Assembly (NCBI GenBank): GCA_903813345.2
Contig: CAIIXF020000005.1
Coordinates: 6,045,375-6,109,374, forward strand
Length of the DNA: 64,000 nucleotides
From: Owenia fusiformis
Lineage: Eukaryota; Annelida; Polychaeta; Sabellida; Oweniidae
Direction of reading: 5' to 3'
Shown piece by piece: positions 1 through 64,000 of the stretch. The notes under the pieces are model-generated. The model was not told the DNA's origin, searched no databases, and worked only from the letters and a program-made list of their open reading frames with translations. The position numbers and the translations under genes are program-made. How positions within the stretch are numbered: the stretch's first letter is position 1; each line of letters opens with the position of its first letter.

Positions 1-13
1 TAATGTTTTAATC

Positions 14-571
14 TTAAAGGAATATTCCTTGCCAGACCATTTTTCTTCTTATATGGTTGCCATAACCATATAGACACTTTTCATAATAAGAAAAACATGG
101 GAAAATATTTTGATATGATAACTATTGATCTTTTAAGATATCAGACAGGAAGTGATGTCATTGACTCTCTGTTTTGCATATAGCATGAGGCAAGAGATAC
201 GATGAAAGACAAAATATTCTTTTTCAATTTTGTCTATGATTTAATCCTTCATATGATATCTTCTTTATTTGTGTCTTGACAAGCCCTGAAAATATTTTTG
301 CATAGAAAGTTAGAACCATGAGAAGTTAAAGTAACTTGTATTTTTATTACTTTCCTATACTGTCATTAGAGGAAATCATATAAAGTTGAGAGTCAAAGAC
401 ATCACTTGCTATGTGAAGTCTTAAAAGATGGCGGCAGCCTACTGGAAATGAGTGCTACATTTTTGAATTATCAATATTGACAATATCAAAACATTTCCCA
501 CATTTTGCATAATATGGAAATTATATACAATATCAGGATAAATGATCTAGCAAGGAATGTTCCTTTAAGGA
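14..571. repeat. Long inverted repeat (fold-back element)
   Basis: The two ends are reverse complements: CTTAAAGGAATATTCCTTGC near 16 mirrors the segment ending near 571. The similarity continues inward for about 200 bases per arm (for example GAAGTGATGTC near 150 against its complement near 400). No coding potential is seen. It is probably a fold-back MITE. Confidence 0.75.
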
Positions 572-780
572 CACGCTGCATATGTAATACAATGTAATAT
601 AATAGAGTGCAAGATAAACACTGCATCATGCGAGCATAGAAAGGCATGAGAAAGGCAGGTGAGGTGAAGAAAATTTGCCAACATTTTACAGAAAAACATC
701 AAGTTAAACATTTTTCAATTTAAAATTTGAAAATGTCCAATGATGACATTATATTCAATTCAATATAGTCACCAAGGCAT
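541..780 (+). repeat. Dispersed repeat, copy 1 (related to 2400-2670)
   Basis: This stretch is similar on the same strand to 2400-2670. Shared blocks include ACACGCTGCATAT, GCATAG..AGGCAT..GCAGGTGAG and the block ending CAATTTAAAATTTGAAAATG. It overlaps the right arm of the palindrome at 14-571. It is probably part of a segmental duplication inside the PDHB region. Confidence 0.6.
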
Positions 781-861
781 ATACATTTAATTACTCTAAT
801 GTGGTATATAATGAACTCTTTCCCAAATACCCTATGCTAATAAAACCTTAGTTTCATTAAG

Positions 862-925
862 AGTTGTGCAAAATGATGGGACATACAAGGTTTGGAGTTC
901 ACTTCACATGTCTTGTAATGAAACT
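862..925 (+). pseudogene. Inverted fragment of PDHB exon 3
   Basis: About 60 bases resemble, on the opposite strand, the end of PDHB exon 3 and its downstream intron (minus strand around 3955-4040). The shared core is GATGGG.CATACAAGGTTTGG, encoding D-G-x-Y-K. The fragment is flanked by short inverted repeats (CTTAGTTTCATTA near 847 and TAATGAAACTAAG near 918), so a fold-back element may have carried it. It is not a functional exon in this orientation. Confidence 0.5.
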
Positions 926-1283
926 AAGATTATATTAACATAATGTATTTATGTTGATATAATCTGAGCACTTTTCAAGTGAATTTGGTCATTTTTAGGC
1001 CAAATTTTTGTCAAATGTGAACCCCACTGGAATTTTTAAAAAGTGAACCCCCCTTGGCAAAAGCTGGCTAACAGGCCTGTTATATACAACATTAGAGTAA
1101 GAGTAAGCTTAACTACTGTATTTCTCGTACATCAATAATCTGCAAAAGGCTAATGAGCCCATTTAAAAAAGATACACAGTGAAACAGTGGTATAATTTAA
1201 ACTGTAACATTTAAAAAATAGATCTATGGTTTGGTTTCAACTCATTTTAAAATTGTAAGGAAACTTTCTGGTTGGCTACTGCA

Positions 1284-1351
1284 TTGACATTGCCCCTGTT
1301 TAACAGTGGTGAAGGCGTTGACATTGCCCCTGTTTAACAGTGGTGAAGGCG
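1284..1351. repeat. 34-bp tandem duplication
   Basis: Two adjacent perfect copies of a 34-base unit starting TTGACATTGCCCCTGTTTAA, at 1284-1317 and 1318-1351. Confidence 0.85.
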
Positions 1352-1487
1352 TGTTGCTGTGCAACGGGGACACTCTACATAGTGATAATTTACCATAGAC
1401 CTATTGCTAAAATACTATACAACTGAGCTTAATTTTAAAAATCAAACAGACTTAAAAATCACTCTGTATAGAGAGTGAACCATTTTA

Positions 1488-1944
1488 CTATTGTCCGTGG
1501 AAAGAAGCTGAACCTGTATGTATTATTCTGGCAGTTGGCTGAATGAATTTAGATGGATGAAACTGTCTAGTGTTTGTGTTGGTTTGAGGGCTGATGGGTA
1601 TGGAGAAGGCAGCTAAGTTCTGAGATCTTTTGTCGAAAAGGACAAGTCTGAAAGCCTCTCTTCGAGATTGTAGCAATTCCCACAGTAGGTGTTGGAAACT
1701 GAGTTGGGTCCTCATCAGTGAATACACTATTATATTGTTTATTGAGGATGTTGGCTTTCTGTATAGCATCTGTTATTTCATTGCCATTGCTATCCCGTAG
1801 TACACTGATACCCGATGTGTACATGCATTTGGAATCAATATAAGTCCAGAAATGCTTTGTAATGCTCTTGCGTTGTGTCCATTGGGCATCTCCTTTTTGT
1901 TGATATCGAGAAGGTCCTTGATGTAGTATTGAAGTTCTTTGCAA
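1488..1944 (-). pseudogene. Degenerate LINE (non-LTR retrotransposon) fragment
   Basis: The minus-strand reading frame at 1567-1944 contains K-x-F-W-x-Y-I, then S-G-I-S-x-L-x-D-x-x-G, then A-x-I-L-N-x-Q-Y-x-S-V-F-T-D-E-D. This is the typical linker between the endonuclease and reverse transcriptase domains of CR1/Jockey-like LINEs. The frame is short and degenerates toward its 3' end. The catalytic reverse transcriptase motifs are absent, so it is a dead fragment. It lies downstream of the PDHB exons. Confidence 0.6.
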
Positions 1945-2326
1945 ATTTCACTATGGATTAATTTCCTAAGAGATTCTAATTTAAATCAGTGGTTTCAGTA
2001 TGTATGTAGGTAAATTATATGACAACTGTAACATACTCCTTTCCGATTCTACGACACTTCCTGTTTTCAACAATGCAGCATTTTAAATTGAAGCATTACA
2101 AAGTATGGAATATTGGTATAAACCAAGTTTTATGTCATTTTATCCAAGCAAAACTATACACCCCTCGTGTTACTGGCAAACAGAAGGTGTATTTCTAATT
2201 CGATGATATGTGAGCATTCTACAAAATTTGCCATGGTTATTTTCATTCTTTAAAATACTTCAACAAAAAATATACTAACACAAACAAGCTACATATAATT
2301 AGCATTATCAACAACACTCCTCTTAC

Positions 2327-2389
2327 TTCAGTGATTGGTGTCTAAGTTACTCTTTTATCACCAAACTTTTTCCAGGTACCCCTCGAGAT
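2327..2389 (-). pseudogene. PDHB: PDHB exon-4-like sequence with an in-frame stop
   Basis: On the minus strand this encodes S-R-G-T-W-K-K-F-G-D-K-R-V-T-(stop)-T-P-I-T-E, matching the segment of pyruvate dehydrogenase E1 beta that follows Y-K-V. The conserved Asp codon before T-P-I is TAG (2344-2342). A plausible donor (GAA|GTAAGA) follows, but there is no AG acceptor directly upstream, where the sequence reads CTTTGTATCTCG. Either this is a decayed duplicate exon and the working exon 4 lies beyond the left edge, or the sequence carries errors here. Confidence 0.6.
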
Positions 2390-2399
2390 ACAAAGTACA

Positions 2400-2670
2400 C
2401 ATAAATAAAATCTAAATCTTAAAGGGACACGCTGCATATACAATTTCATACATAAAATCTTAATCTTAAAGGGACATGCTGCATAATGTAATATAATATA
2501 TTGAGGAATAAATGCTCCATTATGTGCGCATAGCCAGGCATAAGGCAGGTGAGGGAGGAGAGGTAAATTTGCTAACAGCCTTGTCATAATTTTACAGAAA
2601 ATATTTAGTTAGACATTTTTCAATTTAAAATGTGAAAATGTCTAATGGTGGTAGTGTATTCAATTCAAAT
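2400..2670 (+). repeat. Dispersed repeat, copy 2 (related to 541-780)
   Basis: This is the second copy of the block described at 541-780, in the same orientation. The motif CTTAAAGGGACA.GCTGCATA occurs twice at its left side (about 2418 and 2463). It begins just beyond the exon-4-like piece of PDHB. Confidence 0.6.
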
Positions 2671-2949
2671 TTGACTCATCTTTTTATATTTGCCATGCCT
2701 CTTTTAAGATCCTGGCTACGCTGCTGAAATGTACATAGCATAAACATATTCCACTTGGAGGGTGTTCCACTTACCGAGTTCATTTAACATTAAGTCAGTT
2801 GATTTGGGACTCTGAAATATATTCTACTAACAAAGGTGTTCAACATCTAGAGGTGTTCCACTTTATACAGGTTTCACTGTATCAAGTTCAGTAAAAAGAA
2901 TTTATGTTCTATAATATTGCTCAAAGTGTCAAGATATACTTTTAATTAC

Positions 2950-3800
2950 AATAACTCACCTGTCAAGTCTGAATTTAAATCGAGAGAAATTCTGATTTTT
3001 TGAGCTTATCCCGACTTTTTACTCAAAACCCTAATTTTCCCAAACCCTGATTTTTAGGAAAATAATCCCAATTTTTATCAAAACCCCAAATTTGTTAACA
3101 AGACACCCCGATTTGTCATGGAAACTCCCAATTATAGCTATCATTCAAATCATCTGCTTCTATATTCATGACACTTTAAAATAGCTATAAGAAAATACAT
3201 CTAATCAACACTCATAAAAACTAGTTAAAATAACCTGTGCTAAAACTTTTGACCAATGAAATGAGAGCTTATAAAACGTTAAGTTTTGGTGTCAATTGTA
3301 TTTGAAAAAGTTGCAAAATATATAGGACAAAACCATGAATAACATTGATTGTGGTACATAACACCAAAAGTTCTCCTGATTTCTGAATATAAATCCTGAT
3401 TTTCCAGAAAAAAGGTTTTTTTCAAAAATCCTGATTTCTCTTGATTTTAGGAAAAGAATATCCTGATATTTATTATTTTGCTTTGACAGGTATGCTACAA
3501 TGTGGTATATTTTCCCAAATACATTATGTTTAATATAATCTTAGTTTCATCATGAGCTTTCAAGAGAAGGGCATCATACTCTTTTTACAAACATGTTAAC
3601 TTCGAAATGAGCATTGACTGGAAAATTATAAATAAATAATAGTATTAACTTCAAAAAAAAAAAATTGAATATGATTAAAGCATAAAATGTTTTATCTCAT
3701 CAACAAAAATGACCAGAAGAGGAGGTCTCAAAAATATTTGTGAGAGAACTCACACTTTCATTGCTTCCATAATTATGGTGAAATCAATTTTGCATTATAT
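2950..3800. other. Non-coding stretch with CCTGATTTT-rich low complexity
   Basis: Many degenerate copies of CC(C/T)TGATTTTT or CCCAATTTTT occur between about 2985 and 3120 and again at 3370-3470. A segment at 3490-3580 resembles 798-870. No exon was recognised. This would be intron 3 of PDHB if the exon-4-like piece were real. Confidence 0.5.
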
Positions 3801-4010
3801 AATCAACATGCATGCATATAATCATGTTTTTATTTTGGAGTTATTTCTTTAAATTATACATGAAAAGTCCAAATTATTTTTTTCTCGAAATATGTACAAT
3901 AAGTATTTTTGAAATCGCAATGCAATGCTCATGTATGAATAATGTGAAGTTGCGTACCCTTCTCTTAAAGCCCATGGTTTCATTAAGACATGTGAGAAGT
4001 TACTCCAAAC

Positions 4011-7000
4011 CTTGTATGCCCCATCATATTGAGCGACTTCTTCTCCTAGTAGGAAGACCTTCTCTTCTCTCTCCATCTCCTCATCTATAGCAGCATTCAG
4101 GGCATCCCTTACTGTCAGCTGAAAGTAAAAGAAATTTAATTCAACCAATAAGCAAATCAAAACATTAAACAAACAAGGCATTAACATGACAAAATGTCAC
4201 CACCTAAAACAATTTGGTCAATTTAAAGCAAGTTGGAAAATACCTTGTGACATTAAGAAGGTTTGATTTGAACTTCTTAGAACATGTAGATGATTTTGAA
4301 AAAAAAATTCGTCAATTTGAAGCAAGTTGAAAAAATACCTCTTTGACTTTTTTTGACATTGAGAAGGTCATTGAAGGTCAAATGTCAAATGTAAAGTCAG
4401 ATTTGAACTTCTGAGAACATGTAGATGATTTTGAAAAAAAATTAAGTAAATTTGAAGCAAGTTGAAAAAGACATTTTTGACCTTGAAAAGGTCATTGAAG
4501 GTCAAATGTCAAATCTAAAGTCAGATTTGAACTTCTGAGAACATGTAGATGATTTTGAAAAAAAATTAGTCAATTTGAAGCAAGTTGAAAAAAGACCTTT
4601 TTGACCTTGAGAAGGTCATTGAAGGTCAAATCTAAAGTCAGATTTGAACTTCTGAGAACTTGTAAAGTCAAATTTGAACTTCTGAAAAGATGTAGATGAT
4701 TTTGAAAAGCAAGTTGAAAACAGACCTTTTTGACCTTTTTTGACCTTGAGAAGGTCATTAAAGGTCAAATGTTAAATCTAAAGTCAGATTTGAATTTCTG
4801 AGAACATGTAGATGATTTTGAAAAAAAAAATTAGTCAATTTGAAGCAAGTTGAAAAAAGACCTTTTTGACCTTTTTTGACCTTGAGAAGGTCATTGAAGG
4901 TCAAATTTCAAATCTAAAGTCATATTTGAATTTCTGAGAACATGTAGGTGATTTTGAAAAAAAATTTAGTCAATTTGAAGCAAGATGAAAAAATACCTTT
5001 TTGACCTTTTTGACATTGAGAAGGTCATTGAAGGTCAAATGTCAAATCTAAAGTCAGATTTGAATTTCTGAGAACATGTAGATGATTTTGAAAAAAAAAA
5101 TTTAGTCAATTTGAAGCAAGTTGAAAAAAGACCTTTTTGACCTTTTTCGACTTTGAGAAGGTCATTGAAGGTCAAATGTCAAATCTAAAGTCAGATTTGA
5201 ATTTCTGAGAACACGTAGATGATTTTGAAAAAAGTTTTTAGTCAATTTGAAGCAAGTTGAAAACAGACCTTTTTGACCTTTTTTGACCTTGAGAAGGTCA
5301 TTGGAGGTCAAATGTCAAATCTAAAGTCAGATTTGAAGGTCAAATGTCAAATCTAAAGTCAGATTTGAATTTCTGAGAACATGTAGATGATTTTGAAAAA
5401 AAATTTAGTCAATGTGAAGCAAGTTGAAAAAAGACCTTTTTGACCTTGAGAAGGTCATTGAAGGTCAAATGTCAAATCTAAAGTCAGATTTGAACTTCTG
5501 AGAACATGTAGATGATTTAGAAAAAATTGAAGTCAGTCTAAACAGTATTTGTTAAGTTATAGGAAGTTGTAAGAAATTGTTACAGACGCCGGACGCCAAC
5601 CTCCAACCACCAACCGCCGTCGCAAAAAAACGGAGACCATAACACTTTTGGTGGTGACATAAAACAATATGTCACCACTTTTGGTGGTGACATAATGAAG
5701 TGCATGTATCTAGATTGCTATAAACACAATACAATATTATATAATATAATGTATGATATCGATATGAAATATATGTTTATGTTGCATGTTAGCTAATATT
5801 TAAAAGTGGGTTTAATTCTAAAAATTAACTTGTTAAAATCAGTTTCTTTTGTCCACTGCTGTTGTTTTCTGAATGATTAAGACCTACATGTATGCTCAGT
5901 TAAACCCGCTAGCAGAAATAGATTGAATACATGTACAACCCATTTCACTGTTTTATTACGTCAGTAGAACCCCAAAAGTAAGAAATCAGGAGGTTTTACT
6001 GACGAAAAAAAGTGAAATGGGCTGTACTTCTATATCTTCAAGATTCTTACCAGGCATTCTATATGTATGTTTGTTTATGTCAATTATCTGCAAATGACTA
6101 TAATATGCCCATTTGAAGCAGATATATAATTAACAGTAAAAGAATTTGAATAGAATACAATTTAAACCTAATATTTAAAAATAGACCTATAGTGCTGATA
6201 CAAAATAATAAAGGGTGAGTTTTTAAACTAAACAGAACATTCCTACCAAAATGGATTTGGCTATATATACTTGAGACTCTTATCTGATTGATAGATACAG
6301 GGCGTCAAATAAGTCTGTTCTCCCCCCTTAACTTTTTTAATTCAGAAATAACCTAGGGTTGGTATTGGTATATATCATCTTAAAGAGACTAATTTTCTGA
6401 TCACACACCAAATTTCAGAGTGATTGGTTAAATTCCCAATTTTTTAGAGTATTTTTAGTGATGTCCATATTTCACTTTTTAATAGTCTGTATGTCTCCCC
6501 AAGCAGCCCGGATTGCCTCAATTCTACTAAGATATGATCCTGTATAAATCATTCAGAACATTTGATTTAGGCTGTTATAAACTATTTTGTGATGAAAGAT
6601 GCCCCTGCTTCAAAAGCTCCCCTGAATGTAACACATTTTACTCTGTAACGATATTGAGAAACATCGAAATCACCCAATGTTGGCATTGTCACTGCAGTAT
6701 CAAATTTTCACTTTTCACTATACCTTGTAATTTTCCTTGTTTTGACGTAATCAAAGGACAACTACAACCTTACAAGAAACATTGTAGCAATTTTATTAGG
6801 AGGAGTCTATGATCGATTTTTGTTTTGTTATTATAGGTAAAAAGTTCTCTTAATTTTCGAAATGATTTTACCTATTAATTCTGTCATTGGTCCGCCATTT
6901 TTGCGGAAGTTACACTAAAACACAAACTCCATGGAATGAAACAAAATCACTAGAAAAAACATGGCACACATTAAAACCAATCAGATTATTTGATTATATT

Positions 7001-9778
7001 GCGCACATGAATTATTTGCTTCTTAGCACTTACCATTAAAAGCTAACCACAATAAACAAACCTGGCGGAGATTACCCTTACTTCATTATAACGAAATTTC
7101 AGCTCAAACTTGTGACAAGTGCATTATGCATACGCTGGTATGAATAGCCTTGGAGACACTCATTTTGGTAAATATGATTTACAGTGTATACTTTTCTGCA
7201 ATTTGGGGGAGTTTGGTACATTTAATGTTAAAATTCAAGAAAATATGCCAACTATACGACTTATCAATTATTTTGTATAAGCACTGTATTCATTTGTAAC
7301 TATCATTATATCACGGACATCTAATACGTTCTTCGAACTGCCCTGGAACTATATCAATAACAGGACTGGCATCAGATCCAAGTATTTTTCAAGACCGCCG
7401 ACTCTCGTTGGGCTATTTATCCCTATTGACTCAGTTGTTTATATAAATTTACGTACCTTAGATGCTTTGTAATCGACGTAGATAGAAAATATTGTTTCCT
7501 AAATTGTTCTGAAAAGCGATAATTATTACTAAATGTATTTTGAACAGGTCGACTGACCAAAAAGCCGGGATTCTGGCACAAGTCTCGTTCTCGCTCTCAA
7601 ACAAAACGTGAAGAATGTGACGTCACTTCCGAATCATAGCATTCAAAATAGTAGCGTTTAATTTCAAGCACCATCTGTAAAATTACGGTGGTCTAGCGGG
7701 AGAATCCTGGCTTAGCACGCTGGAGGCCCGGGTTCGAATCCCGTACTCGCTTTTTTATTTTATGCAGCTCGTTGAGAATTTCTTTCGAGAAGTGACGTCA
7801 TTGCAAAACCCCCCAGCTTTCGTTATCTTCATCGTCTAGTTACGAATACCACATGTCGATGTGATGTTTTAATTGATAAATACGAATTCCTTACACATTT
7901 CGTTATCTTATTGTGAAATAGCAAACTAAGAGATATCTTTACTCGCTAGGAATTAACATAATATTATTTGAAGCGATTTTAGAAAATTTTGAAACCGCCA
8001 TCTTGGTAATATTGATGACGTGATCACCATCGGTCAAGGTCAGGTCAAAAGTCATCCATCTTGCCATTAGCCCTGCGGATTGTTACCAGTCGACAAAAAA
8101 CGATGAAATCACGTTGAAAATAAAATATACACTTTAAAATTGAGGGTGATCGAATATGACAAGACTCCATTGAATACAGCTGTGCAATTTACAGTCACCA
8201 AGATGAGCTAATTTCGGAGAGATTCGGTGAGATTCGGGAATTAAAAAAGGTAAGCCCTTCCGGTTTCCCAACTTAAAAGTATTTGAAATCCCAGAATTTC
8301 GCCAGAAACATTCTCTCTGACTGTGCATTATATGAAGAAAACATTGCCATTCAAATCATTGTATTGACTATCAGTATGTAAACTCATCATGAATTCCCTA
8401 GTGCATCAGTACTCAAAATAGAATCCAATTTATGCATACGATATGACATCTTTGGCTTACTCGAGTCTCTAGCCAATTCTTGTTCTCCATTTTGAAAGCA
8501 TGCCTTATTTCCGCTATAGCGAAAAGACAAGATGGCCGGCTTGTTATAAAATATTTCTTTCAGTTTTATTTTAATTTTTGTGAGTAAATATCCTGCGAAG
8601 CAGACGAATGTATGAACTAGGACTGCGTGTAAAGATCAATGAAGGCGAGTTTATTATGTTTACATCAATAAAAATAAGACGACTGGGCAATTCGAAGGCA
8701 AATTCAAACAACAAAGAGTGTCTTATTTATATTTTATGGCCACACTCTTTGGCATCTAGAGTCCATTTCACTGCTTCATTTCGTCAGTAGAACGGCAAAA
8801 ATAAGAAATTGGGAGACCATTGTGCAATAATATATGGAAAAGTATATTCATAATGTATATGAATGACATTTGTATATTTCAGATTTTTTAGTTTTTTTTG
8901 TGCAATAAGCCTGTGCCGTCTTGTAATTTGAAGAATTTCAGCCATGTTAATCTTATTGAAAATAACATGGCAGAGAAACATCCAAATATAAGAGGCCACA
9001 CACTTTATAAGCCAAACTAGAAGCAATCAAAGATATACAAATGTCATTCATGTACATTATGAATATACTTTTCCATATATTATTGCACAATGGTCTCCCA
9101 ATTTCTTATATTTGCCGTTCTACTGACGAAATGAAGCAGTGAAATGGACTCTACAGTTGGGGACATAAATAAATGACAGATGGATTTGCTGAAGTGAGGA
9201 TTTCCCATGTTAAAAATAAGAGAATTTACAAGAGGCCATAAATCAGTGGATGAGATTATACAAAATGTAAGACATACAAATTTTAAGGGATATGTATCTA
9301 GACAATATTTGAAATTATGGGCTTTCAGACCACCATAATTAGGAAATGGTGATCGAAAATCGACCTGTCATTTATTTTTGTCCCCAACTGTATGTCTGAT
9401 GTCCTTTTATTTTATTGAGAAATAAAGATTGACAACTTGACGAAAGTGATTCTAGATATCAACATTTTCAAATCAAAATATTCCAGAATGTCACACGGTA
9501 ATTTAAATCGCTGACATCTCAATGACAGTCAATGTCACCATCTGAAAAATCGTTGCTGATGATGATATCAGATATGAAGAAATGGATCTCACCATCGTCC
9601 CTGCCACTGGTCGTGTTGAGTGGAAACTACGCTGGATCAAGGCAGGAAAGGATGCCTGAAAATAAATAAAAACACATTTAACATATGCAACGTGTTCTAA
9701 AGGAATATTGCACTTGCGAGATAACTCAATTCTATAAAAACGTACCCGACCAAATCGCCGAAAAATTTTGGCTGCCAT
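4011..9778 (-). CDS. PDHB: Pyruvate dehydrogenase E1 component subunit beta, mitochondrial (5' part)
   Basis: PDHB encodes the beta chain of the thiamine-dependent E1 of the mitochondrial pyruvate dehydrogenase complex. Three minus-strand exons are supported. Exon 1 (9778-9746) encodes [11 protein letters not shown], a basic start of a mitochondrial presequence. Exon 2 (9655-9593) contains Q-R-S-F-H-S-T-R-P, typical presequence character. Exon 3 (4118-4011) starts L-T-V-R-D-A-L and contains [17 protein letters not shown], a PDHB hallmark. All junctions are phase 0. An in-frame ATG ten codons upstream (9808) is an alternative start. Intron 2 is about 5.5 kb and filled with repeats. The exon 3 donor (AAG|GTTTGG) is weak. 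The rest of the gene, including the catalytic region, is not recognised here and should lie left of the window, unless this is a broken copy. Confidence 0.75.
4188..5697. mobile_element. Non-autonomous transposon with an internal minisatellite (full copy)
   Basis: The left end near 4188 carries TGACAAAATGTCACCACC and the right end near 5690 carries CACTTTTGGTGGTGACATAA, giving short inverted termini. Between them lie about nine to ten imperfect tandem units of 115-160 bp. Each contains AAGTCAGATTTGAA, GAACATGTAGATGATTTTGA, CAATTTGAAGCAAGTTGAAA and GACCTTGAGAAGGTCATTGA. The 3' end adds a GC-rich segment (TTACAGACGCCGGACGCC, then CGGAGACCATAACA). The layout recalls the minisatellite-bearing pearl-type elements of bivalves, but the family is not identified. 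It sits in PDHB intron 2. Confidence 0.75.
5700..7590. other. Non-coding PDHB intron 2 sequence
   Basis: No exon is seen. A small inverted repeat occurs at 5939-6022 (CCCATTTCACT against AGTGAAATGGG), related in sequence to the larger one at 8757-9153. At 6299 the motif ACAGGGCGTCAAATAAGTC resembles ACAGGGTGTCAAATAAGTC at 33693. This is probably one end of a transposon family whose other end I did not find. Confidence 0.5.
7682..7856 (+). repeat. tRNA-derived SINE-like unit with Pol III boxes
   Basis: An A-box-like TGGTCTAGCGG (7689-7699) and a perfect B box GGTTCGAATCC (7731-7741) have tRNA spacing and are followed by TTTTTT (7751-7756). The T-arm pairs in four of five positions, but the acceptor ends (ATTACGG against ACTCGCT) do not pair, so this is not a working tRNA. 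The tail at 7790-7855 (AAGTGACGTCATT..CAAA, then TCGTCTAGTTACGAATACCA) recurs at 61302-61374. That recurrence supports a SINE rather than an old tRNA gene. Confidence 0.5.
8757..9153. repeat. Inverted-repeat element with arms of about 120 bp
   Basis: TAGAGTCCATTTCACTGCTT at the left mirrors the right end (AAGCAGTGAAATGGACTCTA). The arms continue through GGGAGACCATTGTGCAATAA and its complement. The middle contains TCAGCCATGTTAA and AATAACATGGCAGAGA, also found inverted near 16430-16470, so the family has other copies in the window. Confidence 0.8.
9154..9390. mobile_element. MITE (Tc1/mariner-like, TA target site)
   Basis: Starts CAGTTGGGGACATAAATAAA and ends with TTTATTTTTGTCCCCAACTG. It is flanked by TA on both sides (9152-9153 and 9391-9392). 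It is 237 bp long and non-coding. It abuts the right end of the palindrome at 8757-9153. It lies just downstream of PDHB exon 2 in the direction of transcription, within intron 2. Confidence 0.85.
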
Positions 9779-9808
9779 TTTAAACCGGAAGTTTAAAGTC
9801 CGTAACAA

Positions 9809-10062
9809 ATTTTAATTATAAAATAAAATAAGGGAGTTGATTGACTTCAAATTTTATACACAATAATTTAAAATATACTTATTTGCTTCTTAGAATAATA
9901 AAATGATTTTTTCTATGTTTTGTAGTCCAGCAAGAAATAATAAATATGACCAATGAAACTTCGTAATTACATTACTAAAAATTTGTGACGTCAGCTATCA
10001 GAATTGACCAATCAGAGACATCACTCGTGAGAGCTCCTTCCGTCAGCACGCCATCTTGGTAG
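9809..10062. promoter_or_regulatory. Divergent promoter of PDHB and SLC25A3 copy 1
   Basis: About 250 bp separate the most upstream PDHB ATG (minus) from the donor of the SLC25A3 5' untranslated exon (TTGGTAG|GTGAGT, exon end 10062). Visible motifs are CCAAT at 9950-9954, a perfect CRE palindrome TGACGTCA at 9986-9993, a second CCAAT at 10008-10012, and CGCCATCTTGG at 10049-10059. The last matches the YY1 element common just downstream of start sites of nuclear mitochondrial genes. The PDHB start codon also lies in a YY1-like AAAATGGC context. Joint regulation is inferred. Transcription start sites are not determined. Confidence 0.6.
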
Positions 10063-10194
10063 GTGAGTGGAAAATTTGTTGCGAAATTACTCCTTGAACT
10101 ATGGGTACAGTGTAGAAATCTACTTATTCTTATATATTGTAATAAAACATCTATTTGTAATGCAAACGTACGTATATTTTCAGGTGAAATCAAT

Positions 10195-13100
10195 ATGTAT
10201 CGGTCCTTCATCGATTCGTTTAAAAATGGGTCTTTCCAGGCTCAATGTGAGGGCTTGAAAGTCAATGAGAACAGAACCATTGCTGCGGCTTCAGCAGGTA
10301 TGTTTTACGGTTCAGTTTCCTTTGTATGTTATTTAATTCTTTGTGAAAATACATTCTCTTAACTAGTGTTCATTATTCTAGATTCTCTTTTATTATAGCC
10401 CAGTGTTACTATCTTGCAGCTAAGGATTAAATTTCCAAAGACATTGACATTGAAACCGGCATTGAAAACACTCTGATCAAAAGTTTTGACCTGTCGACTA
10501 TGAATTTCACCCCTGCCAATATTAACTGTGCAAAAAATTAAAAGATAAAGCAAGTACCAAGATTGTATTTGATTGAGTTCCACGCCATCCTGAAGTGTGG
10601 TCTCGTTTGCATGTCTGGTTTAAGGTGCTATGGAAGTTAACAGGAAATGACAAAACAGGAAGTGACAATTTTTTTTGCATTTTTGGACATTATTTGAACA
10701 AAGATAACAGAGTTCTGGTTTGACCTCCAGTCAATTTAACTAGTTCCAAATACCATTTACAGGACCAGCATCACAATGTTCATGGTCAGAATGACCCTAA
10801 ACATGATGAAATAACCTTTTTAGCCCTTTGAAAATGTGACTGAAAAATAGCTAAAAGTAGGAGCGTAGGGAAGGTCACTGAACAGAATCTTTTGAATTTT
10901 TCAGAAAATGTGCCCAATATATTGCTCTAAATGATACAATCTTTGAAAATTTGATATCATTCATAGAAAAAGAAAAAAAATGAAAAAACTGATTTGAAAA
11001 GCGGTCTATTTTCCTTTTTATGACCGCCATTTTTGTTTAAGACAATTTTCTAAAATTTCAAAGATTGTATCAGTTAGAGCATTATATTGGGCACATTTTC
11101 TGAAAAATTCAAAAGATTCTGATCAGTGACCTTCCCTACGCTCCTACTTTTAGCTTTTTTTCAGTCACACTTTCAAAGGGCTAAAAAGGTTATTTCATCA
11201 TGTGTAGGGTCATTCTGACCATGCACATTGTGATCCTGGTCGTGTAAATGATATGTGGAAATAGTTAAATTGACTGGAGGCCAAACCAGAACTCTGTTAT
11301 CTTTGTTCAAAAAATGTCCAAAAATACAAAAAAAAATTTCACTTCCTGTTTTGTCATTTCCTGTTAACTTCCATGAGACCTTAATCTTACACTGTATATC
11401 AGATATACAAAAGTCGATATTTTCAGCACCAGGGTTACACCTACTTTTACCGCAATTGATTCTTGCATTCATTTGCCATGTTTTTTGCATGGTGAAAAAG
11501 GTGTCGGCAATCTTAACTTGCAGAGGTGTTCATTTTAATTTAGAGATGATGTACTTTACAATCTCCGCAATACGATTATTATATAAAAGTTTTCACATGT
11601 CAGTCAGATTATTGTTGAGTGACTTAAAAAAACATTTGGATATGCCATTTTATGGTGTAGCAATTGCTTTAGTTCTATATCATGATATGACTTGATTCAA
11701 TAATACCATGATATCATGTCCACATGTGGTCTAATTCTCCCGTAAACTTTGGTTTAATAACTATTCTGGTGATATGTCCTGTTACGGATACTTCATCCAT
11801 TTTAACAGTTACTGCGGTGGCTACCCTACCCTGCGAACAACCTATGAAATACCAGTTTTACATGTCTCATAACTATTAATACAAAACCTCTAGGTGCTTT
11901 CCACATTTTATTTTCTTCATCCTGAGACAACCCAACTATTTTACCACTTTCCTTTTCTCAACGGTGAGTTCTATATCTCTAGGCACTGCATGCTGTGTGC
12001 TGTTGGGAGTAAATCTGACTTCATTCATTCAAATGGGTGTACTGTATATTGTGCATACTTAATTTCGCTCTTGTGAACAATAATGTATTGTATATGTTGG
12101 CTAACTCAAAACTCAAATGATTAATAATGCTCCATAAATTATAAAGAATTTGCATGCAGTATATCCAAAGCTTTCCAATGTTTATTATTTGCTAAGGTAT
12201 GGAGAAAAATCTACTAAATGTATTTGTTATGTCATTACTATTTCTTACAAATCTACTAACAGTTAAGTGAAATGTATTTAATTTCATCAATCGAATTTAT
12301 CTTTGAATTGAATTAATAACTTGACTTATACATGATACTTGAAGTTCTTAATCCTAGTGAATTCCTGTGTTAAATATAGATTGATAAGATATTCTACTTT
12401 TAGATATATGAGAGCTTGTAAATGAAAAGTTTCAAAGTACATACTGTATATCATTTTTCAAAGAGATAAATGTATATTATATGATTTTTGCATCCATTCC
12501 TACATACAAACAGTAAAAACATATAGAATGAGCTGTATACAATTTTTTGATCTCTTTAAATATCTCAAAAAGGAACTTACATACATGTATTTTTTTATAC
12601 ATTGTTAGATCAATGTTCTGGTGGGAGGGGGGGGGGTATCCTTGTGACTTACAGATCTAAATGTCAGTGCTTTTGCCGAGCCACAACGGCATTCATTTAG
12701 AGCCTGGTTTAGTAATTATTCATTTTACTCCCTTATTTAGTTTTAAAGCATGTATATTTGTTACCTTATATAACCCTACCTGTTCCACAGTTGGTTGGTT
12801 TTTACATTAATAATGTTATTTATACCAGTTTGAATATTGATGTGCATTAATTCAATAGTAACACTACATATATAAGTTAAAATACTGAATTGTGTAAAAT
12901 AAAGAACACAAAATTTGATTTGATCTGTTTATGATTCACACCATTATAAATATTCTTATTCCAACTTGCAGGCAGTGATGAAGTAGAGTTTGGATCAACA
13001 AAGTACTTTGCCCTTTGTGGATTTGGAGGTATCCTCAGTTGTGGTATCACACATACAGCAATTGTACCACTGGATCTGGTGAAATGCCGCATTCAAGTAG

Positions 13101-15594
13101 ACCCTGACAAGTACAAGGGCATTGTAACTGGCTTCAGAGTTTCTCTATCAGAAGGTGGCGTGAGAGAACTTGGGAGAGGATGGGCTCCCACTCTCGTAGG
13201 CTACTCCATGCAGGGACTATGCAAGTTTGGTTTCTATGAAGTATTCAAGAACCTTTATGCCAATATGTTAGGAGAGGTAAGAAATGCTATCTTTGTTATT
13301 ATTAATCTTGATCATTTGAATGTAATGAGAAAATTTGATTAAAATGGAACAGTTGAGCAAGACACCCACACAGGGCTTGTATTGATGTCATCCTGTTTAT
13401 GACTTAGACTTCATCCTTGTTTTTCTGTAATTATTGCATGTAGAAAAGGTGTTCATGTAAAAATTGAATTTTATATTTTATATATCTGCAGAGGTGCAAG
13501 TACATGTACACATAGTTTTTATCAATCTAGAGCTTTTCATACTGCTTATTATGAAAGGAATTCAAAGGTTTCATGAGCAACTCTATTTGGTTATATAAAA
13601 TGGGTATCATTATGAATAAGAAATATTTTATGGCTATTTAAGATGAGAATGGCAGCTATTGGGTCTTTAAGGATCAATAATAGGGAGTTTAAGCTTGCAA
13701 TGTTTTACAATTTCACAACCTAAACATGAATGGAAAATATTTAAGCCATGCATTTGTATGGGCGATTGGTCATACGTGTAGGTTGGCGTTTCGATTTTAT
13801 ATGCAAGCTTAAACTCCCTAATAATCAAACTGACTGCCAGAGAGGCATCCCAAAACTGTTTTATTAGGAGTATATTTATTTGACCAGTAATCTTTGATAA
13901 GCAGCTTGAGTTCTGAGAATGTTACATTTCACGATTGTTTTCAGTGTTGATTTTGATTAATATTATTTTGATTATTCTAATCTTTTTTTTTTTGTTTTAG
14001 GAGAAAACCTTCCTTTATAGAACAGGTCTTTATTTGGCTGCCAGTGCATCTGCAGAGTTCTTTGCTGATATTGCACTGTGCCCCATGGAGGCAATCAAGG
14101 TGCGTGTGCAGACTAACCCATCCTGGGGTAGGACACTTAGAGAGGGATTCCCCAAGCTTATGCAAGAAGAGGGAGTCAATGGGTAAGAAAGACATCTTAT
14201 GAACACCTACATTTTTTTAATAAATCAAACTTTATGTAGAGTAGAGGGAAACATTCTGTAATCAGATTAGCAGGGGGTTTCATTAGCAGCAGGCAACAGG
14301 TGATTTTCACCGGTTGTTTTCACAACATTGTCTGTTTCAGGGACTTTTCAACTTTTTCATGTTAATAAGAAATTCTAGCAAAACCCCTGGATTAGTGTCA
14401 TTATTTTTCTTTTTAACCTTCAAATTTTCTCATAAGAGGCTTACGTACTGTGTAAATTTTTTTTAAAGGATTTACCTATAACTGGTTTGAAATCTGTAGC
14501 TTGTTTGCCTTTCCTTTTGAGTTTCTAGTTTCGTTGTTCACATTCTCAGAATATGTGAAGTTACTTCTCAAATAGATACCCAATGATCTCCCCAGTATTA
14601 AAGCAAATGCCACTGGAAATTGAAAATAACATATCAACCTGTTGAAAATCAGATATTTTCTGTCAAAAGGATAACAGTATTGACATTACTGTTACCTTAT
14701 ACAATTGCAGGGTTTTAAAGGAATACATGTTGTATTTAATATGATGTTTCATTTTATTTGATTGCAGTTTCTACAAAGGACTTGTCCCACTCTGGAGCAG
14801 ACAGATCCCATACACAATGATGAAGTTTGCATGCTTTGAAAGGACAGTAGAAGCACTGTATAGTTATGTAGTACCAAAACCCAGATCAGAATGTAACAAA
14901 CAAGAACAACTTGTTGTAACATTTGTTGCTGGTTACATTGCTGGTGTATTCTGTGCTGTTGTGTCCCACCCCGCTGACACCATTGTATCAAAACTCAACC
15001 AGGAGAAGGGAAGCACATTCATGGAAGTTGGCAAGAAACTTGGCCTCCTCGGTAAGTTTACAATATAGCATTGAAATGTCCTACTTATACATATAGTTGA
15101 AAAGCACTTGATAATGAAGTATGCAATACTAAAATGTTGAAATTAATTAAATATGCCGATTTGAATAAAGAATTGAGACTTAAAATATTCAGAATTTATT
15201 ATAACTTTGATACAGTTGACATGAAACTTTTAAAATTGTCACCAATATACAAAAAGAGCATCACTGTAAGCTGACTTAGTTGGGTGGCAACACTTAGATA
15301 GGATTTGATTTGGATCAATTGTCATTTTTGCCTATAACTAAAAATCTAAGGAAAATCATAATTAGTATGAAATGATGAAGATGGCTGTAATGAAATACAG
15401 GCTAAAATACATTTATTGTTATATTTGTAGGTATGTGGAAGGGTCTATTCCCTCGTATCATAATGATTGGTACACTGACCGCCCTACAATGGTTCATCTA
15501 TGATGGTGTGAAGGTCTACTTCAAGCTGCCCCGTCCCCCTCCCCCAAGCATGCCAGAGAGCCTCAAAGCAAAACTTGCTGCAAAGGAGCAATAA
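10195..15594 (+). CDS. SLC25A3: Mitochondrial phosphate carrier protein, copy 1
   Basis: Imports phosphate with protons across the inner mitochondrial membrane for ATP synthesis. Coding exons are 10195-10297, 12972-13276, 14001-14182, 14768-15051 and 15431-15594. Phases agree and give 345 aa (the human protein is about 360). A 5' untranslated exon ends at 10062. The three carrier repeats show P67-L-D-L-V-K72, P164-M-E-A-I-K169 and P265-A-D-T-I-V270. The third lacks the basic residue, as is usual in phosphate carriers. The N-terminal segment [10 protein letters not shown] is a mitochondrial leader-like stretch. The C-terminal [12 protein letters not shown] is characteristic. The second coding exon has no intron where copy 2 has one. 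Intron 1 holds a 0.8 kb palindrome and intron 2 holds a 140 bp MITE. Confidence 0.95.
10620..11393. repeat. Long palindrome, arms of about 340 bp
   Basis: TAAGGTGCTATGGAAGTTAA at the left mirrors the right end (GTTAACTTCCATGAGACCTTA), and similarity continues nearly to the centre around 11020. Examples are GGAGCGTAGGGAAGGTCACT near 10860 and its complement near 11120. Open frames inside it are by-products of the repeat. It is a fold-back element in intron 1 of SLC25A3 copy 1. Confidence 0.85.
11394..12960. other. Remainder of SLC25A3 copy 1 intron 1
   Basis: AT-rich sequence with a poly-G run near 12625. No exon, RNA gene or clear repeat was seen. Confidence 0.5.
13681..13820. mobile_element. 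140-bp MITE
   Basis: Starts TAGGGAGTTTAAGCTTGCA and ends TGCAAGCTTAAACTCCCTA, perfect 19-base terminal inverted repeats with a probable TA target site. It lies in intron 2 of SLC25A3 copy 1. Confidence 0.85.
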
Positions 15595-16068
15595 CTTGTG
15601 TGGACTTTAGGAAATTTTAATGTAAATTGTATAATTAGCCAATAGTGAACTTGACACAACCTTTTTATAGTCATGTATGTAATATGAGGTTTATAAGAAG
15701 GCTGTGTCGAGTTCTGATACTGTATTCAGGGTATTGAGTAGCAGGATACCTAGTATTCAGTGTCATAGACTGTACAAAGATGGAGCTACTGTCTGTATAA
15801 TAGGAGTTGAATGAGAATATTTATAGAGTGGAGTGCAGTTACTATGGTTACAGACTTTGTTTATAATAGTGTTTTAACGCACAATATGTCATATTATTGT
15901 ACTCATCATTGATGACCTTTCACCTTCATAATTTATGAATGAAACATGCTGCATGTGGCTTTTATCCATTTCCTCACACAATTTTAACAGTGAATCCAAT
16001 GACTTTGTTTTAGACCAACTAAAAATAGAGTTAAATGTATGCAAGAAAGTGTAAATTATTTTGGCAAC

Positions 16069-16074
16069 AATAAA
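16069..16074 (+). terminator. Poly(A) signal of SLC25A3 copy 1
   Basis: AATAAA lies 475 bases after the stop codon. It is the first canonical hexamer I see downstream. The resulting 3' UTR would be about 0.5 kb. Confidence 0.55.
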
Positions 16075-16274
16075 GTAACATGAGAACCAGTATTAAACAT
16101 ATTGAGTTGTTCTTTTATTTATCTGTGTACCTCATTGCACATATCTGAGGCTGTTTTGTGATAATTGTCTGTCAAAAAGCTGCAAACCAGGAAAACATTG
16201 CAATTATTATGGCCAATTAAGAAGGCGGATACTTTATAAGGAGACCATGCACAAAGGTATAGCAAAAGTACAAT

Positions 16275-17040
16275 CGGATTCAAAATTCTATTTATTACCT
16301 TGAACAATCAAATGACCATATTGCAACAGTATATGAAAAAATAGAAACAAATGTATAAGACCGAACTTTTTTATATCCTATTGTTTTGTAGTTTGGTTAT
16401 CATACGTGTGGCATCTTATATTTTGATGCTTCTCTGCCATGTTATTTTCAGAAAAATTAACATGGCTGAAACTCCCTAAATTACCAAAGGCCACAGCTTT
16501 ACTGCACATTATACCTAACTATCTGAAATATACGAAAGTTAGGTCTCGTACATGTTTCTATTTTTTTTAGCTCACATGGTGAGCTATTGCAATCACTCAC
16601 TTGGCCAGTTTTAAAACCTCTGTCAATAGGATTCCCGTTTCAAGTTAGTTTTGTTCAACATCAATACAGAACACTTCCTTATGACTCCTGGTTCAAAAGC
16701 TCGCCTATTTTCAAAATGGTCGTCTCTTTTGTCTCGCGAAATTTATTTTTCGCCAATTTCTTAGCTTTACAAATAATTTCAGGTGTCCTGCATTGTAAAA
16801 ACCTTGTCACTGTAAAGAGTAGTTGTATGAAATACTTTTGTTACAAAAAATCGGCAAAAATTACATCCATTTTTTTTATTTTATTTTCTGCCATTTTAGC
16901 CATCATTCACTTTTGAGCAACACCATGTGAGCCCAGTACCCACGGTACTATTTATTCATAATCTCGAATATGGTCATTTGATTGCTTATTTTTTGAATTC
17001 AAAGTACTAGATAGAATTTTGATTCTGACTTATGTTCAAT
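16275..17040. repeat. Inverted-repeat element enclosing a second element
   Basis: GATTCAAAATTCTATTTATT...CAATCAAATGACCATATT near 16275-16325 is mirrored at about 16966-17035. Inside, 16569-16936 has its own termini (AGCTCACATGGTGAGC at the left, CACCATGTGAGCCCAGTACC at the right), the pattern of a common invertebrate MITE type. A block at 16430-16470 matches the centre of the palindrome at 8757-9153. The layout implies nested insertion. Confidence 0.6.
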
Positions 17041-17239
17041 TCTACAAGGGGTGATCCAAAAGTCCTGCGTGCAATACTGGTTTGAGTCCAGGTTTAATGT
17101 TGGCCTAACAAAGGGGAGTCCAGATTCAGTAGATACTGGAGCAGTTAATTTTCTCACTGGGACGAAGCATCCTGTTTTGTATTCCCAATACCCAAGAACG
17201 GTATTCCAAAGGACTTGACCACTAAACGTTGTAATTCTG

Positions 17240-18107
17240 TAAAGCTAAGTTCACTTTAAAGCGGCGTGCAAAGCCGAGCGCCATCAATTAAAGCTAAGTT
17301 CACACCAACGGCGCTTTAAAGGGTGACGCATATCGTTTAGCAAATCGAACGCTCGTTTCTGGTGTTGCTCACCGTTTAGTATAAAAGGCCCGATCCCGGA
17401 ATAATACTCAAGGGTTCACAGGTTCGATGTTGTTGTGTCAACACCTCTAACTGTTATATAGCATAAGTATATTATAGATCGTCACACATTTATAAAAGGA
17501 TGATTTTTATTTTGACAAATCAATTCCACATTTATGGGTGAAGTTTCAGGATCTTTTATTGGCATCTAAATTTCCCCATAACGTAATAGCACACAGCTTG
17601 GCATATGAAATATCCTACAAATGAAACAAAGCAAGACAAACCGGTTTCTAATACAAGGATTTATATTATATTGGCTGTTGTATTCTTTGAACGCAATCAC
17701 TCTTTGGATAACGTTTTCAAAATCATTATAAACGGATTACTTTATCTCAAAGACAATTTCAATAAACTGGATTTTACAGAACTCCCCTTATTTCTTAAAA
17801 ATGGACTGATCCAGTTGATTCGCCTGGAGCCGCCATATTGTTTTTATACGGGATGCTAACATCCTCCTTGGGATGCTAATCGGAACCCTTTAAAGCACTA
17901 TCAAAGCGCCGTTGGTGTGACCTTAGATTAAACAAAAATGACGGCGCTTTGCTCGCCGATTTAAAGTGTGCTATTCGCCGTTTGCGTGAACTAGGTTTTA
18001 CTATAAAAGCTGAAATTTGCACGCCGCTTTAAAGCGCTATCAAAGCGCCGTTAGTGTGGATTTAGCTTTTGCGCCATCAAAGCGCCGTTGGTGTGAACTT
18101 AGCTTTA
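17240..18107. mobile_element. MITE with nested inverted-repeat copies
   Basis: Starts TAAAGCTAAGTTCAC and ends GTGAACTTAGCTTTA. Related terminal blocks (GCTAAGTTCACACCAACGGC near 17292, and inverted AAAGCGCCGTTGGTGTGA near 17900, 18040 and 18080) recur inside, so the unit looks like one MITE inserted in or duplicated within another. It lies between the two SLC25A3 genes. Confidence 0.7.
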
Positions 18108-18845
18108 GGGGATTCCCTATGTTGTCTAATTTAACATATCCAATTTAGTCTCCAGTGCTCTTATTGCAGACAACGTCACCATTGATCTTCACTTCGTCTT
18201 TGCGATGACTGATTTTTTTTCTTAGATATTTGATTGTACCTCGTGAAACTCCACAGTCCAAATTCGCTTTTCGGTCATTTTTGGTCACTTTTTTTCATGA
18301 TGAGGTTCATATCTTCATTTTCACTTTGTAAACTCTTCTATCTTATATCCGAGTTTTTCAGTGTTTCAATTAGAATTTCTGTTTGTCCTTGTGAGGGTTT
18401 GAAGACGTCGCGAAGAGATTCTTTTGGCAGAACTGTATTGTTTGTGACACTGTCCCAGCTAGGGCAATTCTCTAACCGCCATATTTTCTTCCTAAATATG
18501 GAGAGACGTTTTGTGATTTTCGGTGCACCTAGCATATTTCTCGTGAAGGAGAATACAATTTAAAGAACGGATCATCTATTTTTCTTGGGTCTTGAGCCAT
18601 TCTTGTATATTGCCAATTGATATTTTGCAAAACGTGAAAGGGAAGTGATATCTTTAAATAATCAATTGATGTAAAATACAATTTACTGAAGCAAAGTATT
18701 TAGTCTCATTCGAATCCTATCACATCTCTCTTGGTAACGCAATTGTAAATGATTGTGAACGAGATGTTACCGGTGTGTACTATAATGTTGTTTTCCCAGC
18801 TAAATCAGTTAACGCAGTTTTCGATTTGAAGGTTACTTCGGCATA
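18108..18845. other. Sequence between MITE and SLC25A3 copy 2 exon 2
   Basis: No convincing exon was found. A first exon for copy 2 should lie here or further left, ending in phase 1, but I could not identify it. The flanks of the MITE (CACTAAACGTTGTAATTCTG before, GGGATTCCCTATGTTGTC after) may belong to an older transposon that it split. Confidence 0.4.
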
Positions 18846-18891
18846 ATGAGTTGTGAAATGTCAGACACTTGTACGTTTCTCTATATTTCAG

Positions 18892-21800
18892 GTAGTGATG
18901 AGGCTCCTGCAATGGAATTCGGGTCCATGCAATATTTTGCTTACTGCGGGCTAGGGGGCATCATCAGCTGCGGGCTTACACACACGGCTATTGTCCCCCT
19001 GGATCTGGTAAAATGTCGCATACAAGTCAACCCAGACAAGTACAAGGGAATCATCACTGGATTCAAAGGTATGCCCCAAACCTGATCGCCTTGAAAAACA
19101 AGACCGTCTAAATGTGACAAAAATTTCTGTCATTTTAGGAAACTTACCAACATCCAAAGATAGCAATGTTATTGTACATTTACTAAGGATATGATGAATC
19201 TCACTTATCATTATTAAACTATTTGAAAACTGCAGTGTCTCTGGCGGAAGGTGGATCGCGAGAGCTGGTGCGAGGGTGGGCGCCGACAGCAATAGGCTAC
19301 TCTATGCAAGGACTCTGCAAATTTGGCTTGTATGAAGTGTTCAAGTGCCTCTACTCAGACCTATTAGGAGAGGTGAGCTCAATGAATAAGTTCAAACTGA
19401 AAAATAAATTAATCTCAGTGACGTACTTACAAGATGAAGTAGCGATTATGCTCAGATCAGCATTGCGTTGCTGTATCATCAGACATGAACCTTTTCACTG
19501 AAATTCTTTCCTTTGCCTTTATCATTCATGTATATTGTGACTGGCAGATTTTTAGAACCTAAGTTCCTAAAATTAACAAGGTAGCGTCCTTACATAAATC
19601 TATACGTACATGTTTTTGTTTCAGGAGAAGACGTTCCAATGGAGAACATCCCTTTATTTGGCTGCCAGTGCATCTGCAGAGTTCTTTGCTGATATTGCAC
19701 TCTGCCCCATGGAGGCAATCAAGGTGCGTGTGCAGACCAACCCATCCTGGGGTAGGACACTTAGGGAGGGATTCCCCAAGCTCTTGAAGGAAGAGGGAGT
19801 TAACGGGTAAGTTCACCTAAGATTTCAGTTTGATTGAATGATGAACGGTGTGGGACAGAGTAAGTGCCAAGCCCGGGGTTCCAAGGCAAACATCAGAGAC
19901 TGGGGTGTATATAGCGAGCCAAGATAGATTTCGTAAACCCAATCCTTACTTCGATCTTTTGTAATGTTATTAGAAATTGGAATGAACCTGTTGATGACGA
20001 TTCTAAATCTTTAGTGCAATACATTCTAGAACTGAATGTTTTCTAAGCATAATACTTGATAATGTGTATCATTTTACTAATTATATTTAGTCCTATTTTG
20101 TATTTATTCTAGTTTCTACAAAGGACTTGTCCCACTTTGGAGCAGACAGATCCCATACACAATGATGAAGTTTGCATGCTTTGAAAGGACAGTAGAAGCA
20201 CTTTATAGATATGTTGTACCAAAACCAAGGGCCGATTGTAACAAGGCAGAGCAATTGGTGGTGACGTTTATTGCTGGTTACATTGCTGGTGTATTTTGTG
20301 CCATAGTTTCGCACCCAGCAGACACAATAGTCTCAAAGCTCAACCAGGAAAAGGGTAGCACATTTGTCGAAGTTGGAAAGAAGCTGGGATTTCTTGGTAT
20401 GAATTAGATTCATTTTTTTAAATAATCATTTAATGATGTAATGTTTAACTTTTATGTCAAGCTCGGTCAGTCGTAAAACACGAAAATGAGTTCCAATTTG
20501 ATTTATTTATTTACATATTTTACATATTTACGAAACGAAATTTACATTAATTATATTTAGTATAAACATTTACGCGGACAAAATAATTATATTGTTATTG
20601 CACGCAATAATGCATTGGGGGAATACCCAATGTCGTGGACGGAAACATGAATGGATTGTCACTCAACCCCGCTTCGCCTCATAAATCAGTGTCCTCTATG
20701 ACTCCACGAACAATCTTGTGTATTTCAACAAACGACTCTAGTAAAATTCGCTGGCGTTTATGATACTCGTCGAGGATTTCTTGATCATTTTCATTTAGGT
20801 CACTTTGTGCTAACTTGTTGATATGTAGGTTTACATGCGGTTCACGGAGAGCTTGGTGGTAATCACATTCCTCCACAATGTCTTTATATGCACCTTCAAA
20901 TGCCCCCGTCTTACCTGCATCAGTAATCCCTGGAAATACGGAACATGCATTCATTAGTTATTCTTCATTGGCTGTAAAGTCGTACAAGAAAAATTTAATT
21001 TGAACGGAAGTGATCTAATTTGAGAATGGAATAATTTTCATCATTCGGAGTCCTCATTGTACTCTGTGAAGTTTAAAAGACGCGAAATCGAAATCGCCAA
21101 TGGTTTATTTGGTTAGTTCTATGCTTGAGATATCTATATCTTGAGATATCTGAATTGTGCATATTATATTACCATAAACACTGTCGGTGTTTGATTCAAT
21201 CTGCTTATATGTCATTGCTTCTGGTACTTTATCTGTGTTATTGTTCGTCTCAAAGGCATCTGATTTCTTTGGCTTTCGCCTGAACGGACCCCTCAATTTT
21301 GTCCACTGCTTTTGAAGAAACTTTAAACACATTCTGTACCTAAAAAAACACAGTAATTATAATCCAGACCAACAAAGGCAAATACATTGTTCTAGGATAT
21401 TTAAAAAACAGAGAAAGATTTTACATATTGGTGACTAACGAATCAACAATAAAACAGTTGTAGATACTTACTTTTAGATTGACTTGTTTCCAATCAGCAG
21501 TGAAGAATCTTCAATATATTTAAAAATTACCAGATACTTTTAAAATGTCGAGTCAGATGATTGTAGGAAAATATGATCTCTATAATTTCTATATGCTTTG
21601 TCTTGTTGACAATAAGAGTTTCTTAGTAACCAAGAGCAATTGTTAGAAAGACATCTGATTGGTTACAAAGACAATGAAAGTCAATGGAAACACGTGACGT
21701 TATGGTTAAATGCATGATTTCATACTGATGACATTGACTTGATATTGTTGCATAATATGACGTCATGCATGAGTTACCATGGAGAAATAATCTTGATTGA

Positions 21801-22849
21801 CAATAAATACGTACACACTCATGTTGGTCGAAGAGGACTCAATCATCGATCTACTGTATACACTGGAAACTGCAGTGTTGTGGATGACGGTGTTAGGCGA
21901 CTGATCAAATCATTTTAGGTCAATGAGAGGGCAGTCCATTTTGTACTCTTAATTATCGTCCTGCCATTTGATCTTAATTTTGAATTATGTGGATTAAGAT
22001 CATGACTTTACGAAGACTTAAGGATCAGTCCCCCCAGTGAACCACTTGAAAATACATGTATGAAGCATGAAACCATCTAATTTGGATGGCATCACAAAAT
22101 TGTTTCACTATGAGGTAGTATTGCTTCAAGACTATTGATCCCCCCCCCCTTATCTACTTCTCCAAACATTACCTGGTGAAAAGAAGATAGGAGGGGGCCC
22201 TGGGTCTTAAAGCAAGACTACGCATGAGGTATTATGTTTTGAAATGTTGTCTCATGAACTCAATATCCAATGTAGAAACATTTACATAAAAGGTGCAACA
22301 ATTAGTGCAGAGAGGCCATTCAACGATCATGGACCAGTGTCAAAATATATTCAAGTTTGGCTATTTCATCAAGACTAACGTATATTTTTATTTTCTCCAA
22401 AGAAACCCTCTAGGTGAACATTATTTTTGCTGATATTCCTCTTGAAACTTGATGGATCTTAAAAATCTATAATAGGACTCCCTTTATAGAAGCTTTGAAC
22501 TGAATTTACACTTCTTAATGCTGAAATTGATAGTTTATCCATACATTTTAAGAAAATAGGTATGTCAAAGATGTTAAGCCAAATGTTGCCCTGATAGCTC
22601 AGAAAAAGTAAAACATTTTGAATTTTCTCTCTACAGACCTTGTTGCCCCTTTAACTGCTCAATATCATGTCCGTGTTACTTGCAGGTATGTGGAAGGGTC
22701 TTTTCCCTCGTATTATAATGATTGGAACATTGACTGCCCTACAATGGTTCATCTATGACGGGGTCAAGGTATACTTCAGAATGCCCCGCCCACCCCCACC
22801 AGCAATGCCCGAGAGTCTCAAGGCTAAATTGGCTGCAAAGGAACAATAA
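18892..22849 (+). CDS. SLC25A3: Mitochondrial phosphate carrier protein, copy 2 (first exon not found)
   Basis: Tandem paralogue of copy 1, same strand. Coding exons are 18892-19068, 19236-19372, 19625-19806, 20113-20396 and 22686-22849. They encode the carrier from the S-D-E segment to the stop with consistent phases. All three carrier signatures are present (P-L-D-L-V-K, P-M-E-A-I-K, P-A-D-T-I-V). The first listed exon starts in phase 1, exactly compatible with exon 1 of copy 1, so either its own first exon was missed or exon 1 is shared. It has an extra intron (19069-19235) between G-F-K and V-S-L that copy 1 lacks. Parts of exons 19625-19806 and 20113-20396 are nearly identical to copy 1, whereas the other exons differ at many synonymous sites. 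The last intron hosts a minus-strand gene. Confidence 0.9.
20679..21332 (-). CDS. Small unrecognised protein nested in an intron of SLC25A3 copy 2
   Basis: Two coding exons join in phase: 21332-21173 (inside an exon reaching 21339, acceptor TTTTTTTAG) and 20929-20679 (acceptor TTTCCAG). A probable 5' untranslated exon ends at 21472 with donor AAAA|GTAAGT. The product is 136 aa. Its N-terminus is basic (K-F-L-Q-K-Q-W-T-K-L-R and R-R-K-P-K-K), and its C-terminal half is acidic and helical with E-E-C-D-Y-H-Q-A-L-R and L-N-E-N-D-Q-E-I-L-D-E-Y-H-K-R-Q. There is no signal peptide or membrane segment. I do not recognise the family. The matching splice signals, phases and protein-like composition over both exons support a real gene on the strand opposite its host. 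Confidence 0.65.
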
Positions 22850-22874
22850 CTGTGTGAACATTAGGAAATTTAGA

Positions 22875-22880
22875 AATAAA
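22875..22880 (+). terminator. Poly(A) signal of SLC25A3 copy 2
   Basis: AATAAA lies 26 bases after the stop codon. Another AATAAA-like site follows near 22892. A very short 3' UTR is implied unless a later signal is used. Confidence 0.45.
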
Positions 22881-22929
22881 AGTAGGTCATAAATAAATGT
22901 TGAGATGTTATCTGGAACTGTGTTATGAA

Positions 22930-23560
22930 GGTTTGCCACGACCAGTCAAGTGATGTTTCAAAAACTAGACTATCGCACACTTGTACAACTTTACGCAATT
23001 TCTAATTTTGGAGACAGTGTTGGTGCTTTGGTGGACAGTCGAGGTAGTTAACAAATGTATTTGTACATTAAAAGTTATTTGTGGATTAAATACTCATCCA
23101 ATATGGATTGTAGCTTTATACAATTTGTTATATTGAAAAAAACATCTACTGTTTTGGTCGAAGATCGAAATATAAATGTCATTGGTATGCCATAAAATGT
23201 TAAAACAAAAGGTTTCATTGATCAAGAGTGATCCAAGGATACTTCATTCTAACTAGTAAGTGTGGTCATTGTGCTTAAAGAATTCGTCATCATATCAATA
23301 CCTCAGAGACGTTTTTAGGAACTGATATACATTTCTATTTACTAGTAACCTCACCACCTTTTGCTATCAAGGATAAATTGGCTATAATTAGGATGTATAA
23401 GTTGTAGTTAGTTACGTTACGGTAACGCACAGCTGTAAAACATGTATATCCGAACACCTCTCTGATAAACACCTGCTTATCCGAATACTTTTTTCCGGTC
23501 CCATTTTCCTTCCATCGACTTCAAAAAAACTTAAAATGTGAACACCTACATATTAAACAT
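22930..23560. other. Intergenic sequence
   Basis: No gene, RNA or strong repeat was recognised between SLC25A3 copy 2 and the MITE upstream of the receptor gene. Confidence 0.5.
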
Positions 23561-23565
23561 ATACA

Positions 23566-24080
23566 CACCGGTGGAATACCCTGACAGCGGTAAAGTCAGT
23601 TACCGTTGTCACAAATGGCGGCCATAGGTTTGTATTTGATTCGATTTTCACTAACTGGATGTTTAATAGAGCACCTAGTGGTAGAATTAATCAGAACAAT
23701 CTCTCTACTCATTGTATAGTTAAATATGTTTTATCATCGAAATAACGCTTTTGATTTTACTGACAGTCAAAATATGACACGGGACAACGGATACTTGATA
23801 TACCCTTTCTGTTACTTATTTGAAATTCAGATTCCGTTGTCATTGACGATATGGAGAGCGGTATATTGTAGGGATTCACGACCACATTTGATCAAAATTG
23901 GGATTTCATATAATATACATCACAAGAGCTTAATACATACACAAAATCAACGAAAAGGTCCAATGAAATGAGAACGAAGTGATTAAAGAGTTGAAGCGAC
24001 GATTACGTCCGCCGTTTGTGACAACAGTATCTGATTCTGACTTTACCGTTGTCAAGGTGTTCCGGTGTGATATAGAGCTT
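23566..24080. mobile_element. DNA transposon family A, copy 1
   Basis: The left end (CACACCGGTGGAATACCCTG, then GGTAAAGTCAGTTACCGTTG and CAAATGGCGGCCAT) is the inverse of the right end (CGTCCGCCGTTTGTGACAAC, then TGACTTTACCGTTGTCAAGG and TGTTCCGGTGTG). Related copies are at 35484-35905 and 48618-49535. The copies share the internal motif AATAGAGCACCTAG. No transposase is seen. Confidence 0.75.
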
Positions 24081-24496
24081 TTTGAATATATATCTCAATC
24101 AAGAACAATATTTTCAACAATAATATCTGAACTTTCTCAAAATTACATGTTTTTCATGACTTTGCTGTTGTATGGCGTCGCTATAACAGATTATATGACA
24201 GTGACATTGAAGATTGACCCATTGATCTGATAGCGTATAAATATATTGACCTCTTGATGCGTGAGGAGCATATCGATTTCCATTATCCTTTCGATGTAGT
24301 ATGCCAACATGAAAAAGTACCTATGATACTGTTGATTTACTTAATACTTTGATATAATGATAATAATATTGTTGACAATGGATTGTGTAAACAAGGAACT
24401 ATTTAGCTTTAGCATGGTGGTATCACACATCTTTTTTGAAACACATTCAAACGAACATCGGACTAAATATACCTATTCAAAAAGTTCAGAATAAGG

Positions 24497-25453
24497 ATGT
24501 ATACAAAGTCTACCTTTCCAAACATAGATACACTGCCTCCAGCGGGGACGGTACTAACGCTGTCATTTACAGCAATAATACTGGCTAGTAATATATACAA
24601 CGTTATTGTGATATCAAAAACAGCAGCATTTCGGTCTCCAACGGGATATATGATGCTTTCACTGTCCTTGGCTGACACCATGGTTGGACTGTCATCAGTG
24701 ATCGTACCAATAACCATTTACACACTGGACTACCTACCATACAGTCTCTGTCAACTCGCCAGCTTTTTACTAGCTGGGGCGTTTGAGAAGTCAATATATA
24801 CAATAGCTTTACTTTCACTGGATAAGTACATAACAATCACGCAACCATTGTTCTACCAGCGGAGCGTTACAGTTAGAAAAACTGTCATCTTTCTCTGTAT
24901 TCTCTGGGTATTTAGCTTTCTATGCTGGCTTCCGGTGTTCACCAACAACATTGCCGACTTCGACACCGCAATAAGTATATGTTTCATTAATCCTTTGGCC
25001 GACCCTGTGCAAGTGATCGTCATGGTTTCTATAGTATTTGGAACAAGCTCAATAATAATAGGATTTTGCAACATTGGTATTCTGAGAATAAGTTGGCGCC
25101 AGAAGAAGCAAATCCAGAGTCTCACGCTCACTGGCTCAAAACAAGGAAACACGACAAACATGAAAGCATTTAGGACAATACTGTTTCTTGTTCTAGTTTT
25201 CTACATATCTTGGACCCCTTTCTGTTTAGAATGGATCATCCGGGCATTTTCAGGATTCACAGGAACCCCCAAGGCTCTGCTTTGTACATTCCTTCTTTTG
25301 TCTATGAGTAATTCATTTTGGAACGCTGTTATATACACAGCTACTAATAAACCGTTCAGAGAATCTGCGTTCGCAATATTCTGTAGAAGGCATGGTCAGT
25401 TTCAATTTTCATCTGCGGTCAAAACAATCAATTTGAAACAATCTGAGATGTAA
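24497..25453 (+). CDS. Rhodopsin-class (class A) G-protein-coupled receptor, intronless
   Basis: A single 318-aa frame with seven hydrophobic segments. Class A landmarks are N35 in TM1, L-S-L-A-D60 in TM2, C85 and C162 for the conserved disulfide, D109-K-Y111 replacing D-R-Y, W137 in TM4, S-W-T-P241 in TM6 replacing C-W-x-P, and N276-A-V-I-Y280 replacing N-P-x-x-Y in TM7. The N-terminal tail is short (about 17 residues) and has no signal peptide. The ligand cannot be assigned. The short loops and intronless structure resemble the large amine/peptide-type receptor expansions of marine invertebrates. It should signal from the plasma membrane through heterotrimeric G proteins. No promoter element was recognised. 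A MITE ends about 0.4 kb upstream. Confidence 0.9.
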   Translation: MYTKSTFPNIDTLPPAGTVLTLSFTAIILASNIYNVIVISKTAAFRSPTGYMMLSLSLADTMVGLSSVIVPITIYTLDYLPYSLCQLASFLLAGAFEKSIYTIALLSLDKYITITQPLFYQRSVTVRKTVIFLCILWVFSFLCWLPVFTNNIADFDTAISICFINPLADPVQVIVMVSIVFGTSSIIIGFCNIGILRISWRQKKQIQSLTLTGSKQGNTTNMKAFRTILFLVLVFYISWTPFCLEWIIRAFSGFTGTPKALLCTFLLLSMSNSFWNAVIYTATNKPFRESAFAIFCRRHGQFQFSSAVKTINLKQSEM

Positions 25454-25507
25454 TGACTGAAACACTAGATATTCTTAAAATCGACAATTATGTTTTAAGA
25501 CAAAATT

Positions 25508-25513
25508 AATAAA
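25508..25513 (+). terminator. Poly(A) signal of the receptor gene
   Basis: AATAAA lies 55 bases downstream of the GPCR stop codon. Confidence 0.5.
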
Positions 25514-26049
25514 TTCAGCATACGCTTTTGATTGTTTAAGTGTAATTAGGTAAGTTAGTAACCCTGATTCAATGTTATTTTGTGTTTTCTACAGTTGCCC
25601 TTTGTGCTATATAGCGGACAGCGGGGCAAGGCGGCCACCTAAGATCAATTGGTTTTGACGCCTTGTGAAAATATTTTGCTGGGGTTCATGTACGCTGAAA
25701 TACAATAGTATAAACTTTGAAATGAATGTCCGAATCGCAATTGTGCTTCTCTCTTGAAAGAATGGTTTTGTGTTGTCATGGGGAAAGGACCCCCGTGGAG
25801 CAAAAAGGACCGTTCTTTCTGATTACTTCTTTGAATCTTCAGTTTTACCACAGACTTACAGAAGTGGGGCACGACGGGCCATTTTTTGGAAAAGCGCCTT
25901 TAAAAGGTAAATAATGATCCTCTGTCAGGTGGTTATACAATGACTGGCGAAATATATTTCAAAACTATAAAGTGGCGGTCCTTCTTGTCCCATGGCCCTT
26001 CTTACCCCGCTCTCCCCTAAGCAAATCTAAAATTTGATCTCAGATATTC

Positions 26050-27210
26050 AACTGTGTCTGTAGAGTTTTCTCTCTGATTTCATGTTTAATTTCGTGTGCA
26101 TTCGTTTAGTAGTCAATCTACCCACGAAAATTGATCGGTCGGAAAATGTTGGGTTTTTCACATTTCCTTTGATCATTTTTCCTCCAGTTGCCTAAGAGTG
26201 TCGATTATTTTTCATGAGAATATGTTTCTCTATACTACACAATTTAGGACGGTTGGAGATTAATGAATATTCAAGTATTTATTGTAATTTAAAAAAAATC
26301 AGGAATGTGAGTTGTCAACTCGAATGTACGTTGTCCCTGTAATTGAAATTCATGAGATATACATAATATTAAACAATGTAATGATTTCATTTCAAAATTC
26401 ATTAAGGTTTTAATGAGTAACACGTGATCTTTAACGAACATGTTCAAGTATCCTTTTTACTTTTTCATTTTATGAAAGTATTGTTGTGGTGGTGGCCAGA
26501 GTGGTGGTTAATTTGTGCCCATTTGGTGTTAGCTTCCAGCCCAAACTCCCATCCAGTGTCTCGGAATAGAATATGTTGAAGACTAGCACTGCCACGGAGG
26601 CTCCTTCCAGCCCGTTTGATTATTTGGCCTCTGTAGCTTACGTTTTGCTAGTTACATTGATAGATAGATCTACTGATCTATACTAGCTTATTGAATATGA
26701 CTTCTTAAAAGCTCGTTTATGATATATCTGGAAAGTTTCAATAGTTCAATCAAATTGAAGTAATTCTGTAATTGTTCTGTTTAAATTTTAGATGCATCTG
26801 ATCGGTGTTATTTATATATTTTAGTGTTATGAAAAATAAGTTGTCTGCATTAGGGTTAACTGTGAATTGAGTAAGTTCAATAGACAACGTACATTCGAGT
26901 TGACAACATTCACTTATGATTTTTTAAATTATAGCCAAAATGTTAATACTTATTAAATCTTCATCAGACCATTGTGCTGTTTAAAGAAACATATTCTCAT
27001 GAAAATCGTCGACACTCTTAGACGACAGGGGAGGAAATGATCAAAGGAAATGTGTAAAAACACAACATTTTCCAACCGACCAATTAATTATATGGGTAGA
27101 TTGACTACGAAAAAATCGAGCACTGTTCGAAAATCTTTTAACGTTAAATGTCTTCCTAAACGAATACACAAAAAATCAAACATGGAATCCTTAATGGATT
27201 CCTCAGATTA
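26050..27210. repeat. Fold-back element, partly duplicated downstream
   Basis: The left arm (CATGTTTAATTTCGTGTGCA, AGTCAATCTACCCA, GGTCGG..GAAAATGTTG, then AACTCGAATGTACGTTGTCC) is mirrored by the right arm around 26880-27190. The right arm carries an extra block of about 35 bases (AACGTTAAAAG region) absent on the left. No coding frame is seen. Confidence 0.75.
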
Positions 27211-27733
27211 TTTTTTAAAACCTACATAATTGTCTTTGCTTCAAATCGGCTAAATAGTGACATCGCACATTTAAAGTGTACTACGGTATATTTTGTCACT
27301 GTACCTTGTCGATGGTTAGGCGTGTAATAGCGCAAATAAATAAATAAGTATAAATAAGAGCACATTAATAGTCGTTGGGGAGGAGCAATAAATAAATTAT
27401 TGAAGCAGATGTAACGTCGCATAACCCCACCCCTTCCCATATTAGCCTGCCCAAAGGGGTACTTATGTAGTTTTGGTATAAGTTTGGTGACCCTAGTTAC
27501 AGTTAACTACCTAGAGAGGAATAGTATAAGTTCTCAGAATATAAGTGTATAATATAGATGTCACACGTTAAATACATCCAACAAAATATAAGGAACTAGT
27601 TGGTAAAATATTTAAGTTATATATAAGTATTATATATTTACATACAGGTTTACACATTCTACGAAACTCAAGCTATCCTAGTATCTTATTTATCTATAAA
27701 TCAATCAATCAATAAATTAGATAAATTATTAAT
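26268..27733 (+). repeat. 1.6-kb tandem duplication, unit 1
   Basis: ATTCAAGTATTTATTGTAAT at the start and CAATCAATCAATAAATTAGA at the end recur in order at 27901-29350, with only scattered differences over about 1.45 kb. The repeat period is about 1.62 kb. The unit contains the right part of the fold-back element at 26050-27210. No coding potential is seen. Confidence 0.9.
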
Positions 27734-27900
27734 AATTGAATAAATGTTAATTACTCAGATGCGAGTAGGTAGTTATCAGTTTCGCCACCAGGTGGCTGAT
27801 TCGGGGGAATTTACATGGCAGGGTATTACAAAATTCCATTAAACTTGAATATGCATGAGTTTTAATGGTTCACTTTTCATAATTACCTTTATGACTTCAT

Positions 27901-29350
27901 TATTCAAGTATTTATTGTAATTAAAAAAAATCAGAAATGTGAATTGTCAACTCGAATGTACGTTGTCCCTGTAATTGAACTTCATGAGATATACACAATA
28001 TTAAACAATGTAATGATTTCATTTCAAAATTCATTAAGGTTTTAATGAGTAACAAGTGATCTTTAACGAACATGTTCAAGTATCCTTTTTGCTTTTTCAT
28101 TTTATGAAAGTATTGTTCTGGTGGTGGCCGGGGTGGTGGTTAATTTGTGCCCATTTGGTGTTAGCTTCCAGCCCAAACTCCCACCCAGTGTCTCGGAATA
28201 GAATATGTTGAAGACTAGCACTGCCACGGAGGCTCCTTCCAGCCCGTTTGATTATTTGGCCTCTGTAGCTTACGTTTTGCTAGTTACATTGATAGATAGA
28301 TCTACTGATCTATACTAGCTTATTGAATATGACTTTTTAAAAGCTCGTTTATGATATATCTGGAAAGTTTCAATAGTTCAATCAAATTGAAGTAATTCTG
28401 TAATTGTTCTGTTTAAATTTTAGATGCATCTGATCGGTGTTATTTATATCTCTTAGTGTTATGAAAAATAAGTTGTCTGCATTAGGGTTAACTGTGAATT
28501 GAGTAAGTTCAATAGACAACGTACATTGGAGTTGACAACATACACTTATGATTTTCTAAATTATAGCCAAAATGTTAATACTTATTAAATCTTCATCAGA
28601 CCTTAATTGTGCTGTTTAAAGAAACATATTCTCATGAAAATCGTCGACACTCTTAGACGACAGGGGAGGAAATGATCAAAGGAAATTTTTCCAACCGACC
28701 AATTAATTATATGGGTAGATTGACTACGAAAAAATCGAGCACTGTTCGAAAATCTTTTAACGTTAAATGTCTTCCTAAACGAATACACAAAAAATCAAAC
28801 ATGGAATCCTTAATGGATTCCTCAGATTATTTTTAAAACCTACACAATTGTCTTTGCTTCAAATCGGCTAAATAGTGATATCGTACATTTAAAGTGTACT
28901 ACGGTATATTTTGTCACTGTACCTTGTCGATGGTTAGGCGTGTAATAGCGCAAATAAATAAATAAGTATAAATAAGAGCACATTAATAGTCGTTGGGGAG
29001 GAGCAATAAATAAATTATTGAAGCAGATGTAACGTCGCCCAACCCCACTCCTTCCATATTAGCCTGCCCCAAGGGGTACTTCTGTAGTTTTGGTATAAGT
29101 TTGGTGACCCTAGTTACAGTTAACTACCTAGAGAGGAATAGTATAAGTTCTCAGAATATAAGTGTATAATATAGATGTCACACGTTAAATACATCCAACA
29201 AAATATAAGGAACTACATGTAGTTGGTAAAATATTTAAGTTATATATAAGTATTATAGATTTACATACAGGTTTACACATTCTACGAAACTCAAGCTATC
29301 CTAGTATCTTATTTATCTATAAATCAATCAATCAATAAATTAGATAAATT
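27901..29350 (+). repeat. 1.6-kb tandem duplication, unit 2
   Basis: Second copy of 26268-27733. Differences from unit 1 are mostly single bases and short indels: loss of about 15 bases near 28686 (GTGTAAAAACACAAC in unit 1) and insertion of ACATGTAGTT near 29214. It starts inside the fold-back element, so its outer left arm is missing. The high identity implies a recent duplication. Confidence 0.9.
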
Positions 29351-29630
29351 AATAAGTAATAAGGAGTAAAATTAAAAGCCCTTCCAGTTGGATGGTCGTG
29401 AATGGCATGGTTTCTATTCACAGATGCGATACATATTTCCTGGGACCAATTCTTTTCGTTCCACTACTGCCCTTGTCGGGGTTCCGCTACCACGCAGATT
29501 TGAAATACCATTGTTAACCAAATATTATCATGGTCATTATGGTTTTAGGTAAAAATATAAATATCACAGATCAACCAGTATCACAGTCATAGATCGAACA
29601 CATGCGTATTTGCATACTTTGTGTAGAGTA

Positions 29631-30464
29631 CAGAGTGGTCCAAAAATGGGACACTGATATTTCAGAAAGAGATTAATTTTATTGATACAAACATGTCATA
29701 TTATATACCAATGGGAAGGGAATTTAATTATCTTTAATTTAATATATCATAAGTTCAAATTTATTATGATATCTGTCAACCAGCGTCCATAATACAAATG
29801 ATGTCATTTCCGTTTCAAAACGGTTTTCCAAAACTTGTAAAAAAGAACTTTTTTGTCAAGTTTAACAGTTGTTCAATATGTCTACAATAGTGATCAATTA
29901 TAGTCCTCAATCTTGGCTTTAACTGGATAATAGCATCATTGATACGCTGTTGAGACAATGATTTCTACTTCAACAAGTCTGTCCTCAAAGAGACTGAAAT
30001 ACATCATGTTCATGGTACACATATTCTGTTGTTTTTTGACCACCCTGATATGAGCTCTGCCTCATTTTCTGCTCATAACATTTTCGAACAAGATGGGACT
30101 CCTTAGCAACAGATACCAAAAGACCCAAAATATTTAAAGGGGGATGCCTAGATTCCTCCTCCTAATCACTCTAATCACTGGCCACAGTGATCTCCCAATG
30201 CCAACGTCTGCGACCACCATGTACGGGCAGAACGAACAGAATTGTAGTACCATAACCCCTTACATCCATTCAGTCCATTAAGGACAGAATTGGCGAGACA
30301 TGGAATTCATTGTCTCTACAGCATACCGATGATGCTATGTAAATAAAGTTGAGAAAATACTTTTTTTTTAAAGTTTTGGAAAAACATTTGTATTATGGAC
30401 GCTGGTTGATATTATCATCAATAATATTTTTGAAATATGAGTGTCCCATTTTTGGACCACCCTG
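29631..30464. mobile_element. MITE with 25-bp TIRs and TA target site
   Basis: Starts CAGAGTGGTCCAAAAATGGG and ends with CCCATTTTTGGACCACCCTG, flanked by TA on both sides (29629-29630 and 30465-30466). It is 834 bp long. CAGGGTGGTCC-type ends suggest Tc1/mariner ancestry. It lies just 3' of the terminal exon of the ASIC-type gene. No transposase frame is seen. Confidence 0.85.
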
Positions 30465-30517
30465 TATGTAACTAGCTGTTTATGACTAATTATATGATCA
30501 TAGTTTGATGTCGCCTT

Positions 30518-33500
30518 CTAGCTGGGCTGTTTGTCGACTTTATTCACAGTCATCTTTTTCTTTAGTTTGCGAAGTGCCCATACGCATACATCCATTATGA
30601 AGTCTATATATTCACATATCGTAAGTATTGAAGCGCCCAACCACAATCCAAAGGCCCCTCCAAGATCCGAAGCTAAAGCGCCCTCCTGCAATGAAATGTA
30701 ATTGTATCTCATTTCAATAGGGTTCATGTAACAATGTTCTCATATTTTTAATTTTCTTTCTTTCACTGAATATAGGGAACATGCTTGGGCATATTGAGAC
30801 ACAACAATAATTTTCTGTAGTCTGTTTGGTTGCTCTGGTTAATCTTTTTTTGGTAAAATTTGACTTCATTTTGAAAACAAAGCATTTACATGAAAATATC
30901 GGATCACCACCTGCCATTTGTTACAGACGCCGAACAATCCAGTCACAAAAGAGTTAGAGACTATAACGATGATATAAAAACCATAAGTGTTGTGATAAAA
31001 AACCACTACTGTTCCTATGGTAGCGTCTTGTACAATATCACTTACAACAAATTCGTTTATTGTATTGAAATATCATTAAAGCTGGTAGCGTGTCACCATC
31101 GCACTTGTGACACTTGAGTGAAAATAAAATGGCTGATCATCATGAAAAATGGCCTTGAAGTACAACCTTATCTAACTTGTGATCGAAGACGCCTCATGCA
31201 ACCGACTTTTATTTGGTTTAGAATACAAATGGAGATGTTGAACCAGGATGCTTTGACCCTATGTCAAGGCTATGCTAGAGAAGAGAAGAGACAAAATATA
31301 AGAGAGGCTGATTGCATGTGTCCGAAAATAAGAAGTTGTGAGGATATGGGCTCGGTACAACTTTAATCTTTAACGTTCGTTCTGTTTTTAAGCTGTACAT
31401 ATTTTTCTCATAAGACTAACAAATATATAATACTGCCATATTTACCCCCATATTACCCCATGCAAGATATAGAGGTTCTTATATGAGTACCTGTGCAAGA
31501 TCGTCCATTCTTGACGAGCTTTTTGATAATTTTTCTATATCGAGTCGGGGTTGGGGTGCCAGAGTGGGAGCAAGTGTTAGTCCCCCGGACACATTGACTA
31601 TATCGAGGATCGGAGCTATTATTTTGATGATGTCTGGGCATTTTAAAAGTGTTTGAGACAATACATAAAATAAATTCAGAACTTTTCAATTATTTTGTTG
31701 GGGGTGTGAGGGGTGGCCCACTTCCCCTAGAAGATTTTACAATTTTAACACGCTATTTGGTGCTTTCTGGGCACTTTCAAAATGTATGAATCAATAAAAA
31801 AAATTGAAAACAATCACAATTTTTGAGGGGGGTGGGGTGGGGATGCCAGAGCCAGAGGGTTAGCAAGTGTTAGTCCCTCAGAAACATTGACTATATCAAG
31901 GAGCTATTTGATGATGTCTGGGCACTTTAAAAGTGTCTGAGACAATACATAAAATAAATTCAGAACTTTTCAATTGTTTTGTTGGGGGTGTGAGGGGTGG
32001 CCCACTCCCCCTAGAGAATTTTACAATTTTAACACGCTATTTGGTGCTTTCTGGGCACTTTCAAAGTGTATGAGTCAATAATGAGATTGAGAAAATCACA
32101 TGTTTTCAATATTTTTTTTGGAGGGGGGATGTCTAAGGAGGGGGGGATGCCAGATAGACTAAGAGGGGAGGTTGGGTGGGGATGGTAGATGGGGAGCAAT
32201 TGTAAGTTTGATGTATTTTGAAAGAAAACACAGAGTTGGCTTAACTTTCCGGCTAATAACATAAGCGTAGGCGAAGTCAGCTCTTGCGAACGATAACACC
32301 GAACCTTTTTTGATAATTAATGTAAATTATCAATAGTTAACAGGTTATTGGGCCGGTTAGAGGGCAGGAGGCGATTACTGGAATTGGCTGATAACTATTG
32401 TAATTAAAGATATTAAACAGCCATACAATTGAGCTAAATATTTTGTTATTCATAGTGATTCATTACTTTTGCCATGAACTGATATTGAGTTCAATAAACC
32501 TTTTTTCTGGGGAGTATGGTGCTTGTGGAATCCTGCTCCATTGGAGGTCTTCTGAGGCAGTCTTGGCAACATTACTTGTATAGGGACGAGCATTGTCCAT
32601 ATTCATATATTCAGTCAATATTTGACATGATTTTTTCAAAATCCCTTTTTCACTTTTTCATCCTGAAAATCACCTATGTCAGCTAAAAATTGTCACAATT
32701 GAATATTTCCTTGACTGTGATGTCTTCAAGACAAAAGAATTGGCATAAAAACCTGTAAATTTGTACAATCTGATATTTTAAAATGAAAAACTGTTCAATG
32801 AATTGATGCCAAATGAAATTAATGTGACATTAAAAATATGACGTTTTTTAGCTGAACCGTGTACCCCACAATTCTGTTACCATAGCAACCATAATTCAAT
32901 AACCAATCATAGTTGAGATACAATATTTAGCCAATAGTTGCACAAATATATGTTCTATAGATGTACTAAATATCAAGAAATAAATCCTCAAAATGACAAA
33001 GTTAGAGATAAATAAACAGAACTTTTTGACTGACCCAAGTAATAACCAAAGTTTTGTAAAATATGCCATCCACGAAGTTCCTTTCAAAATTGTCACACTA
33101 TCTAGCTCTACTATGTGAGGCTGATATTTTCGAGGACTTTTGATTGTACAAGTTTACATGATGATTTTCTCTTGCCCGGGACTCCCCGCTTAAATACATA
33201 TTTAGAGGAGGTAGGGTGGGAGAGGTGGGAGGGGGTGCCGGGGTCTTAAAGCAAGACTAATGGTGAACATTACGTGTCGGTGTTATCAGAATTATTCAGA
33301 ATCAGAATAACATACACTACTAAATCTCCAATAACAAATATACCCACGTCGTAAGCTATATTCTCAACAATAGATTGGAAGTTGAACTCCGAGTAGTATA
33401 TTTGAAGATGTGCAAAATTACGCTTGTAGGCATCAGTATCGGCATCGCTGACAACGGCGCTGGCACTCGGTGAGCGTAGAGCCAAATTCGCCAAGAGATC

Positions 33501-36500
33501 ATCTTTATAAGCATCGGCTGGCCATAGCACAGATGATACTTCCGTTTTGTACAACGTTTCGCTAAAACACATGTGAGACTTTGGTACAAAACAACATCAT
33601 TTGGGTTATCATGCATCATGTAAATGCTTCAATGCATTTAGAATGACAAACAATTTAATTGGCAAATTGGATATCATTATCCACTTGTATACAGGGTGTC
33701 AAATAAGTCCCGTCCCCCCGCTTCGGCTAAACCTTAATATATGCTACTTAGTGTGATATACCATTGGGAAGATCATCAAAAGTTACGCTCACTCACCAAC
33801 TCTCAAGCTTTTTAGTTGAAAGAAGTGGTATCGATATGGTGAATTTTTGAACGCGCGTTTCTCTTAAACCAGTCATCAAAACATTCTGAAAATTTTACAC
33901 ATCGTCAATTTAATGATCATCTTTTGTGTGGTAACAGTGTAATTTGAAATATATATATATATACTTTTCTCTATATTGTTTTAGAAAACACACCAGACAC
34001 TTCTTTTGTTCTTGGTATCATATGTTCGGAATGAAATGAAACATCTATCCGAACCTCATTGGAACAAAACGACATAAACACAAGGTGTTTAGGTCTCTCA
34101 ATATTGTAATTGTACAAAGGAAAGTTTGGTTGATTTTAAAAAAGTATCTTGTTAATGAAATAAATGGTTTATCTTAATTTTCATCTATTTTTGGGGTTTA
34201 TTTTAAGTTTTTGCATACAATTTGACAATATTAAATCGACCAAAATTTCCTCTGTATAATATTGAGAGGTCTAAGAAAATGTTGTATATGCTATTTTGTT
34301 CCAACAAGGTTCGGACAGACATGTTGTTTCATTCTCAAGAATTGGTAGAAAGGAACAAAAAACAATTGCACTAAAAAACAAAAAATGTTAACAAAACAGT
34401 TATATAAAATATGTATTTATAATTTTTGCATTAAATTGTTGCCAATCAGTCAACATTACATAAAGGACCGTGTTTTTTACAGAATGTTTTCAATAATTGG
34501 TTTAACAGAAAAACATTGTTGAATTCAGTTCACCATATCGATACCTATCCTTTACCTATTCTCATGATGTCCTTTACAGTTAATATGCTCTCCTCCAACA
34601 TCTTTTATTGCGTTTTTATTTTTTCAAAATCCTGCCAAATACGCCAAATTGACTTGTTTTTAGGTCTATGGTCACCTAAATTGATCTAATGTATAATATA
34701 ATTCATTCCTTTGGCTTTGGGTACTGCAGCCATATGTTGGACTTAAAATTCAAATTCGTCAGATGTTCAGTCAAAAAACCCTGAGTTCAAAACTATGGGA
34801 ATACGAGGCGACAAAATAAATAATAAATGGTACTATTTATGAATTATGATTATGTCGAAAACAATCAAGTGAGTGTACTTACTTGCAGGCAGAATAGCAG
34901 GAGCACCTTAATTTCCCCCCTATATACTGGTCAGTTATATTCTGTATGCAGCGTGCTACAAATTCAAACACAAGGCATTAACATGACAAAATGTCACCAC
35001 CTAGTTGCTCACAATATTATTAGTTCTGAGTTCTGAATTCTGAATTTCTGAGAATTTGTAGATGATTTTGAAAAAATGGTCAATTTGAAGCAAGTTGAAA
35101 AGGTCATTAAAGGTGAAATCTAAAATCTAATGACAGATTTATGGTTTATCGGGAGACGATGTTAATGAGGTCCTTTCAAAAATATACTAAACAATACTAC
35201 AGTTAGACAAACAGAGTATCTTATGCATTTCTAGGTTTAGTAGATGGTACATAGAGGCCTAACAATGTCAGTGTTTTCAATGAAGAGCTTGTATTTCAGA
35301 ACTTGTTATTCGACCTGGAAGACATCGATCAAAATACGATTCAAATGTCAAACATTTTTCTGTTAAAGTTGTTCTCATTCTCTTATACTGATTCAGGAAA
35401 TTAAAACACTGACTAATATAGTTTATACTTATTGACTCGTCATGTTCTAGACAGGCGAGCAGTTTTGAACATTTAATCTCACTTGCAAACCCGAATAGCC
35501 TGACTACGGTAAGGTCAGATACCGTTGTCACAAATGGCGGACATAACCGTCGCTTCAACTGTTTAATAACTTGGTCCTCATTTCAAGGGACTTTATCGTC
35601 GCTAGTTCTGTGTTCTGAATTTGAGTAATTTAGAAAGACAATGGCATATGGTAATTACAGTGTCCGTAGTCCCGTATCTTATTTTGATCGGTTAGATTAG
35701 ACTTTATTTCGATGGTAGAACATTATTAACTGAACAATGAGTATTAAGACACTTTGATTGATTGCTGTTCAAAAGAAATTTAGTCTAGGTGCTCTATTAA
35801 ACATACAGTTCATGAACATCTAATTGAAGCGACGGTTATGTCCGCCATTTGTGACAACGGTACCTGACTTTACCGTTGTCAGGCTATTCTGGGGTGACTC
35901 GAGCATATCATTTAGGGGTGACTCAAGTAATTACTGTTTAGTAACAATCCGACTAACACATAGATAGCATGAACAGTGTATTAATTACCGAATTAAAAAA
36001 TACCCCGATTATCCGAAACACGGGAATCATATTATTCAGAGAACTCATCATACCGTTTGTCATTCAAATACGTGCCATTATTTGACAGCTCATGGTGTAC
36101 TTACACTGACTGATGTCGTTCGAATTACACGTTTCGACCGTTGCGTTGGCGTTATTAAATGCAACACCTGTCATTGGATACTGTTTGTCGGCGCAGCCAC
36201 AACTTTCCAATAGATGTCGTTGAAAACAGGTTTTCATACATGCCTGGCAAAGAAATCATTTAACATTTACAAATAAAATCTAAACAAATATTTTAACTTT
36301 GGCACATCACTCAACATTACAAGAAAATCGCTATCGCTTATGTTGCAAAGGTGCTGAAAGAAGACCTGATCTCTCATGAAGGGGAAAATCCAATTCAATT
36401 CAGTAAAGAAATATTATAAGTTATTGAATGATTTGAAGTGCAATACAGAATATATTCTGCTCGAGAAATTCCATATTTGAACGAGACGAAGTCGAGTGCC

Positions 36501-39500
36501 AATACAGAATATCGAGACCAGAATATATCCTATATTGCACTTCAAATCATTCTATAATGTTTTTATCGTGTGATCCTCTGTATTGCTACTGAGAATGTCC
36601 CCTCCGTACCAATATTTTCTGTCTTGCGACGGAGATGATCAATGGGGACGATCTCAATAGCAATACAGATTGGTACAGCACAAGAACTGACCAATCAGAA
36701 GGCTTCATTTTACAGATCATACGGTAAAATATTTTGTGACGTCCGCTTGCCCACCCACCCAGGCAGACGCACGGACACCCATCAGCACAAGACACGAAAA
36801 TTATCAGCAAATCGAAAAAGTGCGATAAAATATGAACTATTATTTGTCACCTACAGGGTTACTGTATTTTACATTGTAATACTCCTCATAGACGTTCATC
36901 CGTTCATTCCGCACGTCATCATCAAAGCAATCACTGTATCTACCCCCTTGTTTTTGTAAGTTCAGCTGAAAAGACACTTAGAAAATAACCTGGTTTCTGT
37001 TCTCCAGTTTGTAGATTAATATTGCAAATTATGTTCACCAAAATAGATAATTGGATGAAAAAAACAGAACTACATGAATAAGATCTCGTTACACTCATTA
37101 CTAGACATCTAATTAAAAACAACATCAAAGATAATGTAAAGCATATCTGAGATAATCATTTAACTGCATAATGAAAACGATGATCGAAATAAAAAATTTC
37201 AATTTACTAAAACGCTCCAGAAGTGTATACCCATGTTTATGTTATAAGATGACGTTTTAAACCATGTTGTTTATATTTGACATTTTCATTAGTCAATATC
37301 ACCATAGTAATCGTATTGTATTGTATTGTATAACTTTTATTCCTTCATGCATTGAAGAGTACAATCAATATTATTCTATTTAGTTAAAAACTTTGGCTAA
37401 ATAAACGTACAACTTTTGAATGTAAGTTTACATGTCTATGGATATCTTTGATGTTTTACTCACCATTTGTATTCCTACAGACGTCGACTGTCCTGGGACG
37501 ATATTGATTCCTTCGTCCTCTGGGAACGGCATGACATTTTGATGATGTACTTGGACTCTTACACCCGCCGTAGAAGTCAGTTTTCCTATATACTCACTCT
37601 GTTCAATGTTGAATGTCAATTGTAGACCTAAGACGAAACAAAACCATGTAAACCACGTATGCAACCGCCTAGCTAAAAGTTCCCTTTTTGAAGTACGTAA
37701 CGTAACACGTGTTAAATTGGTTTTTATGGTTCGAACGATTTTTGTCACCGTTTGTGTTGTCTTATTAATAAAACAACTCATTTGTGATTTCTGCTGTTAA
37801 ATACATAGACGTACCATAAAAAGGGCCAGGTCTTGAGGAAGTAAACCTTGATTGGGAATTGTTCCAACCAGCGTTAAATATGTAGCAGTTGCCATGTTTT
37901 GGGTTGTAAAATGTTGCAAACTGATCTATGAAGCATTCGTAGCCATTGTATTTGCAGTCGATTATAAAATCCTCACGTTGGTGACCCATAGGGACCTAAA
38001 TAAATACATATGGTTAGCAATGATGGATGAAAATTATCGACCTCTCACATAAGATGGACAGTTAAAATCATATCTCGACAATGTGAATCTCATGCTGTTA
38101 AATCAGTGTATTCAATGCATACTGTTAAACCATGGACTTTCAACTAGAATCTAATTGAAAGCCCATGGTTAAACCAGTGCATTCCTCAGTCATCAAGATA
38201 CGTAATACCTTGATGGATCAAAGATGGAGAATCCTGACCGCATGTAAACAACCGTCACAATTAACTAAATTGGTATTAAACATACCTTTTCCGATTCACC
38301 CATATTGGCAAGCATCTCAGAAACTCTTTCTTGGAATGCAAACATTGGATCAACTTCCCCTAGATTGTCATTTGTTTGCTTGTTTCCGTTACCATTAATG
38401 GGTTTTTTATCTGTTTTGCCGTTACCCTTGGACGTATCAGTGTTGGTCCCTCCTTTCGTTTTGGAATCTGTAAATTAAATACAGCAGAATGCTAGGTAAA
38501 TCTGGACATATCAATGTAACCAAAAATCGCCTATTAAACTGCTATAATCAATACGTTTGGTTAAATATCATGACTGAATACTCTGAACCAATAAGATCGC
38601 TTATTTACTGGTCATTATTAAACGGAGAACAAGAAGTTACACTTGTGATCCACTCGATTACGCTGGTTTGGTAACAAAATGTCGGAACATCGAAGGTACG
38701 ATTTTTCTCTTTTCCTCATTTCACACGTTGTAGGCAAAATTCCCAAGACATTTTTTAAAACAAACGTGTTTCAGTATCATATGTTTAAGAAAATGTACAT
38801 ATTTGCGAACAAATAGTTCAGAAGACAACAGAATCGTCGATTTAATTCCTCACTTAAGATTTTTCTTTTTTCCTCATTTCACACGTTGTAGGCAAAATTC
38901 CCAAGACATTTTTTAAAACAAACGTGTATCAGTATCATATGTTTAAGAAAATGTACATATTTGCGAACAAATAGTTCAGAAGACAACAGAATCGTAACTT
39001 AAGTGAGGAATTAAATCGACGATTCTGTTGGCTTTTGAGCTATTTTTTCGCAAACATGTACATTTTCTAAAACATGTGATACTGATATACACGTTTGTGT
39101 GAAAAAACGTCGTTGGGATTCTGCCTACAACGCGTGAAATAAGGAAAAAAGAAAAATCGTACCTTCGACGTTCCGACATTTTGTTACCAAAACGAACCGT
39201 TTTGGTAACAAGCGTAATCGAGTGGATCACCAGTGAAGTTAAGAACTTACAGTATATATCTATTACACACTGTGGCTAGTCGATCTATGTGGATGCAGTC
39301 AGGCACATGTAATGTTTCGTGAGTACCCGCCTCTGTACTTTTCAATGGAAGAATTTTGCACTTCTGTTTAAATAATCTATATTTACTCATCCGTGTATAT
39401 CATACTTCATTGATTTACAAAACCAAAGCTACGCTATAAACACACATTCTCTGATATTTTTTACGGAGAATAGATAACTCAAACGAGTTCACTCGACCAG

Positions 39501-42500
39501 TTTTATCATCTCGCTCATAGCTGTGAGAAGGTACACAAATATGTCTGTGTGAAGTAAAATACAAATACAATGCGTTCTATAATATTTTTGGAGTTATGGT
39601 ATGAAATATCAGCTTTAAAAAAGCAATTTAATTATGATGTATCATGTGGATTAGTAGACGTTCTGATTGGATTCATTGAACAGACTGGCTAGGTTTCAAT
39701 TGAATCATTTTGAATGTGTGTATTTTTAATATTTTAATCCACAGTGTCCGAAAACAATAATAATGCTGTATTGGTAATTGGAAAAATTCCACATACCACG
39801 ATTTATAAAAATTGTAAATAGATAATACTATTCTTGAATGATGGTCATTTGTTTCAAGGAATCTGGAGGCTCGTTCAGCTGAGCTGACAAAATCATCAAG
39901 ATTTACGGATGGTCCATCTGTTGGCTGCTCATTGTCACCTTCGAGGAATGTTAATGGCTCTGAAACTGGTAGCCTTGCCCAAGTCGGTATTTATTTACTT
40001 ATCTGATCTTGAATTATTACCACCTTGTACAATCCAATGTATCATCGCTGATATTATGCTAAGTTATTCAGCGGTTCCGAGATTCCCATAATACCTAGGC
40101 TACCTAAGGGTATCGCAAAACCATATTGATTGACAATATGGACATGGACACAACGTGTGACTTCAGGCTGATTGACCAATCAAAACGTTATCAGGCTGAC
40201 CTGCATAAAAAAAAGCAAACTACCCGTCTAGGACTTGAAATTCAATGATCTGATCGAGTGTTTCTTGAGAGTTACAATATATTATGTTATTAAATGTACA
40301 TTGGAATGTAAGCAGTCGTTAATACTCGTCTAAATGAAATCATGCAATTCAATGTTGATTCAAAATCAAAACTGAATTTGCGATGGAAATGCACGAAGAC
40401 CTAGTCCGGCAATGTAGGGCCGTCGTTGATTTGTCAAATTTTACTGACAAAACCATTGGGTCGGTAAAGCACATGGCTTTCTCTTGGGTACAAGGCGGTC
40501 ATAATAAAAATCAAGATAAGTAAAATAGACCGAATTGGCAAGGCTATGAAACTTGATTTGTGGGTATTCCAGTGGGTCGATGGGTCTTTTGCTCTGAATT
40601 CACTTCATTAGCGTACCTAATTCAACATTTTCATTGTCATCATTACATGTTATGGACCCGTTTTTCAAATTAACAGTATCAGCGATAAAACCATAGTTTT
40701 TGGCTCACACAGTGAGACTATGGGATCGACCAGGCGTCCGTCCGTTGGTCCGTCCGTCTGTCAACATTGGCTGCACAAATTAAAACTGCTATTCGGATTG
40801 AGTCATTTCCACATTCATTTTATGCATATCCATAATGTCTATTTGACCTATCATCGCCATTTCCCAAGTTCGCCCAGTTTCCGAGAAATTGCTGATTTTT
40901 AAATTTCGAGAAAAATCGATCTGATGATAGCCTTATAGAAAGTCAAGAGAAGTGAAGAAAAGATTGAAAAAATACCAGTCCAGTCCATTTCCAGGTCCAA
41001 GTCCAGGTCCAGGTCCAAGTCAAGGTCCAGTTCAGGTCCAAGTCCAGATCTGGGTGTAATCCGGTTTAAACCAGGTCAAAGGTCAAGAACTAGGTCAAAT
41101 CCAGTACTTTGTCATTTTTTTCAATTTTTTCAGTCGTCCTTGAATATTTTTGCTCCGTTTTTTTAATCATATTCCTTGGAAAAAAGCCAATCCCTACAGG
41201 CAAGTTGTTTTTGATCACTCTTACCGTTTTTGAGATATGGCATCCGAAAAGTAGGTCACAATAAAAAGTTCTTGGAATTCAATGTATAAGTTATGAAATA
41301 TGTGTAAAATTGTCCAAGGAATCCGAATCTGCAAACCAGATTTTGATCCGACTTCCGGTTCGGAAGTTATGGCATTTTGAAATCTCAAAAATCGCTATTT
41401 TGGTATCCCATGTTAAGTCAATGGGGCTTGAGAAAATTATCAATTGTAACAACACAACACTAGATACATCTTGGATGCAGCCAACTTAATAAGAATCTAC
41501 AATAGAAGCCGTCCCTCAAAATCTACTTTCCTTCAAAATTTGAACACTAAAAGGCCTAGGTCAAAATCTAGGTCAAATTCATAGTTTTTCTTTTGACTAC
41601 AACAAATCATCTTTAATTGATCTCATATTTACCAATACTTTTGTTTGTAAATCAGGATATACATTCCTCTGTAGGTTCTACACTGTGTGAGCACAGGACC
41701 GTGGGTCCTTTATTTCATCGGTAATGGCATTTTCCAGTTGATGGGTTTATATATTGTATTTTCTATTTTTCATGAGGGTGCCCTTAGACTACTTGTAATG
41801 GGGTGGCTAATTACTTTACTGAATGAGGAATGTTTATCCAAACAATGGATACAAAGAAAATTTGGCAAGTTGTCCATCAGTAAATAAATCATCATGATAA
41901 AAGTATAATTTATTAATGCATCCATTTTTTACCGTTCTTAATCCAAATGATACATAGGTGCATCCATTTTATACATATATGTTGACGTTTACGAAATGTT
42001 TTTCAAATATCTTCCCTATAACAGGAATATTGTAGCTGAAACTTTCACACATTGTCATACTATGTATATTGAATATGTGTGCAAGATTTCAAGTCACAAT
42101 GTTATGTAGAAACTCTGAGATCACTTACCTCGATTTGCTGTCATTTTTTTGCAATGATCCCATTCCCTATAATGTACGCGAGTACCCACGATACATTACA
42201 TATAAATGACTGCATCCACATAGATCGACTAGCCACAGTGTTACATGTGAAATAATGCATCGAGTTAATTGTATGCGCAGTATATACAAGTGCGTGAAGC
42301 GAGGGTTTCATACACTACTGACAGGCAGTCATGTCTAAAGAATGTAGTTGGAGCTCTCTTTAAAATATTGCAAGGGTTAGATCATATTGAATAAATATTG
42401 AGCGTCAACTCGGTTAATTACTTCTAGTGCTTAACTTCTAGTGGTTAACTGACACTGATGAATCCAAAATTGTACTCGTATATTTAACCCAGAGAATCTC

Positions 42501-42902
42501 AATTTTCAATATTTTAAGAAATTGACACGTACTTTTCCCATTCCCTTTGGATACAGCAGTTGTAATAGCAGGGGCAACCGTTGTTGTGGTAGTGGTGGTA
42601 GTCGTAGTGGTAGAGGTAGCAGTTGCATTAGCCCCATCACTACCAGGGTCTCCATTCAATGTCGCATTCAACATAGGGTCGCTCAGATATTTTGAAAGTC
42701 TTATCGAGTTCATGTTGCAAACTGTAATCGCCGGGAAATCTAGTGTAGCACGTTGCTCAACCACAATTGTCATATCGACGTCAAACTTTAGATATTCCAT
42801 AAATACGGTTGAGACATTCCAAATTGTAAGAACTGACATTGCGAGCGTGAGTGCCACCCAAAACCCTATTTTTACGGGACCTGTAAATGTGATAACGTTC
42901 AT
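30518..42902 (-). CDS. Degenerin/ENaC/ASIC-family sodium channel subunit
   Basis: Trimeric amiloride-sensitive or acid-sensing cation channel subunit of the plasma membrane. Nine minus-strand exons: 42902-42533, 38467-38286, 37995-37815, 37627-37464, 36965-36855, 36243-36105, 34955-34883, 33561-33348 and 30685-30518. Every phase matches, giving 533 aa. TM1 is about residues 12-33, followed by F-P-A-I-T-V-C-N (56-63). Family landmarks include E-Q-S-E-Y-I-G, M-P-F-P-E-D-E-G and V-Y-E-E-Y-Y, then the Cys-rich stretch with C-G-C and C-S-C-Y-S-A-C. TM2 (about 485-515) has the selectivity motif G495-A-S497. A poly-Thr run (about 98-108) interrupts the domain after TM1. The usual N-terminal His-Gly motif is not seen. 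An in-frame TAA precedes the ATG, and an acceptor (TTTACAG|GTCCC) lies inside the first exon, so an upstream exon may replace the first few residues. Confidence 0.9.
30893..30975. repeat. Fragment of the minisatellite-transposon 3' region
   Basis: GATCACCACCTGCCATTTGT followed by TTACAGACGCCGAAC and a GAGACTATAACGA tail resembles the same region at 42985-43110 and the 3' end of the element at 4188-5697. It lies in the last intron of the channel gene. Confidence 0.5.
31543..32112. repeat. Tandem repeat, about 293-bp period, two units
   Basis: CAAGTGTTAG at 31571 and 31864, TGTCTGGGCA..TTTAAAAGTGT, TTGTTGGGGGTGTGAGGGGT and CACGCTATTTGGTGCTTTCT each occur twice at a constant offset. A degenerate G-rich start of a third unit follows to about 32200. 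It lies within the last intron of the channel gene. Confidence 0.8.
32200..33250. other. Intronic sequence without recognised features
   Basis: No exon was seen. The motif GGTCTTAAAGCAAGACTA near 33242 also occurs near 22202 next to C- or G-rich sequence, so both are probably ends of one repeat family. Confidence 0.4.
33820..34555. repeat. Long palindrome, arms of about 350 bp
   Basis: GTGGTATCGATATGGTGAAT at the left is mirrored near 34530-34550. TTCGGAATGAAATGAAACAT near 34026 is mirrored near 34310-34340. The loop centre is near 34190. It is a fold-back element in an intron of the channel gene. Confidence 0.75.
34969..35145. mobile_element. Truncated minisatellite transposon
   Basis: The left end AAGGCATTAACATGACAAAA (then TGTCACCACC) equals that of 4188-5697. 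About one minisatellite unit follows (GTAGATGATTTTGAAAAAAT, CAATTTGAAGCAAGTTGAAA). The 3' end is missing. Its left end lies only about 12-14 bases from the acceptor of the 73-bp channel exon at 34883-34955. Confidence 0.7.
35484..35905. mobile_element. DNA transposon family A, copy 2
   Basis: The left TIR (AATAGCCTGACTACGGTAAG, then ACCGTTGTCACAAATGGCGG) is mirrored by the right TIR (CCGCCATTTGTGACAACGGT, then CCGTTGTCAGGCTATTC). The TIRs are about 65 bp and the element is about 0.4 kb. The internal CTAGGTGCTCTATTA is shared with the copies at 23566 and 48618. Confidence 0.85.
36424..36553. repeat. Compact palindrome a
   Basis: AATGATTTGAAGTGCAATA at the left mirrors TATTGCACTTCAAATCATT at the right. 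The centre is GAACGAGACGAAGTCGAGTG. It belongs to a set of short palindromes with CG-rich centres (also 36574-36671, 43329-43469, 43761-43818 and 43979-44129). Confidence 0.85.
36574..36671. repeat. Compact palindrome b
   Basis: CTGTATTGCTACTGAGA..GTCCCC is mirrored by GGGGAC..TCTCAATAGCAATACAG. The inner CTCCG pairs with CGGAG around CTTGCGACGGAG. It lies directly beside palindrome a. Confidence 0.75.
38640..39235. mobile_element. Fold-back element family B, copy 1
   Basis: Ends CACTTGTGATCCACTCGATT and, at the right, AATCGAGTGGATCACCAGTG. A 6-bp direct repeat AAGTTA flanks it (38634-38639 and 39236-39241), a credible target-site duplication. The left arm contains a direct duplication of about 130 bp (38700-38835 and 38868-38995). 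A second copy is at 48871-49407. Confidence 0.9.
39262..42245. mobile_element. 3-kb DNA transposon with about 75-bp TIRs (no transposase seen)
   Basis: CACACTGTGGCTAGTCGATC and ATGTGGATGCAGTCA at the left are mirrored by TGACTGCATCCACATAGATC and GACTAGCCACAGTGTTA at the right. Homology continues inward (GTAATGT.TCGTGAGTACCCGC and its complement). The inside has no transposase-like frame and contains a younger element at 40702-41710. It occupies most of the first intron of the channel gene. Confidence 0.8.
40702..41710. mobile_element. GGCTCACAC-type element nested in the 3-kb transposon
   Basis: The left end GGCTCACACAGTGAG, with CGACCAGGCGTCCGTCCGTT, and the right end CACTGTGTGAGCACAGGACC are short inverted termini. 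They resemble the AGCTCACATGGTGAGC-type element at 16569-16936. It contains a CCAGGTCCAAGT hexamer-like microsatellite at about 40978-41050. Confidence 0.7.
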
Positions 42903-42984
42903 TGCGATTTAAATGGCCAGACCGGTGAGAGGTTGTTAATAGTGTAGATGTTATGATAAAAACAAAGCATTAAGATACAAAAAA

Positions 42985-43135
42985 TCACCACCTGCCATTT
43001 GTTACAGACGCCAAACGCCGACCACAGACACAAACCGCTGAACACCCATCGCAAAACTCCGTCCACAAAAAAGTTGGGATCTTAGAAATTATAACAATAT
43101 GTCACCACTTCTGTTGGTGACATAAGAACAGACAT
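42985..43135. mobile_element. 3' remnant of the minisatellite transposon
   Basis: CACCACCTGCCATTTGTTAC, AGACGCCAAACGCCGACC and the end CAATATGTCACCACTT..GGTGGTGACATAA match the 3' part of the element at 4188-5697. The minisatellite block itself is absent. Confidence 0.65.
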
Positions 43136-43328
43136 TATTATATCATTGCTAGAAATTACGTCATTTGATTGGCTAATTAAGTACCATGTGATCAAAAATA
43201 CCATAGCGTATTTCACAGCTCCCTCAATTTTAGGATAATAAAAGACGTATTGCCCGACGTATTGCCCGCCCGGGAATTCTGACAACTACACTGGACGAAA
43301 ATAAAGTATACGATACAATATATAGAGA

Positions 43329-43469
43329 TTATCCTATATGAGGTTCAGGATATTGGGATTATCCCGAGGCCAATATAATATATTTGCCCGAGGGCCGCAG
43401 GTCCCGAGGGAAAATATATTATATTGGCCAAGGGATAATCCCAATATCCTGAACCGACTATAGGATAAT
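43329..43469. repeat. Compact palindrome c
   Basis: ATTATCCTATA..GGTTCAGGATATTGGGATTATCCC and its complement flank AATATAATATATTTGCCCGA, with the centre GAGGGCCGCAGGTCCCGAGG. The arms are about 60 bases. Confidence 0.85.
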
Positions 43470-43760
43470 ATGTTTATCCCATACCAATCTTGGTCATCTG
43501 GTTCACATTGTTCAATCGTGGAAATATTTTAGAATATTCATGTCCAGTTTTGTTTTCTTGGCCGTGGGCGGATTTTCCTGTTCTCTCAAATATTCCCACA
43601 TTTATTTTCTCGAATTTTTTGATTGATTAAGTGGATGCTCCTTCCCTTTTTTAAACCATCAAACAGATCCCGATAGTCTGTGTTTTCTCCATTGTCGTTT
43701 ACAGTCATTACGCGAACGTTATAAATTATGAACAAATATGCGAGCGGCGATTATGACGTA

Positions 43761-43818
43761 GCGGGCAGATATACTATCTGCCCGCTCGGAGCGGGACGTA
43801 AAGCTATATCTGCCCGCT
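43761..43818. repeat. Compact palindrome d
   Basis: GCGGGCAGATATA appears, then its inverse TATCTGCCCGC, then the centre CGGAGCGGGACGTAAAG, then TATATCTGCCCGCT. This is a short multi-hairpin structure. Confidence 0.75.
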
Positions 43819-43978
43819 GATGAAAATATAAGATTTTACAAACCGGCTTTATGAACCTGTAACACGTCCAAGTATGGGATAAATACTTGTACGTAATTAT
43901 GTTAACTTATGGGGTTATGATATATTTATTGATTAAAATAACGATAACAGAGAATGTCTAGCAATGATATAATAAAAC

Positions 43979-44129
43979 AAATATTTCATTCTATGTTCGG
44001 GCAATACCTGTTGCACTTTCAATGATTTTTGCAGCATGTATTTCACTCGCCCTACGGGCTGCGGGCAATACATATTGCAAAAATCATTGAAAGATGAACA
44101 GGTATTGCCCTTCATAGAATGAAATATTT
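43979..44129. repeat. Compact palindrome e
   Basis: AAATATTTCATTCTATG..GGGCAATACCTGTT and CAATGATTTTTGCA are mirrored at the right. The centre is CTCGCCCTACGGGCTGCGGG. Confidence 0.85.
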
Positions 44130-44134
44130 GCTTA

Positions 44135-45420
44135 ATATCACAATCCTGGTACAAGATATTATAATATGTATATTTTTAGATTTTAAGGGACATGAATTTT
44201 ATCCAATATCCACCGGTGGATTGGTAAGTACAGGAGAATAAAAATCTATATTTCTAATCATAATTCGACATCAATTATTATTCAGAGATAGACGTCCTTG
44301 ATGTTACGAACCCTTCGAGTATGATATCTGGGTAATTCCTAACGAGGATGTATGCTCCACCAGACCACGATAAAGATGTGTCAACTTGACCTCATCGTTC
44401 GGAAGATTTTTGTCTTTTTCTTGAAGGAGATAGTTGTAATAATTTTGTGGAGTCTTATCTTTGGTATTATCTTTGCCTACATCGCGGTATTCCTCATACC
44501 CTTCTGTAGTAGGCTCGACTTGCAGAACTCTAAAATATTAAAATAATGATTACCTAAGTAGGTGCATTTCTGTGTAAAGAATTGTAGATTTCAGGCTTTA
44601 AATTATAATATTTTAAAATTTCCAATTGTGTAAAAATATTTTAAGCACATATGTATTAAAGCACACGGTTAACTGCTAAAGCATATTGCTTTTTTAACTA
44701 GGATTGCATCGATTGAGTTCGTTTGTTTTATTTAGAGACAAGCTTTAACCTTTGAAGTATCACCGTTTCCTGTGATTAATGGTAATATAAAAGGAAATAA
44801 TAGAAAAAACAAGTCTGATTACAAGCTCGGGTCAGAAAACATCATGTTGTTGCATATAAATTATGGATAAGTGTAAATAAAACTTACTTTGTAAAAAAAA
44901 CAATAATCGAATGATTAGCACTTGTCTCAAGTTAAGCTTCATATGCGTATTCGAGATCTATAGCCTGATCATGAACAACACCAGACATTTGGCACATGTG
45001 CCAAATTTCCATCCCATGCACATGGTGAATAAAATACAACGCAATGCATGGTAATCGAAAGATCGTTAAACTCAATGTTACAAGCAGGGTGCATCAAGAA
45101 TCAATTGTCAATAGATACCAAAAAATCGTTTACCATCTTCTACTAGTTCTCAGGTCGAGGACCGACTAATGTCAAGGTATGAACAATCTATATATCTGAT
45201 AGCATCAAGTTATAAGCAGAAAATAATTCTGACAAAATATTGGCCCAGCCTATAATGCGCCGAAACATTTGGCTAAAAAGATAGTTAGGAAGGTACTTTA
45301 TACTAATGCCGTAAATGTTATGACAGAAGTTAACATAAAAGACGAAAATGATAACCACCATACCTTTACACCACTCATTCGTCTAGGCCATTGTATTTAT
45401 CATAGTTGTCCTAATGGATG
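44135..45420. other. Non-coding sequence 5' of the channel gene
   Basis: No supported coding exon. Possible minus-strand donors (ACAAA|GTAAGT near 44886, GTAAAG|GTATGG near 45361) could end 5' untranslated exons of the channel gene, but nothing confirms this. Confidence 0.35.
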
Positions 45421-45429
45421 AAGGCAAGC

Positions 45430-45790
45430 ATAGCCGTGACAGTGTAAGCAACAATACTCGATCCATGATCATATAATCATATACTCGTGCCAAGTGTAAA
45501 CAACAATACTCAATCCAAATGCAAGCCATTATATACTCGTGCCAAGTGTAAGCAACAATACTCAATCCAAATGCAAGCAATCGTATACTCTTGCCAAGTG
45601 TAAGCATCAATACTCGATCCAAATTGCAATCACATACTCGTGCCAAGTGTAAGCAACAATACTCGATCCAAATGTAGGCAATCATGTACTCGTACTCGTG
45701 CAAACTGTAAGCAACAATACTCAATCCAAATGCAGGCAATCATATACTAGTGCCAAGTGTAAGCAACAATACTCGATCAAAACGCAGGTA
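45430..45790. repeat. Minisatellite, about 50-58-bp unit, seven copies
   Basis: AGCAACAATACTC(A/G)ATCCAAATG recurs near 45450, 45509, 45560, 45612, 45660, 45718 and 45768, each with TACTCGTGCCAAGTGTAA. Unit lengths differ slightly. Minus-strand frames across it (I-W-I-E-Y-C-C-L-H-L repeats) are an artefact of the repeat. Confidence 0.85.
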
Positions 45791-45799
45791 AACATCGTC

Positions 45800-48270
45800 T
45801 TCGCACGCACGATCAACCGACGGTAGGCGAGTGGACGAAGATGAGCAATCTTATAGTCGTGCAGACGAAGAACAGACAACAAAGTCTTGAGAAGTGCAGA
45901 CAAAATAGTAGTGCCTTGCAAAGGAAGGAAAGTCTTGACAACAATATGACATGGCTGTAGTTTTATCTACAACACGCAATCGAAAGTGTGCAAAGTGCAT
46001 GGAAACCTCGTGACAACTGCACTATAAAGTGAACATGAACACAAAGTGCAAAGTGCATTCTTTCCTTGTGCGCATATACAATAATTAACTCGTCTAGATA
46101 ATAAACGATGTATTACCCATTTTGTATGGACAGACCGGTATTGTACTTGACTTGTGGAAGCTCCATCACAAAAGAAACCAGACGCAGAAGACTTAACGTT
46201 CTATTACGCTCCTAATACAAATTCAAATTCAAAGACAATTACATGAACACACTTTATACACTGTATACCTTTATTATATGGATCATGAAAAATGTACATC
46301 CAAAGTGCAGAGCAATAATTCATTTTTCATTCTACAATCAATGGTTGAGGTGATGTGATTCAAATACAACATAAATGACGAAGGATTGAAATATACTGGC
46401 TAATTGATGAAGTGATATAAACAAATAAAATAAATGGATAAAAATGGTTCAGAGAGATGCAATTATATATTTCTATTCTCGCATGTTACAGATATACAGT
46501 GATTGGGTATTTCAGATGTTGGCTGTTGTGAATTACTGTGAAACAAGACAAAGATCGAGGTTTACAATGGATGAATATAATTTTTAACAGTAAAGTGAAT
46601 GTACAAGCATAGTAGTCTTCTAAATTCGTCTAATGAAAATTGGAGTTGCCTAATCCAAGGGTTTGCAAAGTCCATATCTGAATTCTTAAAAAAGAATTTT
46701 ATACTTCAGTGCATTGCCATTGGAGTTGTTCGTTTTACTCACCCTGGTAATTTCATGTTTTTGTCATAATATTTTTGTGGCATCTTGAGTCATAAGTCCT
46801 TGCAAAGTATTTTATCCAGGAGATTTATCTACATACGTTTTCTTACATCTAAAGATGTTAAAAACATAATTGAAAGATATTTGTATTCGATATATAGTCC
46901 ACGACCACTGAGCAGATTTTGAAAGAAATCCTTTGTACGCATCGACGGCTTCCCAGCAGTCTACATCCTCCGTCTAGAATACTAGCTAGTAGTCAGACAA
47001 TTATTTAACGAAGCAATGGTGTGGCAAACAACTCTTTAAAATTCTTACTTCCCATTAAAACGACCTGATACTAATCCCTTCTCAATTCATGTCTAAGTCG
47101 CCATCCGTTAATTGCGTCATTTCCTTTATTTCGATCTGTGCAAGATCCATATCGCGATTCAATAGCCATCTAACCATAAATGTATTTTCGCTGGAATGAT
47201 TCGTTTACTTTTCGTAATTACTCCCTTTGTGATGCTTATTAAGAATTTTCAATTGATTTTTTCGTCGAAGAAAAGTAAAGTTAGTGATATTTTTCTTAGA
47301 CTCACTGAAATCTGTCCACTTGTATTGACGAAGAGCCACTCAACAAATCGTGTATTGCGATCAGATTGATACATTTTCAAACCATGACCAAATGGCTGAA
47401 TATGCTAAAGACTGAATTTGATATCAAGAATATCAATTTCTCTGTGGTATTCAAATGTGATTTCTCACTAACAGGTACCAGGGGACTCCAAACGATTGAC
47501 GCCAATGTCGGTGTGACAAAATCACCAAAAACCAATCGTAATTGGAAACTGTTTAATTAAGGCGACTGAAGGACAAATTGCAGATCGTTAAGTTCAACGA
47601 CTTTTACAATCTGAAGCCGAACATAAACCCCTGTCTTTCAAGGTATACGCTATTAATACAAACAATTAATGTAGATCAAGATATGACAAATCTAGATGTG
47701 AAGACAACAAGACAAAATCAATTAATGTTTTTTTAACTTCTATTTTCAAAACTATAAAGAAAGACATGAGAATCCTATGAAAGTGGTTAAATACTTAAGT
47801 GAATGTCCAATCAGCAAAGTGTCCAATAACAGTATCCAATCCCAGTATCGATCCTTGATTACAACTTTAATATCCAAATGTGAGGTTATCCAATAAAGTT
47901 CTGATACGAAACCGTTCCAATAATCATACAATAATCAATCCACTGATACGAGATTTGGACTGCGTTTTTGAATGTCCACGGCGCAAGTCAATTGCGTAAT
48001 ACTTATATGAGTTATCTCCCTGGTATAACGAAAAACATGGTCACACGCTTTTTACAAAAAAGCTCATCCACGCCCCCCCCCCTCCTATCACACAATACGT
48101 CCATCTCGTTCGCAGTTCGTTCAGGTCGCACCACGTTGGTGTGCAAACGTACTGCAATTCAGATATCATGCACAAAGTCATGCAAAAAAATACATCACCA
48201 AATTCCATCCAAATTAAGAAAATTGGTGGCAACCAGTATAAAACACGAATCACTCAAATATTCTATTTTT
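45800..48270. other. Long stretch without a recognised gene
   Basis: AT-rich sequence with no supported exon, no clear tandem repeat and no strong inverted repeat that I could see. Confidence 0.45.
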
Positions 48271-48276
48271 GAAAAG

Positions 48277-48331
48277 GAAATCGCAGTGATTATCAATGGA
48301 CATATATCTACTGATAATCACTGCGATTTCC
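48277..48331. repeat. Perfect 20-bp hairpin
   Basis: GGAAATCGCAGTGATTATCA and its exact complement TGATAATCACTGCGATTTCC are separated by about 15 bases. The arms are the right size for a small-RNA precursor or a tiny MITE. The surrounding sequence gives no further clue. Confidence 0.7.
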
Positions 48332-48617
48332 AAGTATAATCGTATTTTTCGACATTTTACTTGATTTCTAGTAGGGAAACATTTTTTACAGAGAATGTAC
48401 AGATATAGTAATGATCTTACAACTCAAATGGATACTGGCTATTGGTTAATGGATTGTGCAGTTGTATGCGTTTCTAGTGATGATTCTCATCACTATTACA
48501 TCCTTCTCTAAAAAATTGCAACTCAAATATTGGATAATGTGTTAAAATTCGTAGACATTACGTTCGGTGATTTTATTTGAATCTATTTTTAATAAAACAG
48601 TCTTTGGCACTCTATCC

Positions 48618-49535
48618 AATCACACCGGAAAAGCCTGACAACGGTAAAGTCAGATACCGTTGTCACAAATGGCGGACATAACCGTCGCATCAATTAGATT
48701 TTCATGAACTGTATGTTTAATAGAGCACCTAGACTAAATTCCTTTGGAACAGCAATCAATCAGTGTCTTTATACTCATTGTACAGTTAATAATGTTCTAC
48801 CATCGAAACAAAGTCTTTAATTTAACCGATCAAAGTGAGATACGGGACAAAGGACACTGTATTACCATATCACTGGTGATCCACTCGATTACGCTGGTTA
48901 CCAAAACGAACCGTTTTGGTAACAAAATGTCGGAACGTCGAAGGCACGATTTTTCTTTTTTCCTTATTTCACGCGTTGCAGGCAGAATCCCCACGGCGTT
49001 TTTTCTCACAACGTGCATCAGTATCATATGTTTTAGAAAATGTACACGTTTGCGAAAAAATAGCTCAGAGGACAACAGAATCGTCGATTTACTTCCTCAC
49101 TTAAGTTACATAAACGGTTTTTCGAAAAACAGTTAAGATCTGCACTTTTAACCCAAACCGTTTATGTAACTTAAGTGAGGAAGTAAATCGACGATTCTGT
49201 TGTCTTCTGAACTATTTGTTCGCAAATATGTACACTTTCTTAAACATATGATACTGATACACGTTTGTGTTAAAAAATGTCGTGGGAATTCTGCCTACAA
49301 AGTGTAAAATAAGGAAACGAGAAAAATCGTACCTTCCGGATGTTCCGACATTTTGTTACCAAAACGGTTCGTTTTGGTAACCAGCGTAATCGAGTGGATC
49401 ACCAGTGCATATGCCGTTGTCTTTGTAAATTATTTCAAATTCAGATTCCGTTGTCATTGATCGACGATATCGAAGACGCTATATTATAGCGATTCTGACT
49501 TTGCCGTTGTCAGGCCATTCCGATGTGCAATGAGA
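48618..49535. mobile_element. DNA transposon family A, copy 3, interrupted
   Basis: The left end (CACACCGGAAAAGCCTGACA, GTAAAGTCAGATACCGTTGT, CAAATGGCGGACATAACCGT) and the right end (CTGACTTTGCCGTTGTCAGG, then CATTCCGATGTG) are the family termini. The element was split by the family B fold-back at 48871-49407. The internal AATAGAGCACCTAGACTAAA matches the other copies. Confidence 0.8.
48871..49407. mobile_element. Fold-back element family B, copy 2, inserted in family A
   Basis: Starts CACTGGTGATCCACTCGATT and ends with AATCGAGTGGATCACCAGTG. CATAT is duplicated on both sides (48866-48870 and 49408-49412). The arms are about 240 bp. It is homologous to 38640-39235. Because it interrupts a family A element, it is the younger insertion. 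Confidence 0.9.
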
Positions 49536-49904
49536 ATTTGGATTGGTCAAATTTTTGCAAGAAGTGAACCATTATCTTCCAACGTCTCAACATCCGTTCA
49601 CGAACTTCTCCGGACTTCAAGGGTTTATTGACCGCTTTTGAAATGCCCATGTGGGTTGTTGACTTTGCAGATTACAATTGTGTCATCTGTCATGGACTGG
49701 GAGTCAATGATCATGATAAATCGATATCTTCGAGTTCCTAAAGTGGCCATATGTATTAGAGACGATAGGCTACTCATTTTTACGAATTACTCCGCATAGA
49801 TTTATAATAGTACAGATTTTTACTTTTTCTCATTCCCGTTTTCAAACTAAACATGTTAGAATTTCAAAATGGGGAAACTTGCTATTTTACCACACTCTAC
49901 TTGT

Positions 49905-50115
49905 ATATAGTTTGGTACAAAGTGTGTTCACATTTTCAAACTTTTTGTGGGTTCAAAGTGAACTATTGGTGGTACAAAGTGTGTTCACTTTTTTACATTT
50001 TTTGTGGATTCAAAGTTAACTATTGGTGGTACAAAGTGCGTTCACATTTTTACATTTTTTTGTGGATTCAAAGTTAACTAGTTCACATTTTCACATTTTT
50101 TGTGTATTCAAAGAA
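49905..50115. repeat. Tandem repeat, about 60-bp unit
   Basis: TGGTACAAAGTG(T/C)GTTCAC, then CATTTTTTGTGGATTCAAAG and TTAACTATTGG, repeat about three and a half times. Confidence 0.8.
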
Positions 50116-50119
50116 GACT

Positions 50120-51400
50120 ATTTGAGCAAACATGGCAATCATATTAAATAGTCATTGTGGAGGGTTGTATAGGAATAGTTATTAACCACTTGAAGAGCAA
50201 CAAGAAAACCAGTCGCAGATTTTTTACCAAAATACAACGTTGTCAATAGCCCCCATGTATCCAATTTGCAAAAAATAGCTTTCAAAATATAACAGATCTA
50301 GTTTTACTGAAATAAGTAAATTGAATCTCACATAATGTATGTTAGTGTAGTAAAATAGGAAAAATGGCAAAAATAGAAAATGCCCCAGTATCTAATAAAA
50401 AAGCCAATATGGCAACTTACATAATTTTGAGTCAGAGTAGAGGTTTCGAAATTGAGTTGAATACTAGTATGTTTGGTTGTTTAACCCAGACAATCTTTTT
50501 AATAACAGACTTAAAATTATACATCATTATAATATCACGTAAGCTATTTCCGTACCATTAGAATAGTACGGGAATTTATCGATAATGTTTCTAATTGTTT
50601 AAAAACATCAATAGGAATTTACCAGCTTTTTATTCCATAGAAACTAAGAACAGGAGATGCAAAATCACATTTACAAAATACAAGATTAATTTATTCATAA
50701 AATATAACCATTGATACATTGGAATCTTTAAAGATATACATTACACAGCACATTTCAAACAAACAAAACATTTTGTAATTTGTCAATTTTGATCATAACC
50801 TACAGGCTCAGTATTTCACGACTCTTGGAGTAGTCCAGAAAGGGATTTTAAGCATGTAGCACCAAAGCACTGAAGTATAACACAACATGTGCTATATCAG
50901 TGTGTTACTGGTGCTACAATTACCGACGGTAAATAATCGGTTTTATTTTTCGCTGATAATTAATATTAATGACCGCTATTATGCTTGACTCAGCGATCCA
51001 AAACTGGTAATTAATACCATAAAAGAGTCCTGGATTTTTTTAGATAACTTTTAGACATCTAATTTACAAATATGTACAGATATATATATTTATCTCGATG
51101 GAGATGCAGAAATCCCTTTTAAAAACGTTCCTTAAATGGGATAGGTAAATCTTCGGGAATATCTGAAACCACCATTAACATGCATTAGGTATCTAATGAA
51201 ATAAGTAAAACAAAATAAATGAAAACTAACAATTTGACACTGATAATAGCCATGCATCAAGTACTAGTGCCACATTGACGCATTATGCAATCACATGTGG
51301 TGGGTTGTTCCGTATATTCTGAATTTCTATCAAAATGGAATATTAGAAAAAAAACTAAAACTTCCTGGACAAAAAAAGAAAATTAGGCCCATTCGTTTAA
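50120..51400. other. Non-coding stretch
   Basis: AT-rich. I see no gene and no clear repeat before the minisatellite transposon starting at 51405. Confidence 0.45.
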
Positions 51401-51404
51401 AATT

Positions 51405-51935
51405 AACATGACAAAATGTCACCACCGAGTTGCTCACAATATTATTAGTTCAATCTTAAGTCAGATTTGAATTTCTGAGAACTTATAGATGATTTTGAAA
51501 TATTTGGTCAATTTGAAGCAAGTTGAAAAAATACCTTTTGACCTTGAAGGTCAAATCTACAGTCAGATTTGAACTTTTGAGAACTTGTAGATGATTTGAA
51601 AAAATAAATTTAAAGCAAGTTGAAAAAATACCTTCTTGACCTTTTTTTTACCTTGAGAAGGTCATTGAATGTCAAGTCTTAAATCTAATGTCAGATTTGA
51701 ACTTCTGATTAACTTGTAGATGATTTTGAAAAAATGGTCAATTTGAAGCAATTTGAAAAAATACTTTTTGAACCCTTTTTCAAGGTCAAATCTTAAATGT
51801 TAAGTCAGATTTGAACTTCTGAAAACTTGTAAATGATTTTGAAAAAATTGAAGTCAGTCTAAACAATATTTGTTAAGTTAGTGGAACCGATCGCCAACCC
51901 CCGCCATTAGAAGCGGAGACCATAACAATATGTAT
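51405..51935. mobile_element. Minisatellite transposon, short copy
   Basis: The left end ATTAACATGACAAAATGTCA (then CCACCGAGTTGCTCAC) matches 34969. About four degenerate minisatellite units follow (AAGTCAGATTTGAA, GTAGATGATTTTGA, CAATTTGAAGCAA). The 3' part GTCAGTCTAAACA.TATTTGT and GCGGAGACCATAACAATATG matches 4188-5697. The last terminal bases are lost. Confidence 0.75.
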
Positions 51936-51959
51936 ACTGTGCATTTACATCTCGGCCCC

Positions 51960-53040
51960 TATTGATTGTTCATTTTATTCAATCAAATACCGCTATAGAC
52001 ATAATTCTGTCATTTCAATAGCGTTTGTACAAATGATTGTTGCATCACCTGGATAATATTATGAAAACCAATGCATTATAAAAATATGTTATTGCAAAAT
52101 AAACCATAATATCCTTGAAAATTTTGAATAAAGAAACTTGTTGGAATAAATTTTCTAGTTTTATTTCGGATTATTTTATGGTAGTTGATAGAAAACGACT
52201 ATTTAATTTTGCAACAAGTTTCTTTAAAAATCTTCAGGCAACTGACAAAAAATATGAAAAATATATCGCAATTTATAACTGAAGATATATATTATATATA
52301 TAAGATATATTAGAAATATATTATAACGATATATTATATAAGTTATTTTTTCTCTTCTAAAATTCCCAGAATGTTCCACGATCTTTGACTAATCACTATG
52401 TAAAAAGAGCTGAATGAATATTCAAGGGCCGATCCAGAATGAAGTCCTAATAAAAATGCCCTAACTTAAAAGTTTATCATTCATTTTGCACGATATTTTC
52501 AGAGGAACTGGATCATTCATTTCCTCATAAGTTATAAAAAATAAATATGGAAATATTAGGACAGAAGGTATTAGGGCGTTCTCCATATTCCCCAGATAAT
52601 GCTCCCCTTTGTTGTGTTTGGACTTTGGACCAGCCCTAGAGATCCGAGTGTCTCATATTTTAGAAAAATTGTTGAAATCAAGAATGCTGTCGACACCTGA
52701 GTAGGACTGGAAAATGTGTATAAATAATGGGTGGATATATACCACAATGTATTAGTGCAGTGTTTTAATGCAGGAGCACATTATTTTGAGTGTTTTCATT
52801 GAACTTTATCTCAAATAGAATTTCACAGTTGGATTTAGTTTTTCATTTTCAATATAAGTTATGACGTCAATATGAGCTCAAGTTCTGGACCAAATGCCTC
52901 TACCATGGGGTAGTGTGATTATAGAATTTTCTGTTGATCAATCTTTCTGAAAAGTCCCTCTTGTGTAGGCATATAAATTTGTATTCATATTTGTATATTA
53001 ATTTATTTGTTAATTTTCTCTTCCAAAATGTCCATAATTT
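51960..53040. other. Intergenic sequence 3' of the CACHD1-like gene
   Basis: Contains an (AT)-rich microsatellite at about 52262-52340. A possible minus-strand AATAAA for the CACHD1-like gene lies at 53007-53002, only about 42 bases after its stop. No gene was seen. Confidence 0.45.
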
Positions 53041-53048
53041 TTGACCAA

Positions 53049-56000
53049 TCATACATGGTGGATGAATTTGTCTTTCGATGAGGAGGACAAATGCATTGAA
53101 CTGGGTACCGATAGAACACTAACATTAGGAGTTGACCCTTCATCATGTTCGTCAAATCCAATGTTTAAATATTCACTTCCAAATTCATATTCAGTGTTCA
53201 AAGAAACGTCGTAAGTTGGCGAGCCACCTCTAGGATAAGGAGCACGCTGGTAGGTATGCTTTAGGTGATGGTCATGTGGCTCAAGACCATTCATTTCTTT
53301 GGGAACATCATTGAATTCGTCGTGTTGATTCTTACGTTGCCTTCTTTTGTGGATTACGACTACAATCACCACCACCACGATGATCAAAATAACTCCTAAT
53401 GCTCCGAATCCACCAGCGTACGCTGCAGTATCAATGACTTCACTGGGTGAACCGACCATTTCACAAACATCACTGTTACCATCAATTGAACACTTTGAAT
53501 AGACACAACGCCCCTTTGAATCATCTCCGTAGTCTGATCTGTTTGACCTGCACCATGTACAGAACCCAGAATCAAGGCAGTCACTAAAACGATATGCAAT
53601 TTAACATAATGCAGTGTGTGCAATGATATGCATTTTATCATACTAGGTAATTATAGCATCTTTTTGAGTTTACTAGTTTATTAATCTATTATAGTATTTG
53701 ATTTTATACTTCGGATTTAGGCGCATAAGTCAAATTAAATTCTCATTAAAGTATCATCAAAGTCTAAGCAAATTGTATGAGAGTTTAGTGTGAATGCAGG
53801 TAGAGCATTCGTAGATGTTTTGTTACAAATTGATTTGGAATGTAATAACGACTTCTTGATTATGACAAACGACGAGTAAGTTGTCTAATCCTATACAGTT
53901 TAGGATTCAAAATTCATTCACTGACTTACAAAAATGTTTTCTTTTGAGGACATTCGACATCGAAACATGGTTCATATGATGCCACTGCTTCTTCATCAAG
54001 GTGAGCTTTACTCTCATATTTAGGGGGATCTGGGGAGCAGGTCTGATAGGTATCACTATAATTAATAAGATGAAATTAACACATTAACACCCTGGTGTTC
54101 TTTTAACTTCCTTGTCTTCTTTTAACGCTGCTTGTAAATGACTGGTAGCACCATCAGTTTCAAAAATCAGTTTCATGGTAATTTATTATTCAGTAAGCTG
54201 TTCCGCTGCCAAAGTTTAGCAGTTTCTTAAATGAATTAAAAGGGATGGATTGCATGAGAGTATGCTTCGAAAGAAATCACAAATTGTTCCAATTTATACA
54301 ACATCTTTATTCTCTTCAATCCATGTCATGCCTATTTTCAAAAAGTCCTACGAGAACCCTGAATTTATGTCAGGATTTCTGGCAAAATATTGAAATGACT
54401 CTTTTAATGTTCATCAGTGAGTATAAACAAACCTTTCTTTTGGGAATTTGTTGTTGCAGAAGTCAAAAGCTGCCTTGGAGAAACAAGGGCATTCACATTT
54501 ATCAGCAGTTTCATCCTCATGTTGGCACTCATAATTGGTGCTGGTATAGATGTTTCCCTATAACCCACATTGATTTAAACATAATTTTGAATAAATATAT
54601 TATATAATACTTGTATACTCGTACATAATCAATATCTGACTGTCATCATGAAAAAATCAATATATTTTATGAGATACCAAGTTGTTTCCCAATATAAATT
54701 GTGAGAGAATGACGTCAGTTTGACAGACTTATTCTATGGTTTTGTCGTATGATTATTTTAATGTTGTGTCTGACGGTAGTGGGAATGGGAGCCGTTTGCA
54801 GCCATTTTTCTGTAGTTCATTCACAGAATGTGAAATTAAAATTTCTTGTCTTATACCCCATATATACTTTCTAATGTTTCATTTCCTTCATCACCTTAAA
54901 ATGATAGTAGGGATTTGGCCATATACGGAGGGTTGTCCAAAAAGTCTTGACATTTTTGCTCTCATATCATTAATTTTTATTCTTTTGGGATCATATTTAT
55001 CATTAATGATCTTCTGATCTTTGAACATTTGTTGTTCACTTTGTAAGGTTTGAAGGAATTAGACTGCATGGCTTATTTTTATGAACCTTGCACTTTTAAG
55101 GAGGCTAAAATCAAGACAAAATCATACAAAATTTTGAATTTAGAATCACATCCTATGCAGCCATGCAATACTTATATACTTATATATTTATAGTTACTAT
55201 AACTAGAAGCACATTTAAGATTTAATCGATGTATACTGCAAAGTGTCCCATTTCACAATTTGGGGTTTGCAAATAATGCACTTTTGTTGCAACCCTGACT
55301 GGTGGAGTTTTTAGCCTCCGAGGTTTGGAGTTGTTGGGGGGGGGGGGGGGGAGAATTTGAAGAATCACCTTGGAATAAAATGTAAATAAAGAACACAGCC
55401 TAAATTGAAATAAATATTCATTAATAAACTCTTCTGAGGCCAAAACACATTTATATTACCTTGGAACAAGCGCAGCTTGATTGAGCATCTTCAGTATCAT
55501 CCGATCCAGTTGTTTCATCCGTCGATAATTTAACGCCAAGGAATGCATTTGTGTCTTTTAGTTTATACAGTTCAAATGATTTTGATTTTGAGCGAATCAT
55601 CTGCAACGAATCGAAATAATGAAAGCTAAATGATAATAATGATGATGTACATATGAAACAACGAAAAAAAAAATACGGAATATGATATTTCAATATGAAA
55701 ATATGACACATGATCAGCCACGGCAATCTCAATTGTAAACCAATGGCACGGCGCGGTATCCGAACTGCGTGCAAACTATGTACGCAGTGTGAAACACTGA
55801 CAAACTGCGCGCATATCTAAAAATGGCAGACAGGTAGGACACGACTCCCATAAGTTTAATGTTTAACCCTTCATCAGTTTGATTAAGAAATTTGCATGAG
55901 TGCACATAGTTCATAAAATGTTAGAAATAAAACATTGCAATCGACTCAATATATATATGTATAGAAGAAATGGATGTACCTCAGCGGAAATAAAATCAAC

Positions 56001-59000
56001 AACCCATGTACGGTAGTCTTTCAACTTTTCAAAGTTTATGCACGCACGCCTCGACATGTAGTCTTTTTCTATTAAGTAATTAGCGATTTCAGGTTCCTAC
56101 AAAATAAATAAAATTATATACTCTTTTAGAATTAACTCTTATGGTGAAAGAAAGATTTCTTGGTTTCTAAATTTTCATTGTAGAGGTGACCAGTAGGTGC
56201 CGGGCAGTAGGTTCCGCATAACATGATTTAATCGACATTGGTTGTTCACTTAATCAGGTAATCCATCAGCAATAAATTGCTCTTTTGTGTATAAAGAATT
56301 CTTGTTGCAACTTCTCGAAAAAATGCTCGTTTCTAATTCATTGGGATAAACCTGAGTATCATACCTTAACCGTTACATGGAGTCCCTCTATCTGTTGATC
56401 TTTATTAGAACAGTTGACGAAATCCTTGTGCATGGCGATAAACCCACTGTTATCCATTATGAAGCAGCTGGAATAAATATGATATATAGACAATAAGATT
56501 CTTTAAACTATATCACGAGTATGACAACGTGTATTTGCAAGTTGACTCCAAAAATAATTAACAATTGCTATATTCCGCTTTACCGAACTGTGAACCGTCT
56601 ATCAACCTCTTTCCCATACCATGTATTATGCAACATTTCCACAAACTGTTATCTGAAAACTACATATTGATGTAATCTTTCTTTATCCTGATGACAGTAG
56701 AATAACAAATTGAAGCATTGCTCAGTTGCGCCAGAAGCTAACATTAAATATTGAGACTGTTTTCAACAGACTGATGTTAAAATATAAAGATTCTAAGTAA
56801 CTGTTTACCTTTGCTATGTTTGGTAAGGTTTCACCCTTGACTGTCATTTAAAGCGCTCATTCCAGTTCTTTTGTTTGTATAAGTTTCAAACTTCCCTACG
56901 CTTCAGCTACCTATTACAACAATATAATCTCACCTGTAACGCTGCTCATCACACTTGGGGTATCTTTTTATGATTAAGTTGTAGAATTGTCTGATGCTGA
57001 AATCAATTCCCGCAACACCAAACACTGGATCATTGATCAGTCTAGTGAATAAAAAAACGAAAGACTATAATAATATATTTGCATAATGCTAATTGCAAGT
57101 ACAGTAATCAATGGATGCCATTGGTCATCAAAATTCTACAGTGCAAATACAGATTGGTTTGCACTCACTATTATGACTGGGACATCATTTTCTATATGTT
57201 AAATGCTTCATACCATTGTAAAACCTGTCTTAAACTCTTTTTAACTGAAAGGTTTGAAAGAAACATTGACTAACACACTGACAAAGAAATATGGTAATGT
57301 CGAAAGCCGTGCAAAATATGATTTTCAGACGATTTTTACCCCTTAAATAATAGTTAAACTAGATAATGGCAACTCCGCGAGGTAGCAAATCCCAACGAAC
57401 AAAATATCAATTACCAAATTCAAATCAATTATACTCATTACTTTCGTTAAAATTGAAAAAATTAGATTTTAGAATTGCGAATTCCTGCAAAGCAGCCATT
57501 TTGAATTTTCTGAGGTACAAATCTGAAAAATAATACCATAATTGTGACCTCCTCCAAAATTCCTTCAATTTGAGTATAATATAGGCATACTTTGAAGGGA
57601 TCGAAAAATTATTGCGAAATCGTACATCACGCCCGCTGATCGTAAATATGGGACGGAGGGGGGGAGCAGGCAATTTCTGCTAGGAAATTCAACATATCTG
57701 GAAGATTTATTTTTTCAAGAAAAAGTTTACTATTGAATTGCTAAATGGATAGGCGCACGGTATGGTAGAATATGTTAGGTTTTCTGGGATTTTTTCTGAA
57801 ACGATACGCATCTAAGGTATGAGATCTATTAAAAAAGGCGCAAGGCCATTAACAGGCACAAATTAACGTTTTTGCTATAAATCAAGCAACAATGGTCTGG
57901 ACGACCTGTAATAAATACTTGTAAGTGATGTTATCATAACTAAATTAATGTCATTGCTGAATTTATAAAATAAGTTTCCATATGTGAAATAAAAAATAAT
58001 CGAAAATAATGAATTTGGGACGGAGGGGGAGGGGACGGAGGGGGGGGGGAGCAATATGTATATAAGACATGATTAGAGATGTTTCGCGACTTAAAGTCCT
58101 TTTACTCCAAATGTCCCCATTTTTCAGTCTCCAGGGGTATATCATCCAGTTTCTTACTAAGTTAATGAGTTCATTTTTCAAATACAAGAATTCGTGTGAA
58201 GTTGTTTCACTTTATAGAATTATTACTCCCCCCCTCCGTCCCCTCCCCCCCTCCGTCCCATTTTAATTATTTTCGATTATTTTTTATTTTACGTATGGAT
58301 ACTTATTTTATAAATTCAGCAATGACATTAATTTAGTTATGATAACATCACTTACAAGTATTTATTACAGGTCGTGTAGTCCATTGTTGCTTGATTTATA
58401 GCAAAAACTTTTACTTTTGCACGTTGGTTGCGTTGCGCCTTTTTTAATAGATCTTATATCTTATTTAATTTGCAATTCAATCGTAAACTCTGTCTTGAAA
58501 AAATAATTTTACCAGATTTGTTGAATTTTCTAGCGGAAATTGCCTGCTCCCCCCTCCGTCCCATTTTCACGATCACCAGGCGTGAATACAGAAAAATAAA
58601 GAAAATATGATTGATAAAGGACCATGCACCCATTTTTTACAGAAGGTACATACTTGCCAACAGATAAAGACTTGCTCAATGTTATTTCGTATCCTTTGCT
58701 GTGCTTGTCTTTGTGGGGGAACGAAATTGTCAACTGTCTTCTGTTGGCCAATGCTCGAAGATACCTACATGTAGGCAATATAAGATACCACTTTACAGAT
58801 TCTAATGTAGAAAAATATGTTTTAAAATCATTTTGACCTGGTAAATTAAGTCTTCAAGTCCTGGTAAATTAAGTCTTCAAAATATAACATTATTAGCCTT
58901 TGAGCTTTGTAATGTTGCTTAATTGACCAGTTCTTCATTGCATAGGGCTCAAAGGATTCCATTTTTCGTACATAACAGTAAATATTATTTATAATCTATT

Positions 59001-62000
59001 CATTATAATTATAAACTAAAAGCTGTACATGTTATGAAGTTGTAAGAGCATACAAAATATACTAGGTAACAGCATTTTCACTTTCAAATACGGTGCTGAG
59101 AAAGGGGTTCAAGTATTTTTTCAGGAAAGCTTCCGGATGGCACATTATTCCTTGATGCATAGAGATTTAGGTACGGTATACATCAGTAAAACCGTAGAAA
59201 AAATGACAAATGAGAGAAAGAATTAATAGAAGGCTTCTATTTACCAATGCTTACCATGGTTGTTCCGTAGGATCGTATGATTGTTCCCTACCGACGCCAG
59301 GTTTAGTCATTATAATACCATGTGTAGTTGCAATATATCGTCTTATTATAGATTCGTCATCTTGGGATATCCAAAATGAGTCTATGTCATCGAGAACCGT
59401 TACTATACTCCGGATATTTTCCTACAGTTATCGGATAATATTTTGTAAAGTTCTTTATTCTTCAACGTGTATTAATTCTAATGACTTATGTTATGGACTC
59501 AAATTGCAACGTTGCTACTTGATTCTTTTCCCGTTAGCTTATGGTTTGGAATAATCAGGCCTTGTTTTTCTTATGAGTGGTGTACTCTGTACTCTTTCGT
59601 TATTTTCTAAGAGTACACCAGTCAATAATCTCAATTTCAATTATCTTGAGGATAGGATGGGAATGAAAATGCATTTTAAACTAATTGCAACACAGTCTAA
59701 ACCATACATTTATAACACTTTCAGATAAGCTTTTTTAGTTTGGGTCTAAATAAGGACGATTGTTTGAACAAAGACGATTTGTTCTCATACTATTTTACCT
59801 ATTTTGACAATTTTCTAAAAATACCAACCTTTAAAGTATCGAATGACTCTTCATTTTTTCCTTCCATATATTCAATGATTTTGTCAACTGTTGATTTTGT
59901 CTCTGGGAATGTTACGAATCTTATCGGATTTGTGAACGCCTTTGCAGCAAGGAAAGTTGATGGCATATCTATAACAGTTGATGGCACAGTAAAGCCATAT
60001 AGTTCTCGTAGTGGTTGAGCGGAATACTACTGGTCACCACAAAATCACACCCCATTCTCTTATACGTGGTAGCACCGGAAGTTTACGACGTTATACAAGT
60101 ATTTTCGGCGGGAGATTTGTAAGTACTCATTTGTTTCACCGTATTGACAGAAAATGTTTCTTTCCTTTTCGTAGAAATATTGACCATACCATTCAGATAG
60201 ACCTCCAGTATCACAACGTCTCAACATTTCCTCTGAACAAGGTATAAAACCTCTCAAACCTTCTAGAAAACACGACAATGTTTTTGAAAAAAATTATCAT
60301 AGATCACAAAAATTATCATAGTTTCTATAATTCTAACTCTATTATCTTGAAATATTGATTATATTAACAATACATTTTTATACATCATCCAGGCACTTCA
60401 GTTTTCCAAATATCAATGAAAGAATTCGGGGGATATTAATTTTTCTTTGAAAGTATACGACGTAAAAGAGTTACGACATTTCATTGTAGATTTTTATTCC
60501 CTGGACGCCGTACTCCTTTTACACTTTCGTACACTTCGTACACGTCGTACACTTTCAAAGAAAAATTAATTTCCCCGGAATTATTTCATTGATTTGGGAA
60601 ACTGAAGTGTCTGGATGATATGTCGAAATTGTACTGTAAATCTTATCAATTTTTCAAGATGATAGGGCTAAACATTTGAAAACTATAATGATTTTCGTGA
60701 AAAATTATCATTGTTTTTCAAGAAATTGTCGTGCTTTCTAGAAGGTTTCAGAAAATTTAGACCGTGTTCAGACAAAATGTCGAGACGTAGTGATACTAGA
60801 GGTATATCTGCATATGGTCAATGTTTCTGTCAAATCGTCAAAAATAAATGAGTACTTATACATCTCCCGTAGAAAATACTGGGTATAACGTCGTAAAGTT
60901 CTGGTGCTACGACGTATAACAAGTGTGAAAATAAATCATAATGCAAAAGCATTGGCTGCACACATGACTGGGGTAAAGGTGGCCAACCCGTTCGCCAATC
61001 TCCGAGCCTTCGTTCAGTGCAATCCGTGCCTCCTCTACCTTATTTCATGCAGATCTTTAAATTCCCCTTCTTAAAATATTGACTTACTTCAAAAAAGTAG
61101 ATTTCTTCGTATTTACTCCTGATTTAAATCAGTGTATTTTATAAATTGTTTATTTCTAATGCAAGAATTCATTAGTAAGAAAAATACTTGTAATTCGTAG
61201 AAAACTGTTAAAAATAAGTGAGGCTAAAGGATTTTGCAAGAAAAGAAAGATAAGAAAGTGTTTATTAACACCATTGCTATGTAGTTCATTTAGACTTCCT
61301 TTTGGAAGTGACGTCATTTCAAACCCCCCCCCGCTTTCGTAATTTTCACCGTCTAGTTTACGAATACCACATGGTAAAATGATTTGTGAACGTTATCATT
61401 TATGTTGTATCAAAGATTTGGCGTTGTTGATGCAATAGTACAGACCGGACTTATTTCTCCACGTTTTGGAGATCGTGTCCCGGGAATAGTAGAATTGATT
61501 TAACATCGTCAGAGAGGTAGTGAAGGTACGCAACGAACGGAATGAAATCTGAGAATGCCCGTTCGGATTCACATGACTTTTTGATATAGATAATGAATGC
61601 AAAAGTTCATTAAAACTTTTGAATTGAATGAAGCTAGGAAGACCTAGGGCATATAAATTTTGGGTATTTTCAATTTACCTTTGGTTACTATAGAGTCATA
61701 CTGTCTGCACATTTGGAGGTCTTGAATAAGATCAGTCCTATGGTATACAAATCTGGAGACCACATCATTGTTTGCAATTGAAAAGACTGTTCCATTCACA
61801 GGTATTACCACACAGATGGTAAAATTTGTTCTTTCGATCTGAAAGATAAATTCTATTTTTTCCTTGTATGTAACAAATTATGTTAATATATATTTTTGCC
61901 CCAAGGAGTAAGGCATGTTGACATAACCTTATGCGTATTAATCATAGGCTCTGAGATGAAACTGATGCTACATAATGATAAATAAATAAATATATTAGAG

Positions 62001-63845
62001 TTCATAATTGCTTTGAATCCGAGAGGCTTTTTTGTTTTTTATAAAGTGTAAAGAATTTTCTTTTTACCCTTTCCCATGAATATTCGGCCTTCTCCATTGT
62101 TACTTCGTAGACTCCTTCCATTGAACTTGCTCCTCGAGGAAACACACGACCAGATTCTATAATCCTTTTCCCAGAGGTGCCGCGTTTCATTTCCTCAATG
62201 ATTCCTTCTTTGGCAGCTGTCCTTTCCAAATTACTAATAGGGACGAACAATATATCGTTTTTCATTACGAATGGTCTGGGTAATGATGGGTGCACAATTG
62301 TTCGACCTTTATTGTCTATCATAAATGCATATGCTTGATCACCATCATTGAAATACGTGATGTCTGTTAACAGGTCCGTCATTGTCATATCAACACATGC
62401 TACGCCTTTGATAGTACCTTTGTGATGTACCGGTAAACATATCGACGTCACAAGACCTAAAACAGCATACTGGCTAAATAGTGCTGGAGCCAATACATGT
62501 GACAACTTTAGTTGCTTCAACTTATCTAAGTGCATCCATTCATCTTCATTGTGTGAGAGACAAAACTATTGCAAAGTACAGGGTGGGCCAAAAAACGCCA
62601 CTTTTTTTCAAAATGCTAACTTTTTTATTTTTGATACAAAATCATAATTTGCATACCAAATGAAACTTGAGGTTGTTATCTAGCCATGAATCATGAATTA
62701 TACACTTTTACTTGAATAAAATATGTCACCAGAGTGTCACTTAAACATGTGGTGTGCCATGAGAAATAAGCATAATTTGCAAAATGTTCCTGAACTGATA
62801 CGGCCTGATGACCACCAAGCTAACAGCCCTGATGCAAACCCCAGTGAGTATAGGGTATGGGGAGGTATCCAGGAGATGGTAAGAAGGCACCCAATCTAAA
62901 AAATTGCTCAACTAAAGCTGGCAATTAAGACATGTTGAAAAAAACTTAGCTAACATTTCATTGATACTGCTATATCAGCAAGGCGACTGAAACTAAAATC
63001 TATCATCAAATAGGATGGCGGACCAATTGAACTCCTCTTTTAGATCAAATATAATCCAAGTTGAAGGACTTGTTACATTATATTATTACTAAGAACCCTT
63101 GGCACTATATAACTGCAAAATTTGGGGTATATATGTAGGTTGAAAAATAAAAAAGTTATAGCGTCTTGAAAAAAAGTGGCGTTTCTTTGGACCACCCTGT
63201 ATATATTTACCCAAGCCTAATGCATCTATGTATGGTGTTGCAATTATTGGTGAATCATACGTAGACCTGCTGAAATACTGGTAATAGGAGGACATCGTCT
63301 GTCGAAGATTTAAAGCGTCTTCAACAACAGTAAAAGTGCCTTCCTAAAATAAAAAATAATAAACCACCTGTAAATGCTTTGTTGTTTCTCTTTTGATAAA
63401 TCATTTATGTTGACGTATCTACAAGTGGTGAATAAATATATAAGATAACATATCGAGTACATGGGATAAATTATAAATATTTCTCATGGATAAAATTACT
63501 CAGCCGTATCGTTTTTCTAGTCTAGCAATAAAATTCTCACCCTAACTTTTCCATTTGTTTCATCTCTTATTGTTTGATTGGCCATTTTTGTCAGAATTTG
63601 TTGTGTGCTTTCATCCGTAGCAACTGTAATACATGTAAATGTATATGGCTCTAATTGTCACTGCAGTGTATGTCGTTGTTCTCAATATGCATTGAATATT
63701 AGGTAACACTTACCGGAACCAATACCATAAGTAAGTATCACAACTTTGTTTTTCAGCTTAGTGTTTCCATTCATAATTGCTTCAAAGATTGTTGAAGTGT
63801 TAGCATCTGTTGGTGTACCGTCCGTGAGGAAAAGAATCACTTTAT
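53049..63845 (-). CDS. CACHD1: VWFA and cache domain-containing transmembrane protein, CACHD1-like (5' end outside window)
   Basis: Single-pass surface protein related to calcium-channel alpha2-delta subunits. Fifteen exons, all in phase: 63845-63714, 63623-63541, 63343-63211, 62543-62068, 61838-61679, 59968-59829, 59421-59255, 58764-58654, 57041-56934, 56467-56365, 56096-55980, 55600-55460, 54557-54433, 54055-53930 and 53583-53049. They give 884 aa. The first visible exon holds the end of a VWFA domain (V-I-L-F-L-T-D-G-T-P-T-D). Cache segments follow: G-V-A-C-V-D-M-T-M, then A-F-M-I-D-N-K-G-R-T-I-V-H-P. The second has Y-D-P-T-E-Q-P-W-Y, G-V-A-G-I-D-F-S-I and C-F-I-M-D-N-S-G-F-I-A. A Cys-rich juxtamembrane region, a membrane helix (G-V-I-L-I-I-V-V-V-V) and a cytoplasmic tail of about 100 residues starting H-K-R-R-Q-R-K complete it. 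The MIDAS D-x-S-x-S should lie beyond 64000. The family call is firm; one-to-one orthology with CACHD1 is inferred. Confidence 0.9.
57640..58572. repeat. Long palindrome with G/C-run ends, arms of about 400 bp
   Basis: GGGACGGAGGGGGGGAGCAG and GCAATTTC at the left are mirrored by GAAATTGCCTGCTCCCCCCT and CCGTCCC at the right. The inner GGGACGGAGG-rich block near 58020 pairs with the CCCCTCCGTCCC block near 58230. It lies in an intron of the CACHD1-like gene. Confidence 0.85.
60058..60923. repeat. Long palindrome, arms of about 400 bp
   Basis: CTTATACGTGGTAGCACCGG and TTACGACGTTATAC at the left are mirrored at 60880-60920. The arms run to a centre near 60500 rich in CGTACAC repeats. Open frames inside are by-products. 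It is intronic in the CACHD1-like gene. Confidence 0.85.
61302..61374. repeat. Second copy of the SINE-like tail
   Basis: AAGTGACGTCATTTCAAACC and GTCTAGTTTACGAATACCAC match 7790-7855. No Pol III boxes were seen beside this copy, so it is a truncated copy or the two share a different parent element. Confidence 0.6.
62579..63199. mobile_element. MITE that makes up almost a whole intron
   Basis: CAGGGTGGGCCAAAAAACGC at the left mirrors the right end (AAGTGGCGTTTCTTTGGACCACCCTG), flanked by TA (62577-62578 and 63200-63201). The host intron of the CACHD1-like gene is 62544-63210, so only about 44 of its 667 bases are not MITE or its duplicated TA. The end sequence belongs to the same broad group as 29631-30464. 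Confidence 0.9.
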
Positions 63846-64000
63846 CTAAGAAAAAATAATTTTGGAACATGTCAAAACACGTGTGCTTCATGTACTCAAC
63901 TGGAAGATTCTTCCACTACAATATTTCTCACTTTTTGTATTCGAATTTAAAATGAATTAGGTCAAACCAAGGATCATATAGACTTATTGGTGAGTAAGCC

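Follow-up and report, generated by a model that had tools for sequence, protein, structure and literature searches.

A short, two-part stretch of near-identity, confined to exons 3 and 4, joins two old tandem genes in the 64,000-nucleotide window (the whole stretch of Owenia fusiformis DNA that was analysed), and this exon-confined conversion signal is real and statistically strong. Silent and replacement differences both collapse there, the introns between and around the blocks lack detectable homology, and a model of constraint alone fails. The DNA template, the number of events, their date and above all their direction are at most inferences from this pattern; DNA-templated interlocus gene conversion between the tandem paralogues, limited to exons that could still be aligned, is probably the explanation. 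The spliced RNA or cDNA donor that an earlier note on this DNA had proposed is not supported and seems unlikely.

Gene models of the two tandem copies

From its reading frames and protein domains, the window appears to contain an old tandem pair of genes whose product resembles a mitochondrial phosphate carrier. We take this to be of the SLC25A3 type, following the earlier note and sequence features of the family. All features lie on the + strand. In copy 1, a 5′UTR exon ending near 10062 (the end was read from the sequence, and the retrocopy described below runs through the spliced exon) precedes exon 1 (10195..10297), which carries the start codon and N-terminal presequence and was placed by splice sites and reading frame. 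Exon 2 (12972..13276; GT-AG sites, open frame, Mito_carr domains) has a pair of exons as its counterpart in copy 2. Exon 3 (14001..14182; GT-AG sites, open frame) is followed by intron 3 (14183..14767, 585 bases), and exons 4 (14768..15051) and 5 (15431..15594, including the stop codon) follow the frame of the gene model.

The first recognisable exon of copy 2 (18892..19068) matches the leading portion of exon 2 in copy 1. Its open frame extends upstream as far as 18813 and includes an ATG at 18846, and an upstream search with copy 1 exon 1 gave no significant match (best E 0.17). A phase-1 intron (19069-19235), present in copy 2 and absent from copy 1, separates it from the second exon (19236..19372); the portions of the literature searched gave no gene structure that would polarise this extra intron. 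The counterpart of copy 1 exon 3 (19625..19806) contains tract 1 at about 19653-19780 and an unconverted island at 19781-19806. It is followed by a 306-base intron (19807..20112), the counterpart of exon 4 (20113..20396, with tract 2 at about 20113-20202) and the last exon (22686..22849, including the stop codon). Both gene models have open, stop-terminated frames, and three Mito_carr (PF00153) stretches were found in each of the three proteins (copy 1, copy 2 and the retrocopy). All 10 matches in a PDB search were other carriers, not SLC25A3.

Silent and replacement differences collapse in two blocks

The near-identity described earlier was confirmed, with 143 of 152 bases identical between 14031-14182 and 19655-19806, and 104 of 108 between 14768-14875 and 20113-20220. 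Silent divergence was measured as the Nei-Gojobori proportion (pS). For the divergence, GC3, permutation, three-copy and tree analyses, 3 of 311 codons were dropped before counting, namely the stop and the first two, where a 9-base N-terminal indel makes the alignment uncertain. Outside the blocks, pS between copy 1 and copy 2 was 0.50-0.82. Exon 2, taken in its two parts, gave 0.82 and 0.65; in exon 3 the first 10 codons gave 0.50 and the last 9 gave 0.71; the remainder of exon 4 gave 0.70, and exon 5 gave 0.56. In the blocks, pS was 0.10 for 14029-14155 of exon 3 and 0.12 for 14768-14878, where exon 4 begins, so silent divergence is indeed low in the patch only, with high values in the flanking exons.

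The patchy silent-site identity is real. Among 259 silent codons compared between the two copies (the permutation test left out Met, Trp and codons that encode different amino acids in the two copies), 101 differed, and the segment of lowest divergence, 14010-14853, had 7 differences in 77 silent codons. Its score was reached by none of 200,000 permutations, so synonymous divergence is not uniform along the CDS. Replacement differences follow the same pattern, with 0/164 sites once the tracts are trimmed (to codons that start at 14029-14155 and 14768-14855) versus 22/183 in the rest of a 13205-14964 core. If tract 2 is extended to 14878, it takes in one replacement difference in 85 sites. Further along, the remainder of exon 4 (14879-15051) has 39 nucleotide differences in 174.

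The identity is interrupted before the splice junction

The earlier note held that the identity, while broken in the DNA, was continuous in the mRNA. This did not survive closer alignment. Tract 1 (copy 1 14029..14156, + strand) differs from copy 2 at 3 of 128 nucleotides, and its left edge lies at about 14029, just before which 9 of 28 nucleotides differ. Tract 2 (14768..14857, +) differs at 1 of 90. Between them, at the 3′ end of exon 3, an unconverted island (14157..14182, +) differs at 6 of 26 nucleotides. Six of the nine differences in 14031-14182 fall at 14159-14180, in the last 24 nucleotides of the exon (14159, 14160, 14163, 14165, 14177 and 14180). The island differs more than the trimmed tracts (14029-14156 plus 14768-14857), at 6/26 versus 4/218 (Fisher p = 1.3e-4), although its limits, like those of the 13205-14964 core, were chosen after the pattern was seen. 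With tract 2 extended to 14878 the counts are 6/27 versus 7/237 (p = 6.9e-4), and for copy-2-specific changes they are 4/26 versus 2/218 (p = 0.0013).

A model with two tracts also fits better than one with a single continuous tract (lnL -395.96 vs -404.70, a gain of 8.74 for two extra breakpoints), a moderate preference once the breakpoints are penalised. Columns before 12990 were dropped for this fit, and the two-tract search covered 60 columns around the one-tract fit. With the fitted limits (14028-14158 and 14181-14857, in exon coordinates), tract 2 may start either with the final two bases of exon 3 or within exon 4. The case for a spliced donor rested on continuity over the exon 3/4 junction; as that continuity fails, the inference is left unsupported.

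The introns between and around the blocks show no detectable homology

The intron between the blocks is dissimilar in sequence as well as in length (585 against 306 bases), as had been noticed. Local alignment of the two introns scored 21, where shuffles averaged 20.3 and 113 of 300 reached at least 21, so the alignment detects no homology. For introns 2 and 4, local alignment of copy 1 with copy 2 was likewise no better than shuffles. For the sequence just ahead of exon 2 the score was 28 (shuffle mean 22.4, reached by 11 of 300 shuffles), a hint of homology at most.

These results change what the skipped intron can say about the donor. With introns that lack homology, DNA-templated conversion would be limited to exons too, so a skipped intron is not diagnostic of RNA. 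More generally, any donor paired with copy 2 would halt at the unrelated intron, and exon confinement is therefore no pointer to RNA.

An intronless third copy

A search of the same genome found an intronless copy on contig C1 (C1:51091344-51092264), with no internal stop and 85% identity to the copy 2 protein. All 1038 bases of the copy 1 CDS are matched there as one stretch (91.6% identity, one gap), and the match continues through the spliced 5′UTR exon of copy 1 and into two 3′UTR stretches. Judged by this structure, the C1 copy is an intronless retrocopy of copy 1. The spliced mRNA of copy 1 was thus once reverse-transcribed in the germ line, so that an intronless donor was at one time available. 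One base is missing from the presequence in comparison with copy 1, yet the frame of the carrier domain is still open. Silent divergence from copy 1 is 0.21 and replacement divergence 0.043, which suggests that the retrocopy protein has been under selection.

A second fragment, on contig C11, is a 112-nucleotide relic of exon 3 that is closest to the C1 retrocopy. It was considered as an outgroup and set aside, being too short, with exon 3 sequence only, to root the copies. DNA searches with exons 3 and 4 gave, among the best candidates scored, copy 1, copy 2, the retrocopy and one relic. This bears on whether the blocks were made alike by an exon-level rearrangement of recent date or by faulty assembly or polishing. 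The blocks are short, as such an origin would have it, but they sit inside exons, both genes are on one contig, and within the blocks all three copies carry private changes. With no further candidate among those scored, we regard an artefact or rearrangement as very improbable.

Copy 1 and the retrocopy have a low-divergence patch of their own, 13205-14964, which spans three exons of copy 1 (9 of 135 codons differ; score reached by 140 of 200,000 permutations). Silent divergence between them is 0.084 there versus 0.324 otherwise. A uniformly slower core is enough to account for this patch (a scaled tree was not rejected, p = 0.29); exchange would also do.

Constraint on silent sites alone is unlikely to account for the tracts

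The retrocopy served as a third taxon with which to separate conversion from constraint. Within the core, copy 1 and the retrocopy differ silently at 4/57 outside the tracts and 5/50 inside, whereas copy 1 and copy 2 differ at 34/57 outside and 4/49 inside. Copy 2 and the retrocopy differ at 33.5/57 in the core outside the tracts. Inside the trimmed tracts, all three pairs of copies are about equally distant (4/49, 5/50 and 5/49).

One scaled tree for the tract codons and the core codons outside the tracts was rejected (likelihood ratio 12.34, df 2, p = 0.002), a value that is optimistic, as the data themselves had set the limits of core and tracts and the neighbouring core codons were chosen after the pattern was seen. 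A cruder comparison of flanks with tracts was weaker (p = 0.029 and 0.034). The scaled-tree tests keep codons with the same amino acid and identical first and second bases across the three copies (63, 60 and 117). The copy 2 branch measures 0.745 outside the tracts versus 0.041 inside; as it is the only branch to collapse, the identity of copy 2 was acquired rather than conserved. The earlier argument that selection on silent sites alone would be inadequate is thereby borne out, and silent constraint as the sole cause is rejected.

An account in which splicing signals, RNA structure or codon use kept the region alike in all copies, with no conversion, is accordingly improbable. The low silent divergence between copy 1 and the retrocopy in 13205-14964 makes some regional slowing possible, but such selection should scale all branches equally, and in the tracts the copy 2 branch alone collapses. 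Nor did signs of RNA structure appear: an Rfam scan of 9000-24000 gave no family at the gathering score, and folding of the copy 1 CDS in six segments was not unusual against codon shuffles (z -1.52 to 0.50).

Probable DNA-templated conversion and its alternatives

Of the earlier note's proposal, then, conversion stands, with silent constraint rejected, and the spliced RNA or cDNA donor loses its support through the copy-2-like island just before the exon 3/4 junction. Under DNA-templated interlocus conversion, which we favour, the paralogues would first have diverged for a long time, until silent sites were near saturation and introns had no detectable homology. One copy would then have overwritten the other over about 128 bp within exon 3 and over roughly the first 90 bp of exon 4, pairing being confined to exons as the sole parts with enough remaining homology. 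There may have been two conversion tracts, or repeated conversion may have kept the core alike while the remainder drifted. A tract that ends before the splice junction is as expected for pairing that stops near a heterologous intron. That copy 1 was the donor and copy 2 the recipient is no more than a guess. We tried GC3 and counts of unique sites, and neither polarises the exchange (for GC3, Fisher p ~0.6 for each of the three copies).

The event is of a known kind. Interlocus (ectopic, non-allelic) gene conversion and concerted evolution of tandem duplicates are treated in the available part of a review (PMC3924837). The blocks here resemble such conversion in being short stretches of collapsed divergence in diverged paralogues on the same chromosome, with private changes afterwards. 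They differ from it in being confined to two adjacent exons, which calls for two events or a patchy one, and in that the paralogues are more than 20% diverged in nucleotide sequence in the rest of exons 3 and 4, a poor pairing substrate unless conversion recurred. A further point against DNA conversion is that tract 2 starts at the exon edge or at most a few bases from it, as it would from a spliced donor.

The nearness of both tracts to one junction, together with the existence of a reverse-transcribed copy, keeps a single event with an intronless donor among the readings. Spliced mRNA, cDNA or the C1 retrocopy would have paired with both exons while the copy 2 intron was looped out and kept, and loop-directed repair would have restored recipient sequence next to the loop, leaving the 26-nucleotide island. 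We consider this unlikely, though the most plausible of the alternatives. It gains from the coverage of the retrocopy (the whole copy 1 CDS, the spliced 5′UTR exon and 3′UTR pieces), from the near equidistance of the three copies inside the tracts, from tracts that both end close to one splice junction and from the separate copy 1/retrocopy patch across three copy 1 exons. It loses from the break that the island makes in the mRNA, from the fit of that separate patch to a uniformly slower region and from loop-directed co-repair being a conjecture.

Intron retention bears on this reading too. The 306-base intron of copy 2 (19807-20112) is still in place, whereas human cells that used spliced RNA to mend a break within an intron lost that intron (PMC12065846, available part); a break in an exon need not have this effect. 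RNA-templated repair elsewhere left no scar in those cells, according to the same part of that paper, so retention of the intron counts only against synthesis across the junction. Somewhat less likely again is a recurrent version, in which copy 1 cDNA or the C1 retrocopy acted repeatedly as an intronless donor at the locus of the gene itself, homogenising exons 3-4 in copy 2 and perhaps exchanging sequence with copy 1, the recipients keeping their looped-out introns and losing donor sequence beside the loop.

Were an intronless donor the true one, the genes would record a natural, heritable rewriting of a multi-exon animal gene by spliced-RNA information, with no loss of introns. Work on reverse transcripts in yeast is a further case of conversion templated by spliced RNA or cDNA. 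Compared with spliced RNA- or cDNA-templated repair as presented in the available part of PMC12065846, the blocks are alike in being exonic and flanking one splice junction, and the retrocopy attests to germ-line reverse transcription; they are unlike it in being discontinuous at the junction, with the recipient intron kept. Exon-confined identity of old paralogues is readily taken for RNA-templated conversion, and the exact tract shape, together with a retrocopy in the same genome, offers a way to test that reading and show where it falls short. Among the papers listed, none was on conversion of this gene by its title or abstract opening, which is not proof of its absence from print.

The C1 copy itself is like the processed retrocopies and retrogenes described in the available part of PMC3449122 in being intronless, with UTR pieces and an open carrier frame. 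It departs from them in that a target-site duplication is not established, and it is a third copy, outside the tandem pair. It adjoins exons of a sperm-tail PG-rich repeat gene, one of the two exons tested having matched.

Retrocopy and exon-3 relic outside the tandem pair

The intronless retrocopy of copy 1 (L003 ~4196–5506, equivalent to G000:C1 ~51091195–51092505) retains UTR remnants together with an open carrier frame, and it is located among exons belonging to a gene that carries a sperm-tail PG-rich repeat. It is possibly a functional retrogene, as its silent divergence from copy 1 is 0.21 versus a replacement divergence of 0.043. A 243-bp repeat with inverted ends was found 5' of copy 1 (9151–9393) and also 5' of the retrocopy (L003 3540–3781); the two are 93% identical and probably represent a short DNA transposon family. 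A relic of exon 3 only (112 nt) was identified on the minus strand of G000:C11 (L004 4892–5003). It stops 2 bases before the end of exon 3 and carries small insertions, and its nearest copy is the retrocopy.

Gene structure of copy 2 and other repeats

Copy 2 contains a phase-1 intron (19069–19235) that is exactly missing from both copy 1 and the retrocopy, reflecting either precise loss in copy 1 or gain in copy 2. No first exon could be recognised for copy 2. Its reading frame stays open at 18813–18892, 5' of the first exon that is recognisable, and includes an ATG at 18846. Copy 2 might begin at this ATG or use a different first exon, conceivably the one of copy 1, which is identical in phase.

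Self-comparison of the window also identified a direct duplication of ~1.48 kb (26268–27736 and 27901–29360, 96.3% identical) and five long inverted repeats (palindromes; 10620–11384, 8757–9153, 38640–39235, 48866–49413 and 60060–60919), one of which lies in intron 1 of copy 1.
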